From contig JAFRTG010000046.1 in the NCBI GenBank assembly GCA_017427265.1, forward strand, positions 115,533-179,532: a DNA stretch of 64,000 nt, given 5' to 3'. The notes under the pieces are model-generated. The model saw only the letters and a program-made list of their open reading frames with translations. It searched no databases and was not told the DNA's origin. Origin of the DNA: Oscillospiraceae bacterium (GTDB taxonomy: Bacteria; Bacillota; Clostridia; Oscillospirales; Ruminococcaceae). Both the position numbers and the translations under genes were made by a program. This document shows, in pieces, positions 1 to 64,000 of the stretch (positions within the stretch are counted from its first letter, which is position 1; each line of letters starts with the position of its first letter).

Positions 1-185
1 GTGTTACCAGCATCACGGTTGAAGGCGAAGGCGAAGCGGATCTGGTTGCGGTTCTGGTGAACGACGATACCCTTGCAGAGGCTACGATCGGTACCTATCA
101 TGTGAATTATGCAGACGGAACGAGTGAACTGAAATCCGGCAGCATCGAAGAAGCATTCCGGCAGCTCAACAACGGAAACGAATAA
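1..185 (+). CDS. 3' end of an unidentified protein
   Basis: The reading frame is open from the window edge (first full codon at base 3) and stops at TAA 183-185, giving about 60 C-terminal residues. The visible peptide is mixed beta-like and acidic, ending in LNNGNE; no motif is recognised. A bidirectional hairpin terminator follows 37 bp later, consistent with a true gene end. The function cannot be inferred from this fragment. Confidence 0.55.
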   Translation, partial: VTSITVEGEGEADLVAVLVNDDTLAEATIGTYHVNYADGTSELKSGSIEEAFRQLNNGNE

Positions 186-221
186 TACAAAAGCGGGTAC
201 TCCACCGCACATACAGAAACC

Positions 222-256
222 AAAACCGCACACCCGTTCATTGGGTGTGCGGTTTT
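222..256. terminator. Bidirectional intrinsic terminator
   Basis: The arms AAAACCGCACACCC and GGGTGTGCGGTTTT are perfect complements around a 7-nt loop. There is an A run on the left and a T run on the right, so the hairpin can end both the plus-strand gene at 185 and the minus-strand gene ending at 268. Confidence 0.85.
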
Positions 257-267
257 CTGTATTGCGG

Positions 268-1935
268 TCAGTTTACGGTGTGGATTTTGAAACTCGTGAT
301 ATAGAACCGGTTGTCGTGCTCCGGATCGTCGCTTTCCTCGATCGGCAGGCACTGATAAATGCCGCGGTCATCTCCGTTTTCATCTGTTCCGTTGGCCAGC
401 AGCAGCCCCAGCCGTGCTTCCACAAGGAGGTCTTCCGGCATTGTATGATAATTCGCTTCGAGGCGCATGGAGAAACGGAATGTGCCGTCGGCGTCGCAGT
501 GCTGCGTGTTGACATCCGGATTCTCATTTGCCGTGATGTCGATGCCGTTTCCGTACACATCGTAGCCGTACATGTTGAGCACCAGACAGATATTGTCGCC
601 TTCCGCGGCACCGATCTGCTCGTTGAACTTTACGCTGTAATTGACACGCGGCGTGCCGTCATCGTCAAAGGTGACGCTGTCAACGGTTACTGTGCCGAAG
701 GAAAACGTCCGGCTGCGGTCTGCTGCATTCATGTCGCTCAGCGGTACATCGCCGTTCAGTCTGTCCTTGTCCTCTGCTGAGAATTCTACCTGAACTGTAG
801 TCGTTTCTGTCTCGTCGAATGTTGCTGACTCGTTGGATGCTGTGGTCATATAGGATTCGCTTTTGTGCGCAGGAACGGCAATTCTTGTCTCGCCGACCTG
901 AATGAAATCAACATCGGAGAGATCCATCGGATATTCAAATTCAATCCACTTGAAGTCTGCATTCCATCCGCTGTTGAATACCGGAACATCTGTGACTGTT
1001 TCCATGCTGACTGCATTGAACATGGTGACGGGCGTGAGCGCTTCCACAGTTTTGGAGAGCTCCATTCCGAACGGTGTGATGTAGCCGCCGACATTTTCGC
1101 CGGAATCCAGTGTCACAGCGAAGTACCCGCCTTTTTTAGCCTGATTGACAGAAAACGTCCGGAGATTATCGGTGTAACCGGTTTCATCATCCGTATGGAA
1201 GAAGGCAGCGTCAAACTCCGTAATCTGGTTTGCGGTCAGGACGTTTTCCGGCCGTGCGGTATAAATGCGCCACGTTGTCTGCGGATCGTTCGGATCTGTC
1301 AGTGTCGGACGCTCGGCGCTTATGACACAGTCGCCGCGCAGAACTTCGTTTGAAACTTCCGTGGCCTGATGCTGATCGGCAGAAGTTTCCAGCACAAACG
1401 AAAGATTGCTGTATTGGAAATCTTCTGTTTTGCCGGTGACGGAGGTCAGGAAATATGTGATGAGTCCGTCAGACACAGCAGCGTGCAGATGGGCGGTGCA
1501 GTCATCAAACTCCCATGTTTCGTTCAGATCGGTTCCGACCACATCGGAATAATCGTAGGGCTGCGGCTCGCCGGTTTTCCACTCAAAATACTGCCGGAAC
1601 AGTGCCGCATAGCCGGTTGCCGGTTCTGTTTCGCTTTCGGCCGGCTCGGTCGTAACAGCCGGTGCAGATTCCTCAACGACAGACAGCTCTGATTCAGCGC
1701 TGCCGGGCATTATATCTTTCCGGTTCTTCATTGAGACGATGCCGTAGATCAGTGCACCGTTCAGTGCCAGAACTGCTGCTGCAACGGCAACGCCTGTAAA
1801 TCTGCGGATGATCGGCTTCTTTTCTGTATCCATTCTGTTTTCAATTCTCTCGGTTGTCATATCCAAGACCTCCTGCCTGCAGTGATCTGCAATTTCCACG
1901 CGATCTGCGGCATGACGGTAATCCTGCATATTCAT
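268..1935 (-). CDS. Membrane-anchored partner (anti-sigma-like) of the adjacent ECF sigma factor
   Basis: This 555-residue protein has a short cytoplasmic N-terminus (about 1-45), one transmembrane helix (about 46-68, rich in A, V and L) and a long extracellular part with a Thr/Glu-rich linker followed by beta-rich sequence. Its start codon overlaps the sigma-factor stop by 4 bp (ATGA, 1932-1935), so the two are translationally coupled. ECF sigma factors are normally paired with such single-pass anti-sigma proteins, and the topology fits. I do not see a recognisable ZAS zinc motif (HxxxCxxC), so the assignment rests on context and topology. The extracellular part probably senses an envelope signal, which is inference. 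Confidence 0.65.
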   Translation of the reverse strand: MNMQDYRHAADRVEIADHCRQEVLDMTTERIENRMDTEKKPIIRRFTGVAVAAAVLALNGALIYGIVSMKNRKDIMPGSAESELSVVEESAPAVTTEPAESETEPATGYAALFRQYFEWKTGEPQPYDYSDVVGTDLNETWEFDDCTAHLHAAVSDGLITYFLTSVTGKTEDFQYSNLSFVLETSADQHQATEVSNEVLRGDCVISAERPTLTDPNDPQTTWRIYTARPENVLTANQITEFDAAFFHTDDETGYTDNLRTFSVNQAKKGGYFAVTLDSGENVGGYITPFGMELSKTVEALTPVTMFNAVSMETVTDVPVFNSGWNADFKWIEFEYPMDLSDVDFIQVGETRIAVPAHKSESYMTTASNESATFDETETTTVQVEFSAEDKDRLNGDVPLSDMNAADRSRTFSFGTVTVDSVTFDDDGTPRVNYSVKFNEQIGAAEGDNICLVLNMYGYDVYGNGIDITANENPDVNTQHCDADGTFRFSMRLEANYHTMPEDLLVEARLGLLLANGTDENGDDRGIYQCLPIEESDDPEHDNRFYITSFKIHTVN

Positions 1936-2405
1936 AGCTCCAACTCCTCCCCAAGCGTTTTTTTCAGCATTTTGCGGGCACGGTAAAGCTGTGTCTGCAC
2001 GGCTGATTCACTGGTATCGGTAATCGTTCCGATTTCCCGCACGGAATACCCCTCATAATAATACAAATGGATGACAATGCGGTACTTTGCGGGGAGTGCA
2101 TTCACGGCATCCCAGACTGCGTGCTCATCCTGTGTGACACAGACATGTGCGGCATCATCCAGCGGGACGGTGAATCTCCGGCGAAATGATTTCAGCAGAT
2201 TTTTACACTTATTGATTGTTACGCGCAGCAGCCATGCCTTTTCCAGTTCCGCATTCGGGAAAGGATCCTCGTGCCGGAAGCGCGCGAGGAATACATCATG
2301 CGTGATGTCCTCGGCGTCCTGCACATTGCGGCAATAGGACAGCGCTGTGCGGTATACGGTGTTTTTCATGCGGTCATAGATCGCTGCCATTTCTTTTTGT
2401 TCCAT
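1932..2405 (-). CDS. ECF-type RNA polymerase sigma factor
   Basis: This 157-residue protein has the size and layout of an ECF sigma factor. Region 2 lies near the N-terminus, with an AEDITHDVFL segment matching the conserved D-x-x-Q/H-D-V-F pattern. Region 4 near the C-terminus has a YYYEGYSVREIGTIT helix-turn-helix and ends in a typical TQLYRARKML stretch. It would direct RNA polymerase to a small regulon, probably under control of the membrane protein encoded immediately downstream. The ATG at 2405 follows an AAGGAG site. The upstream DNA is a repeat-containing spacer. Confidence 0.93.
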   Translation of the reverse strand: MEQKEMAAIYDRMKNTVYRTALSYCRNVQDAEDITHDVFLARFRHEDPFPNAELEKAWLLRVTINKCKNLLKSFRRRFTVPLDDAAHVCVTQDEHAVWDAVNALPAKYRIVIHLYYYEGYSVREIGTITDTSESAVQTQLYRARKMLKKTLGEELEL

Positions 2406-2516
2406 GGAACGCGCTCCTTAAATAAAAGCGTTTTTGAAGTCCTTCGATAATAAAACAACTGAACCCGGCAAAATATCACACGCTTTTCAAAAAAATTTTT
2501 CAGGTGCGGCACTGCC

Positions 2517-2645
2517 CGCCGCAAGCGTTTGTGGAATGCTTTAGCATAGGGAGAAGTTACGTCTGAGAAGCCGCGAACAGCGGCGTGAACTTGTCTCATT
2601 GGGAGAGCTTTGCTGCCGCCCTCCGAAGGGAATTGGAAGCGGGCA
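2517..2645. repeat. Interspersed repeat, copy A
   Basis: The core at 2545-2632 recurs almost identically at 2714-2801, and the whole unit recurs in diverged form at 52819-52960. It contains the small inverted repeats CCGC-GAACA-GCGG and GCGGGCA-ctg-CCCGC, so it can fold. No open frame in it looks coding. It sits between the sigma-factor gene and the next gene. Confidence 0.75.
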
Positions 2646-2658
2646 CTGCCCGCTCTTT

Positions 2659-2709
2659 GAGGTGACCCCTCAGTCTGCTTCGCAGACAGATCCCCTTTCA
2701 GGGGAGGCC
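2659..2709. repeat. Short palindromic repeat between copies A and B
   Basis: The segment holds the inverted repeats GTCTGCTTCGCAGAC and CCCCTTTCAGGGG flanked by G/C-rich arms. Sequences of this appearance are common interspersed palindromes in Ruminococcus and Faecalibacterium relatives, though I have not verified that for this sequence. It is inserted between the two direct repeats. Confidence 0.5.
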
Positions 2710-2713
2710 GATA

Positions 2714-2830
2714 CATGGGGAGAAGTTACGTCTGAGAAGCCGCGAACAGCGGCGTGAACTTGTCTCATTGGGGGAGCTCCGCTGCCGCCCTCCGAAGGGA
2801 AATGCCAGCGGGGGCTCCCCGCCCTTGACT
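2714..2830. repeat. Interspersed repeat, copy B, running into a promoter -35
   Basis: Positions 2714-2801 repeat 2545-2632 with only a few differences. The right end of the unit runs into TTGACT (2825-2830), the -35 of the promoter for the next gene, so the repeat may supply part of that promoter. Confidence 0.7.
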
Positions 2831-2853
2831 TTGGAGGCGGGTTATGTTATAAT
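2825..2853 (+). promoter_or_regulatory. Promoter of the zinc-ribbon gene at 2907
   Basis: TTGACT (2825-2830), 17-bp spacer, TATAAT (2848-2853). The start codon lies about 50 bp downstream behind an AAGGA site. Confidence 0.75.
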
Positions 2854-2906
2854 TATAGCACAAAACAAACCGTGTGTAAATAACCCGGAGAAATAAGGAA
2901 ACTGCT

Positions 2907-3752
2907 ATGAAATACTGCCCGCACTGTGGTCTCCCCGTCCATAATAAACGCGCCGGAATCTGCGAGGAATGCGGCAAACCGCTCTCCGGAAGCGCCCGCA
3001 GAAAAGAACAGCGCACAGCAGAATCGAAACCGCATGAGCCGCGGGATTTTGCAAGAGATATGCTCTCGAACTTTGAATCTGCTCACAATCGTCAGAAAAA
3101 AATGATGCGCAGATTCAAGGTCATTGCTGCTCTGATTACACTCGCGGCATGTCTGCTCATTGCCTATGCTGTTGTCAACATGACTTCGCATGTAAAGAAC
3201 AGAAGAACAATCAGAGAACATGCCACAGAATATTCTGTGCCGGAATTTTCAATCCCGGAGTTTTCCAGACCGGAGATCTCTGTTCCGGAATTCTCATGGC
3301 CGGATTCTGCGTTTCCTGCGCAGGATGCCCCCGTCATCCCCTCGCCCGGCGAACTCGACGGCGAAAGCCCTGTCAATCCGGACGGGACTTCCGGCGATAC
3401 ATCCGATGAAGCAGATGCGCTGCCCTATTCCGTCACGCTGACCGGACATGAGATGACAACCAATCTCTTCGGTGAGAATGTGCTTGTGCTCGATCTGGAA
3501 TTCACCAACAACAGCAGTACTGCTGCATCCTTTTTCCAGACACTCACCGCAAAGGTCACGCAGAACGGTTCGCAGTGTATGCAGACCGCGGCCACCGTTG
3601 ACCCGGCACTGACCGGCGTCAATACGGTTGAGCCCGGTGCTTCCTGCAAGGTGCAGCTGGCGTTCATTGCAGCCCCCGATACTGAAACGCAGATCACCGT
3701 CTCAACATGGCGCGGACAGCAGACCGTCATGGAAGAGAGCTTTACATCCTGA
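2907..3752 (+). CDS. Zinc-ribbon membrane protein with DUF5067-like C-terminal domain
   Basis: This 281-residue protein opens with a CPHCG...CEECG zinc ribbon, continues with a basic cytoplasmic stretch and has one transmembrane helix near residues 72-92. A short degenerate proline repeat (PEFS/PEIS units, about 111-131) and an extracellular beta-sandwich-like domain follow. The C-terminal domain resembles the DUF5067/FxLYD group of Gram-positive surface proteins of unknown function (LDLEFTNNS...). An intrinsic terminator follows directly. A second zinc-ribbon surface protein in this window (10084) has a comparable plan. Surface localisation is inferred. Confidence 0.75.
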   Translation: MKYCPHCGLPVHNKRAGICEECGKPLSGSARRKEQRTAESKPHEPRDFARDMLSNFESAHNRQKKMMRRFKVIAALITLAACLLIAYAVVNMTSHVKNRRTIREHATEYSVPEFSIPEFSRPEISVPEFSWPDSAFPAQDAPVIPSPGELDGESPVNPDGTSGDTSDEADALPYSVTLTGHEMTTNLFGENVLVLDLEFTNNSSTAASFFQTLTAKVTQNGSQCMQTAATVDPALTGVNTVEPGASCKVQLAFIAAPDTETQITVSTWRGQQTVMEESFTS

Positions 3753-3756
3753 ACCG

Positions 3757-3795
3757 AAAACACCCTTTCCGCATTTGCAGAAAGGGTGTATTTTT
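3757..3795. terminator. Bidirectional intrinsic terminator between convergent genes
   Basis: ACACCCTTTC (3760-3769) pairs with GAAAGGGTGT (3780-3789), followed by ATTTTT and preceded by an A run. It serves the plus gene ending at 3752 and the minus gene ending at 3794. Confidence 0.88.
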
Positions 3796-4180
3796 ATAGG
3801 CTTCGTTTTTTGTGCAGCTTTTCCCTGAACGCCTGATACTGCTGCTTTGTTTTGATCCGTAGCGCCCTCCGCTTCCGGTCGATCATCGCAAGCGTCCGCG
3901 TATCTGACGGAAACAGTCTGCGCAGTATGAAAATCGCAAGCGGCAGCGTCAGCAGCTTTTCCGGCGTGCCCGGCAGCCAGAGCAGTCCGGCCCAGACCGT
4001 TCCTGCCTTCCAGAGCCATCCGATTCCAAGATATCCGCCGATGCCGATTGCACAGTATGCCCAGCCGTTTGTGATGAACCACGCAATTCCGACCGAAATC
4101 AGCAGGTGCGGATTTGTCAGCGCCCGTACCCACGGCCGCAGTTTTTCCCTGCATCCGGCCTTTGTGATTTTGAATTTCAT
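3794..4180 (-). CDS. Small membrane protein of unknown function
   Basis: This 128-residue protein has two or three hydrophobic segments (about 26-50, 55-70 and 77-88) and a very basic C-terminal tail. The ATG at 4180 follows GAAGAAGGA. I do not recognise a family. Upstream lies a minus-strand promoter (4344-4372) followed by an early terminator (4223-4250), so expression may depend on readthrough or on another promoter. Confidence 0.6.
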   Translation of the reverse strand: MKFKITKAGCREKLRPWVRALTNPHLLISVGIAWFITNGWAYCAIGIGGYLGIGWLWKAGTVWAGLLWLPGTPEKLLTLPLAIFILRRLFPSDTRTLAMIDRKRRALRIKTKQQYQAFREKLHKKRSL

Positions 4181-4222
4181 ATCTGTCCTTCTTCCCCCGC
4201 ACTGCCGTCATCTGCAGCAATG

Positions 4223-4250
4223 AAAAAAAGCAGAGCAACTGCTCTGCTTT
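4223..4250 (-). terminator. Early intrinsic terminator upstream of the 3794-4180 gene
   Basis: Read on the minus strand, AAAGCAGAGC and GCTCTGCTTT pair around a 4-nt loop and are followed by a run of seven T. It lies about 90 nt downstream of a consensus minus-strand promoter and 43 bp before the next start codon, a geometry expected for attenuation or for a short untranslated RNA. Confidence 0.75.
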
Positions 4251-4310
4251 ATAAATAAAATGAGGTCAAATCAAAATGTGTAGAACAAAAGAAAGGAGAC
4301 AACAAAACGA

Positions 4311-4372
4311 GTGAAAATAACATTACATTATTTCACCGCCTTTATTATACACGAAAAGCAGGAAAACGTCAA
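4311..4372 (-). promoter_or_regulatory. Strong minus-strand promoter with adjacent palindrome
   Basis: On the minus strand TTGACG (4372-4367), 17-bp spacer, TATAAT (4349-4344). Immediately downstream, at the expected transcription start, lies a near-perfect palindrome (4311-4336, GTGAAAATAA against TTATTTCAC). It could be an operator or a 5' hairpin of the short transcript. Confidence 0.7.
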
Positions 4373-4525
4373 CCTTTTTTTCTCTTTTTCGCTGTTTTCA
4401 GACGGATTTTCGTGAATATATCCAAATTCAGGACGCGAATTTGCACATATTTGACAGCGGAAACAAGTACAGTATCCGCTCTTTCGGCGGGATTCGTGAA
4501 AAATCATCGAAAATCCGGGAAGGGC

Positions 4526-4608
4526 TTTACTTTTTCACGTATTTGTGATATAATAGATAAGCGAAATTCTGTCCCGGAGCGAATGCGCTTCTGCGGCATT
4601 CCGGGCAG
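4526..4608 (+). promoter_or_regulatory. Promoter and structured 5' UTR of the pyruvate:ferredoxin oxidoreductase gene
   Basis: TTTACT (4526-4531), 17-bp spacer, extended -10 TGATATAAT (TATAAT at 4549-4554). The leader contains a bulged hairpin at 4569-4608 (CTG-CCCGG-AATGC against GCATT-CCGGG-CAG). The rest of the 4251-4651 intergenic region is AT-rich and shows no gene. Confidence 0.75.
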
Positions 4609-4651
4609 ATTCCCAGCTCAATACTATACTATATAATGGAGGTACATTCTT

Positions 4652-7600
4652 ATGGCAATCGTTCGTAAGAAGAAGACGATGGACGGCAACAATGCTGCGG
4701 CATGGGTCTCCTACGCCTTCACGGAAGTCGCCGGTATCTACCCGATCACGCCTTCCAGCCCGATGGCCGACTACGTTGACCAGTGGTCTGCACAGGGCAT
4801 GAAAAACATCTTCGGTACGACCGTTAAGGTTGAGGAGATGCAGTCTGAGGCGGGTGCTGCAGGTACGGTTCACGGCTCCCTGAATGCAGGTGCACTGACT
4901 ACCACCTACACCGCTTCGCAGGGTCTGCTTCTCATGATCCCGAATATGTATAAAATTGCCGGTGAGCTGCTCCCGTGCGTGTTCCATGTTTCCGCACGCT
5001 GCGTCGCTTCCCATGCACTGAACATCTTCGGTGACCACTCCGACGTCTATGCATGTCGTCAGACCGGTTTCGCAATGCTCGCTGAAACCAACCCGCAGGA
5101 GGTCATGGATCTCGCTGCTGTTGCACATCTGGCTTCCATCAAGAGCCGTGTGCCGTTTATCAACTTCTTTGACGGCTTCCGTACCTCTCACGAGATCCAG
5201 AAGATCTCCATCTGGGATTATGAGGATCTCAAGGAAATGTGCGATATGGACGCTGTGCAGGCTTTCCGTCAGCGTGCTCTGAATCCGGAAGCTCCGGTTA
5301 TGCGCGGTTCGCACGAAAACGGCGATATCTTCTTCCAGCACCGTGAAGCATGCAACTCCTACTACAATGCTGTTCCGGCAATCGTTGAGGAGTACATGGA
5401 CAAGGTCAACGCAAAGCTCGGCACCGATTACAAGCTGTTCAACTACTACGGCGCTGCTGATGCAGACCGCGTCATCGTTGCAATGGGCTCCATCTGCGAC
5501 GTTGCTGAGGAAGTCATCGACTACCTGAACAAGAAGGGCGAGAAGGTCGGTATTGTCAAGGTTCGCCTGTTCCGTCCGTTCTCCGCTGAAAAGCTCGTTG
5601 AGGCAATTCCTGCTTCTGCAAAGACCATCGCTGTCCTTGACAGAACCAAGGAGCCGGGCTCTCTCGGTGAGCCGCTCTACCTCGACGTTGTTGCTGCTCT
5701 CAATGTGACCGGCAGAACCGGTATCAAGGTGATCGGCGGCCGCTACGGCCTCGGCTCCAAGGATACCCCGCCTGCATCCGTCTTTGCTGTCTATGCAGAG
5801 CTTGCGAAGGCAGAGCCGAAGCAGCAGTTCACCATCGGTATCGTGGACGATGTCACCAACCTCTCCCTCGCAGAAGAGGAAGCTCCGAACACCGCAGCTG
5901 AGGGCACCATCGAGTGCAAGTTCTGGGGTCTCGGCGGCGACGGTACCGTTGGCGCAAACAAGGACTCCATCAAGATCATCGGCGACCACACCGATAAATA
6001 CGTGCAGGCATACTTCCAGTATGACTCCAAGAAGACCGGCGGTATCACCATTTCGCACCTGCGCTTTGGTGACAAGCCGATCAAGAGCCCGTACTACATC
6101 AACAAGGCAGACTTCGTTGCATGTCACAACCCGTCTTATATCCTCAAGGGCTACAAGATGGTCAACGACGTCAAGCCGGGCGGTGTGTTCCTCATCAACT
6201 GCCAGTGGAAGCCGGAGGAGCTCGATCAGCACCTCACCGCTGACACCAAGCAGTACATCGCAAAGAACAACATCCAGCTCTATCTGGTGAACGCAATCGA
6301 CCTCGCACAGGAGATCGGTCTGGGCAAGCGTACCAACACCATTCTCCAGTCTGCATTCTTCTCCCTCTCCAAGGTTCTGCCGGAGGCTGAGGCAATCGGC
6401 TACATGAAGGAGAAGGCTCAGAAGTTCATGAAGAAGGGCATCGAGATCGTTCAGATGAACGAGAAGGCGATCGACGCAGGCGCAAATGCTTACGTCAAGG
6501 TCGATGTTCCGGCTGAGTGGGCAAACGCTGTTGATAACGGCGCTGCTGCAAAGCTCGAAGGCCCGGACAAGCTCGTCAAGATGGTTGACGGCATCATGAA
6601 CCCGGTCGGCAAGATGCTCGGCGATACGCTGCCGGTTTCTGCATTCGCAGATCACGTTGACGGTACGTTCGAGCAGGGCGCTGCTGCATACGAGAAGCGC
6701 GGCGTTGCTGTTATGGTTCCGGAGTGGAACCCGGAGACCTGTGCAAAGTGTAACCGCTGCGCATTCGTCTGCCCGCACGCAACCATCCGTCCGTTCGCTC
6801 TGACCGACGCTGAGGCTGCTGCTGCTCCGTCCAACATCAAGCTCGCTCCGAAGCCGATTGTCAAGACCGAGTACAAGTACACCCTCGCTGTTTCTGCTAT
6901 GGACTGCATGGGCTGCGGCGTCTGCATCGGCGTCTGCCCGACCAAGTCCCTCAAGATGGTTTCCAGAGAGTCTCAGGAACCGCAGCAGGCAGTGTTCGAT
7001 TACTGTGTTGCAAAGGTCGAAGAGAAGGCAGACGTTGCAACCGACGCAACTGTCATCTCCAGCCAGTACAAGAAGCCGCTGCTTGAGTTCTCCGGCTCCT
7101 GCGCAGGCTGCGCTGAGACCTCCTATGCACGTCTCATCACCCAGCTGTTCGGCTCCAGAATGTACGTTTCCAACGCAACCGGTTGTTCCTCCATCTGGGG
7201 CGGCCCGGCTGCAACCTCTCCGTACACCACCGATGCCAACGGCCACGGCCCGGCATGGGCAAACTCCCTGTTCGAGGACAATGCTGAGCACGGTCTCGGT
7301 ATGTATCTCGGCCAGAAGGCAATCCGTGAGCGTCTGATCGACGAGATCAAGGAAGTCGCTGCAAACGAGAAGGCTTCCAACGAGCTCAAGACTGCTGCTC
7401 AGGCTTACCTCGATACCGTCAACGACGGCGCAAAGAACACCGAGGCAACTGCTGCTCTCGTTGCTGAGCTCGAAAAGTGCGCTGACAAGTGCGAGCTGAG
7501 CGCTGATATCGTTGCAAACAAGAACTACCTCTCCAAGAAGTCCGTCTGGATCTTCGGCGGCGACGGCTGGGCATATGACATCGGCTTCGGCGGTCTGGAT

Positions 7601-8185
7601 CACGTTCTGGCAACCGGCGAGGATGTCAACATCATGGTCTTTGATACCGAGGTTTACTCCAACACCGGCGGTCAGGCTTCCAAGTCCTCTAACATCGGTC
7701 AGGTCGCACAGTTCGCTGCTGCAGGTAAGGCCATCGCTAAGAAGCGCCTTGCTGATATTGCAATGAGCTACGGCTACATCTATGTTGCACAGATCGCAAT
7801 GGGTGCTGACATGAACCAGACCCTCAAGGCCATCAAGGAAGCTGAGAGCTATCCGGGCCCGTCCCTCATCATCGGCTATGCACCGTGCGAAATGCACAGC
7901 ATCAAGGGCGGTATGACCAACTGCCAGGCTGAGATGGAAAAGGCTGTCAAGTGCGGCTACTGGAACAACTTCCGTTATGATCCGAGACTTGCTGCTGAGG
8001 GCAAGAACCCGTTCCAGCTGGATTCCAAGGCTCCGACCGAGTCTTATCAGGACTTCATCATGGGCGAGGCTCGTTACAGCGCTCTGACCCGTTCCTTCCC
8101 GGAGCGTGCAAAGGAGCTGTTCGAGAAGGCAGAAAAGACTGCTGAGGATCGTTACGCATACCTCACCAAGCTCGCTGACAAATAA
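4652..8185 (+). CDS. nifJ: Pyruvate:ferredoxin (flavodoxin) oxidoreductase
   Basis: This 1177-residue single-chain enzyme has the usual length for homodimeric PFOR. It oxidises pyruvate with CoA to acetyl-CoA and CO2, reducing ferredoxin, and is the central entry to fermentative energy metabolism in anaerobes. Visible parts in order are the N-terminal pyrimidine-binding domain (EVAGIYPITPSSPMAD), the CoA-binding and gamma domains, and a two-cluster ferredoxin domain (CAKCNRCAFVCP near 697, CMGCGVCIGVCP near 755). Next come further cluster cysteines (CAGCAETSY near 814) and the TPP-binding domain with GGDGWAYDIGFGG and a downstream EVYSNTGGQASKSS segment. The start follows GGAGG. Codon use is strongly biased, as expected for a highly expressed gene. 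It has its own promoter and terminator. Confidence 0.98.
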   Translation: MAIVRKKKTMDGNNAAAWVSYAFTEVAGIYPITPSSPMADYVDQWSAQGMKNIFGTTVKVEEMQSEAGAAGTVHGSLNAGALTTTYTASQGLLLMIPNMYKIAGELLPCVFHVSARCVASHALNIFGDHSDVYACRQTGFAMLAETNPQEVMDLAAVAHLASIKSRVPFINFFDGFRTSHEIQKISIWDYEDLKEMCDMDAVQAFRQRALNPEAPVMRGSHENGDIFFQHREACNSYYNAVPAIVEEYMDKVNAKLGTDYKLFNYYGAADADRVIVAMGSICDVAEEVIDYLNKKGEKVGIVKVRLFRPFSAEKLVEAIPASAKTIAVLDRTKEPGSLGEPLYLDVVAALNVTGRTGIKVIGGRYGLGSKDTPPASVFAVYAELAKAEPKQQFTIGIVDDVTNLSLAEEEAPNTAAEGTIECKFWGLGGDGTVGANKDSIKIIGDHTDKYVQAYFQYDSKKTGGITISHLRFGDKPIKSPYYINKADFVACHNPSYILKGYKMVNDVKPGGVFLINCQWKPEELDQHLTADTKQYIAKNNIQLYLVNAIDLAQEIGLGKRTNTILQSAFFSLSKVLPEAEAIGYMKEKAQKFMKKGIEIVQMNEKAIDAGANAYVKVDVPAEWANAVDNGAAAKLEGPDKLVKMVDGIMNPVGKMLGDTLPVSAFADHVDGTFEQGAAAYEKRGVAVMVPEWNPETCAKCNRCAFVCPHATIRPFALTDAEAAAAPSNIKLAPKPIVKTEYKYTLAVSAMDCMGCGVCIGVCPTKSLKMVSRESQEPQQAVFDYCVAKVEEKADVATDATVISSQYKKPLLEFSGSCAGCAETSYARLITQLFGSRMYVSNATGCSSIWGGPAATSPYTTDANGHGPAWANSLFEDNAEHGLGMYLGQKAIRERLIDEIKEVAANEKASNELKTAAQAYLDTVNDGAKNTEATAALVAELEKCADKCELSADIVANKNYLSKKSVWIFGGDGWAYDIGFGGLDHVLATGEDVNIMVFDTEVYSNTGGQASKSSNIGQVAQFAAAGKAIAKKRLADIAMSYGYIYVAQIAMGADMNQTLKAIKEAESYPGPSLIIGYAPCEMHSIKGGMTNCQAEMEKAVKCGYWNNFRYDPRLAAEGKNPFQLDSKAPTESYQDFIMGEARYSALTRSFPERAKELFEKAEKTAEDRYAYLTKLADK

Positions 8186-8206
8186 TTTCATTCTGAAATG
8201 ACAATC

Positions 8207-8242
8207 GCCCGCACGGTTCTGATGCCGTGCGGGCTTTGTTTT
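8207..8242 (+). terminator. Intrinsic terminator of the PFOR gene
   Basis: GCCCGCACGG (8207-8216) pairs with CCGTGCGGGC (8225-8234), followed by TTTGTTTTG. Confidence 0.9.
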
Positions 8243-8276
8243 GCTGCTGTTCGGCAGCGTGCAGAACTGATACAAA

Positions 8277-8315
8277 AAACCGGCAGTCTTGAGAATTACT
8301 CAAGCCTACCGGTTT
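8277..8315 (-). terminator. Terminator of the VanY-like gene
   Basis: Imperfect hairpin AAACCGG...CTTGAG against CTCAAG...ACCGGTTT. On the minus strand it ends in CCGGTTTTTTG and lies just after the stop at 8340. Confidence 0.75.
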
Positions 8316-8339
8316 CTATTTCCTGCAGATTTGTGCGAC

Positions 8340-9488
8340 TCAATCCTCGTACTTGGATTCGATGCCGAAGTATTCCTCCAGACAAAGGCCGCTGTCATAG
8401 ATCTTTTTGGCCCAGTCCTTGCCGACATAGCGAATATGCCACGACTCGTACATATAACCGGTCTTATCCTCTTTGCCCTTCGGGAAACGAATGATAAAGC
8501 CGTATTTCCAGCAGTTTTCTGCAAGCCACTTCGCTTCCGGCGTATTGTGGAACGCAGCGCCTGCGCAGTTCAGATCCATTGCAAGGCCGGTCTGGTGCTC
8601 CGAATGTCCCGGCCGCGCGGAGTACGTGTCAGCCTCTGCCTTGCCGTCACGATTGACATAGTTATGATAAAGTGTATCCTGTTCTTCGTAACTCCGGAAA
8701 CCTGATACGATCGTGTACGTGTAACCTGCATCAGCTCCGGCCTTTTCCAGCTCGTGAAATGCATCCATCGTTTCCTTCGTCAGACCGCCCGGATTGTAGG
8801 TCTTCGGGAGCGCGTAGGTTTTGTTTGCAATCAGAATGCCGTGCACATAGGTTGCGCCGTCCTTCTCCTCAAGCCCGTCAACCTCTGCAGTATTCTTCGG
8901 TCTGGCGGTAGTCTGCGATGTTGCTGCAGTGGGTGCAGCTGTCGTTGCGGGGGCGTCCGGGTCTGCTACGCGAACCGATACCTCCGCGAACACATCCGGG
9001 TTGTTGACAGACGTCACCTTAATGATACAGCTGCCTGCACCGACCGGTGTGATGCGGCCGATATCGTCAACCGTTGCGACACTCTTGTCTGAGGACTCCC
9101 ACTTTTCCGATTTATCCTCTGCGTCCTCCGGGGTCATTGTGACGAGCGGCATGACGGTGTCGTCGCCGACCTTCATGACAACTTCGGTGAAGGAGAGCGA
9201 AATGCCCGTGACCGATCCGGGCGGAAGGCTGCGCTGGGTCGTGGTGGTGGTTTCGGTCGTGGTGGTCACCTCCGTGGTTACAGTCGTGCCGGGCTCTGTC
9301 TCGATCACAGAGGACTGCGCGGTGTTTTTCTCAGCGGCTGACCGGTCAAGGCCGGTCAGCACGAGCCATGTGCCGCCGCAGACGCCTGCGACTGCAATCA
9401 CTGTCAGCAGAAGCATCGGCAGAACAGATGATTTCTTTTTCTTTTTCCCGGCCGGTTTCCGGTTCGGATTTTGTGCCTTTTCTGTCAT
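8340..9488 (-). CDS. VanY-family D-Ala-D-Ala carboxypeptidase with Ig-like domain
   Basis: The protein has a Lys-rich cytoplasmic start, one transmembrane helix (about 22-44), a Thr-rich linker, a bacterial Ig-like (Big_2) domain (SLSFTEVVMKVGDD...), another linker and a C-terminal VanY peptidase domain. The zinc-peptidase signature is visible as SARPGHSEHQTGLAMDL and, near the end, ESWHIRYVG. It is probably anchored outside the membrane and trims peptidoglycan stem peptides. I chose ATG 9488 (382 residues) because GGAAAGGA sits correctly before it; an in-frame ATG at 9512 lacks a good site. Its promoter spacer resembles the Xre operators next door. Confidence 0.9.
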   Translation of the reverse strand: MTEKAQNPNRKPAGKKKKKSSVLPMLLLTVIAVAGVCGGTWLVLTGLDRSAAEKNTAQSSVIETEPGTTVTTEVTTTTETTTTTQRSLPPGSVTGISLSFTEVVMKVGDDTVMPLVTMTPEDAEDKSEKWESSDKSVATVDDIGRITPVGAGSCIIKVTSVNNPDVFAEVSVRVADPDAPATTAAPTAATSQTTARPKNTAEVDGLEEKDGATYVHGILIANKTYALPKTYNPGGLTKETMDAFHELEKAGADAGYTYTIVSGFRSYEEQDTLYHNYVNRDGKAEADTYSARPGHSEHQTGLAMDLNCAGAAFHNTPEAKWLAENCWKYGFIIRFPKGKEDKTGYMYESWHIRYVGKDWAKKIYDSGLCLEEYFGIESKYED

Positions 9489-9569
9489 TTCGTGTTCCTT
9501 TCCGGTTTTCATACAGCATGGCTATACTTTGAACCTTTATTTGATGTGTACTGCAAACAGTACGCTACT

Positions 9570-9598
9570 ATTATAGCACATTTTGCGGCATTTGTCAC
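9570..9598 (-). promoter_or_regulatory. Promoter of the VanY-like gene with operator-like spacer
   Basis: On the minus strand GTGACA (9598-9593), 17-bp spacer, TATAAT (9575-9570). The spacer region 9574-9590 reads TAGCACA-TTT-TGCGGCA, whose right half matches the Xre operator TGCGGTA. Downstream lies a second small palindrome GTACTG-CAAA-CAGTAC (9548-9563). Confidence 0.65.
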
Positions 9599-9633
9599 GG
9601 ACAATTCTGCTTTTTTTGAATCTTTATAAAATT

Positions 9634-9870
9634 TTAATCTGTTGTATGAGACAGCACGGAATAGTGGCAGCGCTCTGCGGTCAGTCCGAGCAGATAGTCC
9701 ACGTTCGTATGGTGGAATTCAGCCAGCGCGATCAGCACGGCCGTCGGGATGTCCCGCTGCCCCAGCTCATAGTTGCTGTAAACCTGCTGCGAGCAGTGCA
9801 GATATTCCGCGACGTCGCGCTGCTTTAAGTCGGCGTCCTCCCGCAAATCCCGGATGCGATGATAAACCAT
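9634..9870 (-). CDS. Xre-family transcriptional regulator
   Basis: This 78-residue protein is essentially one helix-turn-helix domain of the Cro/C1 type: RIRDLREDADLKQRDVAEYL followed by a YSNYELGQRDIP recognition region. ATG 9870 is chosen because it follows a perfect AAGGAGG; the longer frame upstream has no ribosome site. It is divergent from the zinc-ribbon gene at 10084. Palindromes of one type lie in its own promoter, in that of 10084 and, weakly, in the VanY-like gene promoter, so it probably represses all three. That is inference. Confidence 0.9.
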   Translation of the reverse strand: MVYHRIRDLREDADLKQRDVAEYLHCSQQVYSNYELGQRDIPTAVLIALAEFHHTNVDYLLGLTAERCHYSVLSHTTD

Positions 9871-9900
9871 ATTGAAATCCTCCTTTTTTCGGATGATTTC

Positions 9901-9954
9901 AATATAGCACACCGCATTTTGTTGTATGCTAGTTTACTGCATATTGCAGTAAAC
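9901..9954 (-). promoter_or_regulatory. xre promoter with two operator-like palindromes
   Basis: The minus-strand -10 TATATT (9906-9901) belongs to the xre gene. Within the spacer, 9910-9926 reads CACCGCA-TTT-TGTTGTA. Upstream, 9932-9954 is a perfect 10-3-10 palindrome whose centre is TACTGCA-TAT-TGCAGTA. Both share the 7-3-7 layout of the site at 10019-10035. Confidence 0.65.
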
Positions 9955-10010
9955 GGAGACACGCAAGCTGTCGGACTTGCACAAATTTTGTTTGTTTGTT
10001 GAATTATATA

Positions 10011-10039
10011 TTGACTTTTACTGCATTTTGCGGTATAAT
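10011..10039 (+). promoter_or_regulatory. Promoter of the 10084 gene with operator in the spacer
   Basis: TTGACT (10011-10016), 17-bp spacer, TATAAT (10034-10039). The palindrome TACTGCA-TTT-TGCGGTA occupies 10019-10035, almost the whole spacer, so a bound repressor would exclude RNA polymerase. Confidence 0.75.
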
Positions 10040-10083
10040 AAAAGCAATAAATCGGAGGATGTTCTTCCGTGAGAAAGTGAGGT

Positions 10084-11088
10084 ATGAATATGATGATTTG
10101 TAATCATTGCGGCCAGCAGGTTCAGGACGGAGCTGCACAATGCCCGTTTTGCGGTGCACCTTTGATGCAGCAGATGTATCAGCAAAATGCAGCGCCGAAT
10201 CCACAGTTTGCGCCAAATATGAATGCGCCGCAGCAAGCGCCGAAGAAAAAACACGGCTGCCTCATTGCGGTTTTGGTTGTTGCCGGTCTCGGTTTTATCG
10301 GAATGCTTGGCGGTGCAGGGAAAACAAGGCAGAAGGATTCTGCTAAAGTTGAAGTGGAATCAAGCGAAGCGGCACCGGCGGAAAAGGACGCTGCCTCAGT
10401 TTCGGATGTTGATTCCGAGTCAACAGTGACAGAAGAAAGTTCAACGGAATCGAAAGATGAAAAGAATCGTTTTTCTTATGAAGTGACAAATACCAATTTC
10501 GGTTACTATACTAATTCAATCGGAGATATTGAATATTACGGTTATGTTGAGATTTTGAACACGGGTTCAACGAATCTTTATCTGGATGACTGTACGTTTG
10601 ATTTGGAAGATAATGACGGGCATCTTTTGCAGAGCGATGATTTTATTTTCAGCAGTCCGGATATTATTGCACCGGGAGAAAAAGGATACTTTTATAACGG
10701 TCTGGGCTCCAACCTGATAGATAAGAATGTATCTATGGATAATGGAATCAAATTGGTGCCGAACTTTAAGGTTGAAGAAGCGCGCGGTGAAATCGTTGAT
10801 TATGATATTTCGGATACGGATATGAGAACAGATGATTACGGTGAAATCAAAATCACCGGTCGTATAACCAACAATACAGATCAGGATGACAGCTTGGTAA
10901 GTATCGCGCTTATTCTGTATGACAGTGAAGGAAAAGTATTAGCAATTACCGGAACAAGTGTCATGGATTTGCCGGCTGGATCAACGCAAAGTTTTGAAGG
11001 AAGTACAATGTTTGCTGACGACGCGGCAACCCCGGATAAGGTTGCATCCTATGCGGTCGTTGCAAGAAAAAATTGCATGCAGTTCTAA
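10084..11088 (+). CDS. Zinc-ribbon membrane protein with FxLYD-like extracellular domains
   Basis: This 334-residue protein has an N-terminal zinc ribbon (CNHCG...CPFCG), a Gln/Pro-rich linker, one transmembrane helix (about 58-76), an acidic Ser/Glu linker and two beta-rich repeats resembling FxLYD/DUF5067 domains (VEILNTGSTNLYL, ITGRITNNTDQDD). Its base composition is visibly more AT-rich than that of the neighbouring aro genes, which hints at separate ancestry. The start follows a GTGAGG site, and an in-frame ATG lies 6 bp further on. Its promoter carries the Xre operator, so it is probably the regulated target. Confidence 0.75.
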   Translation: MNMMICNHCGQQVQDGAAQCPFCGAPLMQQMYQQNAAPNPQFAPNMNAPQQAPKKKHGCLIAVLVVAGLGFIGMLGGAGKTRQKDSAKVEVESSEAAPAEKDAASVSDVDSESTVTEESSTESKDEKNRFSYEVTNTNFGYYTNSIGDIEYYGYVEILNTGSTNLYLDDCTFDLEDNDGHLLQSDDFIFSSPDIIAPGEKGYFYNGLGSNLIDKNVSMDNGIKLVPNFKVEEARGEIVDYDISDTDMRTDDYGEIKITGRITNNTDQDDSLVSIALILYDSEGKVLAITGTSVMDLPAGSTQSFEGSTMFADDAATPDKVASYAVVARKNCMQF

Positions 11089-11091
11089 AAC

Positions 11092-11132
11092 ACTCCCCGT
11101 CCCGGAAGCACCCGGAGCGGGGATTCTATCAT
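11092..11132 (+). terminator. Terminator-like hairpin after the 10084 gene
   Basis: TCCCCG-TC-CCGG pairs with CCGG-AG-CGGGGA around an AAGCAC loop, followed by a short T-containing stretch. It is weaker than the other terminators here. Confidence 0.55.
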
Positions 11133-11146
11133 CTCAAAAGCGGATT

Positions 11147-11194
11147 CCAAAGGATTCAATCCTTTGGCGAGGGGGTTGGGGGCGAGGAGCCCCC
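11147..11194 (-). repeat. Palindromic element at the 3' end of the aro operon
   Basis: A perfect palindrome (CCAAAGGATT, one central base, AATCCTTTGG; 11147-11167) is followed by GGGGGTTGGGGGCGAGGAGCCCCC. It looks like an interspersed repeat of this bacterial group and lies right after the last gene of the aro operon, where it may stabilise or terminate the transcript. Confidence 0.5.
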
Positions 11195-11197
11195 ATT

Positions 11198-11638
11198 TCA
11201 ATCCATCGGAGATATCTTATTCACCAGAATGTGAAGGCCCTCGATGTAGCCGGGGAAGCCCTTGCCCTTGACTGTTGCAATGCAGGCCTGCCGGATATAC
11301 GAGATTTTCCGGAACTCGTCGCGCGTGTCGGGGTCTGAGATGTGCACTTCGACCGTCGGAATCTGCACGGCCTTGACCGCGTCCAGCAGTGCGACGCTTG
11401 TATGCGTATACGCCGCCGGATTGATGAGAATGCCGTCTGCGCGGCCGTATGCCGACTGGATTTTGTCCACAAGGTCGCCCTCGTGGTTCGACTGATAACA
11501 CTCCACCGTGATGCCGAGGCGCTCCGCCTCCGTTTCGATCATGGCCGTCAGGTCGGCGAGCGTCTGTGTGCCGTAATGCTCCGGCTCACGGATTCCCAGC
11601 ATGTTCAAATTCGGCCCATTCAGCACGAGTATATGCAC
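11198..11638 (-). CDS. aroQ: Type II 3-dehydroquinate dehydratase
   Basis: This 146-residue enzyme has the normal length for type II dehydroquinase, which converts 3-dehydroquinate to 3-dehydroshikimate in the shikimate pathway. Family motifs are visible: LVLNGPNLNMLGIREPEHYG with the catalytic Tyr, YQSNHEGDLVDKI, INPAAYTHTSVALLDA and VEVHISDP. I chose GTG 11638 because GGAGGG precedes it and the protein then starts where the family starts. This start lies 53 bp inside the end of the upstream aroE-aroK gene. It is the last gene of the operon. Confidence 0.93.
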   Translation of the reverse strand: MHILVLNGPNLNMLGIREPEHYGTQTLADLTAMIETEAERLGITVECYQSNHEGDLVDKIQSAYGRADGILINPAAYTHTSVALLDAVKAVQIPTVEVHISDPDTRDEFRKISYIRQACIATVKGKGFPGYIEGLHILVNKISPMD

Positions 11639-12875
11639 AAAAATCCCTCCAAATCTCCTGCGCCGCATCCGCCGGCGCTTTGTTGTTTTCGATCGCAGTA
11701 TCTGCAAACTTCTGATACAGCGGCATCCGAACCGCTGCCATTGCGTTGAGGTCGGCACCCTGCGAGAGCGGCCGTCCTTCGCGGCTCAGCTGGTCGATCG
11801 GACGGCAGATCTGATAAATGCGGCCGTTGCTGCGGAGCGGCGCTTCGTTCTCTGCGCGTGTGACCACACCGCCGCCCGTGACAAGAATCACGCCGCGGTT
11901 TGCACTCTGCTCCCGCACGACCTCCGATTCGATTTTGCGGAACGTGTCCTCGCCGCCCTCTGCAAAGATCTCCGGAATCGGTTTGCCGGCCTTGCGGACG
12001 ATTTCTGCGTCAAGGTCGATCACGGTTCTGCCGGTCAGCTGACCGAGCGCCTCGCCGATGCAGGACTTGCCGCTGCCGGGCATTCCGATCAGTACGATAT
12101 CTTCGGCATCCGCCTGCATTTTTGCGCCGATTTCCGCGATTTTTGCATCGTCAATCGGCTGCCCGAAGAAGTGCTCTGCGGCCTGCTTGGCTTGTGCGAC
12201 CAGCATCGTCAGGCCGCCGGCATACGGGATGCCGCGTTCTTTTGCCTGCAGCAGAAGCGCTGTCCGCTGCGGATTGTAGATGACCTCCGCGACGCCGCGC
12301 AGGTTCGGGAACTGCGACAGATCAACCAGCGATCTGCCCGCGTTCGGGTACATGCCGACCGGCGTTGCGTTGACAATCAGCGTCGTATCTGCAAAGAATT
12401 TCGGCAGATCGTCATACGTGTACTCCGTGCCGGAAAGATCAAGGACGGTCAGCGACGCACAGCCGTCGAGCTTTGCAATCGCCTGAATGGTCTGCGAGAC
12501 GCCGCCGTTTCCGAGCACAAGCACGTTTGCACCTTCAAAGGAGAGCCCGCCTGCACGCATCATGCAGCGCAGACCGTAGGCATCCGTGTTGTAGCCCTTC
12601 CATGTGCCGTCCGGCTGCCGGACAAGCGTATTCACGCTGCCGATGGCCTCTGCAAGCGGATCGAGCGTTTTGCAGAGCGGGATGACGTTGATCTTATACG
12701 GAATGGTGACATTGAGCGCCTTTAAGCGCGTATCTGCGAGAAAAACCGGAAGCTCGTCCGGCTCCAGCTCATAGAGCGAATACTGCGGATTGCCGAGCGC
12801 CGCGTGAATCTCCGGCGAAATGCTGTGACCGAGCTTCCGCCCGATCAGGCCATACGGTGTTTTGAATTCAGTCAT
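11586..12875 (-). CDS. aroE/aroK: Shikimate dehydrogenase - shikimate kinase fusion
   Basis: This 429-residue protein joins two consecutive pathway enzymes. Residues 1 to about 260 are shikimate dehydrogenase, with GHSISPEIH, the catalytic-Lys segment LNVTIPYK, NTDAYG, a glycine-rich VLGNGGVSQTIQ nucleotide loop and ATPVGMYP. Residues from about 262 are shikimate kinase, with Walker A GMPGSGKS, the IDLDAEI and FRKIESEV segments, a TGGGVV glycine motif and a GRPLS lid segment. The product would take 3-dehydroshikimate to shikimate 3-phosphate. The neighbours aroQ and aroA act just before and after, so the fusion fits the operon. The C-terminal tail overlaps the aroQ start. Confidence 0.95.
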   Translation of the reverse strand: MTEFKTPYGLIGRKLGHSISPEIHAALGNPQYSLYELEPDELPVFLADTRLKALNVTIPYKINVIPLCKTLDPLAEAIGSVNTLVRQPDGTWKGYNTDAYGLRCMMRAGGLSFEGANVLVLGNGGVSQTIQAIAKLDGCASLTVLDLSGTEYTYDDLPKFFADTTLIVNATPVGMYPNAGRSLVDLSQFPNLRGVAEVIYNPQRTALLLQAKERGIPYAGGLTMLVAQAKQAAEHFFGQPIDDAKIAEIGAKMQADAEDIVLIGMPGSGKSCIGEALGQLTGRTVIDLDAEIVRKAGKPIPEIFAEGGEDTFRKIESEVVREQSANRGVILVTGGGVVTRAENEAPLRSNGRIYQICRPIDQLSREGRPLSQGADLNAMAAVRMPLYQKFADTAIENNKAPADAAQEIWRDFCAYTRAEWAEFEHAGNP

Positions 12876-12885
12876 GTGAATCTCC

Positions 12886-13275
12886 TTATTTCTGAAAGCT
12901 GCCGATTTCGATCAAATTGCCCTCGGGGTCTGCGACATAGCAGGTGCGCTGTCCCCACAGCATAGTCTGCGGGGCCATGACAGGCTCCGCGCCTGCTGCG
13001 ACAACTCTTGCAAATTCTGCATCGACACCCGCATAATTTCCGGCATTGAGCGCAATTTCATAGTGCCCGATTCTGCCGGAGGCGTATGTAAACTGTTGCT
13101 GCGTCATCTGCTCGAAATCGCTGCGGCGATAAAGCAGAAACAGCGTGCCGTCCTTTTCCAGAAAAACATTTGAGGTGTTTTCGTCCTCTTTGATCGCAAA
13201 GCCGAGGACGTCGCGGTAAAAACGTACCATAACCGCCATATCCTTGACAAAAATGCCGAAGCCGTCTAAATGCAT
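12886..13275 (-). CDS. VOC-superfamily (glyoxalase/dioxygenase-like) protein
   Basis: This 129-residue single-module protein has two beta-alpha-beta-beta-beta halves typical of the vicinal-oxygen-chelate fold: an FVKDMAVMVRFYRDVLGF start, IGHYEIAL in the middle, and a TCYVADPEGNLIEIGSF ending with the last metal ligand Glu. Substrate unknown. ATG 13275 follows AAAGGAG; longer upstream frames lack a site. It is co-oriented and closely spaced within the aro operon, but there is no evidence that it acts on aromatic intermediates. Confidence 0.85.
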   Translation of the reverse strand: MHLDGFGIFVKDMAVMVRFYRDVLGFAIKEDENTSNVFLEKDGTLFLLYRRSDFEQMTQQQFTYASGRIGHYEIALNAGNYAGVDAEFARVVAAGAEPVMAPQTMLWGQRTCYVADPEGNLIEIGSFQK

Positions 13276-13289
13276 GAGAGCTCCTTTCA

Positions 13290-13962
13290 TTACTGATCGT
13301 TGACGAATAAAAATGTACGCGGAATGGAGGGCACGAGCCGGAAGGTCTCGCAGCAATATTCTCCGTCTTTGGTCACGGGTCTCGCGGACGGTTTCTCTTC
13401 GGTACGCTCGCCCTCCGGTACAGTTGCAAAGCGTGTGTGCTTGTTCTGATAGCTTTGATCATCGAAATCCGTGATGTTCCTGCACGGATAAAACAGGTGC
13501 AGCCAGACGATCTGATCAGCCGAGACATGATATGCCTTGGATGCGATGGAAGCATGTCGGGTACCGGCACCGTCAAAGACGGAGGGATCCGGCGGGGTGA
13601 TCTCCTCAAAATGCGGCGTGCAAGCTATTGGTTGACCGGCATCAAAATGCGGATCATCGCTGACGATCCAGAAGAAATCTCCGAACTGCTGTAGCTGATA
13701 GTCGTGAAATTCGGCCTGATACACAGGCGGATTGCCCGTGCGTGTCAGCTTCCGGTACTGCGGACAGCAGACAGGCAGTCTCGCCTGCAGACCGCACCTC
13801 AGCTGAGAATCCGTATTTTCCCTGAATATAGCGCACGGCATTTTCAGCCCCCTGTGCTTCCCACTGCGCATTCAACGCACGCTGTTCCTTGCTGTAGCAC
13901 GATGTCAGCAGCAAGGAACAGAGGGCAGACAGCGTACATAACCTACGCAGATGATAGTGCAT
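13290..13962 (-). pseudogene. Lipoprotein gene interrupted by a frameshift
   Basis: The first part (from ATG 13962, behind GGAGGTGGGAAT) encodes a signal peptide with lipobox LLTSC and about 80 further residues. The frame then runs into unrelated Ser/Arg-rich sequence and stops at 13654. A coding-like continuation exists in another frame, open from 13871 and clearly protein-like from about 13750 to the stop at 13290 (VYQAEFHDYQLQQFGDFFWI...). Joining the frames around 13745-13790 gives one lipoprotein of about 220 residues. It is either a decayed gene or a sequencing or assembly indel. Function unknown; it lies between pheA and the VOC gene. Confidence 0.7.
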
Positions 13963-13999
13963 ATTCCCACCTCCGAATCAGGCGGATATTGTGGAACGC

Positions 14000-15145
14000 T
14001 CAGCCGATCATTTCGGTATAATTGCCGAGCAGCGTAAACGAATCGCAGGAGCGCTCCAGCTCGCAGAGCAGACCGAGCACGCCTTCCTGATGCAGATTGC
14101 ACTCAAGATCCATATAAAAGCGGTACGAGAAATTCGTGCCGGGGATCGGCATACTTTCCAGCTTGCACATGTTGATGCCGAGCGCAGAAATCTTTGCGAT
14201 GATCTGATTCAGCGCGCCGGGCGAGTTTGCGCAGTTGACGAGAATGCTCATGCGGTCGGCGCCGGCATAGCACGCAGCGCCCTTTGTGATACATAAAAAG
14301 CGCGTATCATTGTTGCTTTCGTTCTGAATCTGATCGGTGAGAACGGAGAGCGAATAGAGCTTTGCACAGGCCTCTCCGGCAATCGCCGCAACCGATTTGT
14401 CATGCGCTTCTGCAGCGCGCTGCGCAGCGTGCGCGGTACTCGTACAGGGGATCACATCGACACCGAGCTCCTGCAGGAAGCGGCTGCACTGTCCGGCGGC
14501 CTGTTCATGCGTATAAACCGTTTTGAGATCGGAGAGCTGCGCGTCCGGCTGCGTCAGCAGAACGTGACGGATCAGCTGGCGGACGCTGCGGACAATGCAG
14601 ATATCCGGTTCGCGGAGCAGATCGTAAACCTGCCGCACAGAGCCCTGTACGCTGTTTTCAACCGGTAAGATGCCGAATTGGCAGAGCCCCGCCTGTACTG
14701 CGTGTACAACTGCCGCAAACCCGTCCATGAAGATAATATTGCCTTTTGGGAAAAGACGGTCGGCAGCGGCGCCTGCATGGCTACCTTCTACGCCGGAGAC
14801 AGCAACGCGGCCGGACTGCGGGAAGATCGCCTGCTCGTGCGCACACATGGCTGCAACACGCGCAGCGACGCTCGTGGCAGGAATCAGCTGAGCGGCCTGT
14901 CTGGCGCGGGAAAGCTCCAGAATCAGGCGAAAGAGCTGGTGTGCGGAATCACCGAATTCAGCTCCGGATTTTTCGCGTATCTGCATCAAAATCTGACGCT
15001 CCCGGACGGGATCGTAAAGCGGACGCGAAGGATCGCGCTTTTTGATATCGGCGACCTTGTCAATGAGCGACATGCGTTGCAGAAACAGATTGAGCAGCTG
15101 CGAATCAATGCTGTCCAGCTGCGAACGGATTTCTGTTAATTCCAT
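14000..15145 (-). CDS. pheA: Bifunctional chorismate mutase / prephenate dehydratase (P-protein)
   Basis: This 381-residue protein opens with an AroQ-class chorismate mutase helix bundle (LTEIRSQLDSIDSQLLNLFLQR, residues about 1-85), followed by a prephenate dehydratase domain and a C-terminal ACT domain. The ACT domain is marked by NSPGALNQIIAKISALGINMCKLESMPI, the ESRP-like site that normally binds phenylalanine, here with ESMP in place of ESRP. It commits chorismate to phenylalanine. Start at ATG 15145 after AAAGGAG. In the dehydratase domain the usual TRF motif appears as NNDTRFLCI. The ESRP to ESMP change may affect feedback inhibition, which is inference. Confidence 0.95.
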   Translation of the reverse strand: MELTEIRSQLDSIDSQLLNLFLQRMSLIDKVADIKKRDPSRPLYDPVRERQILMQIREKSGAEFGDSAHQLFRLILELSRARQAAQLIPATSVAARVAAMCAHEQAIFPQSGRVAVSGVEGSHAGAAADRLFPKGNIIFMDGFAAVVHAVQAGLCQFGILPVENSVQGSVRQVYDLLREPDICIVRSVRQLIRHVLLTQPDAQLSDLKTVYTHEQAAGQCSRFLQELGVDVIPCTSTAHAAQRAAEAHDKSVAAIAGEACAKLYSLSVLTDQIQNESNNDTRFLCITKGAACYAGADRMSILVNCANSPGALNQIIAKISALGINMCKLESMPIPGTNFSYRFYMDLECNLHQEGVLGLLCELERSCDSFTLLGNYTEMIG

Positions 15146-15156
15146 AGAAAACTCCT

Positions 15157-15486
15157 TTATTTACGTTTGTTTTTTTCTCCCATCAAGACTGCCGTGCATA
15201 GCACATAGATGACAGTTACAGGCAGCAGAACAGCATTCACGAGAAACAGCTTGCTGTTATGGAAGAATATTGCTGCGGCATTGACCAGCATGATGACCCC
15301 TACAAGTATCATCACAACACCGCTCTGACGATAATAAGGCTTCGGATCCGGCTTTTCCGTTTGGTCACCGGGATACAGGTTGTTCAGCAGCGGCCCGCGG
15401 CACGAAAGCTGTCTGCCGCCGACGAGAAAGGCTGCAAATGCCACTGCAACCAGAATGAACAGCGTCACAATTTCACCGATACTCAT
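15157..15486 (-). CDS. Small membrane protein in the aro operon
   Basis: This 109-residue protein has three hydrophobic helices (about 6-24, 55-75 and 80-102) and a basic tail. No family recognised. It sits between aroC and pheA with short gaps (40 and 11 bp), so it is probably co-transcribed. Its ribosome site (AGAAG) is weak. Confidence 0.6.
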   Translation of the reverse strand: MSIGEIVTLFILVAVAFAAFLVGGRQLSCRGPLLNNLYPGDQTEKPDPKPYYRQSGVVMILVGVIMLVNAAAIFFHNSKLFLVNAVLLPVTVIYVLCTAVLMGEKNKRK

Positions 15487-15526
15487 ATCTGAGACTTCTG
15501 TTTCATATGCAGAAAATCACGATGCT

Positions 15527-16639
15527 TCATGTTTTTTCACTGACATTTGAAAAGGAATCGCTGCAGCAGAGCATCGCATCGAGAGCGACAAGCGCTGCAA
15601 CGGCTTCCACCACGGGGACTGCACGCTGCGCAATGCAAGGATCGTGGCGGCCCTTAATTTCCAGCACTGTATCTGCTCCGTCGGGCAGAGAAACGGTCTG
15701 CTGCGGCTTCGAGATCGACGGTGTCGGCTTGATCGCAACACGGAACCGCACCGGCATACCGGTTGTGATACCGCCGAGAATGCCGCCGTTACGGTTCGTG
15801 TTTGTAATGATATTGCCGTTTTCGTCCGTGCAGAACGGATCATTTGCAGCGGAGCCGCGCATTTCCGAAAGAGCAAAACCGTCTCCGAATTCAAGCCCCT
15901 TGACCGCCGGAATGCCGAAGAGCGCCCGCGCCAGACGGTTTTCCATGCCGTCAAACATCGGGTCACCGAGACCGGCCGGAAGCCCGGTTACAACGCATTC
16001 GATTGTGCCGCCGATGGAATCCTGATCTTCTCGCGCAGCAAGAATCTCCGCCTGCATTTTTTCGCCCTGCGTGTCAGAAATGACGGGGAACATTTTATCT
16101 GCAATCTCAGCAAAGAGCGCCTGATCGGGCAGCATCGGGAACGGATCGTCCTTGACAGATCCGATGGATGATAAGTGCGCACCTACGTATATTCCACGCC
16201 GTTCAAGGGCTTGCAGTGCCATTGCGCCGACAGCGCAGAGCGGCGCCGTCAGACGCCCCGAAAAATGACCGCCGCCGCGCATATCCGCATGACCGTGCCA
16301 TTTCCGATAAGCCGTAAAATCAGCATGGGACGGACGCGGCTTGAGGACAAGATTGTTATAATCCCCGGAGCGGGTATTCGTATTCGCAATCCGGATGCAC
16401 ACCGGAAAACCGGTCGTTTTATTCTCGAAAATACCGGAGACAAACTCCGGAATGTCCGGTTCCCTGCGGGAAGTCGAGAGTGCATTTCGACCGCCCTGAC
16501 GGCGTTCCATAAAACGAAGCAAGCGGTCGGTGTAGATTGTCTCGCCGGCCGGAAATCCCTCTGCCACTGCACCGATGCCGTTGCCGTGGGACTCACCGAA
16601 CACGGAAATGCGCAGGCGTTCGCCAAATTGAGAAGCCAT
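15527..16639 (-). CDS. aroC: Chorismate synthase
   Basis: This 370-residue enzyme makes chorismate from 5-enolpyruvylshikimate 3-phosphate, using reduced FMN. Family signatures are visible: GESHGNGIGAVAEGFPAG near the N-terminus, RRQGG, the central RPSHADFTAYRKWHGHADMRGGGHFSGR segment (shorter spans of which define the family), and GGITTGMPVRFRVAIKPTPSI near the C-terminus. The start follows AAAGGAGG. It lies downstream of aroA in the operon. Confidence 0.97.
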   Translation of the reverse strand: MASQFGERLRISVFGESHGNGIGAVAEGFPAGETIYTDRLLRFMERRQGGRNALSTSRREPDIPEFVSGIFENKTTGFPVCIRIANTNTRSGDYNNLVLKPRPSHADFTAYRKWHGHADMRGGGHFSGRLTAPLCAVGAMALQALERRGIYVGAHLSSIGSVKDDPFPMLPDQALFAEIADKMFPVISDTQGEKMQAEILAAREDQDSIGGTIECVVTGLPAGLGDPMFDGMENRLARALFGIPAVKGLEFGDGFALSEMRGSAANDPFCTDENGNIITNTNRNGGILGGITTGMPVRFRVAIKPTPSISKPQQTVSLPDGADTVLEIKGRHDPCIAQRAVPVVEAVAALVALDAMLCCSDSFSNVSEKT

Positions 16640-16678
16640 AGACAGCCTCCTTTAATTGCAATATTGTTTCAAAACGGA

Positions 16679-17956
16679 TTATTCCGGCTCAGCCTCTGCA
16701 ATGCCGCCGAGTGCGCGGTAGTCATCGAAGAAAGCCGGATAGGATTTATTGACAGCCTCAGCGCCGAGGATGCGAACCGGGGATTTGCATCTCAGCGCGG
16801 CGACTGCTGCTGCCATGACAAGACGGTGATCATTTTGCGCGTTGACCGTGCCGCCGTTCAACTGTCCTCCGTAGACGGTCAATCCGTCATCGTGTTCATC
16901 GACATTTCCGCCGAGTGCCCGAAGCATGTCGGCCGTTGACTGTAAACGGTCGGATTCTTTTAAGCGCAGTCGCTCGGCATTGAGAAAGTGCGATTCACCG
17001 TCAGAAACTGCTGCGAGAATCGCCAGAATCGGAAGCAAATCCGGGATTTCCCGCATAGATACGTCAAATTTCTTGATTGTTCCACATGAAACAATAATTT
17101 CATTCTCGTGTACTTGAATATCTGCTCCGACAGACTTCAATATGTGTGTGATTTCTTTATCACCCTGTACAGAATCAGAATGCAGCCCGCGAAGTGTGAT
17201 CGCTCCGCTGCTTTGGATTGCACCCGCAGTCAGCCAGAATGCAGCATTCGACCAGTCGCCATCAACACGGATTCGATTGGGAAACTGAAGAATCTGCTTG
17301 CCTTTTATATCGTAGGAAAGTTGGCCGCCTTCATCGGAAATCTCTACAGCTACGCCAAATTCACGCAATGTATCAAGTGTCATATCGACATAAGCTGCTG
17401 ATTGAAGCGGCGTTGTCAGACGGATTTTGCTGTCCTGATCGCAGAGCGGCAGCGCCATCAGGAGACCGCTGAGAAACTGAGAACTGATATTGCCCGGAAT
17501 CTCATAGAGGCCGCCGGTTAATCGCCCTGCTGCAGAAATCGGCAGAGAGTTTGCAGAAAACTGTACGCCGTGAGCGGACATTTCATCTGTCAATACAGAA
17601 ATCGGCCGTTCCGGAAGACGTCCGGAACCTGTCACAGAAATATTCTTGCAGACGCACATGGCGACCGGAAGAAGGAACCGCAGTGTTGATCCGCTTTCTC
17701 CGCAGTCAAGGACAGCGTGCGGTTGCTCCTGAATCGGGGATACAAACAGCCCGTTTTCAGTCTGCTGAAAGGATGCGCCGAGTGCCGTCAGACACCGAAT
17801 GGTAGCTGCAATATCGTCACAAAATGGCGGAAAAATCGGCAAACAGCCGCCGTTTTGTGATAAAGCCGCACAGATCAGCTTGCGGTGCGCATCTGATTTT
17901 GAGGGAATCGCATTCAACGAACCCTGCAGGGATGCGGGGCGACAAATCAAATTCAT
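16679..17956 (-). CDS. aroA: 3-phosphoshikimate 1-carboxyvinyltransferase (EPSP synthase)
   Basis: This 425-residue protein has the family length and motifs: IPSKSDAHRKLICAAL at the N-terminus (usual P-S-K-S), DCGESGSTLRFLLP, GRLPERPI, SSQFLSGLLMALP, VDGDWSNAAFWL, and a C-terminal KESDRL and NDHRLVMAAAV. It transfers enolpyruvate from PEP to shikimate 3-phosphate. The first codon overlaps the aroB stop by 4 bp (17953-17956), so aroB and aroA are translationally coupled. Confidence 0.97.
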   Translation of the reverse strand: MNLICRPASLQGSLNAIPSKSDAHRKLICAALSQNGGCLPIFPPFCDDIAATIRCLTALGASFQQTENGLFVSPIQEQPHAVLDCGESGSTLRFLLPVAMCVCKNISVTGSGRLPERPISVLTDEMSAHGVQFSANSLPISAAGRLTGGLYEIPGNISSQFLSGLLMALPLCDQDSKIRLTTPLQSAAYVDMTLDTLREFGVAVEISDEGGQLSYDIKGKQILQFPNRIRVDGDWSNAAFWLTAGAIQSSGAITLRGLHSDSVQGDKEITHILKSVGADIQVHENEIIVSCGTIKKFDVSMREIPDLLPILAILAAVSDGESHFLNAERLRLKESDRLQSTADMLRALGGNVDEHDDGLTVYGGQLNGGTVNAQNDHRLVMAAAVAALRCKSPVRILGAEAVNKSYPAFFDDYRALGGIAEAEPE

Positions 17957-19023
17957 GCCTCGTCCTCCAATCCGGAAGCGAACAACGCTTCAAGTTCAGA
18001 GATCGGCATTTTATGCATACGGCAGCGACCGATTGTCTCCGGCAGGATTACCGTAATCTCAGATGCTGCTGCTTTTTTATCAACAGCCGCAATTTTTGCC
18101 ATGTCTGATGCAGAATACGGGCATTTCACCGGCAGCCCGCTTCGCAAAATCGTATTCAAAATGCGCGTATTATCGTCTGATTTCATGATTCCCATTTTGA
18201 CTGCGGCACGCGATACAATCGCAGTGCCGATCGAAACGGCATGTCCGTGGGAAATTTCAAAGTTGCTCAGCCGTTCGATCGCGTGAGCTGCTGTGTGCCC
18301 AAGATTTAACAATTTCCGTACACCGTGTTCCTCCGGATCTTCGGTGACGATCATTGATTTATAAGCAACAGCTCTGGAAATGATATTAACCAATTCATTA
18401 GCCGGATCGCTTTTTTCATAAATAGAAAAAAGCTCAGGATCACCGAGAATTCCTGTTTTGATCGCTTCTGCGGCACCGTCTGCCATTTCGTGCGGCGTAA
18501 GAGTCTTGAGCGTATCAACATCACAATAAACGCCCTTTGGCTGATGAAAGAGTCCTGCGAGATTTTTTCCGTGCTCCAAATTGATTGCCGTTTTGCCGCC
18601 GACTGACGCATCTACGGCGGAAAGCAGAGTTGTCGGAATCTGAATAAAGCGTATTCCGCGCAGATAACAGCCTGCTGTGAAGCCGGTCAGGTCACCGATG
18701 ACACCGCCGCCAAGCGCTGCCGCCAGATCAGTTCGTGTCATTTTGGCTTCTGCAAACGCCTCAAGCAGTTCACTGAAAACCGCAGCAGATTTGCTGTCCT
18801 CCCCTGCGGGAACAATGTGCGCAAATACAGAAAAGCCAGCATCTTCAAAGGATTTCTTTGCTGTCGCAAGATAAAGCGGAGCGACATTGCTGTCTGTGAC
18901 AATCATAATGCGGCATGGCTTGATTCGTTCCGCGGTCATCTGGCCGACTTGCGCAAGAAGGTTGTGACCTGTGACGATCGGATACGATTCGCCCTGCGGA
19001 GTGGTTAGAATTTGCGTTTTCAT
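17953..19023 (-). CDS. aroB: 3-dehydroquinate synthase
   Basis: This 356-residue NAD-dependent enzyme converts DAHP to 3-dehydroquinate. Visible motifs are the GGGVIGDLTGFTAG nucleotide-binding loop, the TTLLSAVDASVGGKTAIN segment, the EAIKTGIL metal/substrate segment, and GHTAAHAIE and HGHAVSIG carrying metal-ligand His residues. The start follows AAGGAG. It overlaps aroA by 4 bp and lies 39 bp after tyrA. Confidence 0.97.
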   Translation of the reverse strand: MKTQILTTPQGESYPIVTGHNLLAQVGQMTAERIKPCRIMIVTDSNVAPLYLATAKKSFEDAGFSVFAHIVPAGEDSKSAAVFSELLEAFAEAKMTRTDLAAALGGGVIGDLTGFTAGCYLRGIRFIQIPTTLLSAVDASVGGKTAINLEHGKNLAGLFHQPKGVYCDVDTLKTLTPHEMADGAAEAIKTGILGDPELFSIYEKSDPANELVNIISRAVAYKSMIVTEDPEEHGVRKLLNLGHTAAHAIERLSNFEISHGHAVSIGTAIVSRAAVKMGIMKSDDNTRILNTILRSGLPVKCPYSASDMAKIAAVDKKAAASEITVILPETIGRCRMHKMPISELEALFASGLEDEA

Positions 19024-19062
19024 ATAGATGGTTCTCCTTAATCAGGCGAAATATGCATAGGG

Positions 19063-19902
19063 TTAGTTTCCGCCTGCAGAGGCCTTTGCGATGCGTCCCT
19101 CACGCAGACACGCACAAAGCGCCTCGGCATCATTGTTTTCCAGTGCATCCAGATACGGTTTCAGATTGTCAATCAGGATGCGAAGTTCTTCCGCAAGATA
19201 CTCCCTGTTATCGAGCATCAATTCTGTCCACATTTTTTCGTCGAGACGCGCCACTCTTGTCAGATCACGGAAGCTGCCCGCAGAAAATCCACGGCGCTTC
19301 TGTGCGGTCGGTGACTTGACATATGCACCCGAAACGATGTGCGCGAGCTGAGACGTGTAAGCAATAATGCGGTCGTGCTCGTCGGGATTGGAAAATGTCA
19401 GATGCGCAAAACCGATGTCGGTAAAGTAATTTTTCAGCATTTCCAATGTCGGGAGATCGGTATTGGCATCCGGTGTCAGAATCATGGATGCACCGTCAAA
19501 CAGTCCCTCCGAAGCATTGACAAACCCGCCCTGCTCCTTGCCGGCCATCGGGTGACCGCCGATATAGCGGAAGCCGTTCTTCTGCGCAAGATCAGCCATT
19601 TCACCGACGACACAACGCTTTACACCGCAAATATCTACCAAAATGCATTTGGCTCGTCCGAGCGTCACTGCGTGCTCTTCTGTCCATTTGAGTGCTGCGC
19701 CCGGCCGCAGCGCAACGAGCACCAGATCGCAAGTTTCGAGCAGTTCGTCGGTCAGTGCCTGATCCATTGCGCCGGTCATCCGGGCGAACATCATGACCTC
19801 CTGATCGAGGTCATAGCCGTAAACTGTATGTAAAGTACGTGATTTCGTGGCTTTTGCGTAGGAACCGCCAATCAGTCCCAAGCCGATGATTGCAATATTC
19901 AT
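19063..19902 (-). CDS. tyrA: Prephenate dehydrogenase
   Basis: This 279-residue enzyme has an N-terminal Rossmann fold (MNIAIIGLGLIGGSYAKA) and the helical dehydrogenase domain, with GGHPMAGKEQGGF and the FRDLTRVAR catalytic-region motif. It makes 4-hydroxyphenylpyruvate on the tyrosine branch. No C-terminal ACT domain is visible; the length matches the short form. Start ATG 19902 follows GGGGGAA and overlaps the upstream acetyltransferase stop by 4 bp (ATGA). Confidence 0.95.
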   Translation of the reverse strand: MNIAIIGLGLIGGSYAKATKSRTLHTVYGYDLDQEVMMFARMTGAMDQALTDELLETCDLVLVALRPGAALKWTEEHAVTLGRAKCILVDICGVKRCVVGEMADLAQKNGFRYIGGHPMAGKEQGGFVNASEGLFDGASMILTPDANTDLPTLEMLKNYFTDIGFAHLTFSNPDEHDRIIAYTSQLAHIVSGAYVKSPTAQKRRGFSAGSFRDLTRVARLDEKMWTELMLDNREYLAEELRILIDNLKPYLDALENNDAEALCACLREGRIAKASAGGN

Positions 19903-20678
19903 GTCTGATTCCCCCGATTCATTTCCGCAATTTTGTCCAATCCGGCAGCGTTCATTTCTGTCCACGCCGGGCGGAATCCTGCCTTGACTGCATTGCGCGC
20001 CGAAGGCAGATTGCACCACGCGCAGCAGTAAAACGGTATTTTATTATGCTTCAGAATTTCGATTGCAAGCTGTGACGTCAGTGCGGCGGCGATGCCTCTT
20101 TTCCGGTAATCCGGGAGAACATCTATGCCGATCTGCCACATTTGCTCGCAGTCTGCAGAGCATCCGGCAAGTCCGACCAGCTTGTCACCGTCGAATGCAC
20201 CGACACCCAGAACATCCAGTTCTGCGCGCTTTTCACATAATGCATTTGACCACTGCGGCTGATAAAGCGGTGCAAAATCAGCCTGTGTCAGAATGCGCGT
20301 TTCATAATCACACTTCAGCGGCTGCAGGAGATTGACATCCGGCAGCCAGTATTCCGCTGTCATGGAAACGCCTGCGCCGAGCGGCCGGAGTGCTTCATGC
20401 AGGACATGCAGATGCGGCGGCTCAAAGCTGTGCGCCAGCGGAAAACGGTTCAGATAATCCCGGACAACACTGATGCATTCTGTCGTTGCTGATGCAACGA
20501 TATTGCTGCCGTAACTGACAAAATATGCCGGATAAGGCAAATTCAGGTAACGCCTTGCTGCCGGAGGGGCCGCTGCCGGAACAATCACAGGCTTATCCCG
20601 CAGAAAATCACCCGGATCACATCCAAGATCAATCGCGGACTGCTGCATTGCGATTGCCAAAATATCCCGGTTTTTCAT
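19899..20678 (-). CDS. GNAT-family N-acetyltransferase in the aro operon
   Basis: This 259-residue protein has a C-terminal GNAT fold: the acetyl-CoA loop appears as IGIDVLPDYRKRGIAAALTS, a Q/R-x-x-G-x-A pattern variant, followed by CNLPSARNAVKAGFRP. The N-terminal 140 residues are a family-specific extension. Substrate unknown. It is placed between aroF and tyrA, with 4-bp overlaps on both sides or nearly so, implying co-translation. A direct role in aromatic metabolism is not established. Confidence 0.85.
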   Translation of the reverse strand: MKNRDILAIAMQQSAIDLGCDPGDFLRDKPVIVPAAAPPAARRYLNLPYPAYFVSYGSNIVASATTECISVVRDYLNRFPLAHSFEPPHLHVLHEALRPLGAGVSMTAEYWLPDVNLLQPLKCDYETRILTQADFAPLYQPQWSNALCEKRAELDVLGVGAFDGDKLVGLAGCSADCEQMWQIGIDVLPDYRKRGIAAALTSQLAIEILKHNKIPFYCCAWCNLPSARNAVKAGFRPAWTEMNAAGLDKIAEMNRGNQT

Positions 20679-20682
20679 GATT

Positions 20683-21684
20683 TTACTGCATAAACTCGTG
20701 CAGGCTGTGCAGCTTCTTGGCGAGTGCATCGAAGGCTTCCGGCTTGATCGACTGCGGTCCGTCGCAGACTGCATGTTCCGGATCATTGTGCACCTCGATA
20801 ATCAGACCGTCTGCCCCTGCCGCGACTGCAGCCGGTGCGATTTTCGGAACCATCCAGGCTTTTCCGCAGGCATGGGACGGATCCACGATGACCGGCAGAT
20901 GCGTCAGGTGCTTGAGCACTGTGACAGCGCCGATATCAAGAATATTACGTGTATACGTCTCAAACGTGCGGATACCGCGCTCGCAGAGAATGACATTATG
21001 GTTGCCGCCGGACATGATATATTCGGCGCTCATCAGCCACTCCTCATATGTTGCGGAGAGGCCGCGCTTGAGCAGAACCGGCTTTTCCTGAAGGCCGAGC
21101 TCTTTGAGCAGCGAAAAATTCTGCATATTCCGTGCACCGACCTGAATCACATCGACATCCTTGAATGCGGGCAGATGCTCCGCGTCCATGATTTCGGTGA
21201 CGATCGGCAGACCGGTTTCCTCACGGGCGATTTTCAGCAGCTCCAGCCCTTCGACACCCATGCCCTGAAACGAATAGGGCGAAGTGCGCGGTTTGAAGGC
21301 GCCGCCGCGGAGCATTGTAGCGCCGCTTGCCTTGACCTGCTTTGCGATGGCGACGATCTGCTCCTCACTTTCGACGGAGCAGGGACCTGCCATCAGCGTG
21401 AGCGTGCCGCCGCCGATCTGCGCATCGCGGACACGGATGACGGTCGGCTCCGGATGGAACTTGCGGTTTGCGTGCTTATAGGGCTCCTGCACGCGCTTGA
21501 CATCCTCGACGATTTCGAGTGCGGAGATCAGGTCGGGGTCGATTGCGGCGGTATCACCGACAAGTCCGAGAATGGTATGCGAGGTTCCTACGCTCTTGTT
21601 GACGTCGATGTGCTTTTCTTCGAGCCACGCAATCAGACTTTCAAGCTGCGCAGGATTCGGATTTTGCTTCAAAACAACGATCAT
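20683..21684 (-). CDS. aroF: 3-deoxy-7-phosphoheptulonate (DAHP) synthase with N-terminal regulatory domain
   Basis: This 333-residue enzyme condenses PEP and erythrose 4-phosphate, the first step of the shikimate pathway. Residues 1 to about 70 form the ferredoxin-like domain of the class Ibeta/AroF-FXD type (IVVLKQNPNPAQLESLIAWL), known in relatives to mediate Tyr/Phe feedback. The barrel follows, with AGPCSVES, the GGAFKPRTSPYSFQG segment, LLKRGLSAT and VDPSHACGK. ATG 21684 is chosen because AAAGGAC precedes it; upstream lies the attenuator. It is the first structural gene of the operon. Confidence 0.96.
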   Translation of the reverse strand: MIVVLKQNPNPAQLESLIAWLEEKHIDVNKSVGTSHTILGLVGDTAAIDPDLISALEIVEDVKRVQEPYKHANRKFHPEPTVIRVRDAQIGGGTLTLMAGPCSVESEEQIVAIAKQVKASGATMLRGGAFKPRTSPYSFQGMGVEGLELLKIAREETGLPIVTEIMDAEHLPAFKDVDVIQVGARNMQNFSLLKELGLQEKPVLLKRGLSATYEEWLMSAEYIMSGGNHNVILCERGIRTFETYTRNILDIGAVTVLKHLTHLPVIVDPSHACGKAWMVPKIAPAAVAAGADGLIIEVHNDPEHAVCDGPQSIKPEAFDALAKKLHSLHEFMQ

Positions 21685-21713
21685 AATAACTGTCCTTTCA
21701 GGGAATATAAAAC

Positions 21714-21745
21714 AAGCGCTCACAGCCGGCGGGCTGCGAGCGCTT
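21714..21745 (-). terminator. Leader terminator (attenuator) of the aro operon
   Basis: On the minus strand AAGCGCTCGCAGCC pairs with GGCTGTGAGCGCTT (one G-U pair) around a 4-nt loop, followed by GTTTTATATT. It lies between the leader peptide stop (21788) and the aroF start (21684). Its left arm can instead pair with leader codons 30-36, so termination and antitermination are mutually exclusive. Confidence 0.85.
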
Positions 21746-21787
21746 TGCATTCATATAACGGAATCCCGCGGAAAACCGCAAAAACCA

Positions 21788-21901
21788 TTATGCTGTGCAA
21801 ACGAATTCAGCCGCACCGAATCTGACCTCACCGTAATAATAGCCGGTAAAGCCGTAAAATCGGTATTCAGCTGCAACATTCATGTGTTCGCTGCCAGACA
21901 T
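21788..21901 (-). CDS. Tyr/Phe-rich leader peptide of the aro operon
   Basis: This 37-codon ORF starts at ATG 21901 behind GAGGAAAGGAAG and ends at TAA 21788. It encodes 5 Tyr (13, 16, 21, 22, 23) and 4 Phe (15, 18, 28, 33), with seven aromatics in the eleven residues 13-23 (YRFYGFTGYYY). The ORF lies between a consensus promoter and a terminator ahead of aroF, the layout of classical transcription attenuation. The peptide itself probably has no function; its translation rate would report charged tRNA-Tyr and tRNA-Phe. Confidence 0.85.
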   Translation of the reverse strand: MSGSEHMNVAAEYRFYGFTGYYYGEVRFGAAEFVCTA

Positions 21902-21936
21902 AGTGATTGCGCTTCCTTTCCTCGGATGATGCTATC

Positions 21937-21965
21937 ATTATAGCACAAGAAAACAGGAAATGCAA
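21937..21965 (-). promoter_or_regulatory. Promoter of the aro operon
   Basis: On the minus strand TTGCAT (21965-21960), 17-bp spacer and extended -10 TGCTATAAT (TATAAT at 21942-21937). Transcription would start about 30 nt before the leader-peptide ATG. Confidence 0.8.
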
Positions 21966-22019
21966 TAGGCAATCTGCACAAAGTTTTAATGCATTAAAGC
22001 GTTTAAGTTTTAAATCGTA

Positions 22020-22238
22020 TTATTTATAGGGTCTCTTATGATCGGTGAGACCAAGCATGTAATCAGTACTGGTCCCGTAATATTCCGCGAGCTTGATAAT
22101 GACCTCGACCGGCACAATGCGCATACCGCGCTCGTATTTGGAGTAGAGTGACTGATCGCAGAATAAATATTCACAGATTTCTTTTTGCGTTTTATCGTGG
22201 TCAATTCTCAGATCACGAATTCTTGAAAAAAATAGCAT
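22020..22238 (-). CDS. Xre-family transcriptional regulator
   Basis: This 72-residue Cro/C1-type helix-turn-helix protein (RIRDLRIDHDKTQKEICEYL, then YSKYERGMRIVP) is similar in plan to the regulator at 9634. ATG 22238 follows AAGGAG; the longer upstream frame lacks a site. It lies just upstream of the aro promoter in the same orientation with about 55 bp between its stop and the aro -35, so some readthrough into the aro leader is possible. Its target is unknown. Confidence 0.88.
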   Translation of the reverse strand: MLFFSRIRDLRIDHDKTQKEICEYLFCDQSLYSKYERGMRIVPVEVIIKLAEYYGTSTDYMLGLTDHKRPYK

Positions 22239-22583
22239 GACGTTTGCTCCTTGATTATCATTATACAATCTGGAATGATTGGATTTGTATAGTGGCATTA
22301 TAACACTTTTTACTCGTTTTTGGTATTTTTTGGACAATGTGGCTTGCTTAAATGAATAGAAAAAACATGGGAAAATTAAGAAAACACGGCCTTAAATGGA
22401 TTATTTTGCGGTATATAGGCGCGATTCGTTATTGATTCAAATAAATAGATGTGTATGATCGTATCGGAACACGTTTTTTCTGTATTCACTTTCCGGCGCA
22501 GCTGTACCGGATGTGTGTATGCTTCTGCACTCCCCCTTTGCGTGATATGCTGTACGCTTTTCAGCGGCACTGCCTGTCCGTTG
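22239..22583. promoter_or_regulatory. AT-rich intergenic region with xre promoter and palindrome
   Basis: Two minus-strand TATAAT boxes (22265-22260 and 22302-22297) can serve the xre gene. TATACAA (22262-22268) and TTGTATA (22285-22291) form an inverted repeat around the proximal -10 and may be its operator. The remaining part up to the mreB stop at 22584 shows no gene or clear terminator. Confidence 0.5.
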
Positions 22584-23594
22584 TCAGGACTGGGTGTAGC
22601 TGTCAATGCGCTCGAATCCGTCGAGCAGGACGTCTCTGCGGCGGAAGGCCTGTTCCGTGCCGCGAGCGACGCATGTCAGCGGATCCTTGGCCGTTCGGCA
22701 CGGAACGCCCAGCATGCGCGTCAGATACTGCTCCAGCCCGCCGAGCAGCGCACCGCCGCCCGTGAGCAGAATGCCGTTTGCGCAGATATCGCCGACCAGC
22801 TCCGGCGGTGTTTCCTCCAGTACGCGGCGGATCGTTTCACCGATCTCGTTGATATCGTCCTCAAGTGCCTCGAACAGCTCCGCCTCGCTCAGATCGCACT
22901 GATCGGGCAGCCCGCGGGAAATGTTGCGCCCCTTGACCTGTGCAATGACATCTTCGCCCGGATTATACAGATTGCAGAGTGAGATTTTCACCTGCTCCGC
23001 AGATTTTGCGCCAAGCAGAATGTGATATTTGTTCTGGACATACCGGATGATTGACTGGTCAAACTTATTTCCGGCCGTTTTCAGCGAGCGCGCCGTTACG
23101 ATGCCGTTCATCGAGACGACCGCAACATCTGTTGTGCCGCCGCCGATGTCAACAACCATGTGGCCGACCGGCCGGTTGATTGCAATGCCTGCGCCGAGCA
23201 GCGCGGCCAGCGGCTCCTGAATCAGATGCACCTTGCGCGAGCCCGTGCTCATCGCCGCATCGAGGATTGCACGCTTTTCGACGTCCGTAATCAGCGACGG
23301 CACGCAGATGACAATGCGCGGCCGGATGATATGTGCACCGGCGGCCGCGTCGATCAGCTCACGCATCAGCGCCTGCGTCAGAATATCGTCCGAGATGACG
23401 CCGTCCTGCAGCGGATGCACGACCGCGATATAGGAAGGGGAGCGCCCTTCCATTTTATAGGCTTCCTCACCGACGGCGACGACGCGCTCCGTGCGCTTGT
23501 TGAAGGCGATGACGGAAGGTTCGTTCAGCACAACGCCGTGCCGCCGCTTGGTAATGATGATATTCGCCGTACCAAGGTCAATTCCGATATCCAT
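22584..23594 (-). CDS. mreB: MreB-family rod-shape actin homologue
   Basis: This 336-residue protein has the full actin-like fold: IGIDLGTANIII at the N-terminus, LIQEPLAALLGAG, the phosphate-2 loop VVDIGGGTTDVAVVS, and the adenosine motif ILLTGGGALLGGLEQYL near the C-terminus. It forms membrane-associated filaments that guide cell-wall synthesis. No mreC/mreD genes follow; the upstream partners are acetyltransferases, so this may be an Mbl/MreBH-like paralogue rather than the mreBCD-operon copy. The start follows AAAGGA and overlaps the preceding gene by 17 bp. Confidence 0.93.
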   Translation of the reverse strand: MDIGIDLGTANIIITKRRHGVVLNEPSVIAFNKRTERVVAVGEEAYKMEGRSPSYIAVVHPLQDGVISDDILTQALMRELIDAAAGAHIIRPRIVICVPSLITDVEKRAILDAAMSTGSRKVHLIQEPLAALLGAGIAINRPVGHMVVDIGGGTTDVAVVSMNGIVTARSLKTAGNKFDQSIIRYVQNKYHILLGAKSAEQVKISLCNLYNPGEDVIAQVKGRNISRGLPDQCDLSEAELFEALEDDINEIGETIRRVLEETPPELVGDICANGILLTGGGALLGGLEQYLTRMLGVPCRTAKDPLTCVARGTEQAFRRRDVLLDGFERIDSYTQS

Positions 23595-24162
23595 ACAGTG
23601 TATCCTTTCGTTTCTTCTGTTCAGGTTTCTCTATACAATAACATACTTCGCCGTCCGGGGATTCCCCCAGCCTGCGGAAGCGTTCAACGGTTTCTGTCCG
23701 GTGCATGGCCGATTTTTGCAGCACGCGCCCGGATTTCGGGTTTGCGGCGCGGTGATAGGCTTCGAGCTTTGTGAATTCCGTCTGTGAAAAAGTCCTGTCT
23801 ATGACGGCTGCAAGCGCTTCGCCTGCATAGCCGTGCCCCCAGAAGTCTGCACCGATGCAGTATTCGATCTCGGCGGTATTGCAGTCCTCCCAGACCTTGC
23901 AGAACGCAATCTGTCCGATGTTCTGCCCGGTTTCCCGCAGGACGATCGCCCAGCGGTAGAAATCCGGCCGCGCATAGCCTGCAAGATATTGCTGCAGCAG
24001 ACCGCAGACGGCTTCCGGCGTGTCATAGACCGGCTCGCCGTATTCGGGCTGCACCCGCGGATCCGAAGCCCAGTTCTGCAGCATATCGGCGGCGTCATCC
24101 GGCAGGAAGCGGCGCAGGATCAGCCTTTCTGTTATAATCGTATGTGTGCCGGCGTGCTTCAT
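23578..24162 (-). CDS. GNAT-family acetyltransferase (RimJ/RimL-like)
   Basis: This 194-residue protein begins with TIITERLILRRFLPDDAADM, the classic RimJ/RimL-type start, and has IGQIAFCKV, IEYCIGADFWGHGYAGEAL (acetyl-CoA loop) and AYHRAANPKSGRVLQK. The substrate may be a protein N-terminus or a small molecule. ATG 24162 overlaps the upstream stop (ATGA); an alternative ATG at 24174 is possible. Confidence 0.9.
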   Translation of the reverse strand: MKHAGTHTIITERLILRRFLPDDAADMLQNWASDPRVQPEYGEPVYDTPEAVCGLLQQYLAGYARPDFYRWAIVLRETGQNIGQIAFCKVWEDCNTAEIEYCIGADFWGHGYAGEALAAVIDRTFSQTEFTKLEAYHRAANPKSGRVLQKSAMHRTETVERFRRLGESPDGEVCYCIEKPEQKKRKDTLYGYRN

Positions 24163-24635
24163 TCCGGCTTCCATTCCATTTCCGTGAAGCCGGTGTGCCG
24201 CACGGTGAACCCGATTTTCTCGTAGACGCCCATGCCCATTTCGCTCGCGGAAAGCGTGACGATATCGAGCGGAACAGCTGCGGCATATTCCTGCAGCATC
24301 TGCATCAGGCGGGTTGCAATGCCCTGCCCGCGGTATTCCGGCATGGTGTATACGCCGAGGACATAGCCGCTTTTCCCGCTCGGAAAGAACGGGTTTGCAG
24401 GCTTCTCCTCACAGATCAGGAGTACATTGGCAGCAAGGGTGCCGTCCGGTGCTTCTGCGACAAATACAGCGCAGTCGCGGCCGAGATGCGCGGAAAAATA
24501 CTGCGGAAGCTGCGCGGAGATCGCAGCGGTCTGCTGCTCCGGCAGTTTGCCGAAGTCCTCTTCAAAATAGGCGAGCCGCAGTCTGCACAGCTCCGGGATA
24601 TCGGAGGAGGCCGCGGCGCGGAAGACAATCTGCAT
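24159..24635 (-). CDS. GNAT-family acetyltransferase
   Basis: This 158-residue single-domain GNAT protein has IVFRAAASSDIPELCRLR at the N-terminus, LGVYTMPEYRGQGIATRLMQ as the acetyl-CoA binding loop, and a YEKIGFTVR ending. Substrate unknown. It is the first gene of a three-gene unit ending in mreB. Confidence 0.9.
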   Translation of the reverse strand: MQIVFRAAASSDIPELCRLRLAYFEEDFGKLPEQQTAAISAQLPQYFSAHLGRDCAVFVAEAPDGTLAANVLLICEEKPANPFFPSGKSGYVLGVYTMPEYRGQGIATRLMQMLQEYAAAVPLDIVTLSASEMGMGVYEKIGFTVRHTGFTEMEWKPE

Positions 24636-24668
24636 GAATCCCGCTCCTTTCCAATGGCATACAATATT

Positions 24669-24697
24669 ATTATATCATATTATCCGCCGGATTTCAA
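24669..24697 (-). promoter_or_regulatory. Promoter of the GNAT-GNAT-mreB unit
   Basis: On the minus strand TTGAAA (24697-24692), 17-bp spacer, TATAAT (24674-24669). The rest of 24636-24954 holds the divergent htrA promoter region (TATAAT at 24886-24891, no clear -35) and no gene. Confidence 0.7.
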
Positions 24698-24954
24698 CCC
24701 TCACACGAAAATACGCTGCTTTGGAGCATGTTTTCCCGATACGGGCCGTTTATGTGACAATCCGGAGAACGCCGGAGCCGTTTCTTTCATTTTCATTTCA
24801 CAGTCTGCACTTATTTTGCCGGATTTTTCCTCATTTCTCTTATCTCAATTCCATATTTCACTCATGATGCTTTCAAACAACTCAGTATAATAATACTTGT
24901 AAGCAACAAACGCAGCCGACAGTCAAAACGGCACAACAGAAAGGACGGTTTCCT

Positions 24955-26232
24955 ATGATGAACCAGAACAATAACAGAGAGCACAAAGGTCTTTCTATTA
25001 TGAAGGTATCCGCTGCACTGGCAGCGATGCTGCTCGTATCGGGCACATCCATCGGGATGTATAAAATGGTTGAAAATATCGGAGCATCTTCCGTGGAATA
25101 CAGTGTTTCCGAGAATATCGCAGAGGCAGGCAGCAATGCTGCAAAGAGTCAGAGCAGCACGGCCGTACAGGCAACCAATATGAGCTGGCTGGAGCTGGCA
25201 TCCGCAGCAGATGCACTCTCCATTCCGGAAATTGTGGAAAAGGCAATGCCTTCCGCAGTCGGCATCAAATCAACCTTCACTTATGCCGCGCAGACACCTG
25301 CTGCCGGTTACCGCAGCTTCGGATACGGCGAAATGTTCGGCAATGCGCAGACTGCGGAACAGGAAGCAACTGCAACAGGCAGCGGCATCGTGATGAGCAG
25401 CGACGGATATATTGTCACGAATGCGCATGTTATCTACGATACCGAAAGTGAATATAAAATGGGCAAGGCGACGGCCGTCAGTGTGGTGATGGGTGAAAAT
25501 CACGATGAAGAATACGAAGCTGAGATCGTCGGCTATGACATCCAGACAGACCTTGCCGTGCTGAAGATTGATGCAGAGGGTCTGACGCCTGCTGAATTCG
25601 GAAACAGCGATGATCTGAAGGTCGGTGAGCTGGTCGTTGCAATCGGCAACCCGCTTGGCTTTGAGCTTTACGGCACAACGACCTGCGGCATCGTTTCCGC
25701 AAAGAACCGCGAGGTCGAGCTTGAGGATAAAACCATGACGCTGATCCAGACAGATGCTGCGATCAATTCCGGCAATTCCGGCGGTATGCTGCTGAATTCC
25801 TACGGTCAGGTCATCGGCATCAACTCCCTGAAAATGGGCTCCTCTTACGGAGAGGCCAGTGTGGAAGGCCTTGGCTTTGCCATTCCGATCAACGATGCGG
25901 CGGAAATCATCAAGTCGCTGATCAATGACGGCTATGTGACCGGCAGACCGCAGCTCGGTATTACCGGCACAACAATCACAGAAGAGCAGGCGGCATTCTA
26001 TCATATTCCGCAGGGCGTATATGTTTACAGCGCACCGGAAAACGGTGAGAGCGATTTGCAGCAGGGCGATGTGATTACCGCGATTGACGGTGCAGAGATC
26101 CTCACGATGGAGGAGCTGAACGAGCGGAAGAACCTGCATAAAGCCGGTGAAACCGTAACACTGCGCATCAGCCGCAACGGTGAGAGCATGGATGTACAGG
26201 TCACCCTGCAGGAGAGCAGACAGCAGGAATGA
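24955..26232 (+). CDS. HtrA/DegP-family membrane-anchored serine protease
   Basis: This 425-residue protein has an N-terminal transmembrane anchor (about 16-36), a trypsin-like domain with catalytic His158 (VTNAHVI), Asp199 (TDLAVLKID) and Ser275 (NSGNSGGMLLN), and one C-terminal PDZ domain (about 325-415, GVYVYSAPENG...GDVITAIDG). It would degrade or refold damaged exported proteins at the outer face of the membrane. The start follows AAAGGACGG. Related family members are typically induced by envelope stress; no specific operator is visible here. Confidence 0.96.
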   Translation: MMNQNNNREHKGLSIMKVSAALAAMLLVSGTSIGMYKMVENIGASSVEYSVSENIAEAGSNAAKSQSSTAVQATNMSWLELASAADALSIPEIVEKAMPSAVGIKSTFTYAAQTPAAGYRSFGYGEMFGNAQTAEQEATATGSGIVMSSDGYIVTNAHVIYDTESEYKMGKATAVSVVMGENHDEEYEAEIVGYDIQTDLAVLKIDAEGLTPAEFGNSDDLKVGELVVAIGNPLGFELYGTTTCGIVSAKNREVELEDKTMTLIQTDAAINSGNSGGMLLNSYGQVIGINSLKMGSSYGEASVEGLGFAIPINDAAEIIKSLINDGYVTGRPQLGITGTTITEEQAAFYHIPQGVYVYSAPENGESDLQQGDVITAIDGAEILTMEELNERKNLHKAGETVTLRISRNGESMDVQVTLQESRQQE

Positions 26233-26294
26233 TAATCGGCGGCGAAGAGAATGCTGTTTTCAGGTAATGCCGCAGTCTGCTGAAAAAAAGCGAA

Positions 26295-26393
26295 ATCTCC
26301 GATAGATTGCTCACGGCGCTCTGCCTCATCCCCGCGAAAGGGCTTCCGTTCCCTTGGCGGGGACGGGCGGAGTGCCGCCTTTTTTTCGGAGAT
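26295..26393. terminator. Long imperfect hairpin after htrA
   Basis: Nested arms ATCTCCGA/TCGGAGAT, GGCGCTCTGCC/GGCGGAGTGCC and TCCCCGCG-AAAGGG/CCCTTGGCGGGGA enclose a short loop, with seven T at 26380-26386. It can act as the htrA terminator. Its length of nearly 100 bp is unusual and it could be a small palindromic repeat. Confidence 0.6.
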
Positions 26394-26432
26394 GCCTGCC
26401 AAAAAGAAATTTGGATTTTTTCAAAAAAGGGG

Positions 26433-26461
26433 TTGACAAACAAGGGAAAGTATGTTATAAT
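26433..26461 (+). promoter_or_regulatory. Consensus promoter of tRNA-Val
   Basis: TTGACA (26433-26438), 17-bp spacer, TATAAT (26456-26461), 12 bp before the tRNA. Confidence 0.9.
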
Positions 26462-26473
26462 AATACCTGTTGT

Positions 26474-26547
26474 GAGGGTGTAGCTCAGTTGGTTAGAGTA
26501 CCTGCTTGACATGCAGGGGGTCATCGGTTCAAGTCCGCTCATCCTCA
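26474..26547 (+). tRNA. tRNA-Val (GAC)
   Basis: Cloverleaf: acceptor GAGGGTG/CATCCTC with one G-U pair, D arm GCTC...GAGT, anticodon stem CCTGC/GCAGG with loop TTGACAT (anticodon GAC, reading GUC), T arm with GGTTCAAGTCC. CCA is not fully encoded. It is flanked by its own promoter and terminator, a monocistronic tRNA gene. Confidence 0.92.
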
Positions 26548-26550
26548 TCC

Positions 26551-26586
26551 AAAGCCTTCCGGAGAAATCCGGAAGGCTTTTTTCGT
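26551..26586 (+). terminator. Terminator of tRNA-Val
   Basis: AAAGCCTTCCGGA pairs perfectly with TCCGGAAGGCTTT around GAAA, followed by a T run. Confidence 0.93.
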
Positions 26587-26656
26587 TTTGGTTTACGAAA
26601 GTGAGACGCCGGCAAAAAAGTTTTTGTGCGCAGTGCAGATGCATCTCTCCGCCCAC

Positions 26657-26685
26657 TTGCATAATCAGCGGAAAAGTAGTATAAT
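26657..26685 (+). promoter_or_regulatory. Promoter of asnB
   Basis: TTGCAT (26657-26662), 17-bp spacer, TATAAT (26680-26685). It lies 43 bp before the start codon. Confidence 0.8.
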
Positions 26686-26728
26686 AAGAAAAGCAGATCT
26701 CCAACCCCATCACACAGGAGGCATACAT

Positions 26729-28600
26729 ATGTGTGGAATTATTGGTTTTTCGGGTCACACGGAACATGCGGAAACGGTTCTGGAAAACATGATGGAACAG
26801 ATTCGTCACCGCGGCCCGGATGCAGGCGGTAAGTATCTCAATGGGGAGATCGCACTCGGACACCGCCGTCTTTCCATCATTGACATCACGGAACAGGGCA
26901 ATCAGCCCATCTTTAATGAAGACCGATCAATGGTGCTCGTCTTCAACGGAGAAATATATAACTATCAGGAAATCCGCGAGACACTCATCGCGGCAGGCCA
27001 CAGCTTCCGGACGGAAACCGATTCCGAAGTGCTCATTCACGGCTACGAGGAATACGGCGCAGAACTGCTGAACAAGCTGCGCGGCATGTTCTCGTTTGTC
27101 ATCTGGGATGACAACAAAAAGGAACTGTTCGGCGCCCGCGATTTCTTCGGCATCAAACCGATGTACTACGCGCAGATGGGAAAGACATTCCTGTTCGGCA
27201 GCGAGATCAAAGCGTTTCTGCCGCACCCGGATTTCAAAAAGGAGCTGAACACCGCAGCGCTGGAGCAGTACCTGACGTTTCAGTATTCCCCCACCGAGGA
27301 TACCTTCTTCAAGGGCGTCAAAAAGCTGCCCGCTGCGCATTATTTCCTCTACCGTGACGGCAAGCTGACCGTTCAGCGGTACTGGGACGTTCATTTTGAT
27401 GCGGATGACGCGCCGCTGCTCGGTGACTGGGTGAAGAAAATCTCGGAGACCTTCCAGGATTCGGTCAGAGCGCATAAAATCGCGGATGTCGAGGTCGGCA
27501 GCTTCCTGTCCTCCGGCGTGGATTCCAGCTATGTTGCGGCCGTCGCCAATGTGGACAAGACCTTTACGGTCGGCTTCGGCTCGGATGAAAAATATAATGA
27601 GATCGGCTGGGCGAAGCGCTTTTCCCGCGCAATCGGCAAGGAGAATTTCAGCCATGTGATCTCCCGGCAGGAATATTGGGATGTACTGCCGAAAATTCAG
27701 TATCAGATGGACGAGCCGCTTGCGGATCCGTCCTGCATTGCGCTTTATTTTGTCTGCAAGCTGGCGGCAGAGCATGTCAAGGTCGTGCTCTCCGGCGAGG
27801 GCGCGGATGAAATCTTCGGCGGCTACAATGTCTACAGCGAGCCGAACGGCACATGGTACGATAAGCTGCCGATGGGCGTGCGCAGAGGCGTCGCCAATGC
27901 CGCAAGCCTGCTGCCCGCCAAGCGCGGCCGGAACTTCCTTGTCCGCAAGGGACGGACGCTGGAGGAACGCTTCATCGGCAATGCATATATGTTCACGCCT
28001 GCCGAGCGCAAGGCGCTGCTCAAGATTGAGACCGATGCCCCGGATCCGACTGCTGTGACCAAACCGTTCTATGACAATGTGCGGAATGCGGATGACATCA
28101 CAAAGATGCAGTATCTGGATCTGCACCTCTGGATGACCGGCGATATTCTGCTGAAGGCGGATAAAATGAGCATGGCGCATTCGCTGGAGCTGCGCGTGCC
28201 GTTCCTTGATAGGGAGCTGATGCATGTCGCAGAGCAGATTCCGACAAAGTTCCGCGTGACGCACAATGTTGCGACAGATGAGAAAACGCCTTATACGACA
28301 AAATATGCGATGCGGCTTGCGGCCAAGCGCGATACGCCGCCGGAAACCGCAGATACTGCAGCCAAAAAGAAGCTCGGCTTCCCGGTGCCGATCCGCGTCT
28401 GGCTGAAGCAGGATGACTGCTACAACACGGTGCGCACGGCATTTGTTTCACCGGATGCAGAGCGGTTCTTCCATACCGATAAAATCGTGAAGCTGCTGGA
28501 TGACCACAAAAACGGCAAGGCCGATAACAGCCGCAAGATCTGGACGGTGTATATGTTCCTCGTCTGGTATAAGGTGTATTTCGGCGGGCAGACTGCATAA
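26729..28600 (+). CDS. asnB: Asparagine synthetase (glutamine-hydrolysing)
   Basis: This 623-residue enzyme has an N-terminal class II glutaminase domain with the nucleophile Cys2 exposed right after Met (MCGIIGFSG), which fixes the start at ATG 26729 after AGGAGG. The glutaminase part continues with RHRGPDAGG and HRRLSIID. The C-terminal synthetase domain has the pyrophosphate loop LSSGVDSS and SGEGADEIFGGY. It makes asparagine from aspartate, ATP and glutamine. Some members of this family modify other substrates, but nothing nearby suggests that. Confidence 0.96.
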   Translation: MCGIIGFSGHTEHAETVLENMMEQIRHRGPDAGGKYLNGEIALGHRRLSIIDITEQGNQPIFNEDRSMVLVFNGEIYNYQEIRETLIAAGHSFRTETDSEVLIHGYEEYGAELLNKLRGMFSFVIWDDNKKELFGARDFFGIKPMYYAQMGKTFLFGSEIKAFLPHPDFKKELNTAALEQYLTFQYSPTEDTFFKGVKKLPAAHYFLYRDGKLTVQRYWDVHFDADDAPLLGDWVKKISETFQDSVRAHKIADVEVGSFLSSGVDSSYVAAVANVDKTFTVGFGSDEKYNEIGWAKRFSRAIGKENFSHVISRQEYWDVLPKIQYQMDEPLADPSCIALYFVCKLAAEHVKVVLSGEGADEIFGGYNVYSEPNGTWYDKLPMGVRRGVANAASLLPAKRGRNFLVRKGRTLEERFIGNAYMFTPAERKALLKIETDAPDPTAVTKPFYDNVRNADDITKMQYLDLHLWMTGDILLKADKMSMAHSLELRVPFLDRELMHVAEQIPTKFRVTHNVATDEKTPYTTKYAMRLAAKRDTPPETADTAAKKKLGFPVPIRVWLKQDDCYNTVRTAFVSPDAERFFHTDKIVKLLDDHKNGKADNSRKIWTVYMFLVWYKVYFGGQTA

Positions 28601-28650
28601 GGCAAAGCGCCGGACCGTTTCTGACTTCAATCAACTGCCGGAGGTATAAA

Positions 28651-29742
28651 ATGAGCGAGCAAACATATTCGCATCTGATCGACCTGAATGACTATCCCGT
28701 GGACTGGTGGGACAAGGTGATTTCACTCGGCGCCTCGATCTACGCGCACCCGCAGCGTTATGTGCAGGCATGCGCCGGAAAGATCATGGCAACGCTGTTC
28801 TATGAGCCTTCCACGCGCACGCAGATGAGCTTTCAGTCGGCTATGATCCGTCTGGGCGGCAGCATCATCGGTTTTGACAACCCGATGAGCAGCTCTGTCT
28901 CCAAGGGCGAGAACATCAAGGATACGACAAAGGTCGTCAGCACCTATTCGGATATTCTGATTATCCGGCACCCGATGGCCGGAACGGCAAAGGCAGCGGC
29001 GCTGACCGCAGAATGCCCGGTTGTCAACGCAGGCGACGGCGGCCATCTGCACCCGACGCAGACGCTGACCGATCTGCTGACACTGAAAATGGAAAAGGGA
29101 CGGCTCGATCATCTGACGGTCGGTCTCTGCGGCGATCTGCTTTACGGGCGGACGGTGCATTCGCTCATCAAGGCGCTGACCTGCTATCCGGACAATCAGT
29201 TTGTGCTGATTTCGACGCCGGAGCTGCAGGTGCCGGATTACATCATCAAGCTGCTGCGAGATTCCGGCTGCGCATTCCGAACGGAATCCTCGCTGGACGA
29301 GGCAATCGGCGAGCTGGATGTGCTGTATATGACGCGGATTCAGCGGGAGCGCTTTGCTTCTCAGGCAGATTATCTGGCACAGAAGGATGTTTACCGTCTG
29401 ACTGAGGAGAAGATGCAGCGTGCAAAGCCGGATCTGGCTGTGCTGCATCCGCTGCCCAGAGTGGACGAGATTGAAATTGCTGTGGACGACGATCCGCGTG
29501 CGCTGTACTTCAGACAGGCACAGTACGGCATGTATGTGCGCATGGCGCTGATTCTGCGTCTGCTGGAGAGCGAAACACCTGCGCCGCTGCTGCGCGGTAC
29601 GGTCAACAGCAGTCTGCGCTGCGTGAATCCGAAGTGTATCACGGCACAGGAGCATTATCTGCCGCATCAGTTCATTCAGGCCGGCGGAAGAACGGTCTGC
29701 GAATTCTGTGAGGAGCAGGCTGTGCCGGTATCTTTGATCTGA
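28651..29742 (+). CDS. pyrB: Aspartate carbamoyltransferase with PyrI-like zinc tail
   Basis: This 363-residue protein has a catalytic ATCase chain: FYEPSTRTQMSFQSAM (carbamoyl-phosphate loop), the SKGE loop, IIRHPMAGT, AGDGGHLHPTQTLTDL and HPLPRVDEI. It condenses carbamoyl phosphate and aspartate in pyrimidine synthesis. The last 40 residues carry C324-x4-C329 and C350-x2-C353 (CVNPKC, CEFC), the same spacing pattern as the zinc-binding domain of the regulatory chain PyrI. No separate pyrI lies nearby. The start follows a GGAGG site 51 bp after asnB, so the two may be co-transcribed. Confidence 0.95.
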   Translation: MSEQTYSHLIDLNDYPVDWWDKVISLGASIYAHPQRYVQACAGKIMATLFYEPSTRTQMSFQSAMIRLGGSIIGFDNPMSSSVSKGENIKDTTKVVSTYSDILIIRHPMAGTAKAAALTAECPVVNAGDGGHLHPTQTLTDLLTLKMEKGRLDHLTVGLCGDLLYGRTVHSLIKALTCYPDNQFVLISTPELQVPDYIIKLLRDSGCAFRTESSLDEAIGELDVLYMTRIQRERFASQADYLAQKDVYRLTEEKMQRAKPDLAVLHPLPRVDEIEIAVDDDPRALYFRQAQYGMYVRMALILRLLESETPAPLLRGTVNSSLRCVNPKCITAQEHYLPHQFIQAGGRTVCEFCEEQAVPVSLI

Positions 29743-29771
29743 TATTCTGTGCGTATATACTATAAAAAACG

Positions 29772-29804
29772 AAACGGTCAGGCTTTTTCGGCCTGACCGT
29801 TTTT
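29772..29804. terminator. Bidirectional terminator after pyrB
   Basis: AAACGGTCAGGC pairs with GCCTGACCGTTT around TTTTTCG, with an A run on the left and a T run on the right. It ends pyrB and probably the minus-strand gene at 29877. Confidence 0.92.
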
Positions 29805-29876
29805 GCTTGCAGAAAAAGGTATCGCAGCGCGATGATTTGTAACAGGCTCCGCCAAGACCGGCTGCCCGTTCGGTGC

Positions 29877-30467
29877 TTACTTTGCAAACTGTGCAGCTTG
29901 GCACTGCGAAACATGTGCGCGGCTTGTGTGCAGAACCATCCAAGCAAAGCCTGCGAGCAGCAGAAACTCTGCGAGCATCGGCAGCGGCTCGCCGTCCAGA
30001 ATGGCAATCGAGTCAAACCAGAACATCAGGCTTGCAAACGGGATCGAAAGCCATGCCATTGTCTGTGAACGCCGGACTGTCCAGATGATCGCAGCTGCGC
30101 CCGCAGCGGGCAGCAGTGCCGCGATCCGGCATGCCAGCAGCGTTTCGCCGAACCAGCCGAAGCAGTTCGTGATATAGCCTGCAAGGCCTGTAATCGCAAT
30201 CATGGGGACCAGAAAGCACAGCACATCCCGTGCCGCGTACCCCGGATTTCCGGCTTTCAGCGCAATCACCGTGCAGATGACGGCCCAGAGCAGAAGTCCG
30301 CTGCTCATCTGTCCGAATGTATACAGCAGATTGAAAACGCTGTATTCCTGACAGACCTGCGTGCTCAGGATCATCAGCAGACCCGTCAGGAAGCCTGCTG
30401 CGGCAACAGCCAGCGGACGGATCACCGTTCTGTTTTCAACCGTTTTGAACTGATTCTGATACATCAT
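29877..30467 (-). CDS. Multi-pass membrane protein of unknown function
   Basis: This 196-residue protein has about six hydrophobic helices between residues 20 and 185. No catalytic motif is recognised. Its ATG overlaps the stop of the VanZ-like gene by 4 bp (ATGA at 30464-30467), so the two are co-translated and may act together in the membrane. Confidence 0.65.
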   Translation of the reverse strand: MMYQNQFKTVENRTVIRPLAVAAAGFLTGLLMILSTQVCQEYSVFNLLYTFGQMSSGLLLWAVICTVIALKAGNPGYAARDVLCFLVPMIAITGLAGYITNCFGWFGETLLACRIAALLPAAGAAAIIWTVRRSQTMAWLSIPFASLMFWFDSIAILDGEPLPMLAEFLLLAGFAWMVLHTSRAHVSQCQAAQFAK

Positions 30468-31024
30468 GAAAAATCACGCTCCTTATTGATTTTTGTTAAG
30501 ATAAACTCTGTGACCGGACGGAAAAAGAGATAGACGATGTAACCCGCTGCCGTGCCCGCTGTGTTCGTGATGAGGTCCGTGACATCCGAGCGCCGCCCGA
30601 TATCCGGGAGCGGCTGCAGCAGCTCGATCATCAGGCTGAACAGGAATCCGCAGAACACCGTCTCAAAAAAGCCGCGCTTGGGCTTCATCATCGGGTACAG
30701 GAAGCCGAACGGCATCAGCATTGCGGTATTCAGCGCAATCTGCCGCAAATAGTCTCCGCGGTGCAGCTTAACGTCCACAAACGGCTCCATGTTCATCGGA
30801 ACATACGCCGCAGGATTCCAGAACGGAATGCTGATCAGAAACGGCATCAGCGTCAGGTACAGCACGCAGCAGATATATGAGAACATCAGGAATCCGCACA
30901 GGGAAATATCCGCGCCGCGCTGCTTCCACCGCGGCCGCAGCACGAACAGATACAGCATTCCCAGCACGAGGAAATCCGTGCTGCAGGGAAGCAGCTGTTC
31001 CGCAAGACGCATCAGCAGCGCCAT
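30464..31024 (-). CDS. VanZ-like membrane protein
   Basis: This 186-residue protein has four to five transmembrane segments and the VanZ-family signature region: NTAMLMPFGFLYPM, then FSLMIELLQPL, then GRRSDVTDLITNTAGTAAGY. VanZ confers low-level teicoplanin resistance in Tn1546, but most homologues are of unknown function. ATG 31024 follows GAAGGAGA; a longer frame upstream lacks a site. Confidence 0.85.
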   Translation of the reverse strand: MALLMRLAEQLLPCSTDFLVLGMLYLFVLRPRWKQRGADISLCGFLMFSYICCVLYLTLMPFLISIPFWNPAAYVPMNMEPFVDVKLHRGDYLRQIALNTAMLMPFGFLYPMMKPKRGFFETVFCGFLFSLMIELLQPLPDIGRRSDVTDLITNTAGTAAGYIVYLFFRPVTEFILTKINKERDFS

Positions 31025-31191
31025 CGCATCAGTCTCCTTTCTTCCGTTTTCGGTCTGTGTATACAGCATACCATGCCGTGCGCCGGAATGCAAGGGGTTT
31101 TCCCGATTATTCAGAATATCTTTCGTGTTTCTTCAGAAATGCGGGAGCAGCTTCCGATGAACAAAAAATAAGATAAATGCGAGATATTCTC

Positions 31192-31220
31192 TTGATTATT
31201 TCAAAAAACTATGCTATAAT
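31192..31220 (+). promoter_or_regulatory. Promoter of the solute-binding lipoprotein gene
   Basis: TTGATT (31192-31197), 17-bp spacer, extended -10 TGCTATAAT (TATAAT 31215-31220). Confidence 0.82.
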
Positions 31221-31278
31221 GAAACTATTCCCTGTCTGAACGGCAGATTGGACTTGTAAAGAAAGGAATTGAAAGAAC

Positions 31279-32067
31279 ATGATCGCAAAAAAAATCTACG
31301 CAGGATTTTCCGTCCTGGCACTCTCAGCACTTCTCATGACCGGCTGCGGCAATGACGCACTTGCCAACAAGGTTCATTCCGTTGCAGACCTGAACGGTAA
31401 GAAGATCGGCGTTCAGACCGATACGACCGGTGACGCCTATGCCGGTGATATTGAAAATGCTACCGTGGAGCGGTATCAGAAGGCTGAGGACGGCATCAAG
31501 GCTCTGCAGCAGGGTGTCGTCGATGCGGTGATCGTAGATATGGAAACGGCCAAGCTGTTCGTGGAGCAGTATCAGGATATTGAGATTCTCGGCGAAAACT
31601 TCCTCGACGAAGAATATGCGATCGCAATGCCGCTCGGCAGCATGAAGCTCAAGGATGAAATCGACACGGCGCTCAAGGCCCTGCGCGTCAACGGAACCAT
31701 TCAGCGGATCAAGAGCAACTATGAGGGTGACGAGAAAGGTCAGCACCCCTACGAGATCAGCGATCAGGTTGAGCGCAGCAAGGGCAAGCTCATCATGGCA
31801 ACGAATGCGGAATTTCCGCCGTTTGAATACTTAGAGGACGGCAATATCGTCGGCTTTGATGTGGATATGGCAAATGCGGTCTGTGATTATCTCGGATATG
31901 AGCTGCAGATTGTGGACATGGCATTTGATTCCGTGATTCCGGCTGTTATGGGCGGACAGGCAGATATTGGCGTTGCTGCACTTTCGGTGACGGAGGAGCG
32001 TCAGCAGCAGGTGCTGTTCTCGGATGCCTATGAGACGACCCATCAGGTGATTGTTGTCAGAAAATAA
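31279..32067 (+). CDS. Solute-binding lipoprotein with circularly permuted SBP_bac_3 domain
   Basis: This 262-residue lipoprotein has signal peptide and lipobox LLMTGC (Cys23). The order of the binding-protein lobes is reversed. Residues about 33-150 match the normal second part of a family 3 amino acid-binding protein (SVADLNGKKIGVQTDTTGDAY, then ALKALRVNGTIQRIKSNYEG). Residues about 168-262 match the normal first part (GKLIMATNAEFPPFEYLEDG, GFDVDMANAV, VTEERQQQVLFSDAY). The ligand-binding strands are all present, so an amino acid-like ligand is plausible. No permease or ATPase gene is adjacent, so it may be an orphan sensor or share a transporter. It stands alone between its own promoter and terminator. 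Confidence 0.88.
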   Translation: MIAKKIYAGFSVLALSALLMTGCGNDALANKVHSVADLNGKKIGVQTDTTGDAYAGDIENATVERYQKAEDGIKALQQGVVDAVIVDMETAKLFVEQYQDIEILGENFLDEEYAIAMPLGSMKLKDEIDTALKALRVNGTIQRIKSNYEGDEKGQHPYEISDQVERSKGKLIMATNAEFPPFEYLEDGNIVGFDVDMANAVCDYLGYELQIVDMAFDSVIPAVMGGQADIGVAALSVTEERQQQVLFSDAYETTHQVIVVRK

Positions 32068-32083
32068 TGTCTGCGTGCATTCA

Positions 32084-32123
32084 AAAAGGCACCTCTGAAG
32101 GATTGGCTTCAGAGGTGCCTTTT
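32084..32123. terminator. Bidirectional terminator
   Basis: AAAAGGCACCTCTGAAG pairs perfectly with CTTCAGAGGTGCCTTTT around a 6-nt loop. It serves the lipoprotein gene and the convergent amylase gene. Confidence 0.93.
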
Positions 32124-32148
32124 GATATAGATGCAAAATGTGTGCGAT

Positions 32149-33840
32149 TTATAACAAAATTTCAAATGCGCGGTCGCCGTACTGCAAAGCCGCACGCAGC
32201 ACCGGATCGCCCCAGAGCCGCAGCGTCACGCCGCCGTCAAACTGATATTCATACACGATATTGCTGCCCTCCTGCTTGTCTGCCGGCTCGCGGCCGAATG
32301 CCTCTGAGAGCTTTTCGCGCGTCATGCAGCGATCCAGCAGCGACAGCTTCCAGACCAGCTCCGCAGCGGTCATTTCGGCTTGCCGCTCCGGTTCGCTTTC
32401 CGGTTCGGAGACAACCGCCTGTTCTTCGGCCGCCGGCTGCTGTGCAGCAGCGTGTTCTGTAACGGCCGGTTCCGCCGGAACAACGACAGAAGGTTTCTGC
32501 GCAATGTGCGCCAGTTCCTCCGGCGAGGATTTTGCAATCCACATGGCCGAAAACGCGGGTGCTGTGATGCCGCCCGTTGCCGAAACCGGCTCGCCGGTCA
32601 GCAGATCGTACCAGCCGTCACCGCCGATCGGCAGCGGCAGACCGCTCGGTGCGTCTGAAAGATTCAGCACACAGTAGACGGCGCTGTCATTTTCGCCGCG
32701 CCGGAACACGAGCTGCTGATTGCGTACCTCGACTGTCTGGAAGCTGCCCGTATGCAGCGCTTCCTTCTGCGCATAGGCTGCGCCCAGCCGGCAGAGGAAC
32801 TGTGTCAGCGGATTGCTCTCCGGATGCATCTGTGCAATATCAAGCGCCGGACGCAGATTTGCATCCGAGCCCTGCTGCTTTTCGCCCTCGATGCCGAATT
32901 CCGAGCCGTAATAGACGGACGGAATGCCCGGCATTGCGTAAAGCAGCGCATAGACCAGCGGCAGATGGCGGCGGTCGCGCAGCTGCGTCGCAAGGCGCGC
33001 AACATCGTGATTATCCGCAAAATTATACAGCTGCAGATTCGGATAAATATCCTTCTGCCGGTTCATGGCGTAGTTGATCTCGAAATAATTCTTGTCGTTG
33101 TGCGATGACCAGATGCCCTTCCAGCACTCGTAATTCGTCGAAGAATCAAGCATATCCGGATTTGCGAACTGGGCATAGTTTCCGTGAATCAGCTCGCCCA
33201 TCAGCCAGCATTCGGGATTCTTCTGCTTGATTGTATGCCGGATGCGGCGGAAGAAATCGTGGTCGATGCAGTCTGCGGCGTCGAAGCGGATGCCGTCAAT
33301 GTGGAACTGATCCATCCAGCCGAGAATGGCGTTTTCCAGATAGTTCACAACATCGTTGTTTTTCAGATTCAGCTTGACGAGCTCCTCGCAGCCGTGCCAC
33401 GATTCGTAGGAGAACGGATCGCCGAAGCGGTTCGAGCCGCCGAACCAGAGGTTGCAGAACCAGCTGCAATAGGGCGAGGCCTGACCGTTCTTCAGGACAT
33501 CCTGAAATGCGAAGAATCCGCGGCCGACATGGTTGAATACGCCGTCGATGACAACGCGGATGCCGTTTGCGTGAAGCGCATCGCAGAGACGCGCAAAATC
33601 TGCGTTTGTACCCAGACGGCGGTCAAGCTGCGTATAATCATGCGTATCGTAGCCGTGTGTGCCGGATTCCCACAGCGGGCTGAAATAAATTGCATTGACA
33701 TGCAGATTTTTGAGGTGCGGGATCCAGTCAAACAGGCAGTTGATGCGGCTGACCGGTTCGCCGCCGGGGTTCTCCCACGGCGCACCGCAGAGACCCAGCG
33801 GATAGATATGATAAAACAACGCGGATGTTTCCCAGGACAT
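32149..33840 (-). CDS. GH13-family alpha-glucan hydrolase, cytoplasmic
   Basis: This 563-residue protein is a glycoside hydrolase family 13 barrel: region I GIRVVIDGVFNHVG, region II GIRFDAAD with the nucleophile Asp, region III WLMGELIHGNY with the acid/base Glu, region IV FADNHD. A beta-sandwich follows, then an Ala/Glu-rich linker (about 460-500) and a separate C-terminal domain of about 65 residues not seen in standard amylases. No signal peptide, so it would act on internal maltodextrin or glycogen. Its promoter region holds a 29-bp palindrome. Confidence 0.92.
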   Translation of the reverse strand: MSWETSALFYHIYPLGLCGAPWENPGGEPVSRINCLFDWIPHLKNLHVNAIYFSPLWESGTHGYDTHDYTQLDRRLGTNADFARLCDALHANGIRVVIDGVFNHVGRGFFAFQDVLKNGQASPYCSWFCNLWFGGSNRFGDPFSYESWHGCEELVKLNLKNNDVVNYLENAILGWMDQFHIDGIRFDAADCIDHDFFRRIRHTIKQKNPECWLMGELIHGNYAQFANPDMLDSSTNYECWKGIWSSHNDKNYFEINYAMNRQKDIYPNLQLYNFADNHDVARLATQLRDRRHLPLVYALLYAMPGIPSVYYGSEFGIEGEKQQGSDANLRPALDIAQMHPESNPLTQFLCRLGAAYAQKEALHTGSFQTVEVRNQQLVFRRGENDSAVYCVLNLSDAPSGLPLPIGGDGWYDLLTGEPVSATGGITAPAFSAMWIAKSSPEELAHIAQKPSVVVPAEPAVTEHAAAQQPAAEEQAVVSEPESEPERQAEMTAAELVWKLSLLDRCMTREKLSEAFGREPADKQEGSNIVYEYQFDGGVTLRLWGDPVLRAALQYGDRAFEILL

Positions 33841-33864
33841 AATGATCGTCTCCTTTATTCATAT

Positions 33865-33893
33865 AGTATAGCGCAGAATCAGCGCACTATACT
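33865..33893 (-). promoter_or_regulatory. Palindrome overlapping the -10 of the GH13 gene
   Basis: AGTATAGCGC (33865-33874) and GCGCACTATACT (33882-33893) form an inverted repeat. The left end, read on the minus strand, is TATACT, a suitable -10 about 25 bp before the start. It could be a sugar-responsive operator or a hairpin in the leader. Confidence 0.55.
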
Positions 33894-33932
33894 GCTTTGC
33901 GGGAAAAGAAATCTGATATGGAAAGGTGCGGA

Positions 33933-34544
33933 TTATACCGAAGAGCCCTCCAGAAAATAGCTTGCCTCCATATCTGCGACATGCAGTGCGAATGCAAGCG
34001 GATACATTTCCAGTGCGCGGCCGACCGTGTTGGCATCCTCCGGACCGGAAAAGCCCATATGCCAGCGGATGGCCATGGCCTCTTCCTTGCGCAGATGCAT
34101 GAAAAACTGAATCATAAAGACAGATTTTTCGCCGTGGCCGTAGGGCAGGCGGTCGTCGATTTTATAGAAGGGAACCTTCTCCCAGACGCCCTGCTCGTTC
34201 TTGGCATTGCGATAATCGACAGTATAAAAGTTCATTTTGCAGATGTCGTGCAGCAGCGCACAGACAGCGACAGATTCCGCCGGATATTCCGGCATATGAA
34301 AGACCTCGCTGCAGCGCGGCCGTGCGAGATACTCTTTCAGGTTGTGATAGACATTCAGCGAATGCTCCAGCAGTCCGCCTGCGTAGGCACTGTGATAGCG
34401 GGTGCTGGCAGGTGCCGTGAAAAAGTCATTTTCCGGTGCAAGCAGATATTCCAGCAGCTTATCTGCGCCCTTGCGCGTAATGTTTTCGCGGTAGATGCTG
34501 AGAAATTCCTCTTTTTTCAGCGCGAGCTCCTGTTCGTTCAGCAT
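33933..34544 (-). CDS. HD-domain hydrolase
   Basis: This 203-residue protein has the HD-superfamily metal site: YHSAYAGGLLEHSLNVY, then VCALLHDICKMNFY with the His-Asp pair, then HGEKSVFMIQ and AIRWHMG. Relatives cleave phosphate esters of nucleotides or RNA ends. It resembles stand-alone HD hydrolases of phage and Firmicutes genomes. Start ATG 34544 follows AAGGAGG. Confidence 0.85.
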   Translation of the reverse strand: MLNEQELALKKEEFLSIYRENITRKGADKLLEYLLAPENDFFTAPASTRYHSAYAGGLLEHSLNVYHNLKEYLARPRCSEVFHMPEYPAESVAVCALLHDICKMNFYTVDYRNAKNEQGVWEKVPFYKIDDRLPYGHGEKSVFMIQFFMHLRKEEAMAIRWHMGFSGPEDANTVGRALEMYPLAFALHVADMEASYFLEGSSV

Positions 34545-34576
34545 ACATATCCTCCTTTGTTGTGATCTTCGTTTTT

Positions 34577-34605
34577 ATTATAGCACAGTCAGCGCGGTTT
34601 TGCAA
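34577..34605 (-). promoter_or_regulatory. Promoter of the HD hydrolase gene
   Basis: On the minus strand TTGCAA (34605-34600), 17-bp spacer, extended -10 TGCTATAAT (TATAAT 34582-34577). Confidence 0.75.
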
Positions 34606-34826
34606 GCACAGGCAGTACGTGAGCCGTATCCTGCCGGGTTCCGGGACTGAGAATTCTGTTTTGGTATATTTAAGGCGCTGCATTTCTCTGTTAGCGATGA
34701 GCATTTTTTTGCGCAAACAAGCAGTTTCGGTTGTTGCGAATTGGCGGGGATTGTAAACAAATAGGAGAATATTGCATAGGATATGTTTGGCAACCTGAAT
34801 GTTTTTATAAATTACAGTTCATAATA

Positions 34827-34855
34827 TTGACAATCAGATAAACTTTGTGTATAAT
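34827..34855 (+). promoter_or_regulatory. Promoter of the first dockerin pair
   Basis: TTGACA (34827-34832), 17-bp spacer, TATAAT (34850-34855). The intergenic part 34606-34826 shows nothing else recognisable. Confidence 0.88.
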
Positions 34856-34931
34856 GAAAGCCGTGATTTGCAGCAGCCGGTTCGCAGCAGCTGCATTCAC
34901 GGAAATTTTTTTCAGAAAAGGAGCAAACTAC

Positions 34932-35885
34932 ATGAAAAAGCAACTCAAAACCAAACTTGCTGCAATCGGCAGCGCCGCAATGTTCGCCTTTACCGGCGTG
35001 CAGTCCCTGACAGCATCGGCAGCGACATATACGACTCAGACACAGAGCCTGCTGACAAACACCAATCATATGACTGATTTTGTCCGTGCGGAAAGCCAGA
35101 AGTTCCCGAACAACAAATACTGGAACAATACGAGTAATTCAAACGGATGGACGAACTCACAGTGCGCGCATCACCCGGCCACCAATCTTCAGCAGTACCA
35201 TGCATCCGATTTCCCGTGCTGCGGCAGAGTTGCAGCGGGTAATATGTATTACGGAGATTACCAGAAGATAAACAATCCGGGCATTGACGGCTATTCATTC
35301 CAGTGTGCCGGCTATGCAAAGAAAGTGGCGATGGATTATTTCCAGACGGATTGCTTCAACCAGATCAGCTTTACACAGCAGACGTCCTATCAGTATGTTC
35401 CGCGGATCGGTGACCAGATGCGTATCAGCGGCCAGCATACGGTCTTTGTGACCGGTGTGCAGAAGCTGGGTAACTACAGCTATCGTGTCACTTATACCGA
35501 CTGTAACGGCGTGGATAATCAGCATCGCTGCCAGATCAAGTGGAGCCGTACCGTGACGCTGAACCGTTACAGCGGCGGCTGGGGCAATAATGCATATGAT
35601 GTTATGGGCTTTTATAGTTCCAATGGTACTGCTTGTCCTGTAACCGCTGTCATTCGCCCGATTCTGGTCGGCGACGTCAACGGCGACAGCTTCGTGGATG
35701 CACTGGATTATTCTGCAATGGCTTCCCTGCTTGGTCAGTCGCCTTCCTACTGGAACAGCCGTCCGATGAAGAAGGCTGTCTGCGATGTCGACAAGGACGG
35801 CAAGATTGCCTATAACGATTTCCTGCTGCTCGGTTCCTTCTATGACGGTATCCTTCCGAATGCAGGCTATGTAAAGGGCGTCTGA
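34932..35885 (+). CDS. Secreted dockerin protein with cysteine-peptidase-like domain, paralogue 1
   Basis: This 317-residue protein has a signal peptide ending near ASAA (about 31). The alpha/beta domain has a conserved entry FVRAESQKFPNNKYWN and candidate active-site residues Cys125 (SFQCAGYAKK), His169 (GQHTVFVTG) and Asn192 (TDCNG), the order seen in papain/CHAP/NlpC-type enzymes. Residues about 246-305 are a type I dockerin with two calcium loops (GDVNGDSFVD and CDVDKDGKIA). It would be exported and docked to a cohesin-bearing scaffold. The catalytic role is inferred from motif order only; no family name was confirmed. Start ATG 34932 follows AAAAGGAG. It shares an operon with the next gene. 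Confidence 0.8.
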   Translation: MKKQLKTKLAAIGSAAMFAFTGVQSLTASAATYTTQTQSLLTNTNHMTDFVRAESQKFPNNKYWNNTSNSNGWTNSQCAHHPATNLQQYHASDFPCCGRVAAGNMYYGDYQKINNPGIDGYSFQCAGYAKKVAMDYFQTDCFNQISFTQQTSYQYVPRIGDQMRISGQHTVFVTGVQKLGNYSYRVTYTDCNGVDNQHRCQIKWSRTVTLNRYSGGWGNNAYDVMGFYSSNGTACPVTAVIRPILVGDVNGDSFVDALDYSAMASLLGQSPSYWNSRPMKKAVCDVDKDGKIAYNDFLLLGSFYDGILPNAGYVKGV

Positions 35886-35918
35886 TTTCTTATCATACTG
35901 CAATAAGGAGTAAATACA

Positions 35919-36869
35919 ATGAAAAAACGCATGATTTCTAAAATGACAGCGCTGCTCGGCTCTGCGGTTCTCGCTGTTTCCGGCGTGCAGTCCCTGACTG
36001 CATCTGCGGCGACATATACGACCTATACGCAGAGCACACTGACATCCGGTTACCATATGTCTGATTTTGTCAGACATGAGTCCATGAAGTTCGAGAACGG
36101 CAAATACTGGAATAACCATAATAATCCGAATAAATGCACGGAACAGGGCTGCACCTATCATCCGCCGCTGAATCTGTCGGAGTATCACGCAAACAACTTC
36201 CCGTGCTGCGCGCATGTGCCGATGGGTCACTGCTTCAGCGTGTATTACGGTCCGGCACTTGATAACGGTGTTGACGGAGAAGCCTATCAGTGCGCAGGCT
36301 TTGCAAAGAAGCTGGCAATGGATTACTATGATACCGATTTCTTCCTGCAGCTTTCCTATGTCGTAAAGGATTCGTACGGTAACGACCATCCGGCTTCCAC
36401 ATATTATTATCCGCGTATGGGCGACCAGCTGCATCTGAACCTGAACGGCAGCTTCCATACGATTTTTGTGACCGGTTTCGATACATCAAACGGCAAGCTG
36501 ACTTTCGCAGACTGCAACTGGAGCGGCAACTGCCGGATCCGCTGGAGCCAGACTGCATATGCATTTGTGAACAACGGATATACATACGTCTATATCAACG
36601 GAATCTATGCACGCGCTGACAATGTTACCCGCCCGGTTATGGTCGGCGATGTCAACGGCGATTCCTTTGTAAACGCATCGGATTACACTGCAATGCAGTC
36701 GCTGGTGTCGAATTCGTATAATCCGAATTTCTCATATTCGGATTTGCTGGCCGTGATGGCGGTCGGTGATCTGAACGGCGATCACCACATCAATCAGACG
36801 GATCTGAATATTCTCGGTCCGAACAGAACCGGCATTCTGCCGAACTACGGCTATGTAAAGGGCGTCTGA
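35919..36869 (+). CDS. Secreted dockerin protein with cysteine-peptidase-like domain, paralogue 2
   Basis: This 316-residue tandem paralogue of the preceding gene lies 33 bp downstream with its own AAGGAG site. Signal peptide to about residue 31; candidate triad Cys125 (YQCAGFAKK), His180 (FHTIFVTG), Asn200 (ADCNW), followed by CRIRW. A dockerin module covers about 237-305 (GDVNGDSFVN and GDLNGDHHIN). Both proteins end in the same segment, YGYVKGV or AGYVKGV, and share FVRHESMKF-type sequence. Additional conserved Cys pairs (NFPCC, CTEQGC) suggest disulphides or metal binding. Confidence 0.8.
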   Translation: MKKRMISKMTALLGSAVLAVSGVQSLTASAATYTTYTQSTLTSGYHMSDFVRHESMKFENGKYWNNHNNPNKCTEQGCTYHPPLNLSEYHANNFPCCAHVPMGHCFSVYYGPALDNGVDGEAYQCAGFAKKLAMDYYDTDFFLQLSYVVKDSYGNDHPASTYYYPRMGDQLHLNLNGSFHTIFVTGFDTSNGKLTFADCNWSGNCRIRWSQTAYAFVNNGYTYVYINGIYARADNVTRPVMVGDVNGDSFVNASDYTAMQSLVSNSYNPNFSYSDLLAVMAVGDLNGDHHINQTDLNILGPNRTGILPNYGYVKGV

Positions 36870-36877
36870 CCCGCTTC

Positions 36878-36908
36878 AAAGACCTCTCCCGCTGCGGAGA
36901 GGTCTTTT
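36878..36908 (+). terminator. Terminator of the first dockerin pair
   Basis: AAAGACCTCTCC pairs with GGAGAGGTCTTT around CGCTGC, followed by six T. Confidence 0.92.
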
Positions 36909-36999
36909 TTGTGACAGGCGTTTTCTGTGTTCTCAGAAAAAATTTTCCCGTATCGGGATTCCTGAAAAGTGCGAATATACGTTCTCTGACTGTGGCGAC

Positions 37000-37031
37000 A
37001 AAAAACCGCGATTCTTCTTTCAGAATCGCGG
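37000..37031 (-). terminator. Minus-oriented terminator hairpin upstream of rpoB
   Basis: CCGCGATTCT (37006-37015) pairs with AGAATCGCGG (37022-37031). The T run occurs only on the minus strand (complement of the A run at 37000-37005), so it would stop antisense transcription coming out of rpoB. No minus-strand gene needs it. Confidence 0.6.
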
Positions 37032-37059
37032 CAGGATTACCAAAGTTCCGGAAAAGCCC

Positions 37060-37088
37060 TTGACAGAACCCCGGATATAGACTATAAT
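37060..37088 (+). promoter_or_regulatory. Promoter of rpoB-rpoC
   Basis: TTGACA (37060-37065), 17-bp spacer, TATAAT (37083-37088). The transcript would have an approximately 145-nt leader including a small hairpin TGCC-TGACTA-GGCA. Confidence 0.9.
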
Positions 37089-37239
37089 AGTAGAATGCCT
37101 GACTAGGCACAAGCGGCTTTTCTCCGCGTAATAGTATAGCATAGATTTTGCAGCTTGTCAAGTCCTTTTTTGTAAAAAGCCGACAGAAACAAGGCTGTGC
37201 ATCATGCGCCCCGATACAAAAGACAGGAGGTTTTTGCCC

Positions 37240-40200
37240 ATGAGCCCTAAAACCAATCCGGACGTGCAGACAACGGTTTCGGTCAAGGACGTTCAGGTCG
37301 GAAAAAACACCCGTAAGAGCTTCGGCAAGATCGAAGAGGTCCTGCAGATGCCGAACCTCATCGAGGTTCAGAAAAAATCCTACGAGTGGTTCCTGACCGA
37401 AGGCCTGCGCGAGGTCTTCCGCGACGTGGCTTCGATTTCCGATTTCAACGGAAACCTGCAGCTCAGCTTCATTGATTACCGCATCGACGATACACCCAAG
37501 TATACGATCGCGGAATGCAAGGAGCGCGACGCAACATATGCGGCTCCGCTGCGCGTGAAGGCGCAGCTCTGGAATCAGGAAACCGACGAGGTGACCAGCA
37601 GCGAGATCTACATGGGCGATATGCCTCTGATGACCGAGAGCGGCACCTTTGTCATCAACGGCGCGGAGCGTGTCATCGTTTCGCAGCTGGTGCGTTCTCC
37701 GGGCGTTTACTACAGCTTCACACGCGATAAATCGGGCAAGAGCCTGTTCACGACCACCGTCATCCCGAACCGCGGTGCATGGCTGGAATATGAAATGGAT
37801 TCCAACGATGTGGTCTCCGTCAAGATCGACAAGAACAGAAAAATTCCGATCACCAAGTTCATCCGCGCCCTCGGCGTCGGCACGAATGAGGAGATCCTCG
37901 CACTGTTCGGCGACGATCCCAGACTGAAGGCGACCATCGAGCAGAAGGAAGAGGGCATTACCGACGACGCCGAGAAGAACATCAACGATGCACTTCTCGA
38001 AGTCTACAAAAAGCTGCGTCCGGGCGATCCCGCCACGATTGACGGCGCAAAGCAGCTCGTGCATAACCTCTTCTTCGATCCGAAGCGCTATGACCTCTGC
38101 CGCTTCGGCCGTTACAAGTACAACAAAAAGCTGGGCATCGGCTCCAGACTGGTCGATCAGGTGCTCTCCAGACCGGTTTTCAGCTATATGACCGGCGAGA
38201 TGATTGCGGATACCGGCACAAAGATCAGCACAAAGCTCGCAGAAGAGATTGAGCAGGCCGGTGTTTATGAGGCATACGTTGAGGCGGAAGTCCGCGAGAC
38301 GCATGTCGATGAGAAAAAGCATGAACTCGTTGCTGAGTTTGTTGAGCGTGAGGTCAAGGTGCTCGGCTCCGGCATGGTGGATATCACCCCCTACGCCGCT
38401 GCCCTGATTCCGGACTTTGACGCTGAGGCCTACGGCATCAACGAGAAGGTTTCCGCAAGAGTGCTCCGCGACCTGATGGAAGAGGCTGACGGCGACGGCG
38501 AAAAGCTCGGCAATGCAATCCGTACAAACAAGGAGCTGCTCGTGCCGAAGCATATCGTCCGCGACGATATCTTTGCAACAATCAGCTACTTCTGCAACCT
38601 CTGCGACGGCATCGGCCACACCGACGACATCGACCACCTCGGCAACCGCCGTATCCGTTCGGTCGGTGAGCTGCTGCAGAATCAGTTCCGCATCGGCTTT
38701 GCCAGAATGGAGCGTGTCATCCGCGAGCGCATGAGCCTGCAGGCACAGGATGCCGAAACGCTCACTCCGCAGACACTTGTCAATATCCGTCCGATCACCG
38801 CGGCAATCAAGGAATTCTTCGGTTCCTCTCCGCTGTCGCAGTTCATGGACCAGAACAACCCGCTCGCAGAGCTGACGCATAAGCGCCGTCTTTCCGCGCT
38901 GGGCCCCGGCGGTCTGACCAGAGACCGCGCCGGATTCGAGGTGCGTGACGTTCACTATTCGCATTACGGCAGAATGTGTCCGATCGAGACGCCGGAAGGT
39001 CCGAACATCGGTCTGATTTCCTACCTTGCATCCTTTGCGAGAATCAATATCTACGGCTTCATTGAAGCGCCGTACCGCAAGGTGGACAAGGTCACCGGCG
39101 TCGTGACCGATGAGGTCGTTTATATGACGGCCGATGTCGAGGACACCTTCTATGTCGCACAGGCGAACGAGCCTCTCACCGAGGACGGCAAATTCGCAAG
39201 ACGCCGCGTCACTGCCCGTCACCGCGACCAGATCCTCGAATGCGAGCCGTCCCTGATCGACTTCATGGATGTCTCCCCGAAGATGGTTGTCTCCGTTGCA
39301 ACGGCTATGATTCCGTTCCTCGAAAACGATGACGCAAACCGTGCCCTCATGGGCTCGAACATGCAGCGTCAGGCTGTTCCGCTGCTCAAGACCGAGCGCC
39401 CGTTCGTCGGCACCGGCATGGAGTACAAGGCTGCCGTTGATTCCGGCGTCTGCGTGCTCGCAAAGGAGGACGGCCTTGTCGTCTCCGTCAGCGCGGACGA
39501 AATCGTCATCAAGACCGGCGAGCGTGAGGATGACCTCCACCGCTATCAGCTGATTAAATTCCAGCGCAGCAACCAGGGTACCTGTGTCAACCAGAGACCG
39601 ATCGTCGCGGTCGGCGATCAGGTTAAGGCGGGTCAGGTCATCGCCGACGGCCCTGCAACCTGCGACGGCGAAATTTCCCTCGGCAAGAACGCCCTCATCG
39701 GCTTCATGACCTGGGAAGGCTATAACTACGAGGACGCGGTTCTGCTGAATCAGCGTCTGGTGCGTGAGGATGTCTTTACCTCCGTTCATATCGAGGAATA
39801 TGAACTGGAGTGCCGCGATACCAAGCTCGGTGCGGAAGAAATCACGCGCGATATCCCGAATGTCGGTGAGGATGCCCTCAAGGATCTCGATGACCGCGGC
39901 ATCATCCGCATCGGTGCAGAGGTTCACGCAGGCGATATCCTCGTCGGTAAGGTCACCCCGAAGGGCGAGACCGAGCTGACAGCCGAGGAAAGACTGCTCC
40001 GCGCAATCTTCGGTGAGAAGGCGCGTGAGGTGCGTGATAACTCCCTGAAGGTGCCGCACGGCGAATCCGGTATCGTTGTCGATGTCAAGATCTTCGACCG
40101 CGAAAACTGCGATGAACTCGGTCCGGGCGTCAATCAGATCGTCCGCTGCTATATCGCACAGAAGCGTAAGATTTCCGTCGGCGACAAGATGGCAGGCCGT

Positions 40201-41268
40201 CACGGAAACAAGGGTGTTGTCTCCCGCATTCTGCCGGAAGAGGATATGCCGTTCCTTGAGGACGGTACGCCGCTCGATATCTGCCTGAACCCGCTGGGCG
40301 TTCCGTCTCGTATGAACATCGGTCAGGTGCTTGAGGTTCACCTCGGCATGGCCGCAAAAGCGCTCGGCTGGCATATCATGACACCGGTCTTTGACGGTGC
40401 GCACGAGGATGATATCCGCGCATGCTTCCGCCTTGCACAGGAGAAGAACGACGAGATCAACGCACAGAAGGAACGTCTCAGAGAGGCCGGCGAGGATGCA
40501 CAGACCTTCTCCCTCAGCCCGATGGAGAAGGTTATCGACACCACCTCCATTCCGCTCTCCGAGGACGGCAAGTTCACAGTTTATGACGGCAGAACCGGCG
40601 AAAAGTTCGATAACCGCGTTACCGTCGGATATATGTACTATCTGAAGCTCCACCACCTCGTTGATGATAAGATCCATGCCCGTTCCGTCGGCCCGTATTC
40701 GCTGGTCACCCAGCAGCCGCTCGGCGGTAAGGCACAGTTCGGCGGTCAGCGTTTCGGTGAGATGGAAGTCTGGGCGCTGGAAGCATACGGCGCTGCCTAT
40801 ACGCTGCAGGAGATCCTGACGGTCAAGTCCGACGATACCACCGGCCGTGTCAATACCTACGAAGCAATCGTCAAGGGACAGAATGTGCCGAAGCCGGGTA
40901 TTCCGGAATCCTTCAAGGTTCTCATCAAGGAAATGCAGTCGCTCGGACTCGATGTCCGCGTGCTGGATGAGGATCAGCAGGAGATCGACCTGAAGATGAG
41001 CTTCGACGACGATCTGCCGCCGCGCTCTTCCTCTGATTTCGATGACGAGAACACCGCGGATATGACGCATTATGAGGATACCGATATGGGCGAGGCCGGC
41101 TTCGGTACGGCTATGTACGGCGAGGATACCGAAACGCATGAGGTCGAGCACGGCGAGGCCGGCGAGACCGCAGACGAAGAGGACGAGTTCGGCTTTGACG
41201 ACACCGATGACTCCGCTGCCTATTCGGAAATGTCCGATGACATGTTTGATGCAGGCGATGACCTGTAA
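37240..41268 (+). CDS. rpoB: DNA-directed RNA polymerase subunit beta
   Basis: This 1342-residue protein has the full set of beta-subunit landmarks: [30 protein letters not shown] (the rifampicin region, of which [10 protein letters not shown] is diagnostic), [29 protein letters not shown] and [22 protein letters not shown] 37240 is chosen for its CAGGAGG site; a longer frame begins at 37204. The C-terminus carries an acidic tail of about 90 residues rich in Asp and Glu after the conserved end. The usual rplJ-rplL genes are absent upstream. Confidence 0.98.
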
Positions 41269-41360
41269 GAGAAAGCAGTACACGAAACGGTATCATGCAG
41301 CGCTGCGGGCAAATGCCTGCAGGGCGCTGCACTCCGACATAGAATTTAGGAGGGAACACA

Positions 41361-45146
<3,786 letters not shown>

Positions 45147-45159
45147 TGATTGAATCAAC

Positions 45160-45184
45160 GGGGGATTCCGCTGCGGAGTCCCCC
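45160..45184 (+). terminator. Hairpin after rpoC
   Basis: GGGGGATTCCG pairs with CGGAGTCCCCC around CTG (one G-U-type mismatch). The T tract is poor, so partial readthrough into the downstream leucine-rich repeat gene is possible. Confidence 0.6.
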
Positions 45185-45222
45185 GCTGCGCATTTTTGCG
45201 GATCAGATATAGGAGAAACGAT

Positions 45223-46788
45223 ATGAGCAAAAAAACAGGAATCCGGTGTGCGGCCGTGCTGTTTGCCGCAGCAGTGCTCGGCATGACGGCTGCGCTGCCG
45301 GTTCTGGCACAGGAAGAATCCGGAACCGTGCCTGTGACGACCGCCGCGGCTGAGGAAACCGCAGCGCCGACCGTCACAGAGGTCACTGCGGATGCGGACG
45401 AAGAATCCAAGGAGGATCTCTATGCCGCAGATGCGACCTCTCCGCCGCTGCCGGACGACCCGAATGATGTGCTTGCCGGAATCGAATACGAAAAAACCGA
45501 TGACGGCGGCATCCGCATTGTCAAATATAAATGGACAAGTGCAAAGCATATTGATATTCCCGCACAGATCGACGGGCTGCCTGTCACGGAGCTCGGCGAA
45601 GAATGCTTCCGCTATTGCTATGCGGACAGCGTCTCACTGCCGGATACGATCAAAATCGTCGGAGAGCGCGCATTTTTCTTCTGCAGCTATCTGCAGAGCG
45701 TGACGATCCCGGACGGCTGCGAGCGCATCGGCACCCATGCATTTGACAGCTGTGAACAGCTGAAAGAGATCACCATTCCGCAGAGCGTGAAGTTCATCGG
45801 CTTTGATGCGTTTGCAGATACGCCCTTCAATGACACGCTGACGGACGAATTTGTCATCCTCGGTGACAGCTTCCTTTATCGTTATAACGGTGAGGCAGAC
45901 AATGTTGTCATTCCGGATACCGTCAAGGCGATCGGCGAATACGCCTTTGAGACGAACGGGCTGAAATCCGTTCAGATTCCTGCAAGCGTCAAGCGAATCG
46001 AGGAATTTGCGTTCAGCTACTGCGAATCGCTTTCCAAGATTGAGGTGCCGGATTCGATTGATTACATCGCGGCAAATTCCTTTGCCAACACCAAATGGCA
46101 GCGCGACAACAAGGATAAGTTCGTGATCCTCGGCCCGGTTCTGATGGATTATCAGGGTGAGGACGCTGAGGTCACGGTGCCGGACGGCATCCGCATCATT
46201 GCTGAGCGCGTATTCACGTTCAGCACGGAGCTGACGACCGTCCGCCTGCCGGATTCCGTGCAGGTGATCGGGGAGGGTGCATTTGCCCGCTGCCCGAATT
46301 TGCAGATCGTGGAGCTCGGCGAAAATGTCGAGGTGATCGGCCGGAAGGCGTTTGAGGCGTGCAAATCGCTGAACTATCTGCGCGTCGGCCACAAGCTGCG
46401 CGAGATCGGTGAGGATGCCTTCCTCGAATGCTGGAAGCTCGAAACGGTTTATCTGCCGGATACGGTGGAGAAAATCGGCGCACATGCATTCGGCTATCAG
46501 TTCGGTGAGGATGCGGACACGTATCTGAAGATGGACAATCCGCTGGTGCTGTACTCCAATACGGAGGAGGTACGCAGCTATGCAGAAGAAGCAGAGGTTC
46601 CGCAGGAACCGCTGCCGGATGAGCAAAACACGAAGCCGGAGCCGGTTCTGACGACTGCGCCGGATGCGGCAGAAAAGCTCGGAAAGGTAACCGGCAAGGC
46701 ATGGATTCCGGCCTGCATTCTGGGCGGCGTGCTGGTACTGGCCGGCGGTTCGGCAGCAGTTATCCGCACCAGAAAGAAAAAGGATTAA
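45223..46788 (+). CDS. Surface leucine-rich repeat (BspA-like) protein
   Basis: This 521-residue protein has a signal peptide (to about residue 30), a Thr/Glu-rich linker, then about ten LRR_5 repeats of the BspA type (e.g. LPDTIKIVGERAFFFC, VTIPDGCERIGTHAFDSC, IPQSVKFIGFDAFADT). A second linker and a C-terminal transmembrane helix with KKKD tail (about 495-521) follow. BspA-like proteins bind host or microbial surfaces; the role here is unknown. ATG 45223 follows AGGAGA. It is 76 bp after rpoC. Confidence 0.9.
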   Translation: MSKKTGIRCAAVLFAAAVLGMTAALPVLAQEESGTVPVTTAAAEETAAPTVTEVTADADEESKEDLYAADATSPPLPDDPNDVLAGIEYEKTDDGGIRIVKYKWTSAKHIDIPAQIDGLPVTELGEECFRYCYADSVSLPDTIKIVGERAFFFCSYLQSVTIPDGCERIGTHAFDSCEQLKEITIPQSVKFIGFDAFADTPFNDTLTDEFVILGDSFLYRYNGEADNVVIPDTVKAIGEYAFETNGLKSVQIPASVKRIEEFAFSYCESLSKIEVPDSIDYIAANSFANTKWQRDNKDKFVILGPVLMDYQGEDAEVTVPDGIRIIAERVFTFSTELTTVRLPDSVQVIGEGAFARCPNLQIVELGENVEVIGRKAFEACKSLNYLRVGHKLREIGEDAFLECWKLETVYLPDTVEKIGAHAFGYQFGEDADTYLKMDNPLVLYSNTEEVRSYAEEAEVPQEPLPDEQNTKPEPVLTTAPDAAEKLGKVTGKAWIPACILGGVLVLAGGSAAVIRTRKKKD

Positions 46789-46817
46789 GCCGTAACACAG
46801 CTTGACCGGATATAAAC

Positions 46818-46866
46818 AACACCGCAGCACCCCTGACCGGAAGTCAGAGATGCTGCGGTGTTTTTT
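46818..46866. terminator. Terminator between the LRR gene and the second dockerin pair
   Basis: AACACCGCAGCA pairs with TGCTGCGGTGTT, followed by TTTTTTG; an inner CTGAC/GTCAG stem extends it. It separates convergent genes. Confidence 0.88.
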
Positions 46867-46907
46867 GATGTCAAATTGAATCTAGGATGTGGTTGCAGAA
46901 GCGCGGA

Positions 46908-47813
46908 TCAGATGTAATCCACAAAACGGCCGTAATCGTTGTTCAGATAGCTGACATACGGTGTGTACACGTACTGGGATTCAATCAGGCTATGATCCGC
47001 TGCGTTGAGCTGTCCATCACCGTTTACATCGCCTGCTGCTTTGACATAAGGACGAGCCGAAACGCTGTAATTGTTCAGTCCGCCAGCAGCCAAATAAGCA
47101 GATGCGACGCCGTCAGCGTGATCGACATTCAGGTCACCGTTGATGTCACCGGCCATCATCGGACGGTCAGCATAGTAAAGCGTTTTGACGGTTCCATTGG
47201 AGAATGTAATTGTATGATTGGTGTTGTTAATTGTTGCAGTCTGATTCCAACGGATTCTGCAGTCGCCGTACCAATTGCAGTCGGTGAACGTGATCGTGTT
47301 TGTTGAACTATTCCAATTTGTGATAAAAATGCTGTGCGCAGCATTATTATTATAGACGGCTGGACCGACTCTCAGCTGATCACCCATTCTCGGAACATAG
47401 TAATCAGCAACCCGCGTATCACGGATGAAGTTGTGGCTGCCGAAATACTTGTTTGCAAGATGACGAGCGTAGCCGGCACACTGATAATAACCGTCATTCG
47501 GACCGCTGATCTGCGTGGTATAGCCGAGGGAACGGACAGTATTGCCGTACACATACGTGCAGTGATGAGTGGGTGAGCAGGGAGAATTGGTCGTTGTGTT
47601 CGGGTTGCCGCTGTTCCAGTAACGACCATGCGGAAGCGTAGAAGTTCCCCAGTTAATAAAAGTTGAATACTGATTCATTGTGACCAAAGCAGTTTTCTGC
47701 GTGATTGATGTGAACGACTGTGCAGAAGCTGTCATGGCCGGTGCAGCAACAACACCAATGGCCATTGTGGCTGCGGCAAGAGAGGCTGCGAGTTTTCTCT
47801 TCAGATGTTTCAT
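46908..47813 (-). CDS. Secreted dockerin protein with cysteine-peptidase-like domain, paralogue 3
   Basis: This 301-residue protein has a signal peptide ending near MTASA (about 31). Candidate active-site residues are Cys112 (YQCAGYARHL), His160 (AHSIFITN) and Asn180 (TDCNW), with CRIRW following as in paralogue 2. A dockerin module covers about 220-280 (GDINGDLNVD and GDVNGDGQLN). It lacks the FVR-E-x-KFP entry of the other copies, having NWGTSTLPHGRYWN instead. I chose ATG 47813 for its typical signal peptide; the site upstream is weak. Confidence 0.78.
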   Translation of the reverse strand: MKHLKRKLAASLAAATMAIGVVAAPAMTASAQSFTSITQKTALVTMNQYSTFINWGTSTLPHGRYWNSGNPNTTTNSPCSPTHHCTYVYGNTVRSLGYTTQISGPNDGYYQCAGYARHLANKYFGSHNFIRDTRVADYYVPRMGDQLRVGPAVYNNNAAHSIFITNWNSSTNTITFTDCNWYGDCRIRWNQTATINNTNHTITFSNGTVKTLYYADRPMMAGDINGDLNVDHADGVASAYLAAGGLNNYSVSARPYVKAAGDVNGDGQLNAADHSLIESQYVYTPYVSYLNNDYGRFVDYI

Positions 47814-48017
47814 GTTGGTATACCCCGTTTCATAAAAAATTTTTCTATTCAAGCAGCGGGTGCTGCATGAACGACGTTATTTGTTATGATTTCAACCTGT
47901 TTTTTTTCTCTATTTGTTATTTCCCCGCAAATGAAGAATATAAAATCAGGAGCCGGAATATCTTTTTCTGAAGTCTGCCACCCGGAAGCTGTCCGCACTG
48001 ACCGGAACGGTCAGGAA

Positions 48018-48896
48018 TCAGTAAAGGTAAGTGATGAAGCCGAGGTTTGTCATGTAGCCGTTGTTCATCTGGAAGTATGCGTAATCATCAACAGTGAAAT
48101 TGTAATCACGGTTCAGGTCAGCAGCTGCACGGATGAAGTTATAATTCTTATTATTGAGGTCATACTGACCGTAGCGGAGCTGGCTGAACGCACTTGCATC
48201 AGAGCCGTCAACGACTGTGTCGCCGTTGACGTCGCCGGCCATCAGCGGACGGTCAACATGGTCGATGGAGTAAGCAGTGGTTGCGCCGTTGCTCTTGCGG
48301 ACAATGAAGGAACCGTTGTGCGTGAAGCACTTGTTATTCCAGTTGATTCGGCAGGTATCCACAGCATCGGTGCAGTCTGCGAAGGAGTAGTCGCCGGTGG
48401 CATTGGCATCCAGAACGAAAACGGTGTGCAGCGCATTGCTGTTGCCGTTCCAGCCTCTCACGGTGACCTGATCGCCGCTGTGCAGCTTGAAGTTCTTGTT
48501 GGAACCGATGCGGACATAGTAGTTGGTCTCAAAATAGTCGTATGCGAGCTTTCTTGCGAAGGCTGCAGAGCCGGTCAGTGTGCTCGGTGTTTGATTTGCC
48601 GGAAGAATCGTGTGGCCTCTGCCGACGACCGTGCCGCCTGTCATCTGGGTGGTGACGTCTCTCGGAGAGCTGGAGCATGTATCAACATTGCCGGTGTTCC
48701 AGTACTTGTTGGTCGGGAACTTCATGCACTCGTGACGGACGAAGTCAATCATACGATAGGACTGGCCGAGTGCAGCGTACTGCGTAAAAGGTGTGAGTGT
48801 GGTTGCAGATGCTGTCATTGCAAAGCCCTGTGCGGCAGTGACGCCGAGCAGAGCGGCTGCCAGGATAGATGCTGCTTTTTTGCTTGTTCTCTTCAT
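48018..48896 (-). CDS. Secreted dockerin protein, paralogue 4 with a lost active site
   Basis: This 292-residue protein aligns along its length with paralogues 1-3: FVRHECMKFPTNKYWN entry, KLAYDYF, LHTVFVLD with His157, and CRINW. At the position of the catalytic Cys it has Ser110 (LTGSAAFARKLA against YQCAGFAKKLA). At the Asn it has Thr176 (ADCTD against ADCNW). The dockerin pair is present at about 222-285 (GDVNGDTVVD and DLNRDYNFT), the second loop being weaker. It is probably a non-catalytic binding paralogue. ATG 48896 is preferred to a TTG at 48908. Confidence 0.78.
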   Translation of the reverse strand: MKRTSKKAASILAAALLGVTAAQGFAMTASATTLTPFTQYAALGQSYRMIDFVRHECMKFPTNKYWNTGNVDTCSSSPRDVTTQMTGGTVVGRGHTILPANQTPSTLTGSAAFARKLAYDYFETNYYVRIGSNKNFKLHSGDQVTVRGWNGNSNALHTVFVLDANATGDYSFADCTDAVDTCRINWNNKCFTHNGSFIVRKSNGATTAYSIDHVDRPLMAGDVNGDTVVDGSDASAFSQLRYGQYDLNNKNYNFIRAAADLNRDYNFTVDDYAYFQMNNGYMTNLGFITYLY

Positions 48897-48937
48897 TGGA
48901 AATTTCAACCTCGCTTAACATATAGTAGTTTGGGATT

Positions 48938-48990
48938 ATGCACATCGGTGTGCATGTTTCTATTATACAATATGTTGATTCACTTGTCAA
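48938..48990 (-). promoter_or_regulatory. Promoter of paralogue 4 with downstream palindrome
   Basis: On the minus strand TTGACA (48990-48985), 17-bp spacer, TATAAT (48967-48962). Just downstream, ATGCACA-TCGG-TGTGCAT (48938-48955) is a palindrome near +10, either an operator or a 5' stabilising hairpin. Confidence 0.82.
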
Positions 48991-49066
48991 TATAATTAAG
49001 AGTAATTTAATATGTAATGTAATGAATTAAAATAAGACAATATTGCGAAATTTTCAAAAGAATGAA

Positions 49067-49100
49067 AATACGCCAGTTCCGATGCTGAAACTGGCGTATA
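49067..49100 (-). terminator. Terminator of the zinc-ribbon pair
   Basis: ATACGCCAGTT pairs with AACTGGCGTAT around 10 nt; on the minus strand it ends in ATTTTC. The rest of 48991-49164 shows nothing else. Confidence 0.75.
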
Positions 49101-49164
49101 TTGTTTGCGATTCTTGCGGATCGTGTAGTATTATGATTATCTAAGGATCTGCATAGCCGCCGGA

Positions 49165-49521
49165 TCAGAGACCGCGTGCTCTGCTAACATATCCGATGAG
49201 AGCCGGAACGAGGATTGCAGCGAGCAGAGCGAACAGAACAAGACCGATAATCTGCAGGATCAGCGTCAGTTTTGCGTAGTTCTTTGCAGTTTCGTCCTGC
49301 GTCTTGCACATCATAATAATCGGTCCGATGATCGGCAGAAAACCGCAGAGCACGTTCCATCCGAACCAGCCGACCGGAGAAGTGATCGTGCGCGAGGGGA
49401 GCATCGGCGCATAGCTCTGCGTCATTGCCGGTGCAGCGCCTCTCACAACTTCACCGCCGCAGTTCGGGCATTTGGTATAGTAATCCGGCATTTCATTGCC
49501 GCACTGATTGCATCTTGCCAT
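49165..49521 (-). CDS. Zinc-ribbon membrane protein
   Basis: This 118-residue protein has an N-terminal zinc ribbon (CNQCG...CPNCG), a short linker and two transmembrane helices (about 50-70 and 86-112). It is a close paralogue of the gene immediately upstream (shared SVGAWFGW/PVGWFGWN, LLP/FLPIIG and AKNFAKM/AKNYAKL segments). Function unknown. The two form an operon with 18 bp between them. Confidence 0.8.
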   Translation of the reverse strand: MARCNQCGNEMPDYYTKCPNCGGEVVRGAAPAMTQSYAPMLPSRTITSPVGWFGWNVLCGFLPIIGPIIMMCKTQDETAKNYAKLTLILQIIGLVLFALLAAILVPALIGYVSRARGL

Positions 49522-49539
49522 AATATTTTTCCTCCTGTC

Positions 49540-49935
49540 TCAGATAAATGCTGACATCCCGTACAGAGATTCCATCAGTCCGCTCATGAAGCCGCATGCA
49601 AATGCAATGATATATATTACGATTGTGATGCACTGCAGCACCAGTGCCATTTTTGCAAAGTTTTTCGCGGAAGGATCCTTGACGCTGCAAAGCATAATGA
49701 TCGTTCCGATGGCAGGGAGCAGACCGATAATCAGAGACCAGCCGAACCATGCGCCCACGGATGTAACAGGCTCCTGCTGATAGGCAGGCGGAATATAACC
49801 GCCTGTTGTTGCAGGCTGCTGGAAGGGCTGCTGAACCGGCTGCTGCGACGATGCACCTGAGATGGCGCCGCCGCAATTCGGACACTGCGTATAATAATCC
49901 GGGCTTTGCGTTCCGCAATGCGGGCAAGTAATCAT
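49540..49935 (-). CDS. Zinc-ribbon membrane protein, paralogue of the next gene
   Basis: This 131-residue protein has a CPHCG...CPNCG zinc ribbon, a Gln/Pro-rich linker and two transmembrane helices. ATG 49935 follows a perfect AAGGAGG; the longer frame begins in non-coding sequence. It belongs to the same widespread but uncharacterised type of small zinc-ribbon membrane proteins as the neighbour. Confidence 0.82.
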   Translation of the reverse strand: MITCPHCGTQSPDYYTQCPNCGGAISGASSQQPVQQPFQQPATTGGYIPPAYQQEPVTSVGAWFGWSLIIGLLPAIGTIIMLCSVKDPSAKNFAKMALVLQCITIVIYIIAFACGFMSGLMESLYGMSAFI

Positions 49936-50056
49936 AGTGAAAACCTCCTTAAAAGTGTGCCTTAATAAAAAGTATCCCTTACGATGCTGTGACGATTTCT
50001 GCAGCAAACTGCACATTACGGAACACCCCATCCCGCTGCCGCTGAAATCTTTTCAT

Positions 50057-50085
50057 ATTATATCACATTTTGACAAAAAAATCAA
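50057..50085 (-). promoter_or_regulatory. Promoter of the zinc-ribbon pair
   Basis: On the minus strand TTGATT (50085-50080), 17-bp spacer, extended -10 TGATATAAT (TATAAT 50062-50057). Upstream at 50101-50120 lies a pure A/T palindrome CGTTTTTTT-AC-AAAAAAACG of unknown meaning. Confidence 0.75.
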
Positions 50086-50206
50086 GTTTTTCAGACTGCA
50101 CGTTTTTTTACAAAAAAACGATCATCCGCTTGTGCAAACCGTATAGGACGGCTTGCGGACGCTGCGTGAAAATTTCGTGAGAAAACAAAAAAATCGAAAA
50201 AGGGTA

Positions 50207-50235
50207 TGGACATTTCCGGCAAAATCATGTATAAT
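50207..50235 (+). promoter_or_regulatory. Promoter of the SurA/PrsA-like lipoprotein gene
   Basis: TGGACA (50207-50212), 17-bp spacer, TATAAT (50230-50235). Confidence 0.82.
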
Positions 50236-50293
50236 AGCAATGTATCGGTTTTTTCAGACCTGATTGATTATTATAAGGAGGCTTTTTTTACCT

Positions 50294-51949
50294 ATGAATC
50301 TGTTCAGAAAAGCTGCAGCGGCAGCGCTGGCAGTCTGTACGGCTGTGACCTGCGCATCCTGCGGCGAGAACACCGCCAATGCCATGACCGTCGGTGACTA
50401 CGATGTGCGTGCAGGCATTTACCTTTATTATGCAACCAGCGCGTTCGGTGAGGCCATTCAGGTGCTCCGTGACGGCGGCGAAAAGTTTGAGGACGCAACC
50501 ACTTCTGATGACTACAAAAAGATCATGAAGGACAAGAACATCGACGGACTTCCGGCCGATGAGTGGATCCAGAACAAGGCGGAGGAGCACTGCGCGACCT
50601 TCGTTGCGATCGAGAAGGAATTTGAGTCGCTCGGCCTGACGCTTTCCGGCGAGCAGCGTGCAGCTGCTGATGCCAATGTCGCATCGTCTGCAGGCTTCTA
50701 CGGCGAATTCTTCGAGAAAACCGGCATCGGCGAGCAGTCTCTGAAGGACATCATCCTGAACTCCTACAAGCAGGACGAGGTCTGGAAGGCCTACTACGGC
50801 GAGGGCGGCAAAGAGGGCATCGAGGAAAAGACGCTCTATGACCACTATAAGGACAATCACCTGCGTATCAAGTATATCGAAATGCCGCTCAAGGACGGCG
50901 AGGGCAATCTGCTCAAGGCCGACGGCAAGGAAGAGATCGAAAAGATGGCGCAGGATTATCTGAAGCGCCTCAACAAAAAGAAGGGCGACGAAGCTGCTCT
51001 GATGGAGGAGTTCGATTACCTGATCGAGGAGCACGCAAACTATGTGACCTCGCTCTCTGAGGCAGCAATCACCACGACCGACGAAAGCGGCAATACCGTC
51101 ACGACGGTCACGACGCTGAAATCAACCAGCGCCGAGAGCACCAAGGGAACCACCAAGGCGCCGGAGGATGAGAAGGAGCCTGAGGACGAGAAGGAAACCG
51201 AGGACGCCAAGCCTGCTGACGAGGAAAAAGCAGCGGACGAGGACAAGGCTGAGGAAGCAGACGAGAAGAAGACTGAGGATGAAGCTGCAGATGATGCAGA
51301 AACAACGACAACTGCAGATGGTGAAGCAACTGTAACCACCGCTCCGGCAGAGGATGCAGACACAACGACAACGGAAGCCGTTACCACAACGGCTGCTGAG
51401 GAACCCGCCGAGGACGGCACCGATACAACTGCAGCAGTCACAACGGCGACCACCGCAACGACTGAGGGTACTGAGGAAACCACCACAACGACGGTTTCCG
51501 GTCTCGGTTATGATACCGGAAATGAGCGCATTCTTGCAGTGAGCACTTCCGCTTCTGAGAAGGAAGACGAGGAAAAGGAAGAGACCACCACGGAACCGAC
51601 TTATACGCCCTGCGAAAAGGTTTATAACTGGGCAGCCGATCCGGATACCGATTACCTCAAGCCGGAGCTCATCAAGGACGACGAGTGCTACTACGTTGTC
51701 ATCAAGATGGACATTGAAGACCGCATGACAAGCGGTGATCTGTGGAATTCCAGCGCAATCGAAAGCGTGCGTCAGGAAATGTTCTATGACAAGTTCCTGG
51801 ACAAGCTCAAGGAGCTGTCTGAGAATATGCAGGTCAAGCGGAACGAGCGTGCATTCAAGCGCTACAAGGTTCTGGATATTGACTATATGGGTTATCAGAA
51901 TGCACTGATGCAGGCGTACTCAAGCATGTACGGCGGATTCAGCGGCTGA
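50294..51949 (+). CDS. SurA/PrsA-like lipoprotein with long Thr/Glu-rich insertion
   Basis: This 551-residue lipoprotein has a signal peptide and lipobox (TCASC, Cys23). Residues about 28-240 look like the helical chaperone part of SurA/PrsA foldases. A low-complexity stretch of about 170 residues rich in Glu, Asp, Thr and Ala (about 255-440) follows, and then a C-terminal segment (VYNWAADPDTDYLKPELIKDDECYY...) that resumes the ordered part. No complete parvulin active site is evident, so isomerase activity is uncertain. It would sit outside the membrane and help fold exported proteins. ATG 50294 follows AAGGAGG. It has its own promoter and terminator. Confidence 0.7.
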   Translation: MNLFRKAAAAALAVCTAVTCASCGENTANAMTVGDYDVRAGIYLYYATSAFGEAIQVLRDGGEKFEDATTSDDYKKIMKDKNIDGLPADEWIQNKAEEHCATFVAIEKEFESLGLTLSGEQRAAADANVASSAGFYGEFFEKTGIGEQSLKDIILNSYKQDEVWKAYYGEGGKEGIEEKTLYDHYKDNHLRIKYIEMPLKDGEGNLLKADGKEEIEKMAQDYLKRLNKKKGDEAALMEEFDYLIEEHANYVTSLSEAAITTTDESGNTVTTVTTLKSTSAESTKGTTKAPEDEKEPEDEKETEDAKPADEEKAADEDKAEEADEKKTEDEAADDAETTTTADGEATVTTAPAEDADTTTTEAVTTTAAEEPAEDGTDTTAAVTTATTATTEGTEETTTTTVSGLGYDTGNERILAVSTSASEKEDEEKEETTTEPTYTPCEKVYNWAADPDTDYLKPELIKDDECYYVVIKMDIEDRMTSGDLWNSSAIESVRQEMFYDKFLDKLKELSENMQVKRNERAFKRYKVLDIDYMGYQNALMQAYSSMYGGFSG

Positions 51950-51965
51950 TCTGAATGAGCAAACC

Positions 51966-51993
51966 GGGGGCATCTGAAAAGATGCCCCTTTGT
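51966..51993 (+). terminator. Terminator of the lipoprotein gene
   Basis: GGGGCATCT pairs with AGATGCCCC around GAAA, followed by TTTGTTT. Confidence 0.9.
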
Positions 51994-52059
51994 TTATATC
52001 GCAGTCGGATTGATGACGGGAGGATTCCCCGTCAGGAAATACAGAAAGGAAGGAATTTT

Positions 52060-52722
52060 ATGGCACAGAATCAGATTTCCCAAGAAATGCAGGAGCAGCT
52101 CGACCGCACTGTCCGCGCACTGCAGTCCAACCGCATGGATGCGTGCTGGGTGGAAAGCAGAGAGGCTGCACTGGAAAAGGTGCGGGCGCTGCTGAAGCCC
52201 GGATGTACCGCGGCGAGCGGCGGCTCGGTGACGCTCGCGGAATGCGGCATTATGGAACTGCTGCGCTCCGGAGATTATCAGTATCTTGACCGGGACACGG
52301 TTCCGCGGGAGGAGCTGCCTGCGCTGTTCCGCAAGTCGTTCTCGGCGGATGTGTATCTGATGAGCAGCAATGCGGTCACGGAGCAGGGCGAGCTTTATAA
52401 TGTGGACGGCAACGGAAACCGCGTTGCTGCGCTGATTTACGGGCCGGAATCGGTGATTGTGGTTGCGGGCGTGAACAAGATCGTGAAGGATATTCCGGAG
52501 GCAATCCGGCGCGTCAAGGAGCTGACGGCTCCGAAGAATGTGCAGCGTCTGAACCAGAAAACGGGCTGTGCTGCGTGCGGAACCTGTGTCGGGCTGAACG
52601 GTGACATGGCTGCGGGATGCAAGGCGGAGCAGCGGATCTGCTGTTCGTATGTGGTCTCCGGATATCAGCGCTTCCCGAACCGCATCAAGGTGATTCTGGT
52701 TGCAGAATCTCTCGGCTACTAA
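52060..52722 (+). CDS. LUD-domain protein
   Basis: This 220-residue protein matches the LUD (formerly DUF162) fold found in LutB/LutC lactate-utilisation proteins and stand-alone relatives: ASGGSVTLAECGIMELL, MSSNAVTEQGELYNVDGNGNRVAALIYGP, VIVVAGVNKIVKDI. The C-terminus has a Cys-rich end (CAACGTC...CCSY) that may bind metal or Fe-S. The stand-alone short form is common in anaerobes and its reaction is not known. ATG 52060 follows AAAGGAAGG. Confidence 0.88.
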   Translation: MAQNQISQEMQEQLDRTVRALQSNRMDACWVESREAALEKVRALLKPGCTAASGGSVTLAECGIMELLRSGDYQYLDRDTVPREELPALFRKSFSADVYLMSSNAVTEQGELYNVDGNGNRVAALIYGPESVIVVAGVNKIVKDIPEAIRRVKELTAPKNVQRLNQKTGCAACGTCVGLNGDMAAGCKAEQRICCSYVVSGYQRFPNRIKVILVAESLGY

Positions 52723-52818
52723 CTGCTGCAAACAAAAGTTTTTGATTCAGCTTTTCCTTCATGTAAGGCAGCAGCCTCCGGTCACGCTCTCCTTTTCCTT
52801 ACGCTCTCCTCTCTATTG

Positions 52819-52960
52819 CGCGCCGTAAGCGTTTGTAGAATCCTTTAGCATGGGGAGATGTGTGTGAACAGAAGCCGCGATCAGCGGCGTGTGCTTGTTA
52901 AATTGGGGGAGCTCTGCTGCCGCAGCCGGAGGAAAATGGAGGCGGGCACTGCCCGCCGGA
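52819..52960. repeat. Interspersed repeat, copy C
   Basis: Aligns with the unit at 2517-2645: shared AAGCGTTTGT, CTTTAGCAT, GAAGCCGCG, CAGCGGCGTG and GGCGGGCACTGCCCGCC blocks in the same order with substitutions between. It lies in the 52723-53068 intergenic region before pgk; no gene is seen there. Confidence 0.75.
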
Positions 52961-53015
52961 TAGAAGGGCAAAGAGCAGGGTACTGCCGCAATTCCGCTTA
53001 TATCCATAATCCACG

Positions 53016-53046
53016 AAATGCCGTCCTGAATCGGGCGGCATTTTTG
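53016..53046 (+). terminator. Terminator upstream of pgk
   Basis: AAATGCCGTCC pairs with GGGCGGCATTT (one G-U), followed by TTTTTGC. It isolates pgk from upstream transcription. Confidence 0.8.
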
Positions 53047-53068
53047 CATTTGTTTGTACCGGATTCTC

Positions 53069-53097
53069 TTGCAAAAATCTGGAAAATAGTGTATAAT
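53069..53097 (+). promoter_or_regulatory. Promoter of the glycolytic cluster
   Basis: TTGCAA (53069-53074), 17-bp spacer, extended -10 TGTATAAT (TATAAT 53092-53097). Confidence 0.8.
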
Positions 53098-53173
53098 AGA
53101 AAAGAATGCGGAAGTCTGTACAGAATCGCCGCATATCTCAAACCCAACTCTTATTTGAAAGGATGTTTTTATC

Positions 53174-54403
53174 ATGGCTGGACTGAATAAGGTTACAGTA
53201 GACGACATTCAGGCAAAGGGCAAGAAAATCCTTGTCCGCTGCGATTTCAACGTACCGCTGAAGGACGGCGAGATCACCAACGACAACCGCATCACCGCGG
53301 CACTGCCGACCATCAAGAAGCTGCTCGCAGAGGGCGGCAAGGTTGTTCTCTGCTCGCACCTGGGCAAGCCGAAGAACGGCCCGGAGGCAAAGTTCTCCCT
53401 CGCACCGGTCGCAAAGCGCCTCGCTGAGCTGCTCCCGGATACCAAGGTCGTTTTTGCTGCAGATGACACTGTCGTCGGCGAGAACGCGAAGGCTGCTGTC
53501 GCTGCAATGAAGGACGGCGAGATCGTTCTGCTGGAGAACACCCGTTTCCGCGGCAACGAGGAGACCAAGGAAGCTGAATATGCTGGCTTCTCCAAGGAAC
53601 TGGCTGACCTCGTTGACGGTCAGGTCTTTGTCATGGATGCATTCGGTTCCTCTCACAGAGCCCATGCCTCGACAGTCGGCGTTGCAAAGTTCGTCAAGGA
53701 GACTGCTGTCGGCTATCTGATGCAGAAGGAAATCCAGTACCTCGGCAATGCAGTTGAGGATCCGCAGCGTCCGTTCGTTGCAATCCTCGGCGGCGCAAAG
53801 GTTGCTGACAAGCTCAATGTTATCTCCAACCTGCTCGAAAAGTGCGATACGCTCATTATCGGCGGCGGTATGGCTTATACCTTCCTGAAGGCACAGGGCG
53901 GCGAGATCGGCAAGTCCCTCGTCGATGACGAGAAGCTCGACTACTGCAAGGAGATGCTCGCAAAGGCTGAAAAGCTCGGCAAGAAGCTCCTGCTGCCGGT
54001 TGACACTGCAATCGCTGCTGCATTCCCGGATCCGATCGACGCTCCGATTGATGTCGAGTTCGTCGAGGCCGGCAAGATTCCGGCTGATAAGATGGGTCTG
54101 GATATCGGCCCGAAGACCGCTGCACTGTTTGCAGAGGCTGCAAAGTCTGCAAAGACGGTTGTCTGGAACGGCCCGATGGGCGTGTTCGAGAACCCGACCC
54201 TGAAGAAGGGTACTGTTGCTGTCTGCGAGGCTCTGGCAGCTGCGGATGCAACCACCATCATCGGCGGCGGCGACTCCGCTACGGCTGCAATCCAGCTCGG
54301 CTTTGCAGATAAGATGAGCCACATCTCCACGGGCGGCGGCGCTTCCCTCGAGTATCTCGAAGGCAAGGTTCTGCCGGGCGTTGCGGCTATCGCTGAAAAA
54401 TAA
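53174..54403 (+). CDS. pgk: Phosphoglycerate kinase
   Basis: This 409-residue enzyme has [45 protein letters not shown], the hinge [20 protein letters not shown] and the C-terminal GGGDSATAA and [14 protein letters not shown] motifs. It makes ATP and 3-phosphoglycerate from 1,3-bisphosphoglycerate. Codon bias is strong. It is the first gene of a cluster with tpiA and gpmI, giving three consecutive steps of lower glycolysis; no gap gene is seen here. Confidence 0.98.
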
Positions 54404-54483
54404 TCTGATGATAAACGGTTTTGGGCGGATTTCTATATCCGCCTGAAACTGTATTCGCAGGTGTGCAGATGGAGGTGCATCGC

Positions 54484-55332
54484 ATGAAATATATCATTGC
54501 CTCTGCAAAAGGACTGTGGAAAGGTCTGGTCTGCGTGATCGGAGGCTCTGTCGCGCTCGGCGCATTGTTCGGGCTCTACGCAAGATCCAAGGGCGATACG
54601 TTTCAGAAGCCGTTTCTGATGTTTCTCTGTGCGGGCATTTTCATCAGCATTGCACTGATTCTGCTGATTGCATCCGTGCTCAGGAAGGAAGAGCCGCTTC
54701 AGAAGATCCTTGCAGAAAAAGGCTACGGCGACGAATATCTGCAGGAATTTGACCGTATTTATCCGCCGACGAATGTGACAAACAAGCTCCGAAAGGCGGA
54801 TGTCCTGAATACGATGCGGCGCTTTGCGGAATCGGAGCAGCTGCTTGCAACAATCCAGACATTCGGTCTGAGTGATGACCGGAAGATGGAGTACCATAAC
54901 ACCCGGCTGGATCTGTTCCTCTCCACGCACCGTTTTGCGGAGGCACAGCAGGAGCTTGCAGCATGCCGGCAGTTCATGGATATCTACGTGCAGGGAAAAG
55001 GCAATGCGGCCCGCGGCATGGTGTTTGACCTGAATGCTGCGGTCACGCTGGCAACTGCAAACGATTTTGAAGGCTCCGAGCATTATATGAAAGAGGCGGA
55101 GCGCTCTTTGAGCAGTCTGAAGGATCAGATTTCGCCTGTCATGTTCATGATCGCACGCACCATGCAGCTTTATGCACTCGGCTTTGAAAAGCAGGCAGAG
55201 GAGCAGGCTGAAAAGACGCGGCAGGAAATCATGAACAGCACCAAGCTGGAAAAGGCATGGCAGAAGGAGCATTTCCTCGCGCAGCTTTCCCGTGCAGCGG
55301 AATTTGCACCCAAGAACGATTCAAAGGAGTGA
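54484..55332 (+). CDS. Membrane protein with helical (TPR-like) C-terminal part
   Basis: This 282-residue protein has two transmembrane helices near the N-terminus (about 10-30 and 43-65), then an all-helical segment with repeated motifs typical of tetratricopeptide-like solenoids (LLATIQTFGLSDDRKMEYHNTRLDLFLS, AEQEL...). No enzyme motif. ATG 54484 follows GGAGG. The next gene has the same plan and follows after 5 bp, so they form a paralogous pair in the glycolytic cluster. Confidence 0.7.
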   Translation: MKYIIASAKGLWKGLVCVIGGSVALGALFGLYARSKGDTFQKPFLMFLCAGIFISIALILLIASVLRKEEPLQKILAEKGYGDEYLQEFDRIYPPTNVTNKLRKADVLNTMRRFAESEQLLATIQTFGLSDDRKMEYHNTRLDLFLSTHRFAEAQQELAACRQFMDIYVQGKGNAARGMVFDLNAAVTLATANDFEGSEHYMKEAERSLSSLKDQISPVMFMIARTMQLYALGFEKQAEEQAEKTRQEIMNSTKLEKAWQKEHFLAQLSRAAEFAPKNDSKE

Positions 55333-55337
55333 ATGCT

Positions 55338-56333
55338 ATGCGGATCCGGCTGATTCCGCCCGATACGCCGAAGCCGATTGTGATTACGGCGATCGTGCTG
55401 TTTTTCATGTTTCTGGCGACAGGACTTGCCGCGACGGTGCATCTGGCGATCGAGTATCCGCATGATTCACCGGTCTTGCCGCTTCTCTTTTTTATCGCGC
55501 TGGCAGTCGCTGCGTTTTATTGTGTTGTATACATCTGGCAACTGATGAAGAAGAGCGCGTTCCGTGCTTCTGTGATGCACGGCCAGAAGGTTTATCAGGA
55601 GCAGGGCTTCTGCCGGAATCTGGCAGATATGTATGCGACGATGCCGTATCCGCAGGAACAGGAATCGCTGATTCACTGCTTTCTGCTCTCGATGGCGGAG
55701 GAATTCGAGGAATCGGAGCGGGCACTGAATATGCTCGATCAGACGCATCTGCTGATGCGGCCGTTTGCGATGGCGGCCACGATCCGGCTGCGGAGTTATT
55801 TTCTGACCGGTCATCTGGATAAAGCAGAACGTCTGCTGAAGAATTCCGCTGAGAAGATTGAGGCGGCTTATGAGATGAAGCCGGATTTTCTCGAAAAGTA
55901 TTATCCGTTTCTGGATGATGCAATGGAATACTATATCATTGCGGCGGACCGCGCGCTGCAGCGGGACGAGCATGAAGCGGCTGAAAGCTATCGCAAAAAG
56001 GCGCTGTTCCGGATTTCCCTGCGTGATCCGGCGGACACGGCGCTGATGCCGCAGATCCTCGATATACGCCGGATGTTTGCGCTCGGTCAGCTTGAAGAAG
56101 CACATGAGGCGGAAAATGCGCTCCGCGGAGCGATTATGCAGTATCCGGGCATTACGCAGCCGCACCGCGACGATCTGCTGCGGATGCTCGCGCAGAGCAG
56201 GCTGGCCGCGCGGCAATTTGTCACGCGGAATGATGCTTCTGTTCAGGGACGCATTCTGCCGGATGCCATTGAGGCGCATTATTACGGCGAGACGCCGGAC
56301 ACTGCTGACACGAGCAGCCTGACCGCGATGTGA
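55338..56333 (+). CDS. Membrane protein with helical C-terminal part, paralogue of the preceding gene
   Basis: This 331-residue protein has two N-terminal transmembrane helices (about 15-35 and 42-65) and a long helical domain with repeat-like segments (ALNMLDQTHLLMRPFAMAATIRL, KAERLLKNSAEKIEAAYEM). The arrangement matches the preceding protein. Start ATG 55338 overlaps nothing and has AAAGGAG within the end of the previous gene, implying coupling. Function unknown. Confidence 0.7.
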   Translation: MRIRLIPPDTPKPIVITAIVLFFMFLATGLAATVHLAIEYPHDSPVLPLLFFIALAVAAFYCVVYIWQLMKKSAFRASVMHGQKVYQEQGFCRNLADMYATMPYPQEQESLIHCFLLSMAEEFEESERALNMLDQTHLLMRPFAMAATIRLRSYFLTGHLDKAERLLKNSAEKIEAAYEMKPDFLEKYYPFLDDAMEYYIIAADRALQRDEHEAAESYRKKALFRISLRDPADTALMPQILDIRRMFALGQLEEAHEAENALRGAIMQYPGITQPHRDDLLRMLAQSRLAARQFVTRNDASVQGRILPDAIEAHYYGETPDTADTSSLTAM

Positions 56334-56416
56334 TCGGGCCGCATCGGCAGCAATCAAAAAAATGACGGATCATTCCGCAGATTTGCGGGCAATCCAATAC
56401 AAAGGAGTTTACTGTT

Positions 56417-57193
56417 ATGAACAAGAATCTGAGAAAGGCGATTATCGCCGGCAACTGGAAAATGAACAAGACCCGTCCGGAGGCAAAGGCACTTCTGGAG
56501 GAGATCAAGCCGCTCGTTGCAAATGCAGAGGGCAAGATCGAAGTCATCGCATGCGTGCCGTTCACCAATCTGGAGACCGCTGTCAACACGACCGCAGGCT
56601 CCAATGTTAAGGTCGGCGCAGAGAATGTCCACTTTGAGAAGTCCGGCGCATTCACCGGCGAAATCTCCGCTGACATGCTGACCGAGCTGGGCGTTGAGTA
56701 TGTCGTCATCGGTCACTCCGAGCGCCGTCAGTACTTCGGCGAGACCGACGAGACCGTCAACAAGCGCACGAAGGCAGCGCTTGCAGCAGGCCTCAAGCCG
56801 ATCGTCTGCGTGGGCGAGCTCAAGTGGGAGCGCGAGTGCGGCATCACCGAGGAAGTTGTCGGCAAGCAGATTAAGCTGGATCTGTGGGATGTCACCGCTG
56901 AGGAGCTGAAGAATGTCGTCATCGCTTATGAGCCGGTCTGGGCAATCGGCACGGGTCTGACCGCAACACCGGATCAGGCTGAGGAGGTCTGCGCATTCAT
57001 CCGCGCAACGCTCGCAAAGCTGTACGATCAGGCTGCTGCGGATGCAGTGACCATTCAGTACGGCGGTTCCATGAACGCAAAGAACGCAGCTGAGCTGCTC
57101 GCAAAGCCGAACATCGACGGCGGTCTGATCGGCGGCGCTTCCCTGAAGGCTGCTGATTTCAACGTCATCGTGCAGGCAGCTGTTGAGGGCTGA
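56417..57193 (+). CDS. tpiA: Triose-phosphate isomerase
   Basis: This 258-residue enzyme of standard length has IAGNWKMNK with Lys15, VVIGHSERRQYFGETD with catalytic His100, and AYEPVWAIGTG with catalytic Glu172, then IQYGGSMN and IDGGLIGGASLK. It interconverts glyceraldehyde 3-phosphate and dihydroxyacetone phosphate. It follows the membrane pair in the glycolytic cluster with an AAAGGAG site. Confidence 0.98.
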   Translation: MNKNLRKAIIAGNWKMNKTRPEAKALLEEIKPLVANAEGKIEVIACVPFTNLETAVNTTAGSNVKVGAENVHFEKSGAFTGEISADMLTELGVEYVVIGHSERRQYFGETDETVNKRTKAALAAGLKPIVCVGELKWERECGITEEVVGKQIKLDLWDVTAEELKNVVIAYEPVWAIGTGLTATPDQAEEVCAFIRATLAKLYDQAAADAVTIQYGGSMNAKNAAELLAKPNIDGGLIGGASLKAADFNVIVQAAVEG

Positions 57194-57292
57194 TTCATCC
57201 GCTGACAACATAAACGCTGACGGCAAAAGCCAGTGCAGCGGGTGCGTAACCTGCGCGCCTGCTGCATTTTCATGATAAAGGATGTGCTGCAT

Positions 57293-57781
57293 ATGAATGA
57301 ACTTAACCAAAAGGCAAAGCTCTGTGCGACAATCAGTCTGATTTTGCTGCTGTTCAGCAATGTGCTCTCGATGCTGGTGCGCATCTTCCCCCAACCGGTC
57401 ATGGCAATCTTCCATCTGGATGAAGTCAATCGCGGAATGCTGCTCAATCCGCTGATGTATCTGTCCGCGATCATCTCGTTTGCGATATTCATTCTGCTGT
57501 ATTGTCTGCTGAAATGCGATATGAGCGGAAAAACACACATGGCCGGTGTGCTGCTGATCCTAGTGCTGGCGTATATCGGCGTGATGCCGTTCATCTCGCT
57601 GCCGCTGAACAACGTGACCAGAATCGTGCTGTACCGTATGACCTCTGCGTCAGAAGTCGCTGCTTACAGTGCTGTTGAGACCGTGATTGCATACATCGGC
57701 GCCGCAGGTACACTGAGCAGACCGCTGCTTGCGGTTGCTGCCGCGCTGAACTGGGCTGACAGCAGGATCCGTCCGTCATGA
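57293..57781 (+). CDS. Membrane protein with an in-frame UGA before a coding-like tail
   Basis: From ATG 57293 to TGA 57779-57781 it encodes 162 residues with about four transmembrane helices. The same frame stays open for 48 further codons to TGA 57926-57928, with codon use like the neighbours and protein-like sequence (WAAAVFWRAGLRDD..., LINKKTGLFALWT). The gene could be a nonsense mutant whose ancestor reached 57928, or UGA may be read through. No SECIS-like element was identified. The next gene, gpmI, starts 41 bp after the second stop. Function unknown. Confidence 0.6.
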   Translation: MNELNQKAKLCATISLILLLFSNVLSMLVRIFPQPVMAIFHLDEVNRGMLLNPLMYLSAIISFAIFILLYCLLKCDMSGKTHMAGVLLILVLAYIGVMPFISLPLNNVTRIVLYRMTSASEVAAYSAVETVIAYIGAAGTLSRPLLAVAAALNWADSRIRPS

Positions 57782-57968
57782 GAAGCCTCATGGGCGGCGG
57801 CGGTATTCTGGCGTGCAGGTCTCCGCGATGATCTCACGGAAGCAGAGCTGTGGCGGACGGCAAATGCAGTCTATTCCAAGGGCATCCTCATCAACAAGAA
57901 AACCGGGCTGTTCGCCCTCTGGACATGAACAGTCCGCAAACCACCTGTAAAAAAGGAGAAATGTTACT

Positions 57969-59492
57969 ATGAGCAAAGCACCTGTTGCACTGCTGATTAT
58001 GGACGGCTTCGGCATCAATCCGAGCGATTACGGCAATGCCATCAAGGCCGCAAAAACCCCGAATCTCGACCGCTATTTTGCAGAGTGCCCGAACAATATC
58101 ATCGGCGCTTCCGGACTGGATGTCGGTCTGCCGGACGGCCAGATGGGCAATTCCGAGGTCGGCCATACCAATATGGGCGCAGGACGCATTGTCTATCAGC
58201 AGCTCGTCAAGATCACGAAGTCCATCCAGGACGGCGATTTCTTTGAGAATCCGGCACTGAAGGCCGCCATGCAGAATGCAAAGGACAAGGGTACTGCCCT
58301 GCACCTCATGGGTCTGCTTTCGCCGGGCGGCGTGCACAGCCACATGACGCACATGTTCGGTCTTGTGGAGATGGCAAAGCGCTTCGGGCTGGAAAAAGTC
58401 TATATCCACGCATTCCTTGACGGCCGTGACGTTCCGCCGTCCTCTGCTGCGGAGTACATGGAGGAAGCTGTCGCAGAGCTCAAAAAGATCGGCCTCGGCA
58501 AGATTGGCGTGATCTCCGGCAGATTCTACGCAATGGACAGAGACAACGCATGGGATCGCGTGGAGAAGGCCTATGCAGCGCTCGTTTACGGTGAGGGCGT
58601 GCAGGAGGACGATCCTGTGCAGGCAATCAAAAATTCCTACGCGAATGATGTGACCGACGAGTTCATGCTCCCGACCGTCGTTGCAAAGGATGCAAAAATC
58701 GCTGAAAATGACAGCGTGATCTTCTTCAACTTCCGTCCGGACCGTGCCCGTCAGATCACCCGCTCGTTTGTCGATCCGGAGTTCAAGGGCTTCGAGCGCA
58801 AAAACGGATTCTTCCCGGTGCATTTCGTCTGCATGGCGCAGTATGATGCAACCATGCCGAATGTTTCGGTTGCGTTCCCGCCGGAGGAGCTGACCCAGAC
58901 CCTCGGCGAGGTGCTCTCCAAGGCCGGCAAGACGCAGCTCCGTATTGCGGAAACGCAGAAATATGCGCATGTGACGTTCTTCTTCAACGGCGGCGAGGAA
59001 AAGCAGTTTGACGGTGAGGAGCGCATCCTCATCAAGTCGCCGGATGTCGAGACCTTCGATCTCAAGCCGGAAATGAGTGCCTACGAGGTCACGGAGGCTG
59101 TGCTGAAGGAAATCGCTGCTGATAAGTTTGATGCAATTATCCTGAACTACGCAAACTGCGATATGGTCGGACATACGGGCATTTTCGATGCTGCTGTCAA
59201 GGCTGTCGAGGCCGTTGACGACTGTGTCGGACAGGTGACGGAGGCCATTCTTGCCAAGGGCGGCAAGGTCATCATCACGGCTGACCACGGCAATGCTGAT
59301 AAGATGATGGAGGACGACGGTTCGCCGTTTACCGCACATACGACGAATCCGGTTCCGGCCATTATTGTCGGCAGCGACTGCAAAAAGGTTCGTGCAGGCG
59401 GCGTGCTCGCAGACCTTGCACCGACCATGCTGCAGCTGATGGGCATTCCGCAGCCGAAGGAAATGAGCGGCAAAACGCTGATCGCGGAGTAA
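57969..59492 (+). CDS. gpmI: 2,3-bisphosphoglycerate-independent phosphoglycerate mutase
   Basis: This 507-residue enzyme of the alkaline-phosphatase superfamily has the N-terminal metal motif LLIMDGFGIN, the phosphoserine site MGNSEVGHTNMGAG with Ser62, HAFLDGRDVPP, ISGRFYAMDRD, FFNFRPDRARQITR, NCDMVGHTG and the C-terminal TADHGNADKM metal motif. It interconverts 3- and 2-phosphoglycerate using Mn2+. ATG 57969 follows AAAAGGAG. It is the last gene of the cluster. Confidence 0.98.
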   Translation: MSKAPVALLIMDGFGINPSDYGNAIKAAKTPNLDRYFAECPNNIIGASGLDVGLPDGQMGNSEVGHTNMGAGRIVYQQLVKITKSIQDGDFFENPALKAAMQNAKDKGTALHLMGLLSPGGVHSHMTHMFGLVEMAKRFGLEKVYIHAFLDGRDVPPSSAAEYMEEAVAELKKIGLGKIGVISGRFYAMDRDNAWDRVEKAYAALVYGEGVQEDDPVQAIKNSYANDVTDEFMLPTVVAKDAKIAENDSVIFFNFRPDRARQITRSFVDPEFKGFERKNGFFPVHFVCMAQYDATMPNVSVAFPPEELTQTLGEVLSKAGKTQLRIAETQKYAHVTFFFNGGEEKQFDGEERILIKSPDVETFDLKPEMSAYEVTEAVLKEIAADKFDAIILNYANCDMVGHTGIFDAAVKAVEAVDDCVGQVTEAILAKGGKVIITADHGNADKMMEDDGSPFTAHTTNPVPAIIVGSDCKKVRAGGVLADLAPTMLQLMGIPQPKEMSGKTLIAE

Positions 59493-59525
59493 GGAATCGC
59501 CGGAACAAGCTCTTTCATATGTAAA

Positions 59526-59556
59526 ATGGGGTGCTGATGCAAAATCGGCGCCCCAT
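59526..59556 (+). terminator. Terminator after gpmI
   Basis: ATGGGGTGCTGAT pairs with ATCGGCGCCCCAT (G-U pairs) around GCAAA. The weak T tract TTCTTTC follows. Confidence 0.75.
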
Positions 59557-59647
59557 TCTTTCAATCAGGAGGTATCTCCGATGGATTTATAACGGGGCTT
59601 CCCCAAGCCCGTATCATAGATCATTGCGCAGCAATACCTTTTATAAA

Positions 59648-59682
59648 AAATGAGGCGCTGATGTAACATCAGCGCCTCATTT
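59648..59682. terminator. Perfect hairpin between gpmI and cysK
   Basis: AAATGAGGCGCTGATG pairs perfectly with CATCAGCGCCTCATTT around TAA; A and T runs on both sides make it bidirectional. It is a diverged duplicate of the hairpin at 59526. It ends cysK on the minus strand. Confidence 0.82.
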
Positions 59683-59845
59683 GGCTACGTGCGTTCCGTG
59701 CACGAAATATGTGTGAAGGAGGTTCATTCAAATGGTTCTTCCGGCGCACAGTCTGCATCGCCATACGGAATCAAATGACTTGCAGATTCGCTTGATATGC
59801 CCGGAAATTTTCAGATCATCGGAGACGGGTACGACCCGCTCCCGT
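59683..59845. other. Intergenic remnant with orphan ribosome sites
   Basis: Around 59563-59593 a perfect CAGGAGG precedes a four-codon frame (ATG-GAT-TTA-TAA). At 59716 GAAGGAGG precedes an ATG at 59732 whose frame continues antisense into cysK. Neither gives a convincing protein. The spacer looks like decayed coding sequence. Confidence 0.35.
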
Positions 59846-60772
59846 TTATTCAAACATGGGGGTGGAGAGATAACGCTCGCCGGTGTCAGGCAGAAGCGCA
59901 ACAATCGTCTTGCCCTTGTTCTCCGGACGCTTTGCCAGCTGGATTGCAGCCCATGCAGATGCGCCGGACGAAATGCCGACCAGAATACCCTCGGTCTGCG
60001 CAATCGACTTGCCTGTTGCGTAGGCATCTTCATTCGTTACGGTGATGATCTCATCGTAGATCTCCGTATTCAGCGTTTCCGGCACAAAGCCTGCACCGAT
60101 ACCCTGAATGCCGTGCTTGCCCGCAACGCCTTCCGAGAGCACCGGAGAGCCCTTCGGCTCGACCGCAACAACACGGACATTCGGGTTCTGCGACTTCAGA
60201 TAAGCACCGACACCGCTCAGCGTACCGCCTGTGCCGACACCAGCCACAAAGATATCCACTTTGCCGTCGGTATCGTTCCAGATTTCCGGACCGGTCGTCT
60301 TGAGATGGGCTGCCGGGTTTGCCGGATTCGTGAACTGCGACGGAATCAGGCTGCCCGGAATCTCCGCGGCGAGCTCCTCTGCCTTTGCGATTGCGCCCTT
60401 CATGCCCTTGGAGCCTTCCGTCAGCACGAGCTCTGCGCCGTAGGCCTTCATCAGATTCCGGCGCTCAATGCTCATCGTTTCCGGCATCGTGATAATCAGA
60501 CGGTAGCCGCGTGCAGCTGCAACCGAAGCGAGTCCGATTCCGGTGTTGCCGGATGTCGGCTCAATCAGGACGCTGCCGGGCTTCAGCAGCCCCTTGGCCT
60601 CTGCATCGTCGATCATCGCCTTGGCGATTCTGTCCTTGACCGAACCGGCCGGGTTGAAGAATTCAACCTTGGCAAGCAAAGTTGCCTCCAGCTGATTGGC
60701 TTTCTCAACGCGGGTGAGTTCGACCAGCGGTGTACCGCCGATCAGTTCCGTGACTTCCTTGAAAATACGCAT
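59846..60772 (-). CDS. cysK: Cysteine synthase A (O-acetylserine sulfhydrylase)
   Basis: This 308-residue PLP enzyme has [12 protein letters not shown], the PLP lysine Lys46 in [26 protein letters not shown] (Asn loop), [12 protein letters not shown] (phosphate cup) and a C-terminal GISSGAS. It makes cysteine from O-acetylserine and sulfide. The start follows AAAAGGAG. The 165-nt leader carries a tiny Cys-codon ORF and a hairpin with U run, suggesting cysteine-dependent control. Confidence 0.97.
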
Positions 60773-60801
60773 GATAATATTCTCCTTTTCATTTTCATAA
60801 T

Positions 60802-60848
60802 ATAAAAATCAGCAGATTTGTTATAATGCAGCGTTCAGGCTGCTGCTG
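60802..60848 (-). terminator. Terminator-like hairpin in the cysK leader
   Basis: On the minus strand CAGCAG (within 60848-60840) can pair with CTGCTG (60815-60810), followed by ATTTTTAT. The stem is short. An alternative GCAGC/GCTGC pairing within 60826-60848 competes with it. It lies between the upstream ORF stop and the cysK start. Confidence 0.45.
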
Positions 60849-60850
60849 TT

Positions 60851-60868
60851 TCAACATCGTTTACACAT
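60851..60868 (-). CDS. Short upstream ORF with Cys codons (MCKRC)
   Basis: ATG 60868 is preceded by CCGGAGGAG at good spacing and encodes Met-Cys-Lys-Arg-Cys-stop; two of four residues after Met are Cys. An in-frame extension from ATG 60898 would give MGNEEPEETAMCKRC, but its ribosome site is too close. Placement between promoter and cysK suggests a leader ORF that senses charged tRNA-Cys. Comparable Cys-containing leader ORFs precede sulfur genes in actinobacteria. Evidence is positional only. Confidence 0.55.
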   Translation of the reverse strand: MCKRC

Positions 60869-60936
60869 AGCGGTCTCCTCCGGTTCTTCATTTCCCATAT
60901 CTCCTATCTGTTTGGTATGATATAGGCTATGTTTAT

Positions 60937-60965
60937 ATTATAGCAGATATTCAGCGGTTTGTCAA
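60937..60965 (-). promoter_or_regulatory. Promoter of cysK
   Basis: On the minus strand TTGACA (60965-60960), 17-bp spacer, extended -10 TGCTATAAT (TATAAT 60942-60937). It is a near-perfect promoter, which would fit with a need for downstream control. Confidence 0.88.
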
Positions 60966-61052
60966 GAGGCTGGACGATGATTTTCAAAAAAATTTTCTTA
61001 CTTCACATTTATTCGCAGATTCTGGAAAATATGCAGCTGCTTCCGGTGGGGA

Positions 61053-61081
61053 TTGACAAATATTGCGAAATGTGGTATACT
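61053..61081 (+). promoter_or_regulatory. Promoter of tRNA-Leu
   Basis: TTGACA (61053-61058), 17-bp spacer, TATACT (61076-61081), 10 bp before the tRNA. Confidence 0.88.
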
Positions 61082-61091
61082 ATGAAAGTAC

Positions 61092-61178
61092 GCCGGCGTG
61101 ATGGAATTGGCAGACGTGACGGACTCAAAATCCGTTGGTAGCGATACCGTGCGGGTTCGACCCCCGCCGCCGGCACCA
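61092..61178 (+). tRNA. tRNA-Leu (CAA)
   Basis: Class II tRNA: acceptor GCCGGCG/CGCCGGC, anticodon stem ACGGA/TCCGT with loop CTCAAAA (anticodon CAA, reading UUG), a variable arm TTGGTAGCGATACCGT, T arm GCGGGTTCGACCCCCGC and encoded CCA (61176-61178). Its 3' end is the probable attachment site of the integrase remnant that follows. Confidence 0.95.
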
Positions 61179-61200
61179 GCAGGCAGTGCCGACTTCCGTA

Positions 61201-61241
61201 ATAACTCCCATACAGCGATGTGTGGGAGTTATCGCTTTTTT
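61201..61241 (+). terminator. Terminator of tRNA-Leu
   Basis: ATAACTCCCA pairs perfectly with TGGGAGTTAT around 12 nt, followed by CGCTTTTTT. Confidence 0.9.
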
Positions 61242-61286
61242 GCTCCTATTTGAGCATGTTTTCGATTGTTTCACGGTCGCAGGTTC

Positions 61287-61878
61287 TTACACAGAGCCTG
61301 CGATTTTTTCGTTTTCTTCATTTTCATCGTCATCATCGCCGAGGACTCTTGCAATGGTTTCTGCCGAGGAAATCCTTGACGAGTAATCGAGATGACTGTA
61401 AAAATTCGCAGTTACGTTAAATGTCGAGTGTCCGAGCCAATCCTGGATGGCTTTCATGGACTCTCCATTTGCAAGCAAAAGACTGGCACAACTGTGTCGC
61501 AGGTCATGGAACCGCAGTTTCCTGAGACCATATTTCTTAATCATGATCTTGAAATGGTCGCTGACGTAGTTCGGCGTGATCAGCTTTCCGAATGCGTCAC
61601 GGCACACAAAGCCCTCATAGGTTCTGTCAAAACCGGATTTCAGGAGCTTGGAATACATCTCCTCTTTTGGTTGCCTTGCCGGAGAGGAAGTCCTCGTAGA
61701 ATGCACCGACGATCTCCTCGACCTTTGCTGCCAGCGCTTTCTTGGTACACTTCTCGCTCAAACCTGTACTTACCCATTTGCGCCTGCGTTCGCCGTTATC
61801 GTCCTTGAAATCAAAGACCACATACTGTTTTCCGTTTTTGCTTGTAATGATGTACTTAAAAGGCAGACTTGCTTTCAT
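61287..61878 (-). pseudogene. Internally deleted tyrosine recombinase (integrase)
   Basis: The N-terminal part (from ATG 61878) is the arm-binding domain of an ICE/Tn916-type integrase (YIITSKNGKQYVVFDFKD, KKALAAKVEEIVGAFYEDF). The C-terminal part, in another frame, holds the end of the catalytic domain: LRFHDLRHSCASLLLANG, the IQDWLGHSTFNVTANFYSHL segment with the catalytic Tyr, ending at 61287. The middle of the protein, including the first catalytic Arg (roughly 180 residues judging from family length), is missing. The two parts join near 61655-61690 with a frame change. It faces the tRNA-Leu gene, as an element integrated there would. It cannot encode an active enzyme. Confidence 0.88.
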
Positions 61879-62012
61879 TTGATATACCTCCTATGCTGAA
61901 AGCGGTAGAAAAGTCTGCTATTGACTACTTCATTGTAGCGCAGTCTGACGGCAAATGCAAGGGATTTCTACCAACTTTATGATTTTTCGGTGCAATGGAT
62001 ATTTCTGCCCGC

Positions 62013-62234
62013 TCAGATTTGTGCGCCTTGCAGGATGTAATCTATCACAAAGAGCTTTGCGACCTTGATCGTCCTGTTATCAGGGATGCAAGGAAGTTTA
62101 TTCTCCTGAACAAGCTGCCGCACCCTTTTCGGGCTGATGCCAAGCATCTGGCTGATGTCCTTTACCCCGACCACTTCGGGATAGTCTCTGTACATTGTCT
62201 TGTAAGCCTGGCTGATCGTTATATTTCTATCCAT
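62013..62234 (-). CDS. Excisionase-like DNA-binding protein
   Basis: This 73-residue protein has a winged-helix/MerR-like excisionase domain (VVGVKDISQMLGISPKRVRQLVQENKLPCI). ATG 62234 follows AAAGGAG; the longer frame lacks a site. It lies 134 bp upstream of the integrase remnant in the same orientation, the usual xis-int order. Its promoter at 62393-62421 is flanked by direct repeats. It is intact, but its partner integrase is not. Confidence 0.82.
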   Translation of the reverse strand: MDRNITISQAYKTMYRDYPEVVGVKDISQMLGISPKRVRQLVQENKLPCIPDNRTIKVAKLFVIDYILQGAQI

Positions 62235-62361
62235 AGTGATTCTCCTTTCGGAGCGGAAGAATTCGGAAAACAAACGAATCATGCTTCATATTCTGTTGTC
62301 AAGATGCTTTTATAAGCAACCGCTCTCATGATAAGAGTGATTGCCGCCAAACATAAGCCGG

Positions 62362-62421
62362 TTTCTGTGGCTTTCTGTTGGTTTCTGTATACAGTATAGC
62401 GCAGAAAGCTATGCTTGTCTA
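62362..62421 (-). promoter_or_regulatory. Promoter of the excisionase-like gene with three iterons
   Basis: On the minus strand TAGACA (62421-62416), 17-bp spacer, TATACT (62398-62393). Immediately downstream TTTCTGT occurs three times on the plus strand at 62362, 62372 and 62382, spaced exactly 10 bp, one helical turn. They could be binding sites for the excisionase or a repressor of the element. Confidence 0.65.
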
Positions 62422-62504
62422 TCCGATGAACCTACAAAGATTTTACCGGTGGTAGCAAAAGTCCCTTTGGTGATATGGTATCTTTCAGTATCTTACAGCA
62501 ACAC

Positions 62505-62521
62505 GCAGTATCCTATACTGC
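62505..62521. promoter_or_regulatory. Perfect palindrome GCAGTAT-CCT-ATACTGC
   Basis: A 7-3-7 palindrome typical of a dimeric repressor operator; a related half-site CAGTATC occurs 20 bp to the left (62487). It lies in the 62422-62620 intergenic region, which shows no gene. It probably belonged to the integrated element's regulation. Confidence 0.5.
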
Positions 62522-62620
62522 ATCAGAAAAAAGTAAATACGGTTTTACGCCGTTTTTGCTGATTGTAGAATTTGACGGATTATGAAAAACGGTTAGATAA
62601 AAGATTTTTGAACATGAAAT

Positions 62621-62646
62621 AGCGCCGAGTTTTCAGGCTCGGCGCT
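62621..62646 (-). terminator. Terminator of the ogt unit
   Basis: AGCGCCGAG pairs with CTCGGCGCT around 8 nt; on the minus strand it is followed by ATTTC, a weak T tract. Confidence 0.7.
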
Positions 62647-62651
62647 TCTTG

Positions 62652-63170
62652 CTATCGTTGATTATGTTGATCGGAGATGATGATGTATTCGTACTCCAAT
62701 AGCTTGATCTTTCTGTCCGGTCCGCCGGCGTATCCCGTCAGGCTGCCGTCTGCTCCGACGACTCTGTGACAGGGAATGATAATTGCAATCGGATTATGCC
62801 CGACAGCACCGCCGACTGCTTGTGCTGACATCCGCTCAATGCCTTTTTGCGTTGCGATGATATTTGCAATCTCTCCGTATGTCATGGTATGCCCGTAAGG
62901 TATCGTGAGGAGTATATCATAGACAGCTTTGCGGAACGGTGTGGTGTGCAGGCTGATCGGCGGCATGAAGTCAGGTTCTTTTCCGCTGAAATATGCATCA
63001 AGCCAGTTGACGGTCTGCGTGAATACCGGCAGCTCTGCTTCGGCGCTTTCTGCTGCAAGATTATGGGGAAAGTGTTTCTGCCCGTCAAACCATAATCCCG
63101 TGAGGGCTTCGCCGTTGCTGGTGAGGGTAATTCCGCCGAGCGGAGAAGCATAGTGATGTATGTAATTCAT
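62652..63170 (-). CDS. ogt: Methylated-DNA-protein-cysteine methyltransferase
   Basis: This 172-residue repair protein has the acceptor motif IPCHRV with Cys134, preceded by TPFRKAVYDILLTIPYG and the helix-turn-helix MTYGEIA, and ends with YAGG. It transfers the methyl group from O6-methylguanine to itself in a single-use reaction. The start ATG 63170 overlaps the stop of the upstream acetyltransferase by one base (TGATG); a GTG at 63173 is also possible. Confidence 0.95.
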   Translation of the reverse strand: MNYIHHYASPLGGITLTSNGEALTGLWFDGQKHFPHNLAAESAEAELPVFTQTVNWLDAYFSGKEPDFMPPISLHTTPFRKAVYDILLTIPYGHTMTYGEIANIIATQKGIERMSAQAVGGAVGHNPIAIIIPCHRVVGADGSLTGYAGGPDRKIKLLEYEYIIISDQHNQR

Positions 63171-63688
63171 CACTTCATGACCTTCTCGAATCTGAACATA
63201 CAGCCGTCATCATCGCTGTCCATATCCGGCTTGCCGCTTTCGTGCGGATCCGGGTGCTTAGGATTGTAGAATTCCACAGCATGAAAACCGCAGCGATTGA
63301 TGTAAAAATGAATGTTTCTTTTCTCAAAATACGGTGTACAGGTCTCCCACACTTTTGTATCTGGATGCAGGCGTTCAATCTCAGACCAGATTGCCTGCCC
63401 GATGCCCTTGCTCTGGACACCGACTTTCACAAACAGAAAATCAAGATGATTATGCTGCGTCTGCTCGTTTATCACAATGATCGCTCCGCCGACAATTTCA
63501 TTGCCAATCACAGCAGCATAAGCGATCGAGCCGTCTGTTTCGAGAGAACGATCAATATCTGCTTCGGGAAGTATCTGCATATCGGTCTCGCCATATTCTG
63601 CTTCCGCACCGAGCTGAAAGGCTCTTTGCATCTCTTTTTTGAATTCAGAAAGCTCATCCTGACGGACAGTTCGCAATGTAAGATTCAT
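63170..63688 (-). CDS. GNAT-family acetyltransferase
   Basis: This 172-residue protein has LTLRTVRQDELSEFKKEMQ at the N-terminus, IVGGAIIVI, LDFLFVKVGVQSKGIGQAIW as the acetyl-CoA loop and NIHFYINRCGFHAVEF. ATG 63688 is chosen from the GAGTGAGGAT site; the upstream extension is not protein-like. It is coupled to ogt by the one-base overlap, so a shared stress role is conceivable but unproven. Confidence 0.9.
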   Translation of the reverse strand: MNLTLRTVRQDELSEFKKEMQRAFQLGAEAEYGETDMQILPEADIDRSLETDGSIAYAAVIGNEIVGGAIIVINEQTQHNHLDFLFVKVGVQSKGIGQAIWSEIERLHPDTKVWETCTPYFEKRNIHFYINRCGFHAVEFYNPKHPDPHESGKPDMDSDDDGCMFRFEKVMK

Positions 63689-63733
63689 GGTATCCTCACT
63701 CTCCAATCTTGATATTATGGGGGATCTGAAATC

Positions 63734-63762
63734 ATTATAGAACAGAACGCTGAGAAAGTCAA
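63734..63762 (-). promoter_or_regulatory. Promoter of the acetyltransferase-ogt unit
   Basis: On the minus strand TTGACT (63762-63757), 17-bp spacer, TATAAT (63739-63734). Confidence 0.85.
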
Positions 63763-63912
63763 TCACTTTGCACAAGAATCTGATGGTTGATTTATGCATA
63801 AGGGAGAAATATCGGAATCACACCGGAAATATCGCAGATATGCTTTACGATACCCGCTTTTTTTTCGGTATATATTTAGTCTTTCCTCAAGCCAAATAAA
63901 AAGCGCGAATTA

Positions 63913-63987
63913 TCGACAAAAAATGACAAAACATGGTATAATAGAAGTGCAAGGAAAAAGGCAGAAAACGAGGAAAAAGCTTGCACT
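63913..63987 (+). promoter_or_regulatory. Promoter and leader hairpin of a gene beyond the window
   Basis: TCGACA (63913-63918), 18-bp spacer, extended -10 TGGTATAAT (TATAAT 63937-63942). AGTGCAAG (63946-63953) and CTTGCACT (63980-63987) form an inverted repeat at the start of the transcript. A TTGGAGG ribosome site begins right after it at 63988, so the hairpin adjoins it. The gene itself is outside the window. Confidence 0.6.
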
Positions 63988-64000
63988 TTGGAGGATACCA

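Follow-up and report, generated by a model that had tools for sequence, protein, structure and literature searches.

Leader-peptide attenuators of the trp, phe, his and thr operons, trpL and pheL among them, are known from Proteobacteria, and in these classical systems the choice between alternative stems is made during transcription. T-box leaders bind tRNA directly, without translation.

A 2010 survey stated in its available text that, the atypical ermC aside and to its knowledge, no leader peptide had been shown outside Proteobacteria and Actinobacteria before its own His leaders of bacilli (PMC2965389). In the accessible part of a later paper, leader-peptide attenuation with His codons is described for Eubacteriales, Erysipelotrichales and the B. 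cereus group (PMC9413887). For aromatic amino acid synthesis, the uORFC-13-1 motif ahead of Acholeplasma aroF, represented by 24 sequences of Acholeplasma or environmental origin, combines a uORF carrying at least one Phe codon with an intrinsic terminator; attenuation has been proposed for it, with Phe alone mentioned in the available excerpts (PMC8632094). Excerpts of a further paper, which analyse five other genomes, present two candidate uORFs that lie at shikimate genes and contain Phe and Tyr codons (PMC6429828), and other uORFs appear in the accessible text of PMC11109978. According to the available passages of PMC2494555, a T-box precedes the tyrosine operon in the B. cereus group.

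Here we analyse the leader ahead of aroF in a stretch of 64,000 nucleotides (the window) taken from a 3.8-Mb draft genome. Its sequence and its conservation in relatives indicate that it is very probably a ribosome-mediated transcription attenuator responding to Tyr/Phe shortage.

Organization of the aroF leader locus

A preliminary description of this DNA had listed a promoter, a 37-codon ORF with five Tyr and four Phe codons, a terminator and then aroF, all of which we recovered on the minus strand. The elements, in window positions and in transcriptional order, are the following.

21937..21965, minus strand: leader promoter TTGCAT-17-TATAAT, from the sequence, with the -35 TTGCAT at 21965-21960, the -10 TATAAT at 21942-21937 and a 17-nt spacer; TGC precedes the -10
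21912..21922, minus strand: Shine-Dalgarno-like sequence AGGAAAGGAAG of the leader ORF, from the sequence
21788..21901, minus strand: leader ORF of 37 codons with 5 Tyr and 4 Phe, from the sequence, translation predicted
21859..21874, minus strand: region 1, 5' arm of the 1:2 stem, codons A-A-E-Y-R, from folding and alignment
21824..21853, minus strand: inner hairpin of the 1:2 stem, GGCTTTACCG/CGGTGAGGTC, 97.5% of cells paired
21808..21819, minus strand: region 2, TCGGTGCGGCTG, partner of region 1 or region 3, from duplexes, alignment and the folding model
21796..21803, minus strand: second antiterminator segment, CGTTTGCA, from duplex folding
21728..21749, minus strand: region 3, TGCAAAGCGCTCGCAGCCCGCC, antiterminator partner and terminator 5' arm, from the terminator scan, duplexes and alignment
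21714..21745, minus strand: intrinsic terminator (3:4 stem, 14 pairs) with GTTTTAT after the stem, from the terminator scan and folding
20683..21684, minus strand: aroF, 3-deoxy-7-phosphoheptulonate synthase, first controlled gene, PRK08673 and DAHP_synth_Bsub above cut-offs
11198..20682, minus strand: remaining presumed operon, 11 ORFs, from NCBIfam/Pfam, co-transcription presumed

The leader peptide, MSGSEHMNVAAEYRFYGFTGYYYGEVRFGAAEFVCTA, carries Tyr-Tyr-Tyr at codons 21-23, and with its start codon and Shine-Dalgarno sequence the ORF appears translatable. The intrinsic terminator lies between the leader ORF and aroF and ranked first in the terminator scan of window positions 4000-23800. Folding of the 241-nt leader RNA gave -93.9, compared with -70.8 in dinucleotide shuffles (sd 4.3, z -5.4, reached by 0/200). 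An Rfam scan of the window at the gathering score returned two tRNAs only, lower thresholds giving chance-level matches. A riboswitch or other Rfam RNA at the leader was rejected, the scan having no match to the window leader, as was a T-box (RF00230) at the window aroF, the T-box covariance model being without match in the window.

Both pairings proposed in the preliminary description for the terminator's 5' arm, GCGGCTG with the CAGCCCGC stretch and CGTTTGCA (21803-21796) with TGCAAAGCG (21749-21741), were found to exist, and the region 2:3 duplex in the window has an energy of -22.3 kcal/mol (duplexfold). A third element, absent from that description, is the 1:2 (anti-antiterminator) stem formed by 21874-21859 with 21819-21808. 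The Tyr-Tyr-Tyr codons sit inside or beside the loop of its inner hairpin.

Around the promoter, a conserved stretch at 21982-21961 (minus strand), TTTGTGCA-n-TTGCCTATTGCA, lies 5' of the -10 and recurs at the same place in several relatives; it is perhaps an operator in addition to the -35 region. A small HTH protein (22020-22337, minus strand) adjoins the leader promoter on its upstream side, showing weak likeness to RstR (37 bits at a cut-off of 80), and is a possible regulator.

The start codon of aroF (ATG at 21684, minus strand) opens a series of twelve same-strand ORFs, matching the 12 genes previously proposed, which from their spacing presumably form one transcript. After aroF, the presumed operon contains tyrA, aroB, aroA, aroC, a DUF3784 protein gene and chorismate mutase/prephenate dehydratase, and it also holds a glyoxalase-like protein gene, an aroE-aroK fusion, aroQ and two unmatched ORFs. 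Curated NCBIfam cut-offs were exceeded by aroF, aroB, aroA and aroC, and Pfam cut-offs by aroQ, the DUF3784 protein and the glyoxalase-like protein; tyrA, chorismate mutase/prephenate dehydratase and the aroE-aroK fusion drew many family-model matches, all below cut-offs, and the two further ORFs gave no match over the cut-off in the NCBIfam search. In ORF 11586-12875 (minus strand), shikimate dehydrogenase-like residues (~7-252) are joined to shikimate kinase-like residues (~259-413), again with matches below cut-offs.

Conservation of the leader within the genus

Within the genus, aroF is present in 28/30 genomes and the leader lies directly 5' of it in 15 of the 28. A covariance model (R1) built from these 15 direct leaders and run on longer upstream stretches identified a leader 1.5-1.8 kb 5' of aroF in 10 more genomes, with scores of 104-147 bits, and these distant leaders keep the promoter, start codon, aromatic core and terminator. 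The assumption that 13/28 genomes miss the leader was thus rejected. At a contig end in L069 the terminator half alone was found (31.6 bits), the upstream sequence available for L068 was 122 nt, and in L077, where a transporter gene is present, the leader was not found in the ~256 nt beyond the transporter.

The codons for amino acids that the operon produces are clustered and conserved. Among four core aromatic codons in 25 genus leaders, 98/100 positions stay aromatic, both losses occurring in L023 and L029, and the changes comprise 13 synonymous TAC/TAT exchanges and three replacements of one aromatic residue by another, one Y to W and the others F to Y. Overall, 25.6% of the residues in the 25 leaders (859 in all) are F, Y or W. 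Likewise, AGGAGG was matched at four or more of six positions ahead of 22/25 genus leaders in the Shine-Dalgarno check. As judged by eye, the core as far as region 2 varies in length in steps of three nucleotides, with one exception in L029, where the 1-nt difference falls 3' of the leader stop codon. The leader ORF stops ahead of region 2 in L023, L029 and L076; as read from these sequences, the early stops fit a trp-type geometry but show that the ORF end is free to vary.

The comparison of relatives that the preliminary description had suggested found conservation of the ORF and its aromatic codons as well as of the terminator and the stems competing with it, and the outcome it had named as contrary, an ORF or stems unconserved in relatives, did not appear.

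Pairing, covariation and partner swaps

Three structures (1:2, 2:3 and 3:4) were set by eye on alignment A2 of 15 genus leaders. The 1:2 consensus pairs GCAGCYGAAUACCGA with UCGGUxxGGCUG, enclosing GGCUUUAUC/GAUAAGGUC, and the 2:3 antiterminator consensus pairs GGUxxGGCUG with CAGxCxxxxC. For the 1:2 stem and the terminator together, 90.2% of cells were paired in the 15 leaders, with 30-41% in slid controls. Nine of these pairs had changed on both sides compared with 4.9 in shuffles (reached by 2/500), 21 cells were doubly changed compared with 7.0 (0/500), and further pair types numbered 30 compared with 27.0 (31/500). The terminator helix was 96.9% paired in the 15 relatives, with double changes at five pairs. 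The 1:2 stem overlaps the aromatic codons, its outer helix being weaker, with 77.2% of cells paired in the 15 leaders.

The antiterminator was 88.4% paired, a value reached by 0/500 shuffles and by no slid control (at most 51.5%), and its covariation score was 0.169 compared with 0.112 in shuffles (3/500). Doubly changed pairs, of which there was one (UA/AU/CG; reached by 419/500), and further pair types, of which there were seven (184/500), were not above shuffles, and these are the two measures least inflated by relatedness, as kinship among sequences can inflate covariation.

Partner swaps gave further evidence. In the genus, using a tight window, regions 2 paired with their own region 3 at -15.8 kcal/mol compared with -13.5 kcal/mol when region 3 was swapped between genomes (1/20,000 permutations). 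When all sets were pooled into 103 non-redundant loci, region 2 gave -16.35 with the native terminator arm compared with -14.28 with swapped arms (sd 0.26, 0/5,000), and the real region 2 beat a shuffled region 2 at its own arm in 81/103 loci. Unlike the tight window, a looser region-2 window showed no excess in 12 genus rows (median rank 0.475, mean z -0.01). An antiterminator competing with the terminator is hence indicated by the partner swaps, the pairing percentage and the covariation score, not by the double-change counts. Since the counts rest on related sequences and on structures set by eye, they are not independent tests, and they provide strong support for the terminator and the 1:2 stem and fair support for the antiterminator.

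Ribosome position and stem choice

We modelled the ribosome as a 30-nt mask on transcripts ending ahead of the terminator 3' arm. In the window, masking the aromatic codons raised the 2:3 pairing from 0.58 to 0.99, and a ribosome on the last codon gave a 2:3 pairing of 0.08. For the 15 relatives, masking the aromatic codons lowered the mean 1:2 pairing from 0.78 to 0.29, and stalling raised the mean 2:3 pairing from 0.04 to 0.27, with a rise of at least 0.1 in 8/15 and low values in the rest. Contrary to the model, a last-codon ribosome leaves the 2:3 pairing at 0.78 and 0.49 in L025 and L026, respectively.

On a longer window transcript, a ribosome on codons 10-18 and 23 resulted in a 2:3 pairing of 0.98-0.99, and stalls at Tyr 21 and 22 in only 0.60 and 0.71, compared with 0.51 without ribosome. 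The full-length equilibrium fold with a masked ribosome contained the terminator in every case and was set aside as uninformative; the decision would accordingly have to be kinetic and made during transcription.

Proposed mechanism and alternative explanations

The conserved ORF, codons and stems in relatives support the trp/phe-type attenuation reading of the preliminary description, which would operate as follows. RNA polymerase would start ~30 nt ahead of the 37-codon leader ORF. With tRNA-Tyr and tRNA-Phe charged, the ribosome would cross the Y-R-F-Y-G-F...Y-Y-Y codons and cover or pass region 2; with region 2 blocked, regions 3 and 4 would pair, the terminator would form and aroF would be silent. 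When Tyr or Phe is scarce, the ribosome would stall at codons 13-23 and the 1:2 stem would be broken. The freed region 2 (GGTGCGGCTG...CGTTTGCA) could then pair with the terminator 5' arm, and antiterminated transcription would reach aroF and then the remaining genes for shikimate, Phe and Tyr synthesis. We infer that the signal is charged tRNA-Tyr/Phe, with stalling on uncharged tRNA, that the 12 genes are regulated jointly and that premature termination takes place in cells.

Alternatively, a structured RNA, either a riboswitch or a protein-binding leader, could sense the signal directly, the ORF being a by-product of the conserved RNA. Its core nucleotides CGATTTTAYGGCTTT are indeed highly conserved in the genus, and the RNA core is kept in L023 and L029 despite the early ORF stop. 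We nevertheless consider this very unlikely: the 13 TAC/TAT exchanges and three aromatic swaps stand against only two losses of aromatic codons, length changes of the core ahead of the stop come in threes, and in L024 and L025 aromatic-codon changes accompany broken outer 1:2 pairs. Moreover, other families keep the aromatic ORF while the RNA letters differ strongly, and the window leader is without an Rfam riboswitch match. Another idea is that a constitutive terminator limits aroF and that the small expressed peptide has a function of its own. The strong terminator and the conservation of the peptide core in the genus would suit this idea, but peptides diverge widely between families, where the wealth of aromatic residues is nonetheless retained and region 2 still pairs with the terminator arm, making it extremely improbable.

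Attenuation could also be real and yet sense generally slow translation instead of Tyr/Phe charging. The folding model leaves some room for this, as a modelled ribosome at codon 10 (Ala) in the window frees region 2 equally to one at Tyr 13; against it stand the share of F, Y and W among the leader residues given above and the downstream genes, which synthesise those same amino acids, so that we regard it as unlikely.

Occurrence beyond the genus

A family-wide model search gave matches in 53/297 genomes at E <=0.01. Taking these matches at face value was rejected, as 7 of the 25 matched loci inspected (L040-L064) were not ahead of aroF and 18 were 5' of it. In these leaders from other genera of the family the layout is the same and the letters are different; their terminator arms vary widely (e.g. 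CCCGCAGC..GCTGCGGG), and by eye the segment 3' of the aromatic codons again matches the terminator 5' arm. By fixed criteria, an aromatic ORF with terminator was found at 58/64 named aroF loci outside the genus; together with 16 counted with the genus, these form the 80 named loci, the best 80 of 575. They include a cultured species, Oscillibacter valericigenes Sjm18-20 (AP012044.1, L105), with the leader peptide MSTFTFAAEYRYFSFTYYFGKAYFGLAENECV. Among the same best 80 of 575, the aroF proteins nearest to the genus from outside belong to Oscillibacter and kin, at about 75% identity, compared with at most 67% over full length for other sampled genera of its own family. This closeness is a hint, read from protein identities, that the operon and leader may have been shared between families by horizontal transfer.

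For the order, we collected 97 further loci (the family search contributed 28 and the order search 29, and 40 were fetched; one genome occurs twice), of which 13 were dropped because the aroF start was unplaceable. The 84 kept comprised 64 with leader and terminator, 3 with leader only, 4 with terminator only and 13 with neither, in samples that are not random, since loci were selected by aroF closeness. Shuffled upstream regions yielded an aromatic ORF with terminator in 3/1,680 cases, compared with the 64/84 real order loci. Outside the order, 22/29 loci of the class set were placeable, with leader and terminator in 9, leader only in 7, terminator only in 1 and neither in 5. The control had previously been ascribed to this lineage: the leader is there, but it is not peculiar to it, as at least one leader-plus-terminator locus occurs in 16/18 sampled families of the order and leaders are found in some other Clostridia too.

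Family f11 has the leader in 1/8 loci, and a T-box lies ahead of aroF in 2 of the remaining 7 (L276, L281). The earlier remark on T-boxes in the lineage is fair, as the window genome itself carries a T-box 154 nt 5' of trpE. Further T-box matches in this genome (among L001-L006 and L284), as assigned by eye, precede valS-, aspS- and tryptophan-synthase-beta-like genes and two acyl-CoA-synthetase-like genes.

Two further groups of leaders were observed. In L152 and L153, MAGs labelled Victivallales, a Phe/Tyr/Trp leader (FYFYYGYWWF) stands ahead of aroF, followed by a terminator seen by eye and missed by the terminator scan; transfer, convergence or a mislabelled MAG may account for these leaders. 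Within the window's family, L162, L169, L175, L177, L181, L184 and L185 form, as recognised by eye, a second class of leaders, with terminators related to GCCGGTGCTTTTGG..CAAAAGCACCGGC and some peptides ending like GFYFSAGFFCC.

A transporter gene between leader and aroF

In ten relatives (L065-L067 and L070-L076), leader and aroF are separated by an oppositely oriented gene for a sodium-dependent transporter, as arranged in L066:

2505-2675, minus strand: leader
1128-2501, plus strand: transporter
1-999, minus strand: aroF

The best solved-structure match of the transporter is 4us3 (3e-80), the next reaching 2e-42 (LeuT-type entries); we take 4us3 to be MhsT, which transports hydrophobic and aromatic amino acids. 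Between the end of the leader match and the transporter stop lie 1-26 nt. TATAAT-type leader promoters were found in 10/10 of these relatives, and the transporter's own promoter, TTGACG-17-TATGAT (TAGAAT in one genome), in 9/10. The terminator scan found no leader-strand terminator between leader and aroF in any of the 10 inserted loci, and no promoter toward aroF scored above 9 of 12 there.

In the aroF tree, both Oscillibacter outgroups have the direct form, and the direct and inserted forms need four changes, at least two of them forced by well-supported branches. No copy of the transporter was detected in the window genome. Elsewhere in the genomes, the leader was absent beside the transporter at 7/8 transporter loci checked; the eighth, L286, a 4.7-kb contig bearing a second leader in a genome where a direct leader is present as well, is probably MAG contamination, and a linkage of leader and transporter elsewhere was rejected. 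As judged from its upstream sequence, L077 is evidence that the inserted form can occur without the leader.

A leader that had lost its target would be expected to decay, yet this one is kept, so that read-through across the antisense strand of the transporter into aroF would be the simplest reading of these sequences. A weak aroF promoter in the gap of 128-329 nt may offer another explanation. Under the read-through reading it is possible, though on balance doubtful, that antitermination upon starvation yields an importer-antisense transcript reaching aroF, whereby one leader peptide would choose between import and synthesis in an attenuation-driven excludon. The inserted form provides a natural test case for antisense control driven by attenuation.

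Relation to known attenuators

Among the literature matches listed, with subscription papers and supplements outside their scope, there was no earlier report of the aroF leader. As Phe/Tyr uORFs at shikimate genes have already been predicted in the available text of PMC6429828 and PMC8632094, it is new only as an example. Compared from text alone, it resembles the former candidates as a Phe/Tyr-codon uORF at shikimate genes. Compared by description, it shares with uORFC-13-1 a Phe-codon uORF and a terminator before aroF; unlike that motif as described in the accessible text, it has Tyr as well as Phe codons, occurs in many Clostridia families and has stems tested by covariation and partner swap. 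The His attenuators, going by the available portion of PMC9413887, likewise occur in Firmicutes, including some Clostridia, but carry His codons and belong to the his operon.

The T-box (RF00230) resembles the predicted aroF attenuator in sensing tRNA charging and controlling a terminator, and differs in binding the tRNA directly instead of through translation. With leaders in most sampled families of the order and a T-box instead at the two f11 loci, the evolution of T-box versus leader-peptide control becomes testable, and aroF leaders become easy to annotate.

Common to the aroF leader and the proteobacterial attenuators are an ORF rich in codons for the product, three mutually exclusive stems and a terminator before the first structural gene. 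Unlike these, the aroF leader belongs to a different phylum, the likeness proposed being one of layout; it precedes the shared shikimate trunk together with both the Phe and the Tyr branches, and it has codons for two amino acids, plus Trp in some relatives. On the sequence evidence, the aroF leader is a new, unexpectedly widespread case of predicted ribosome-mediated attenuation, placing a mechanism long held to be proteobacterial and actinobacterial at the entry gene of aromatic synthesis across most sampled families of one clostridial order.
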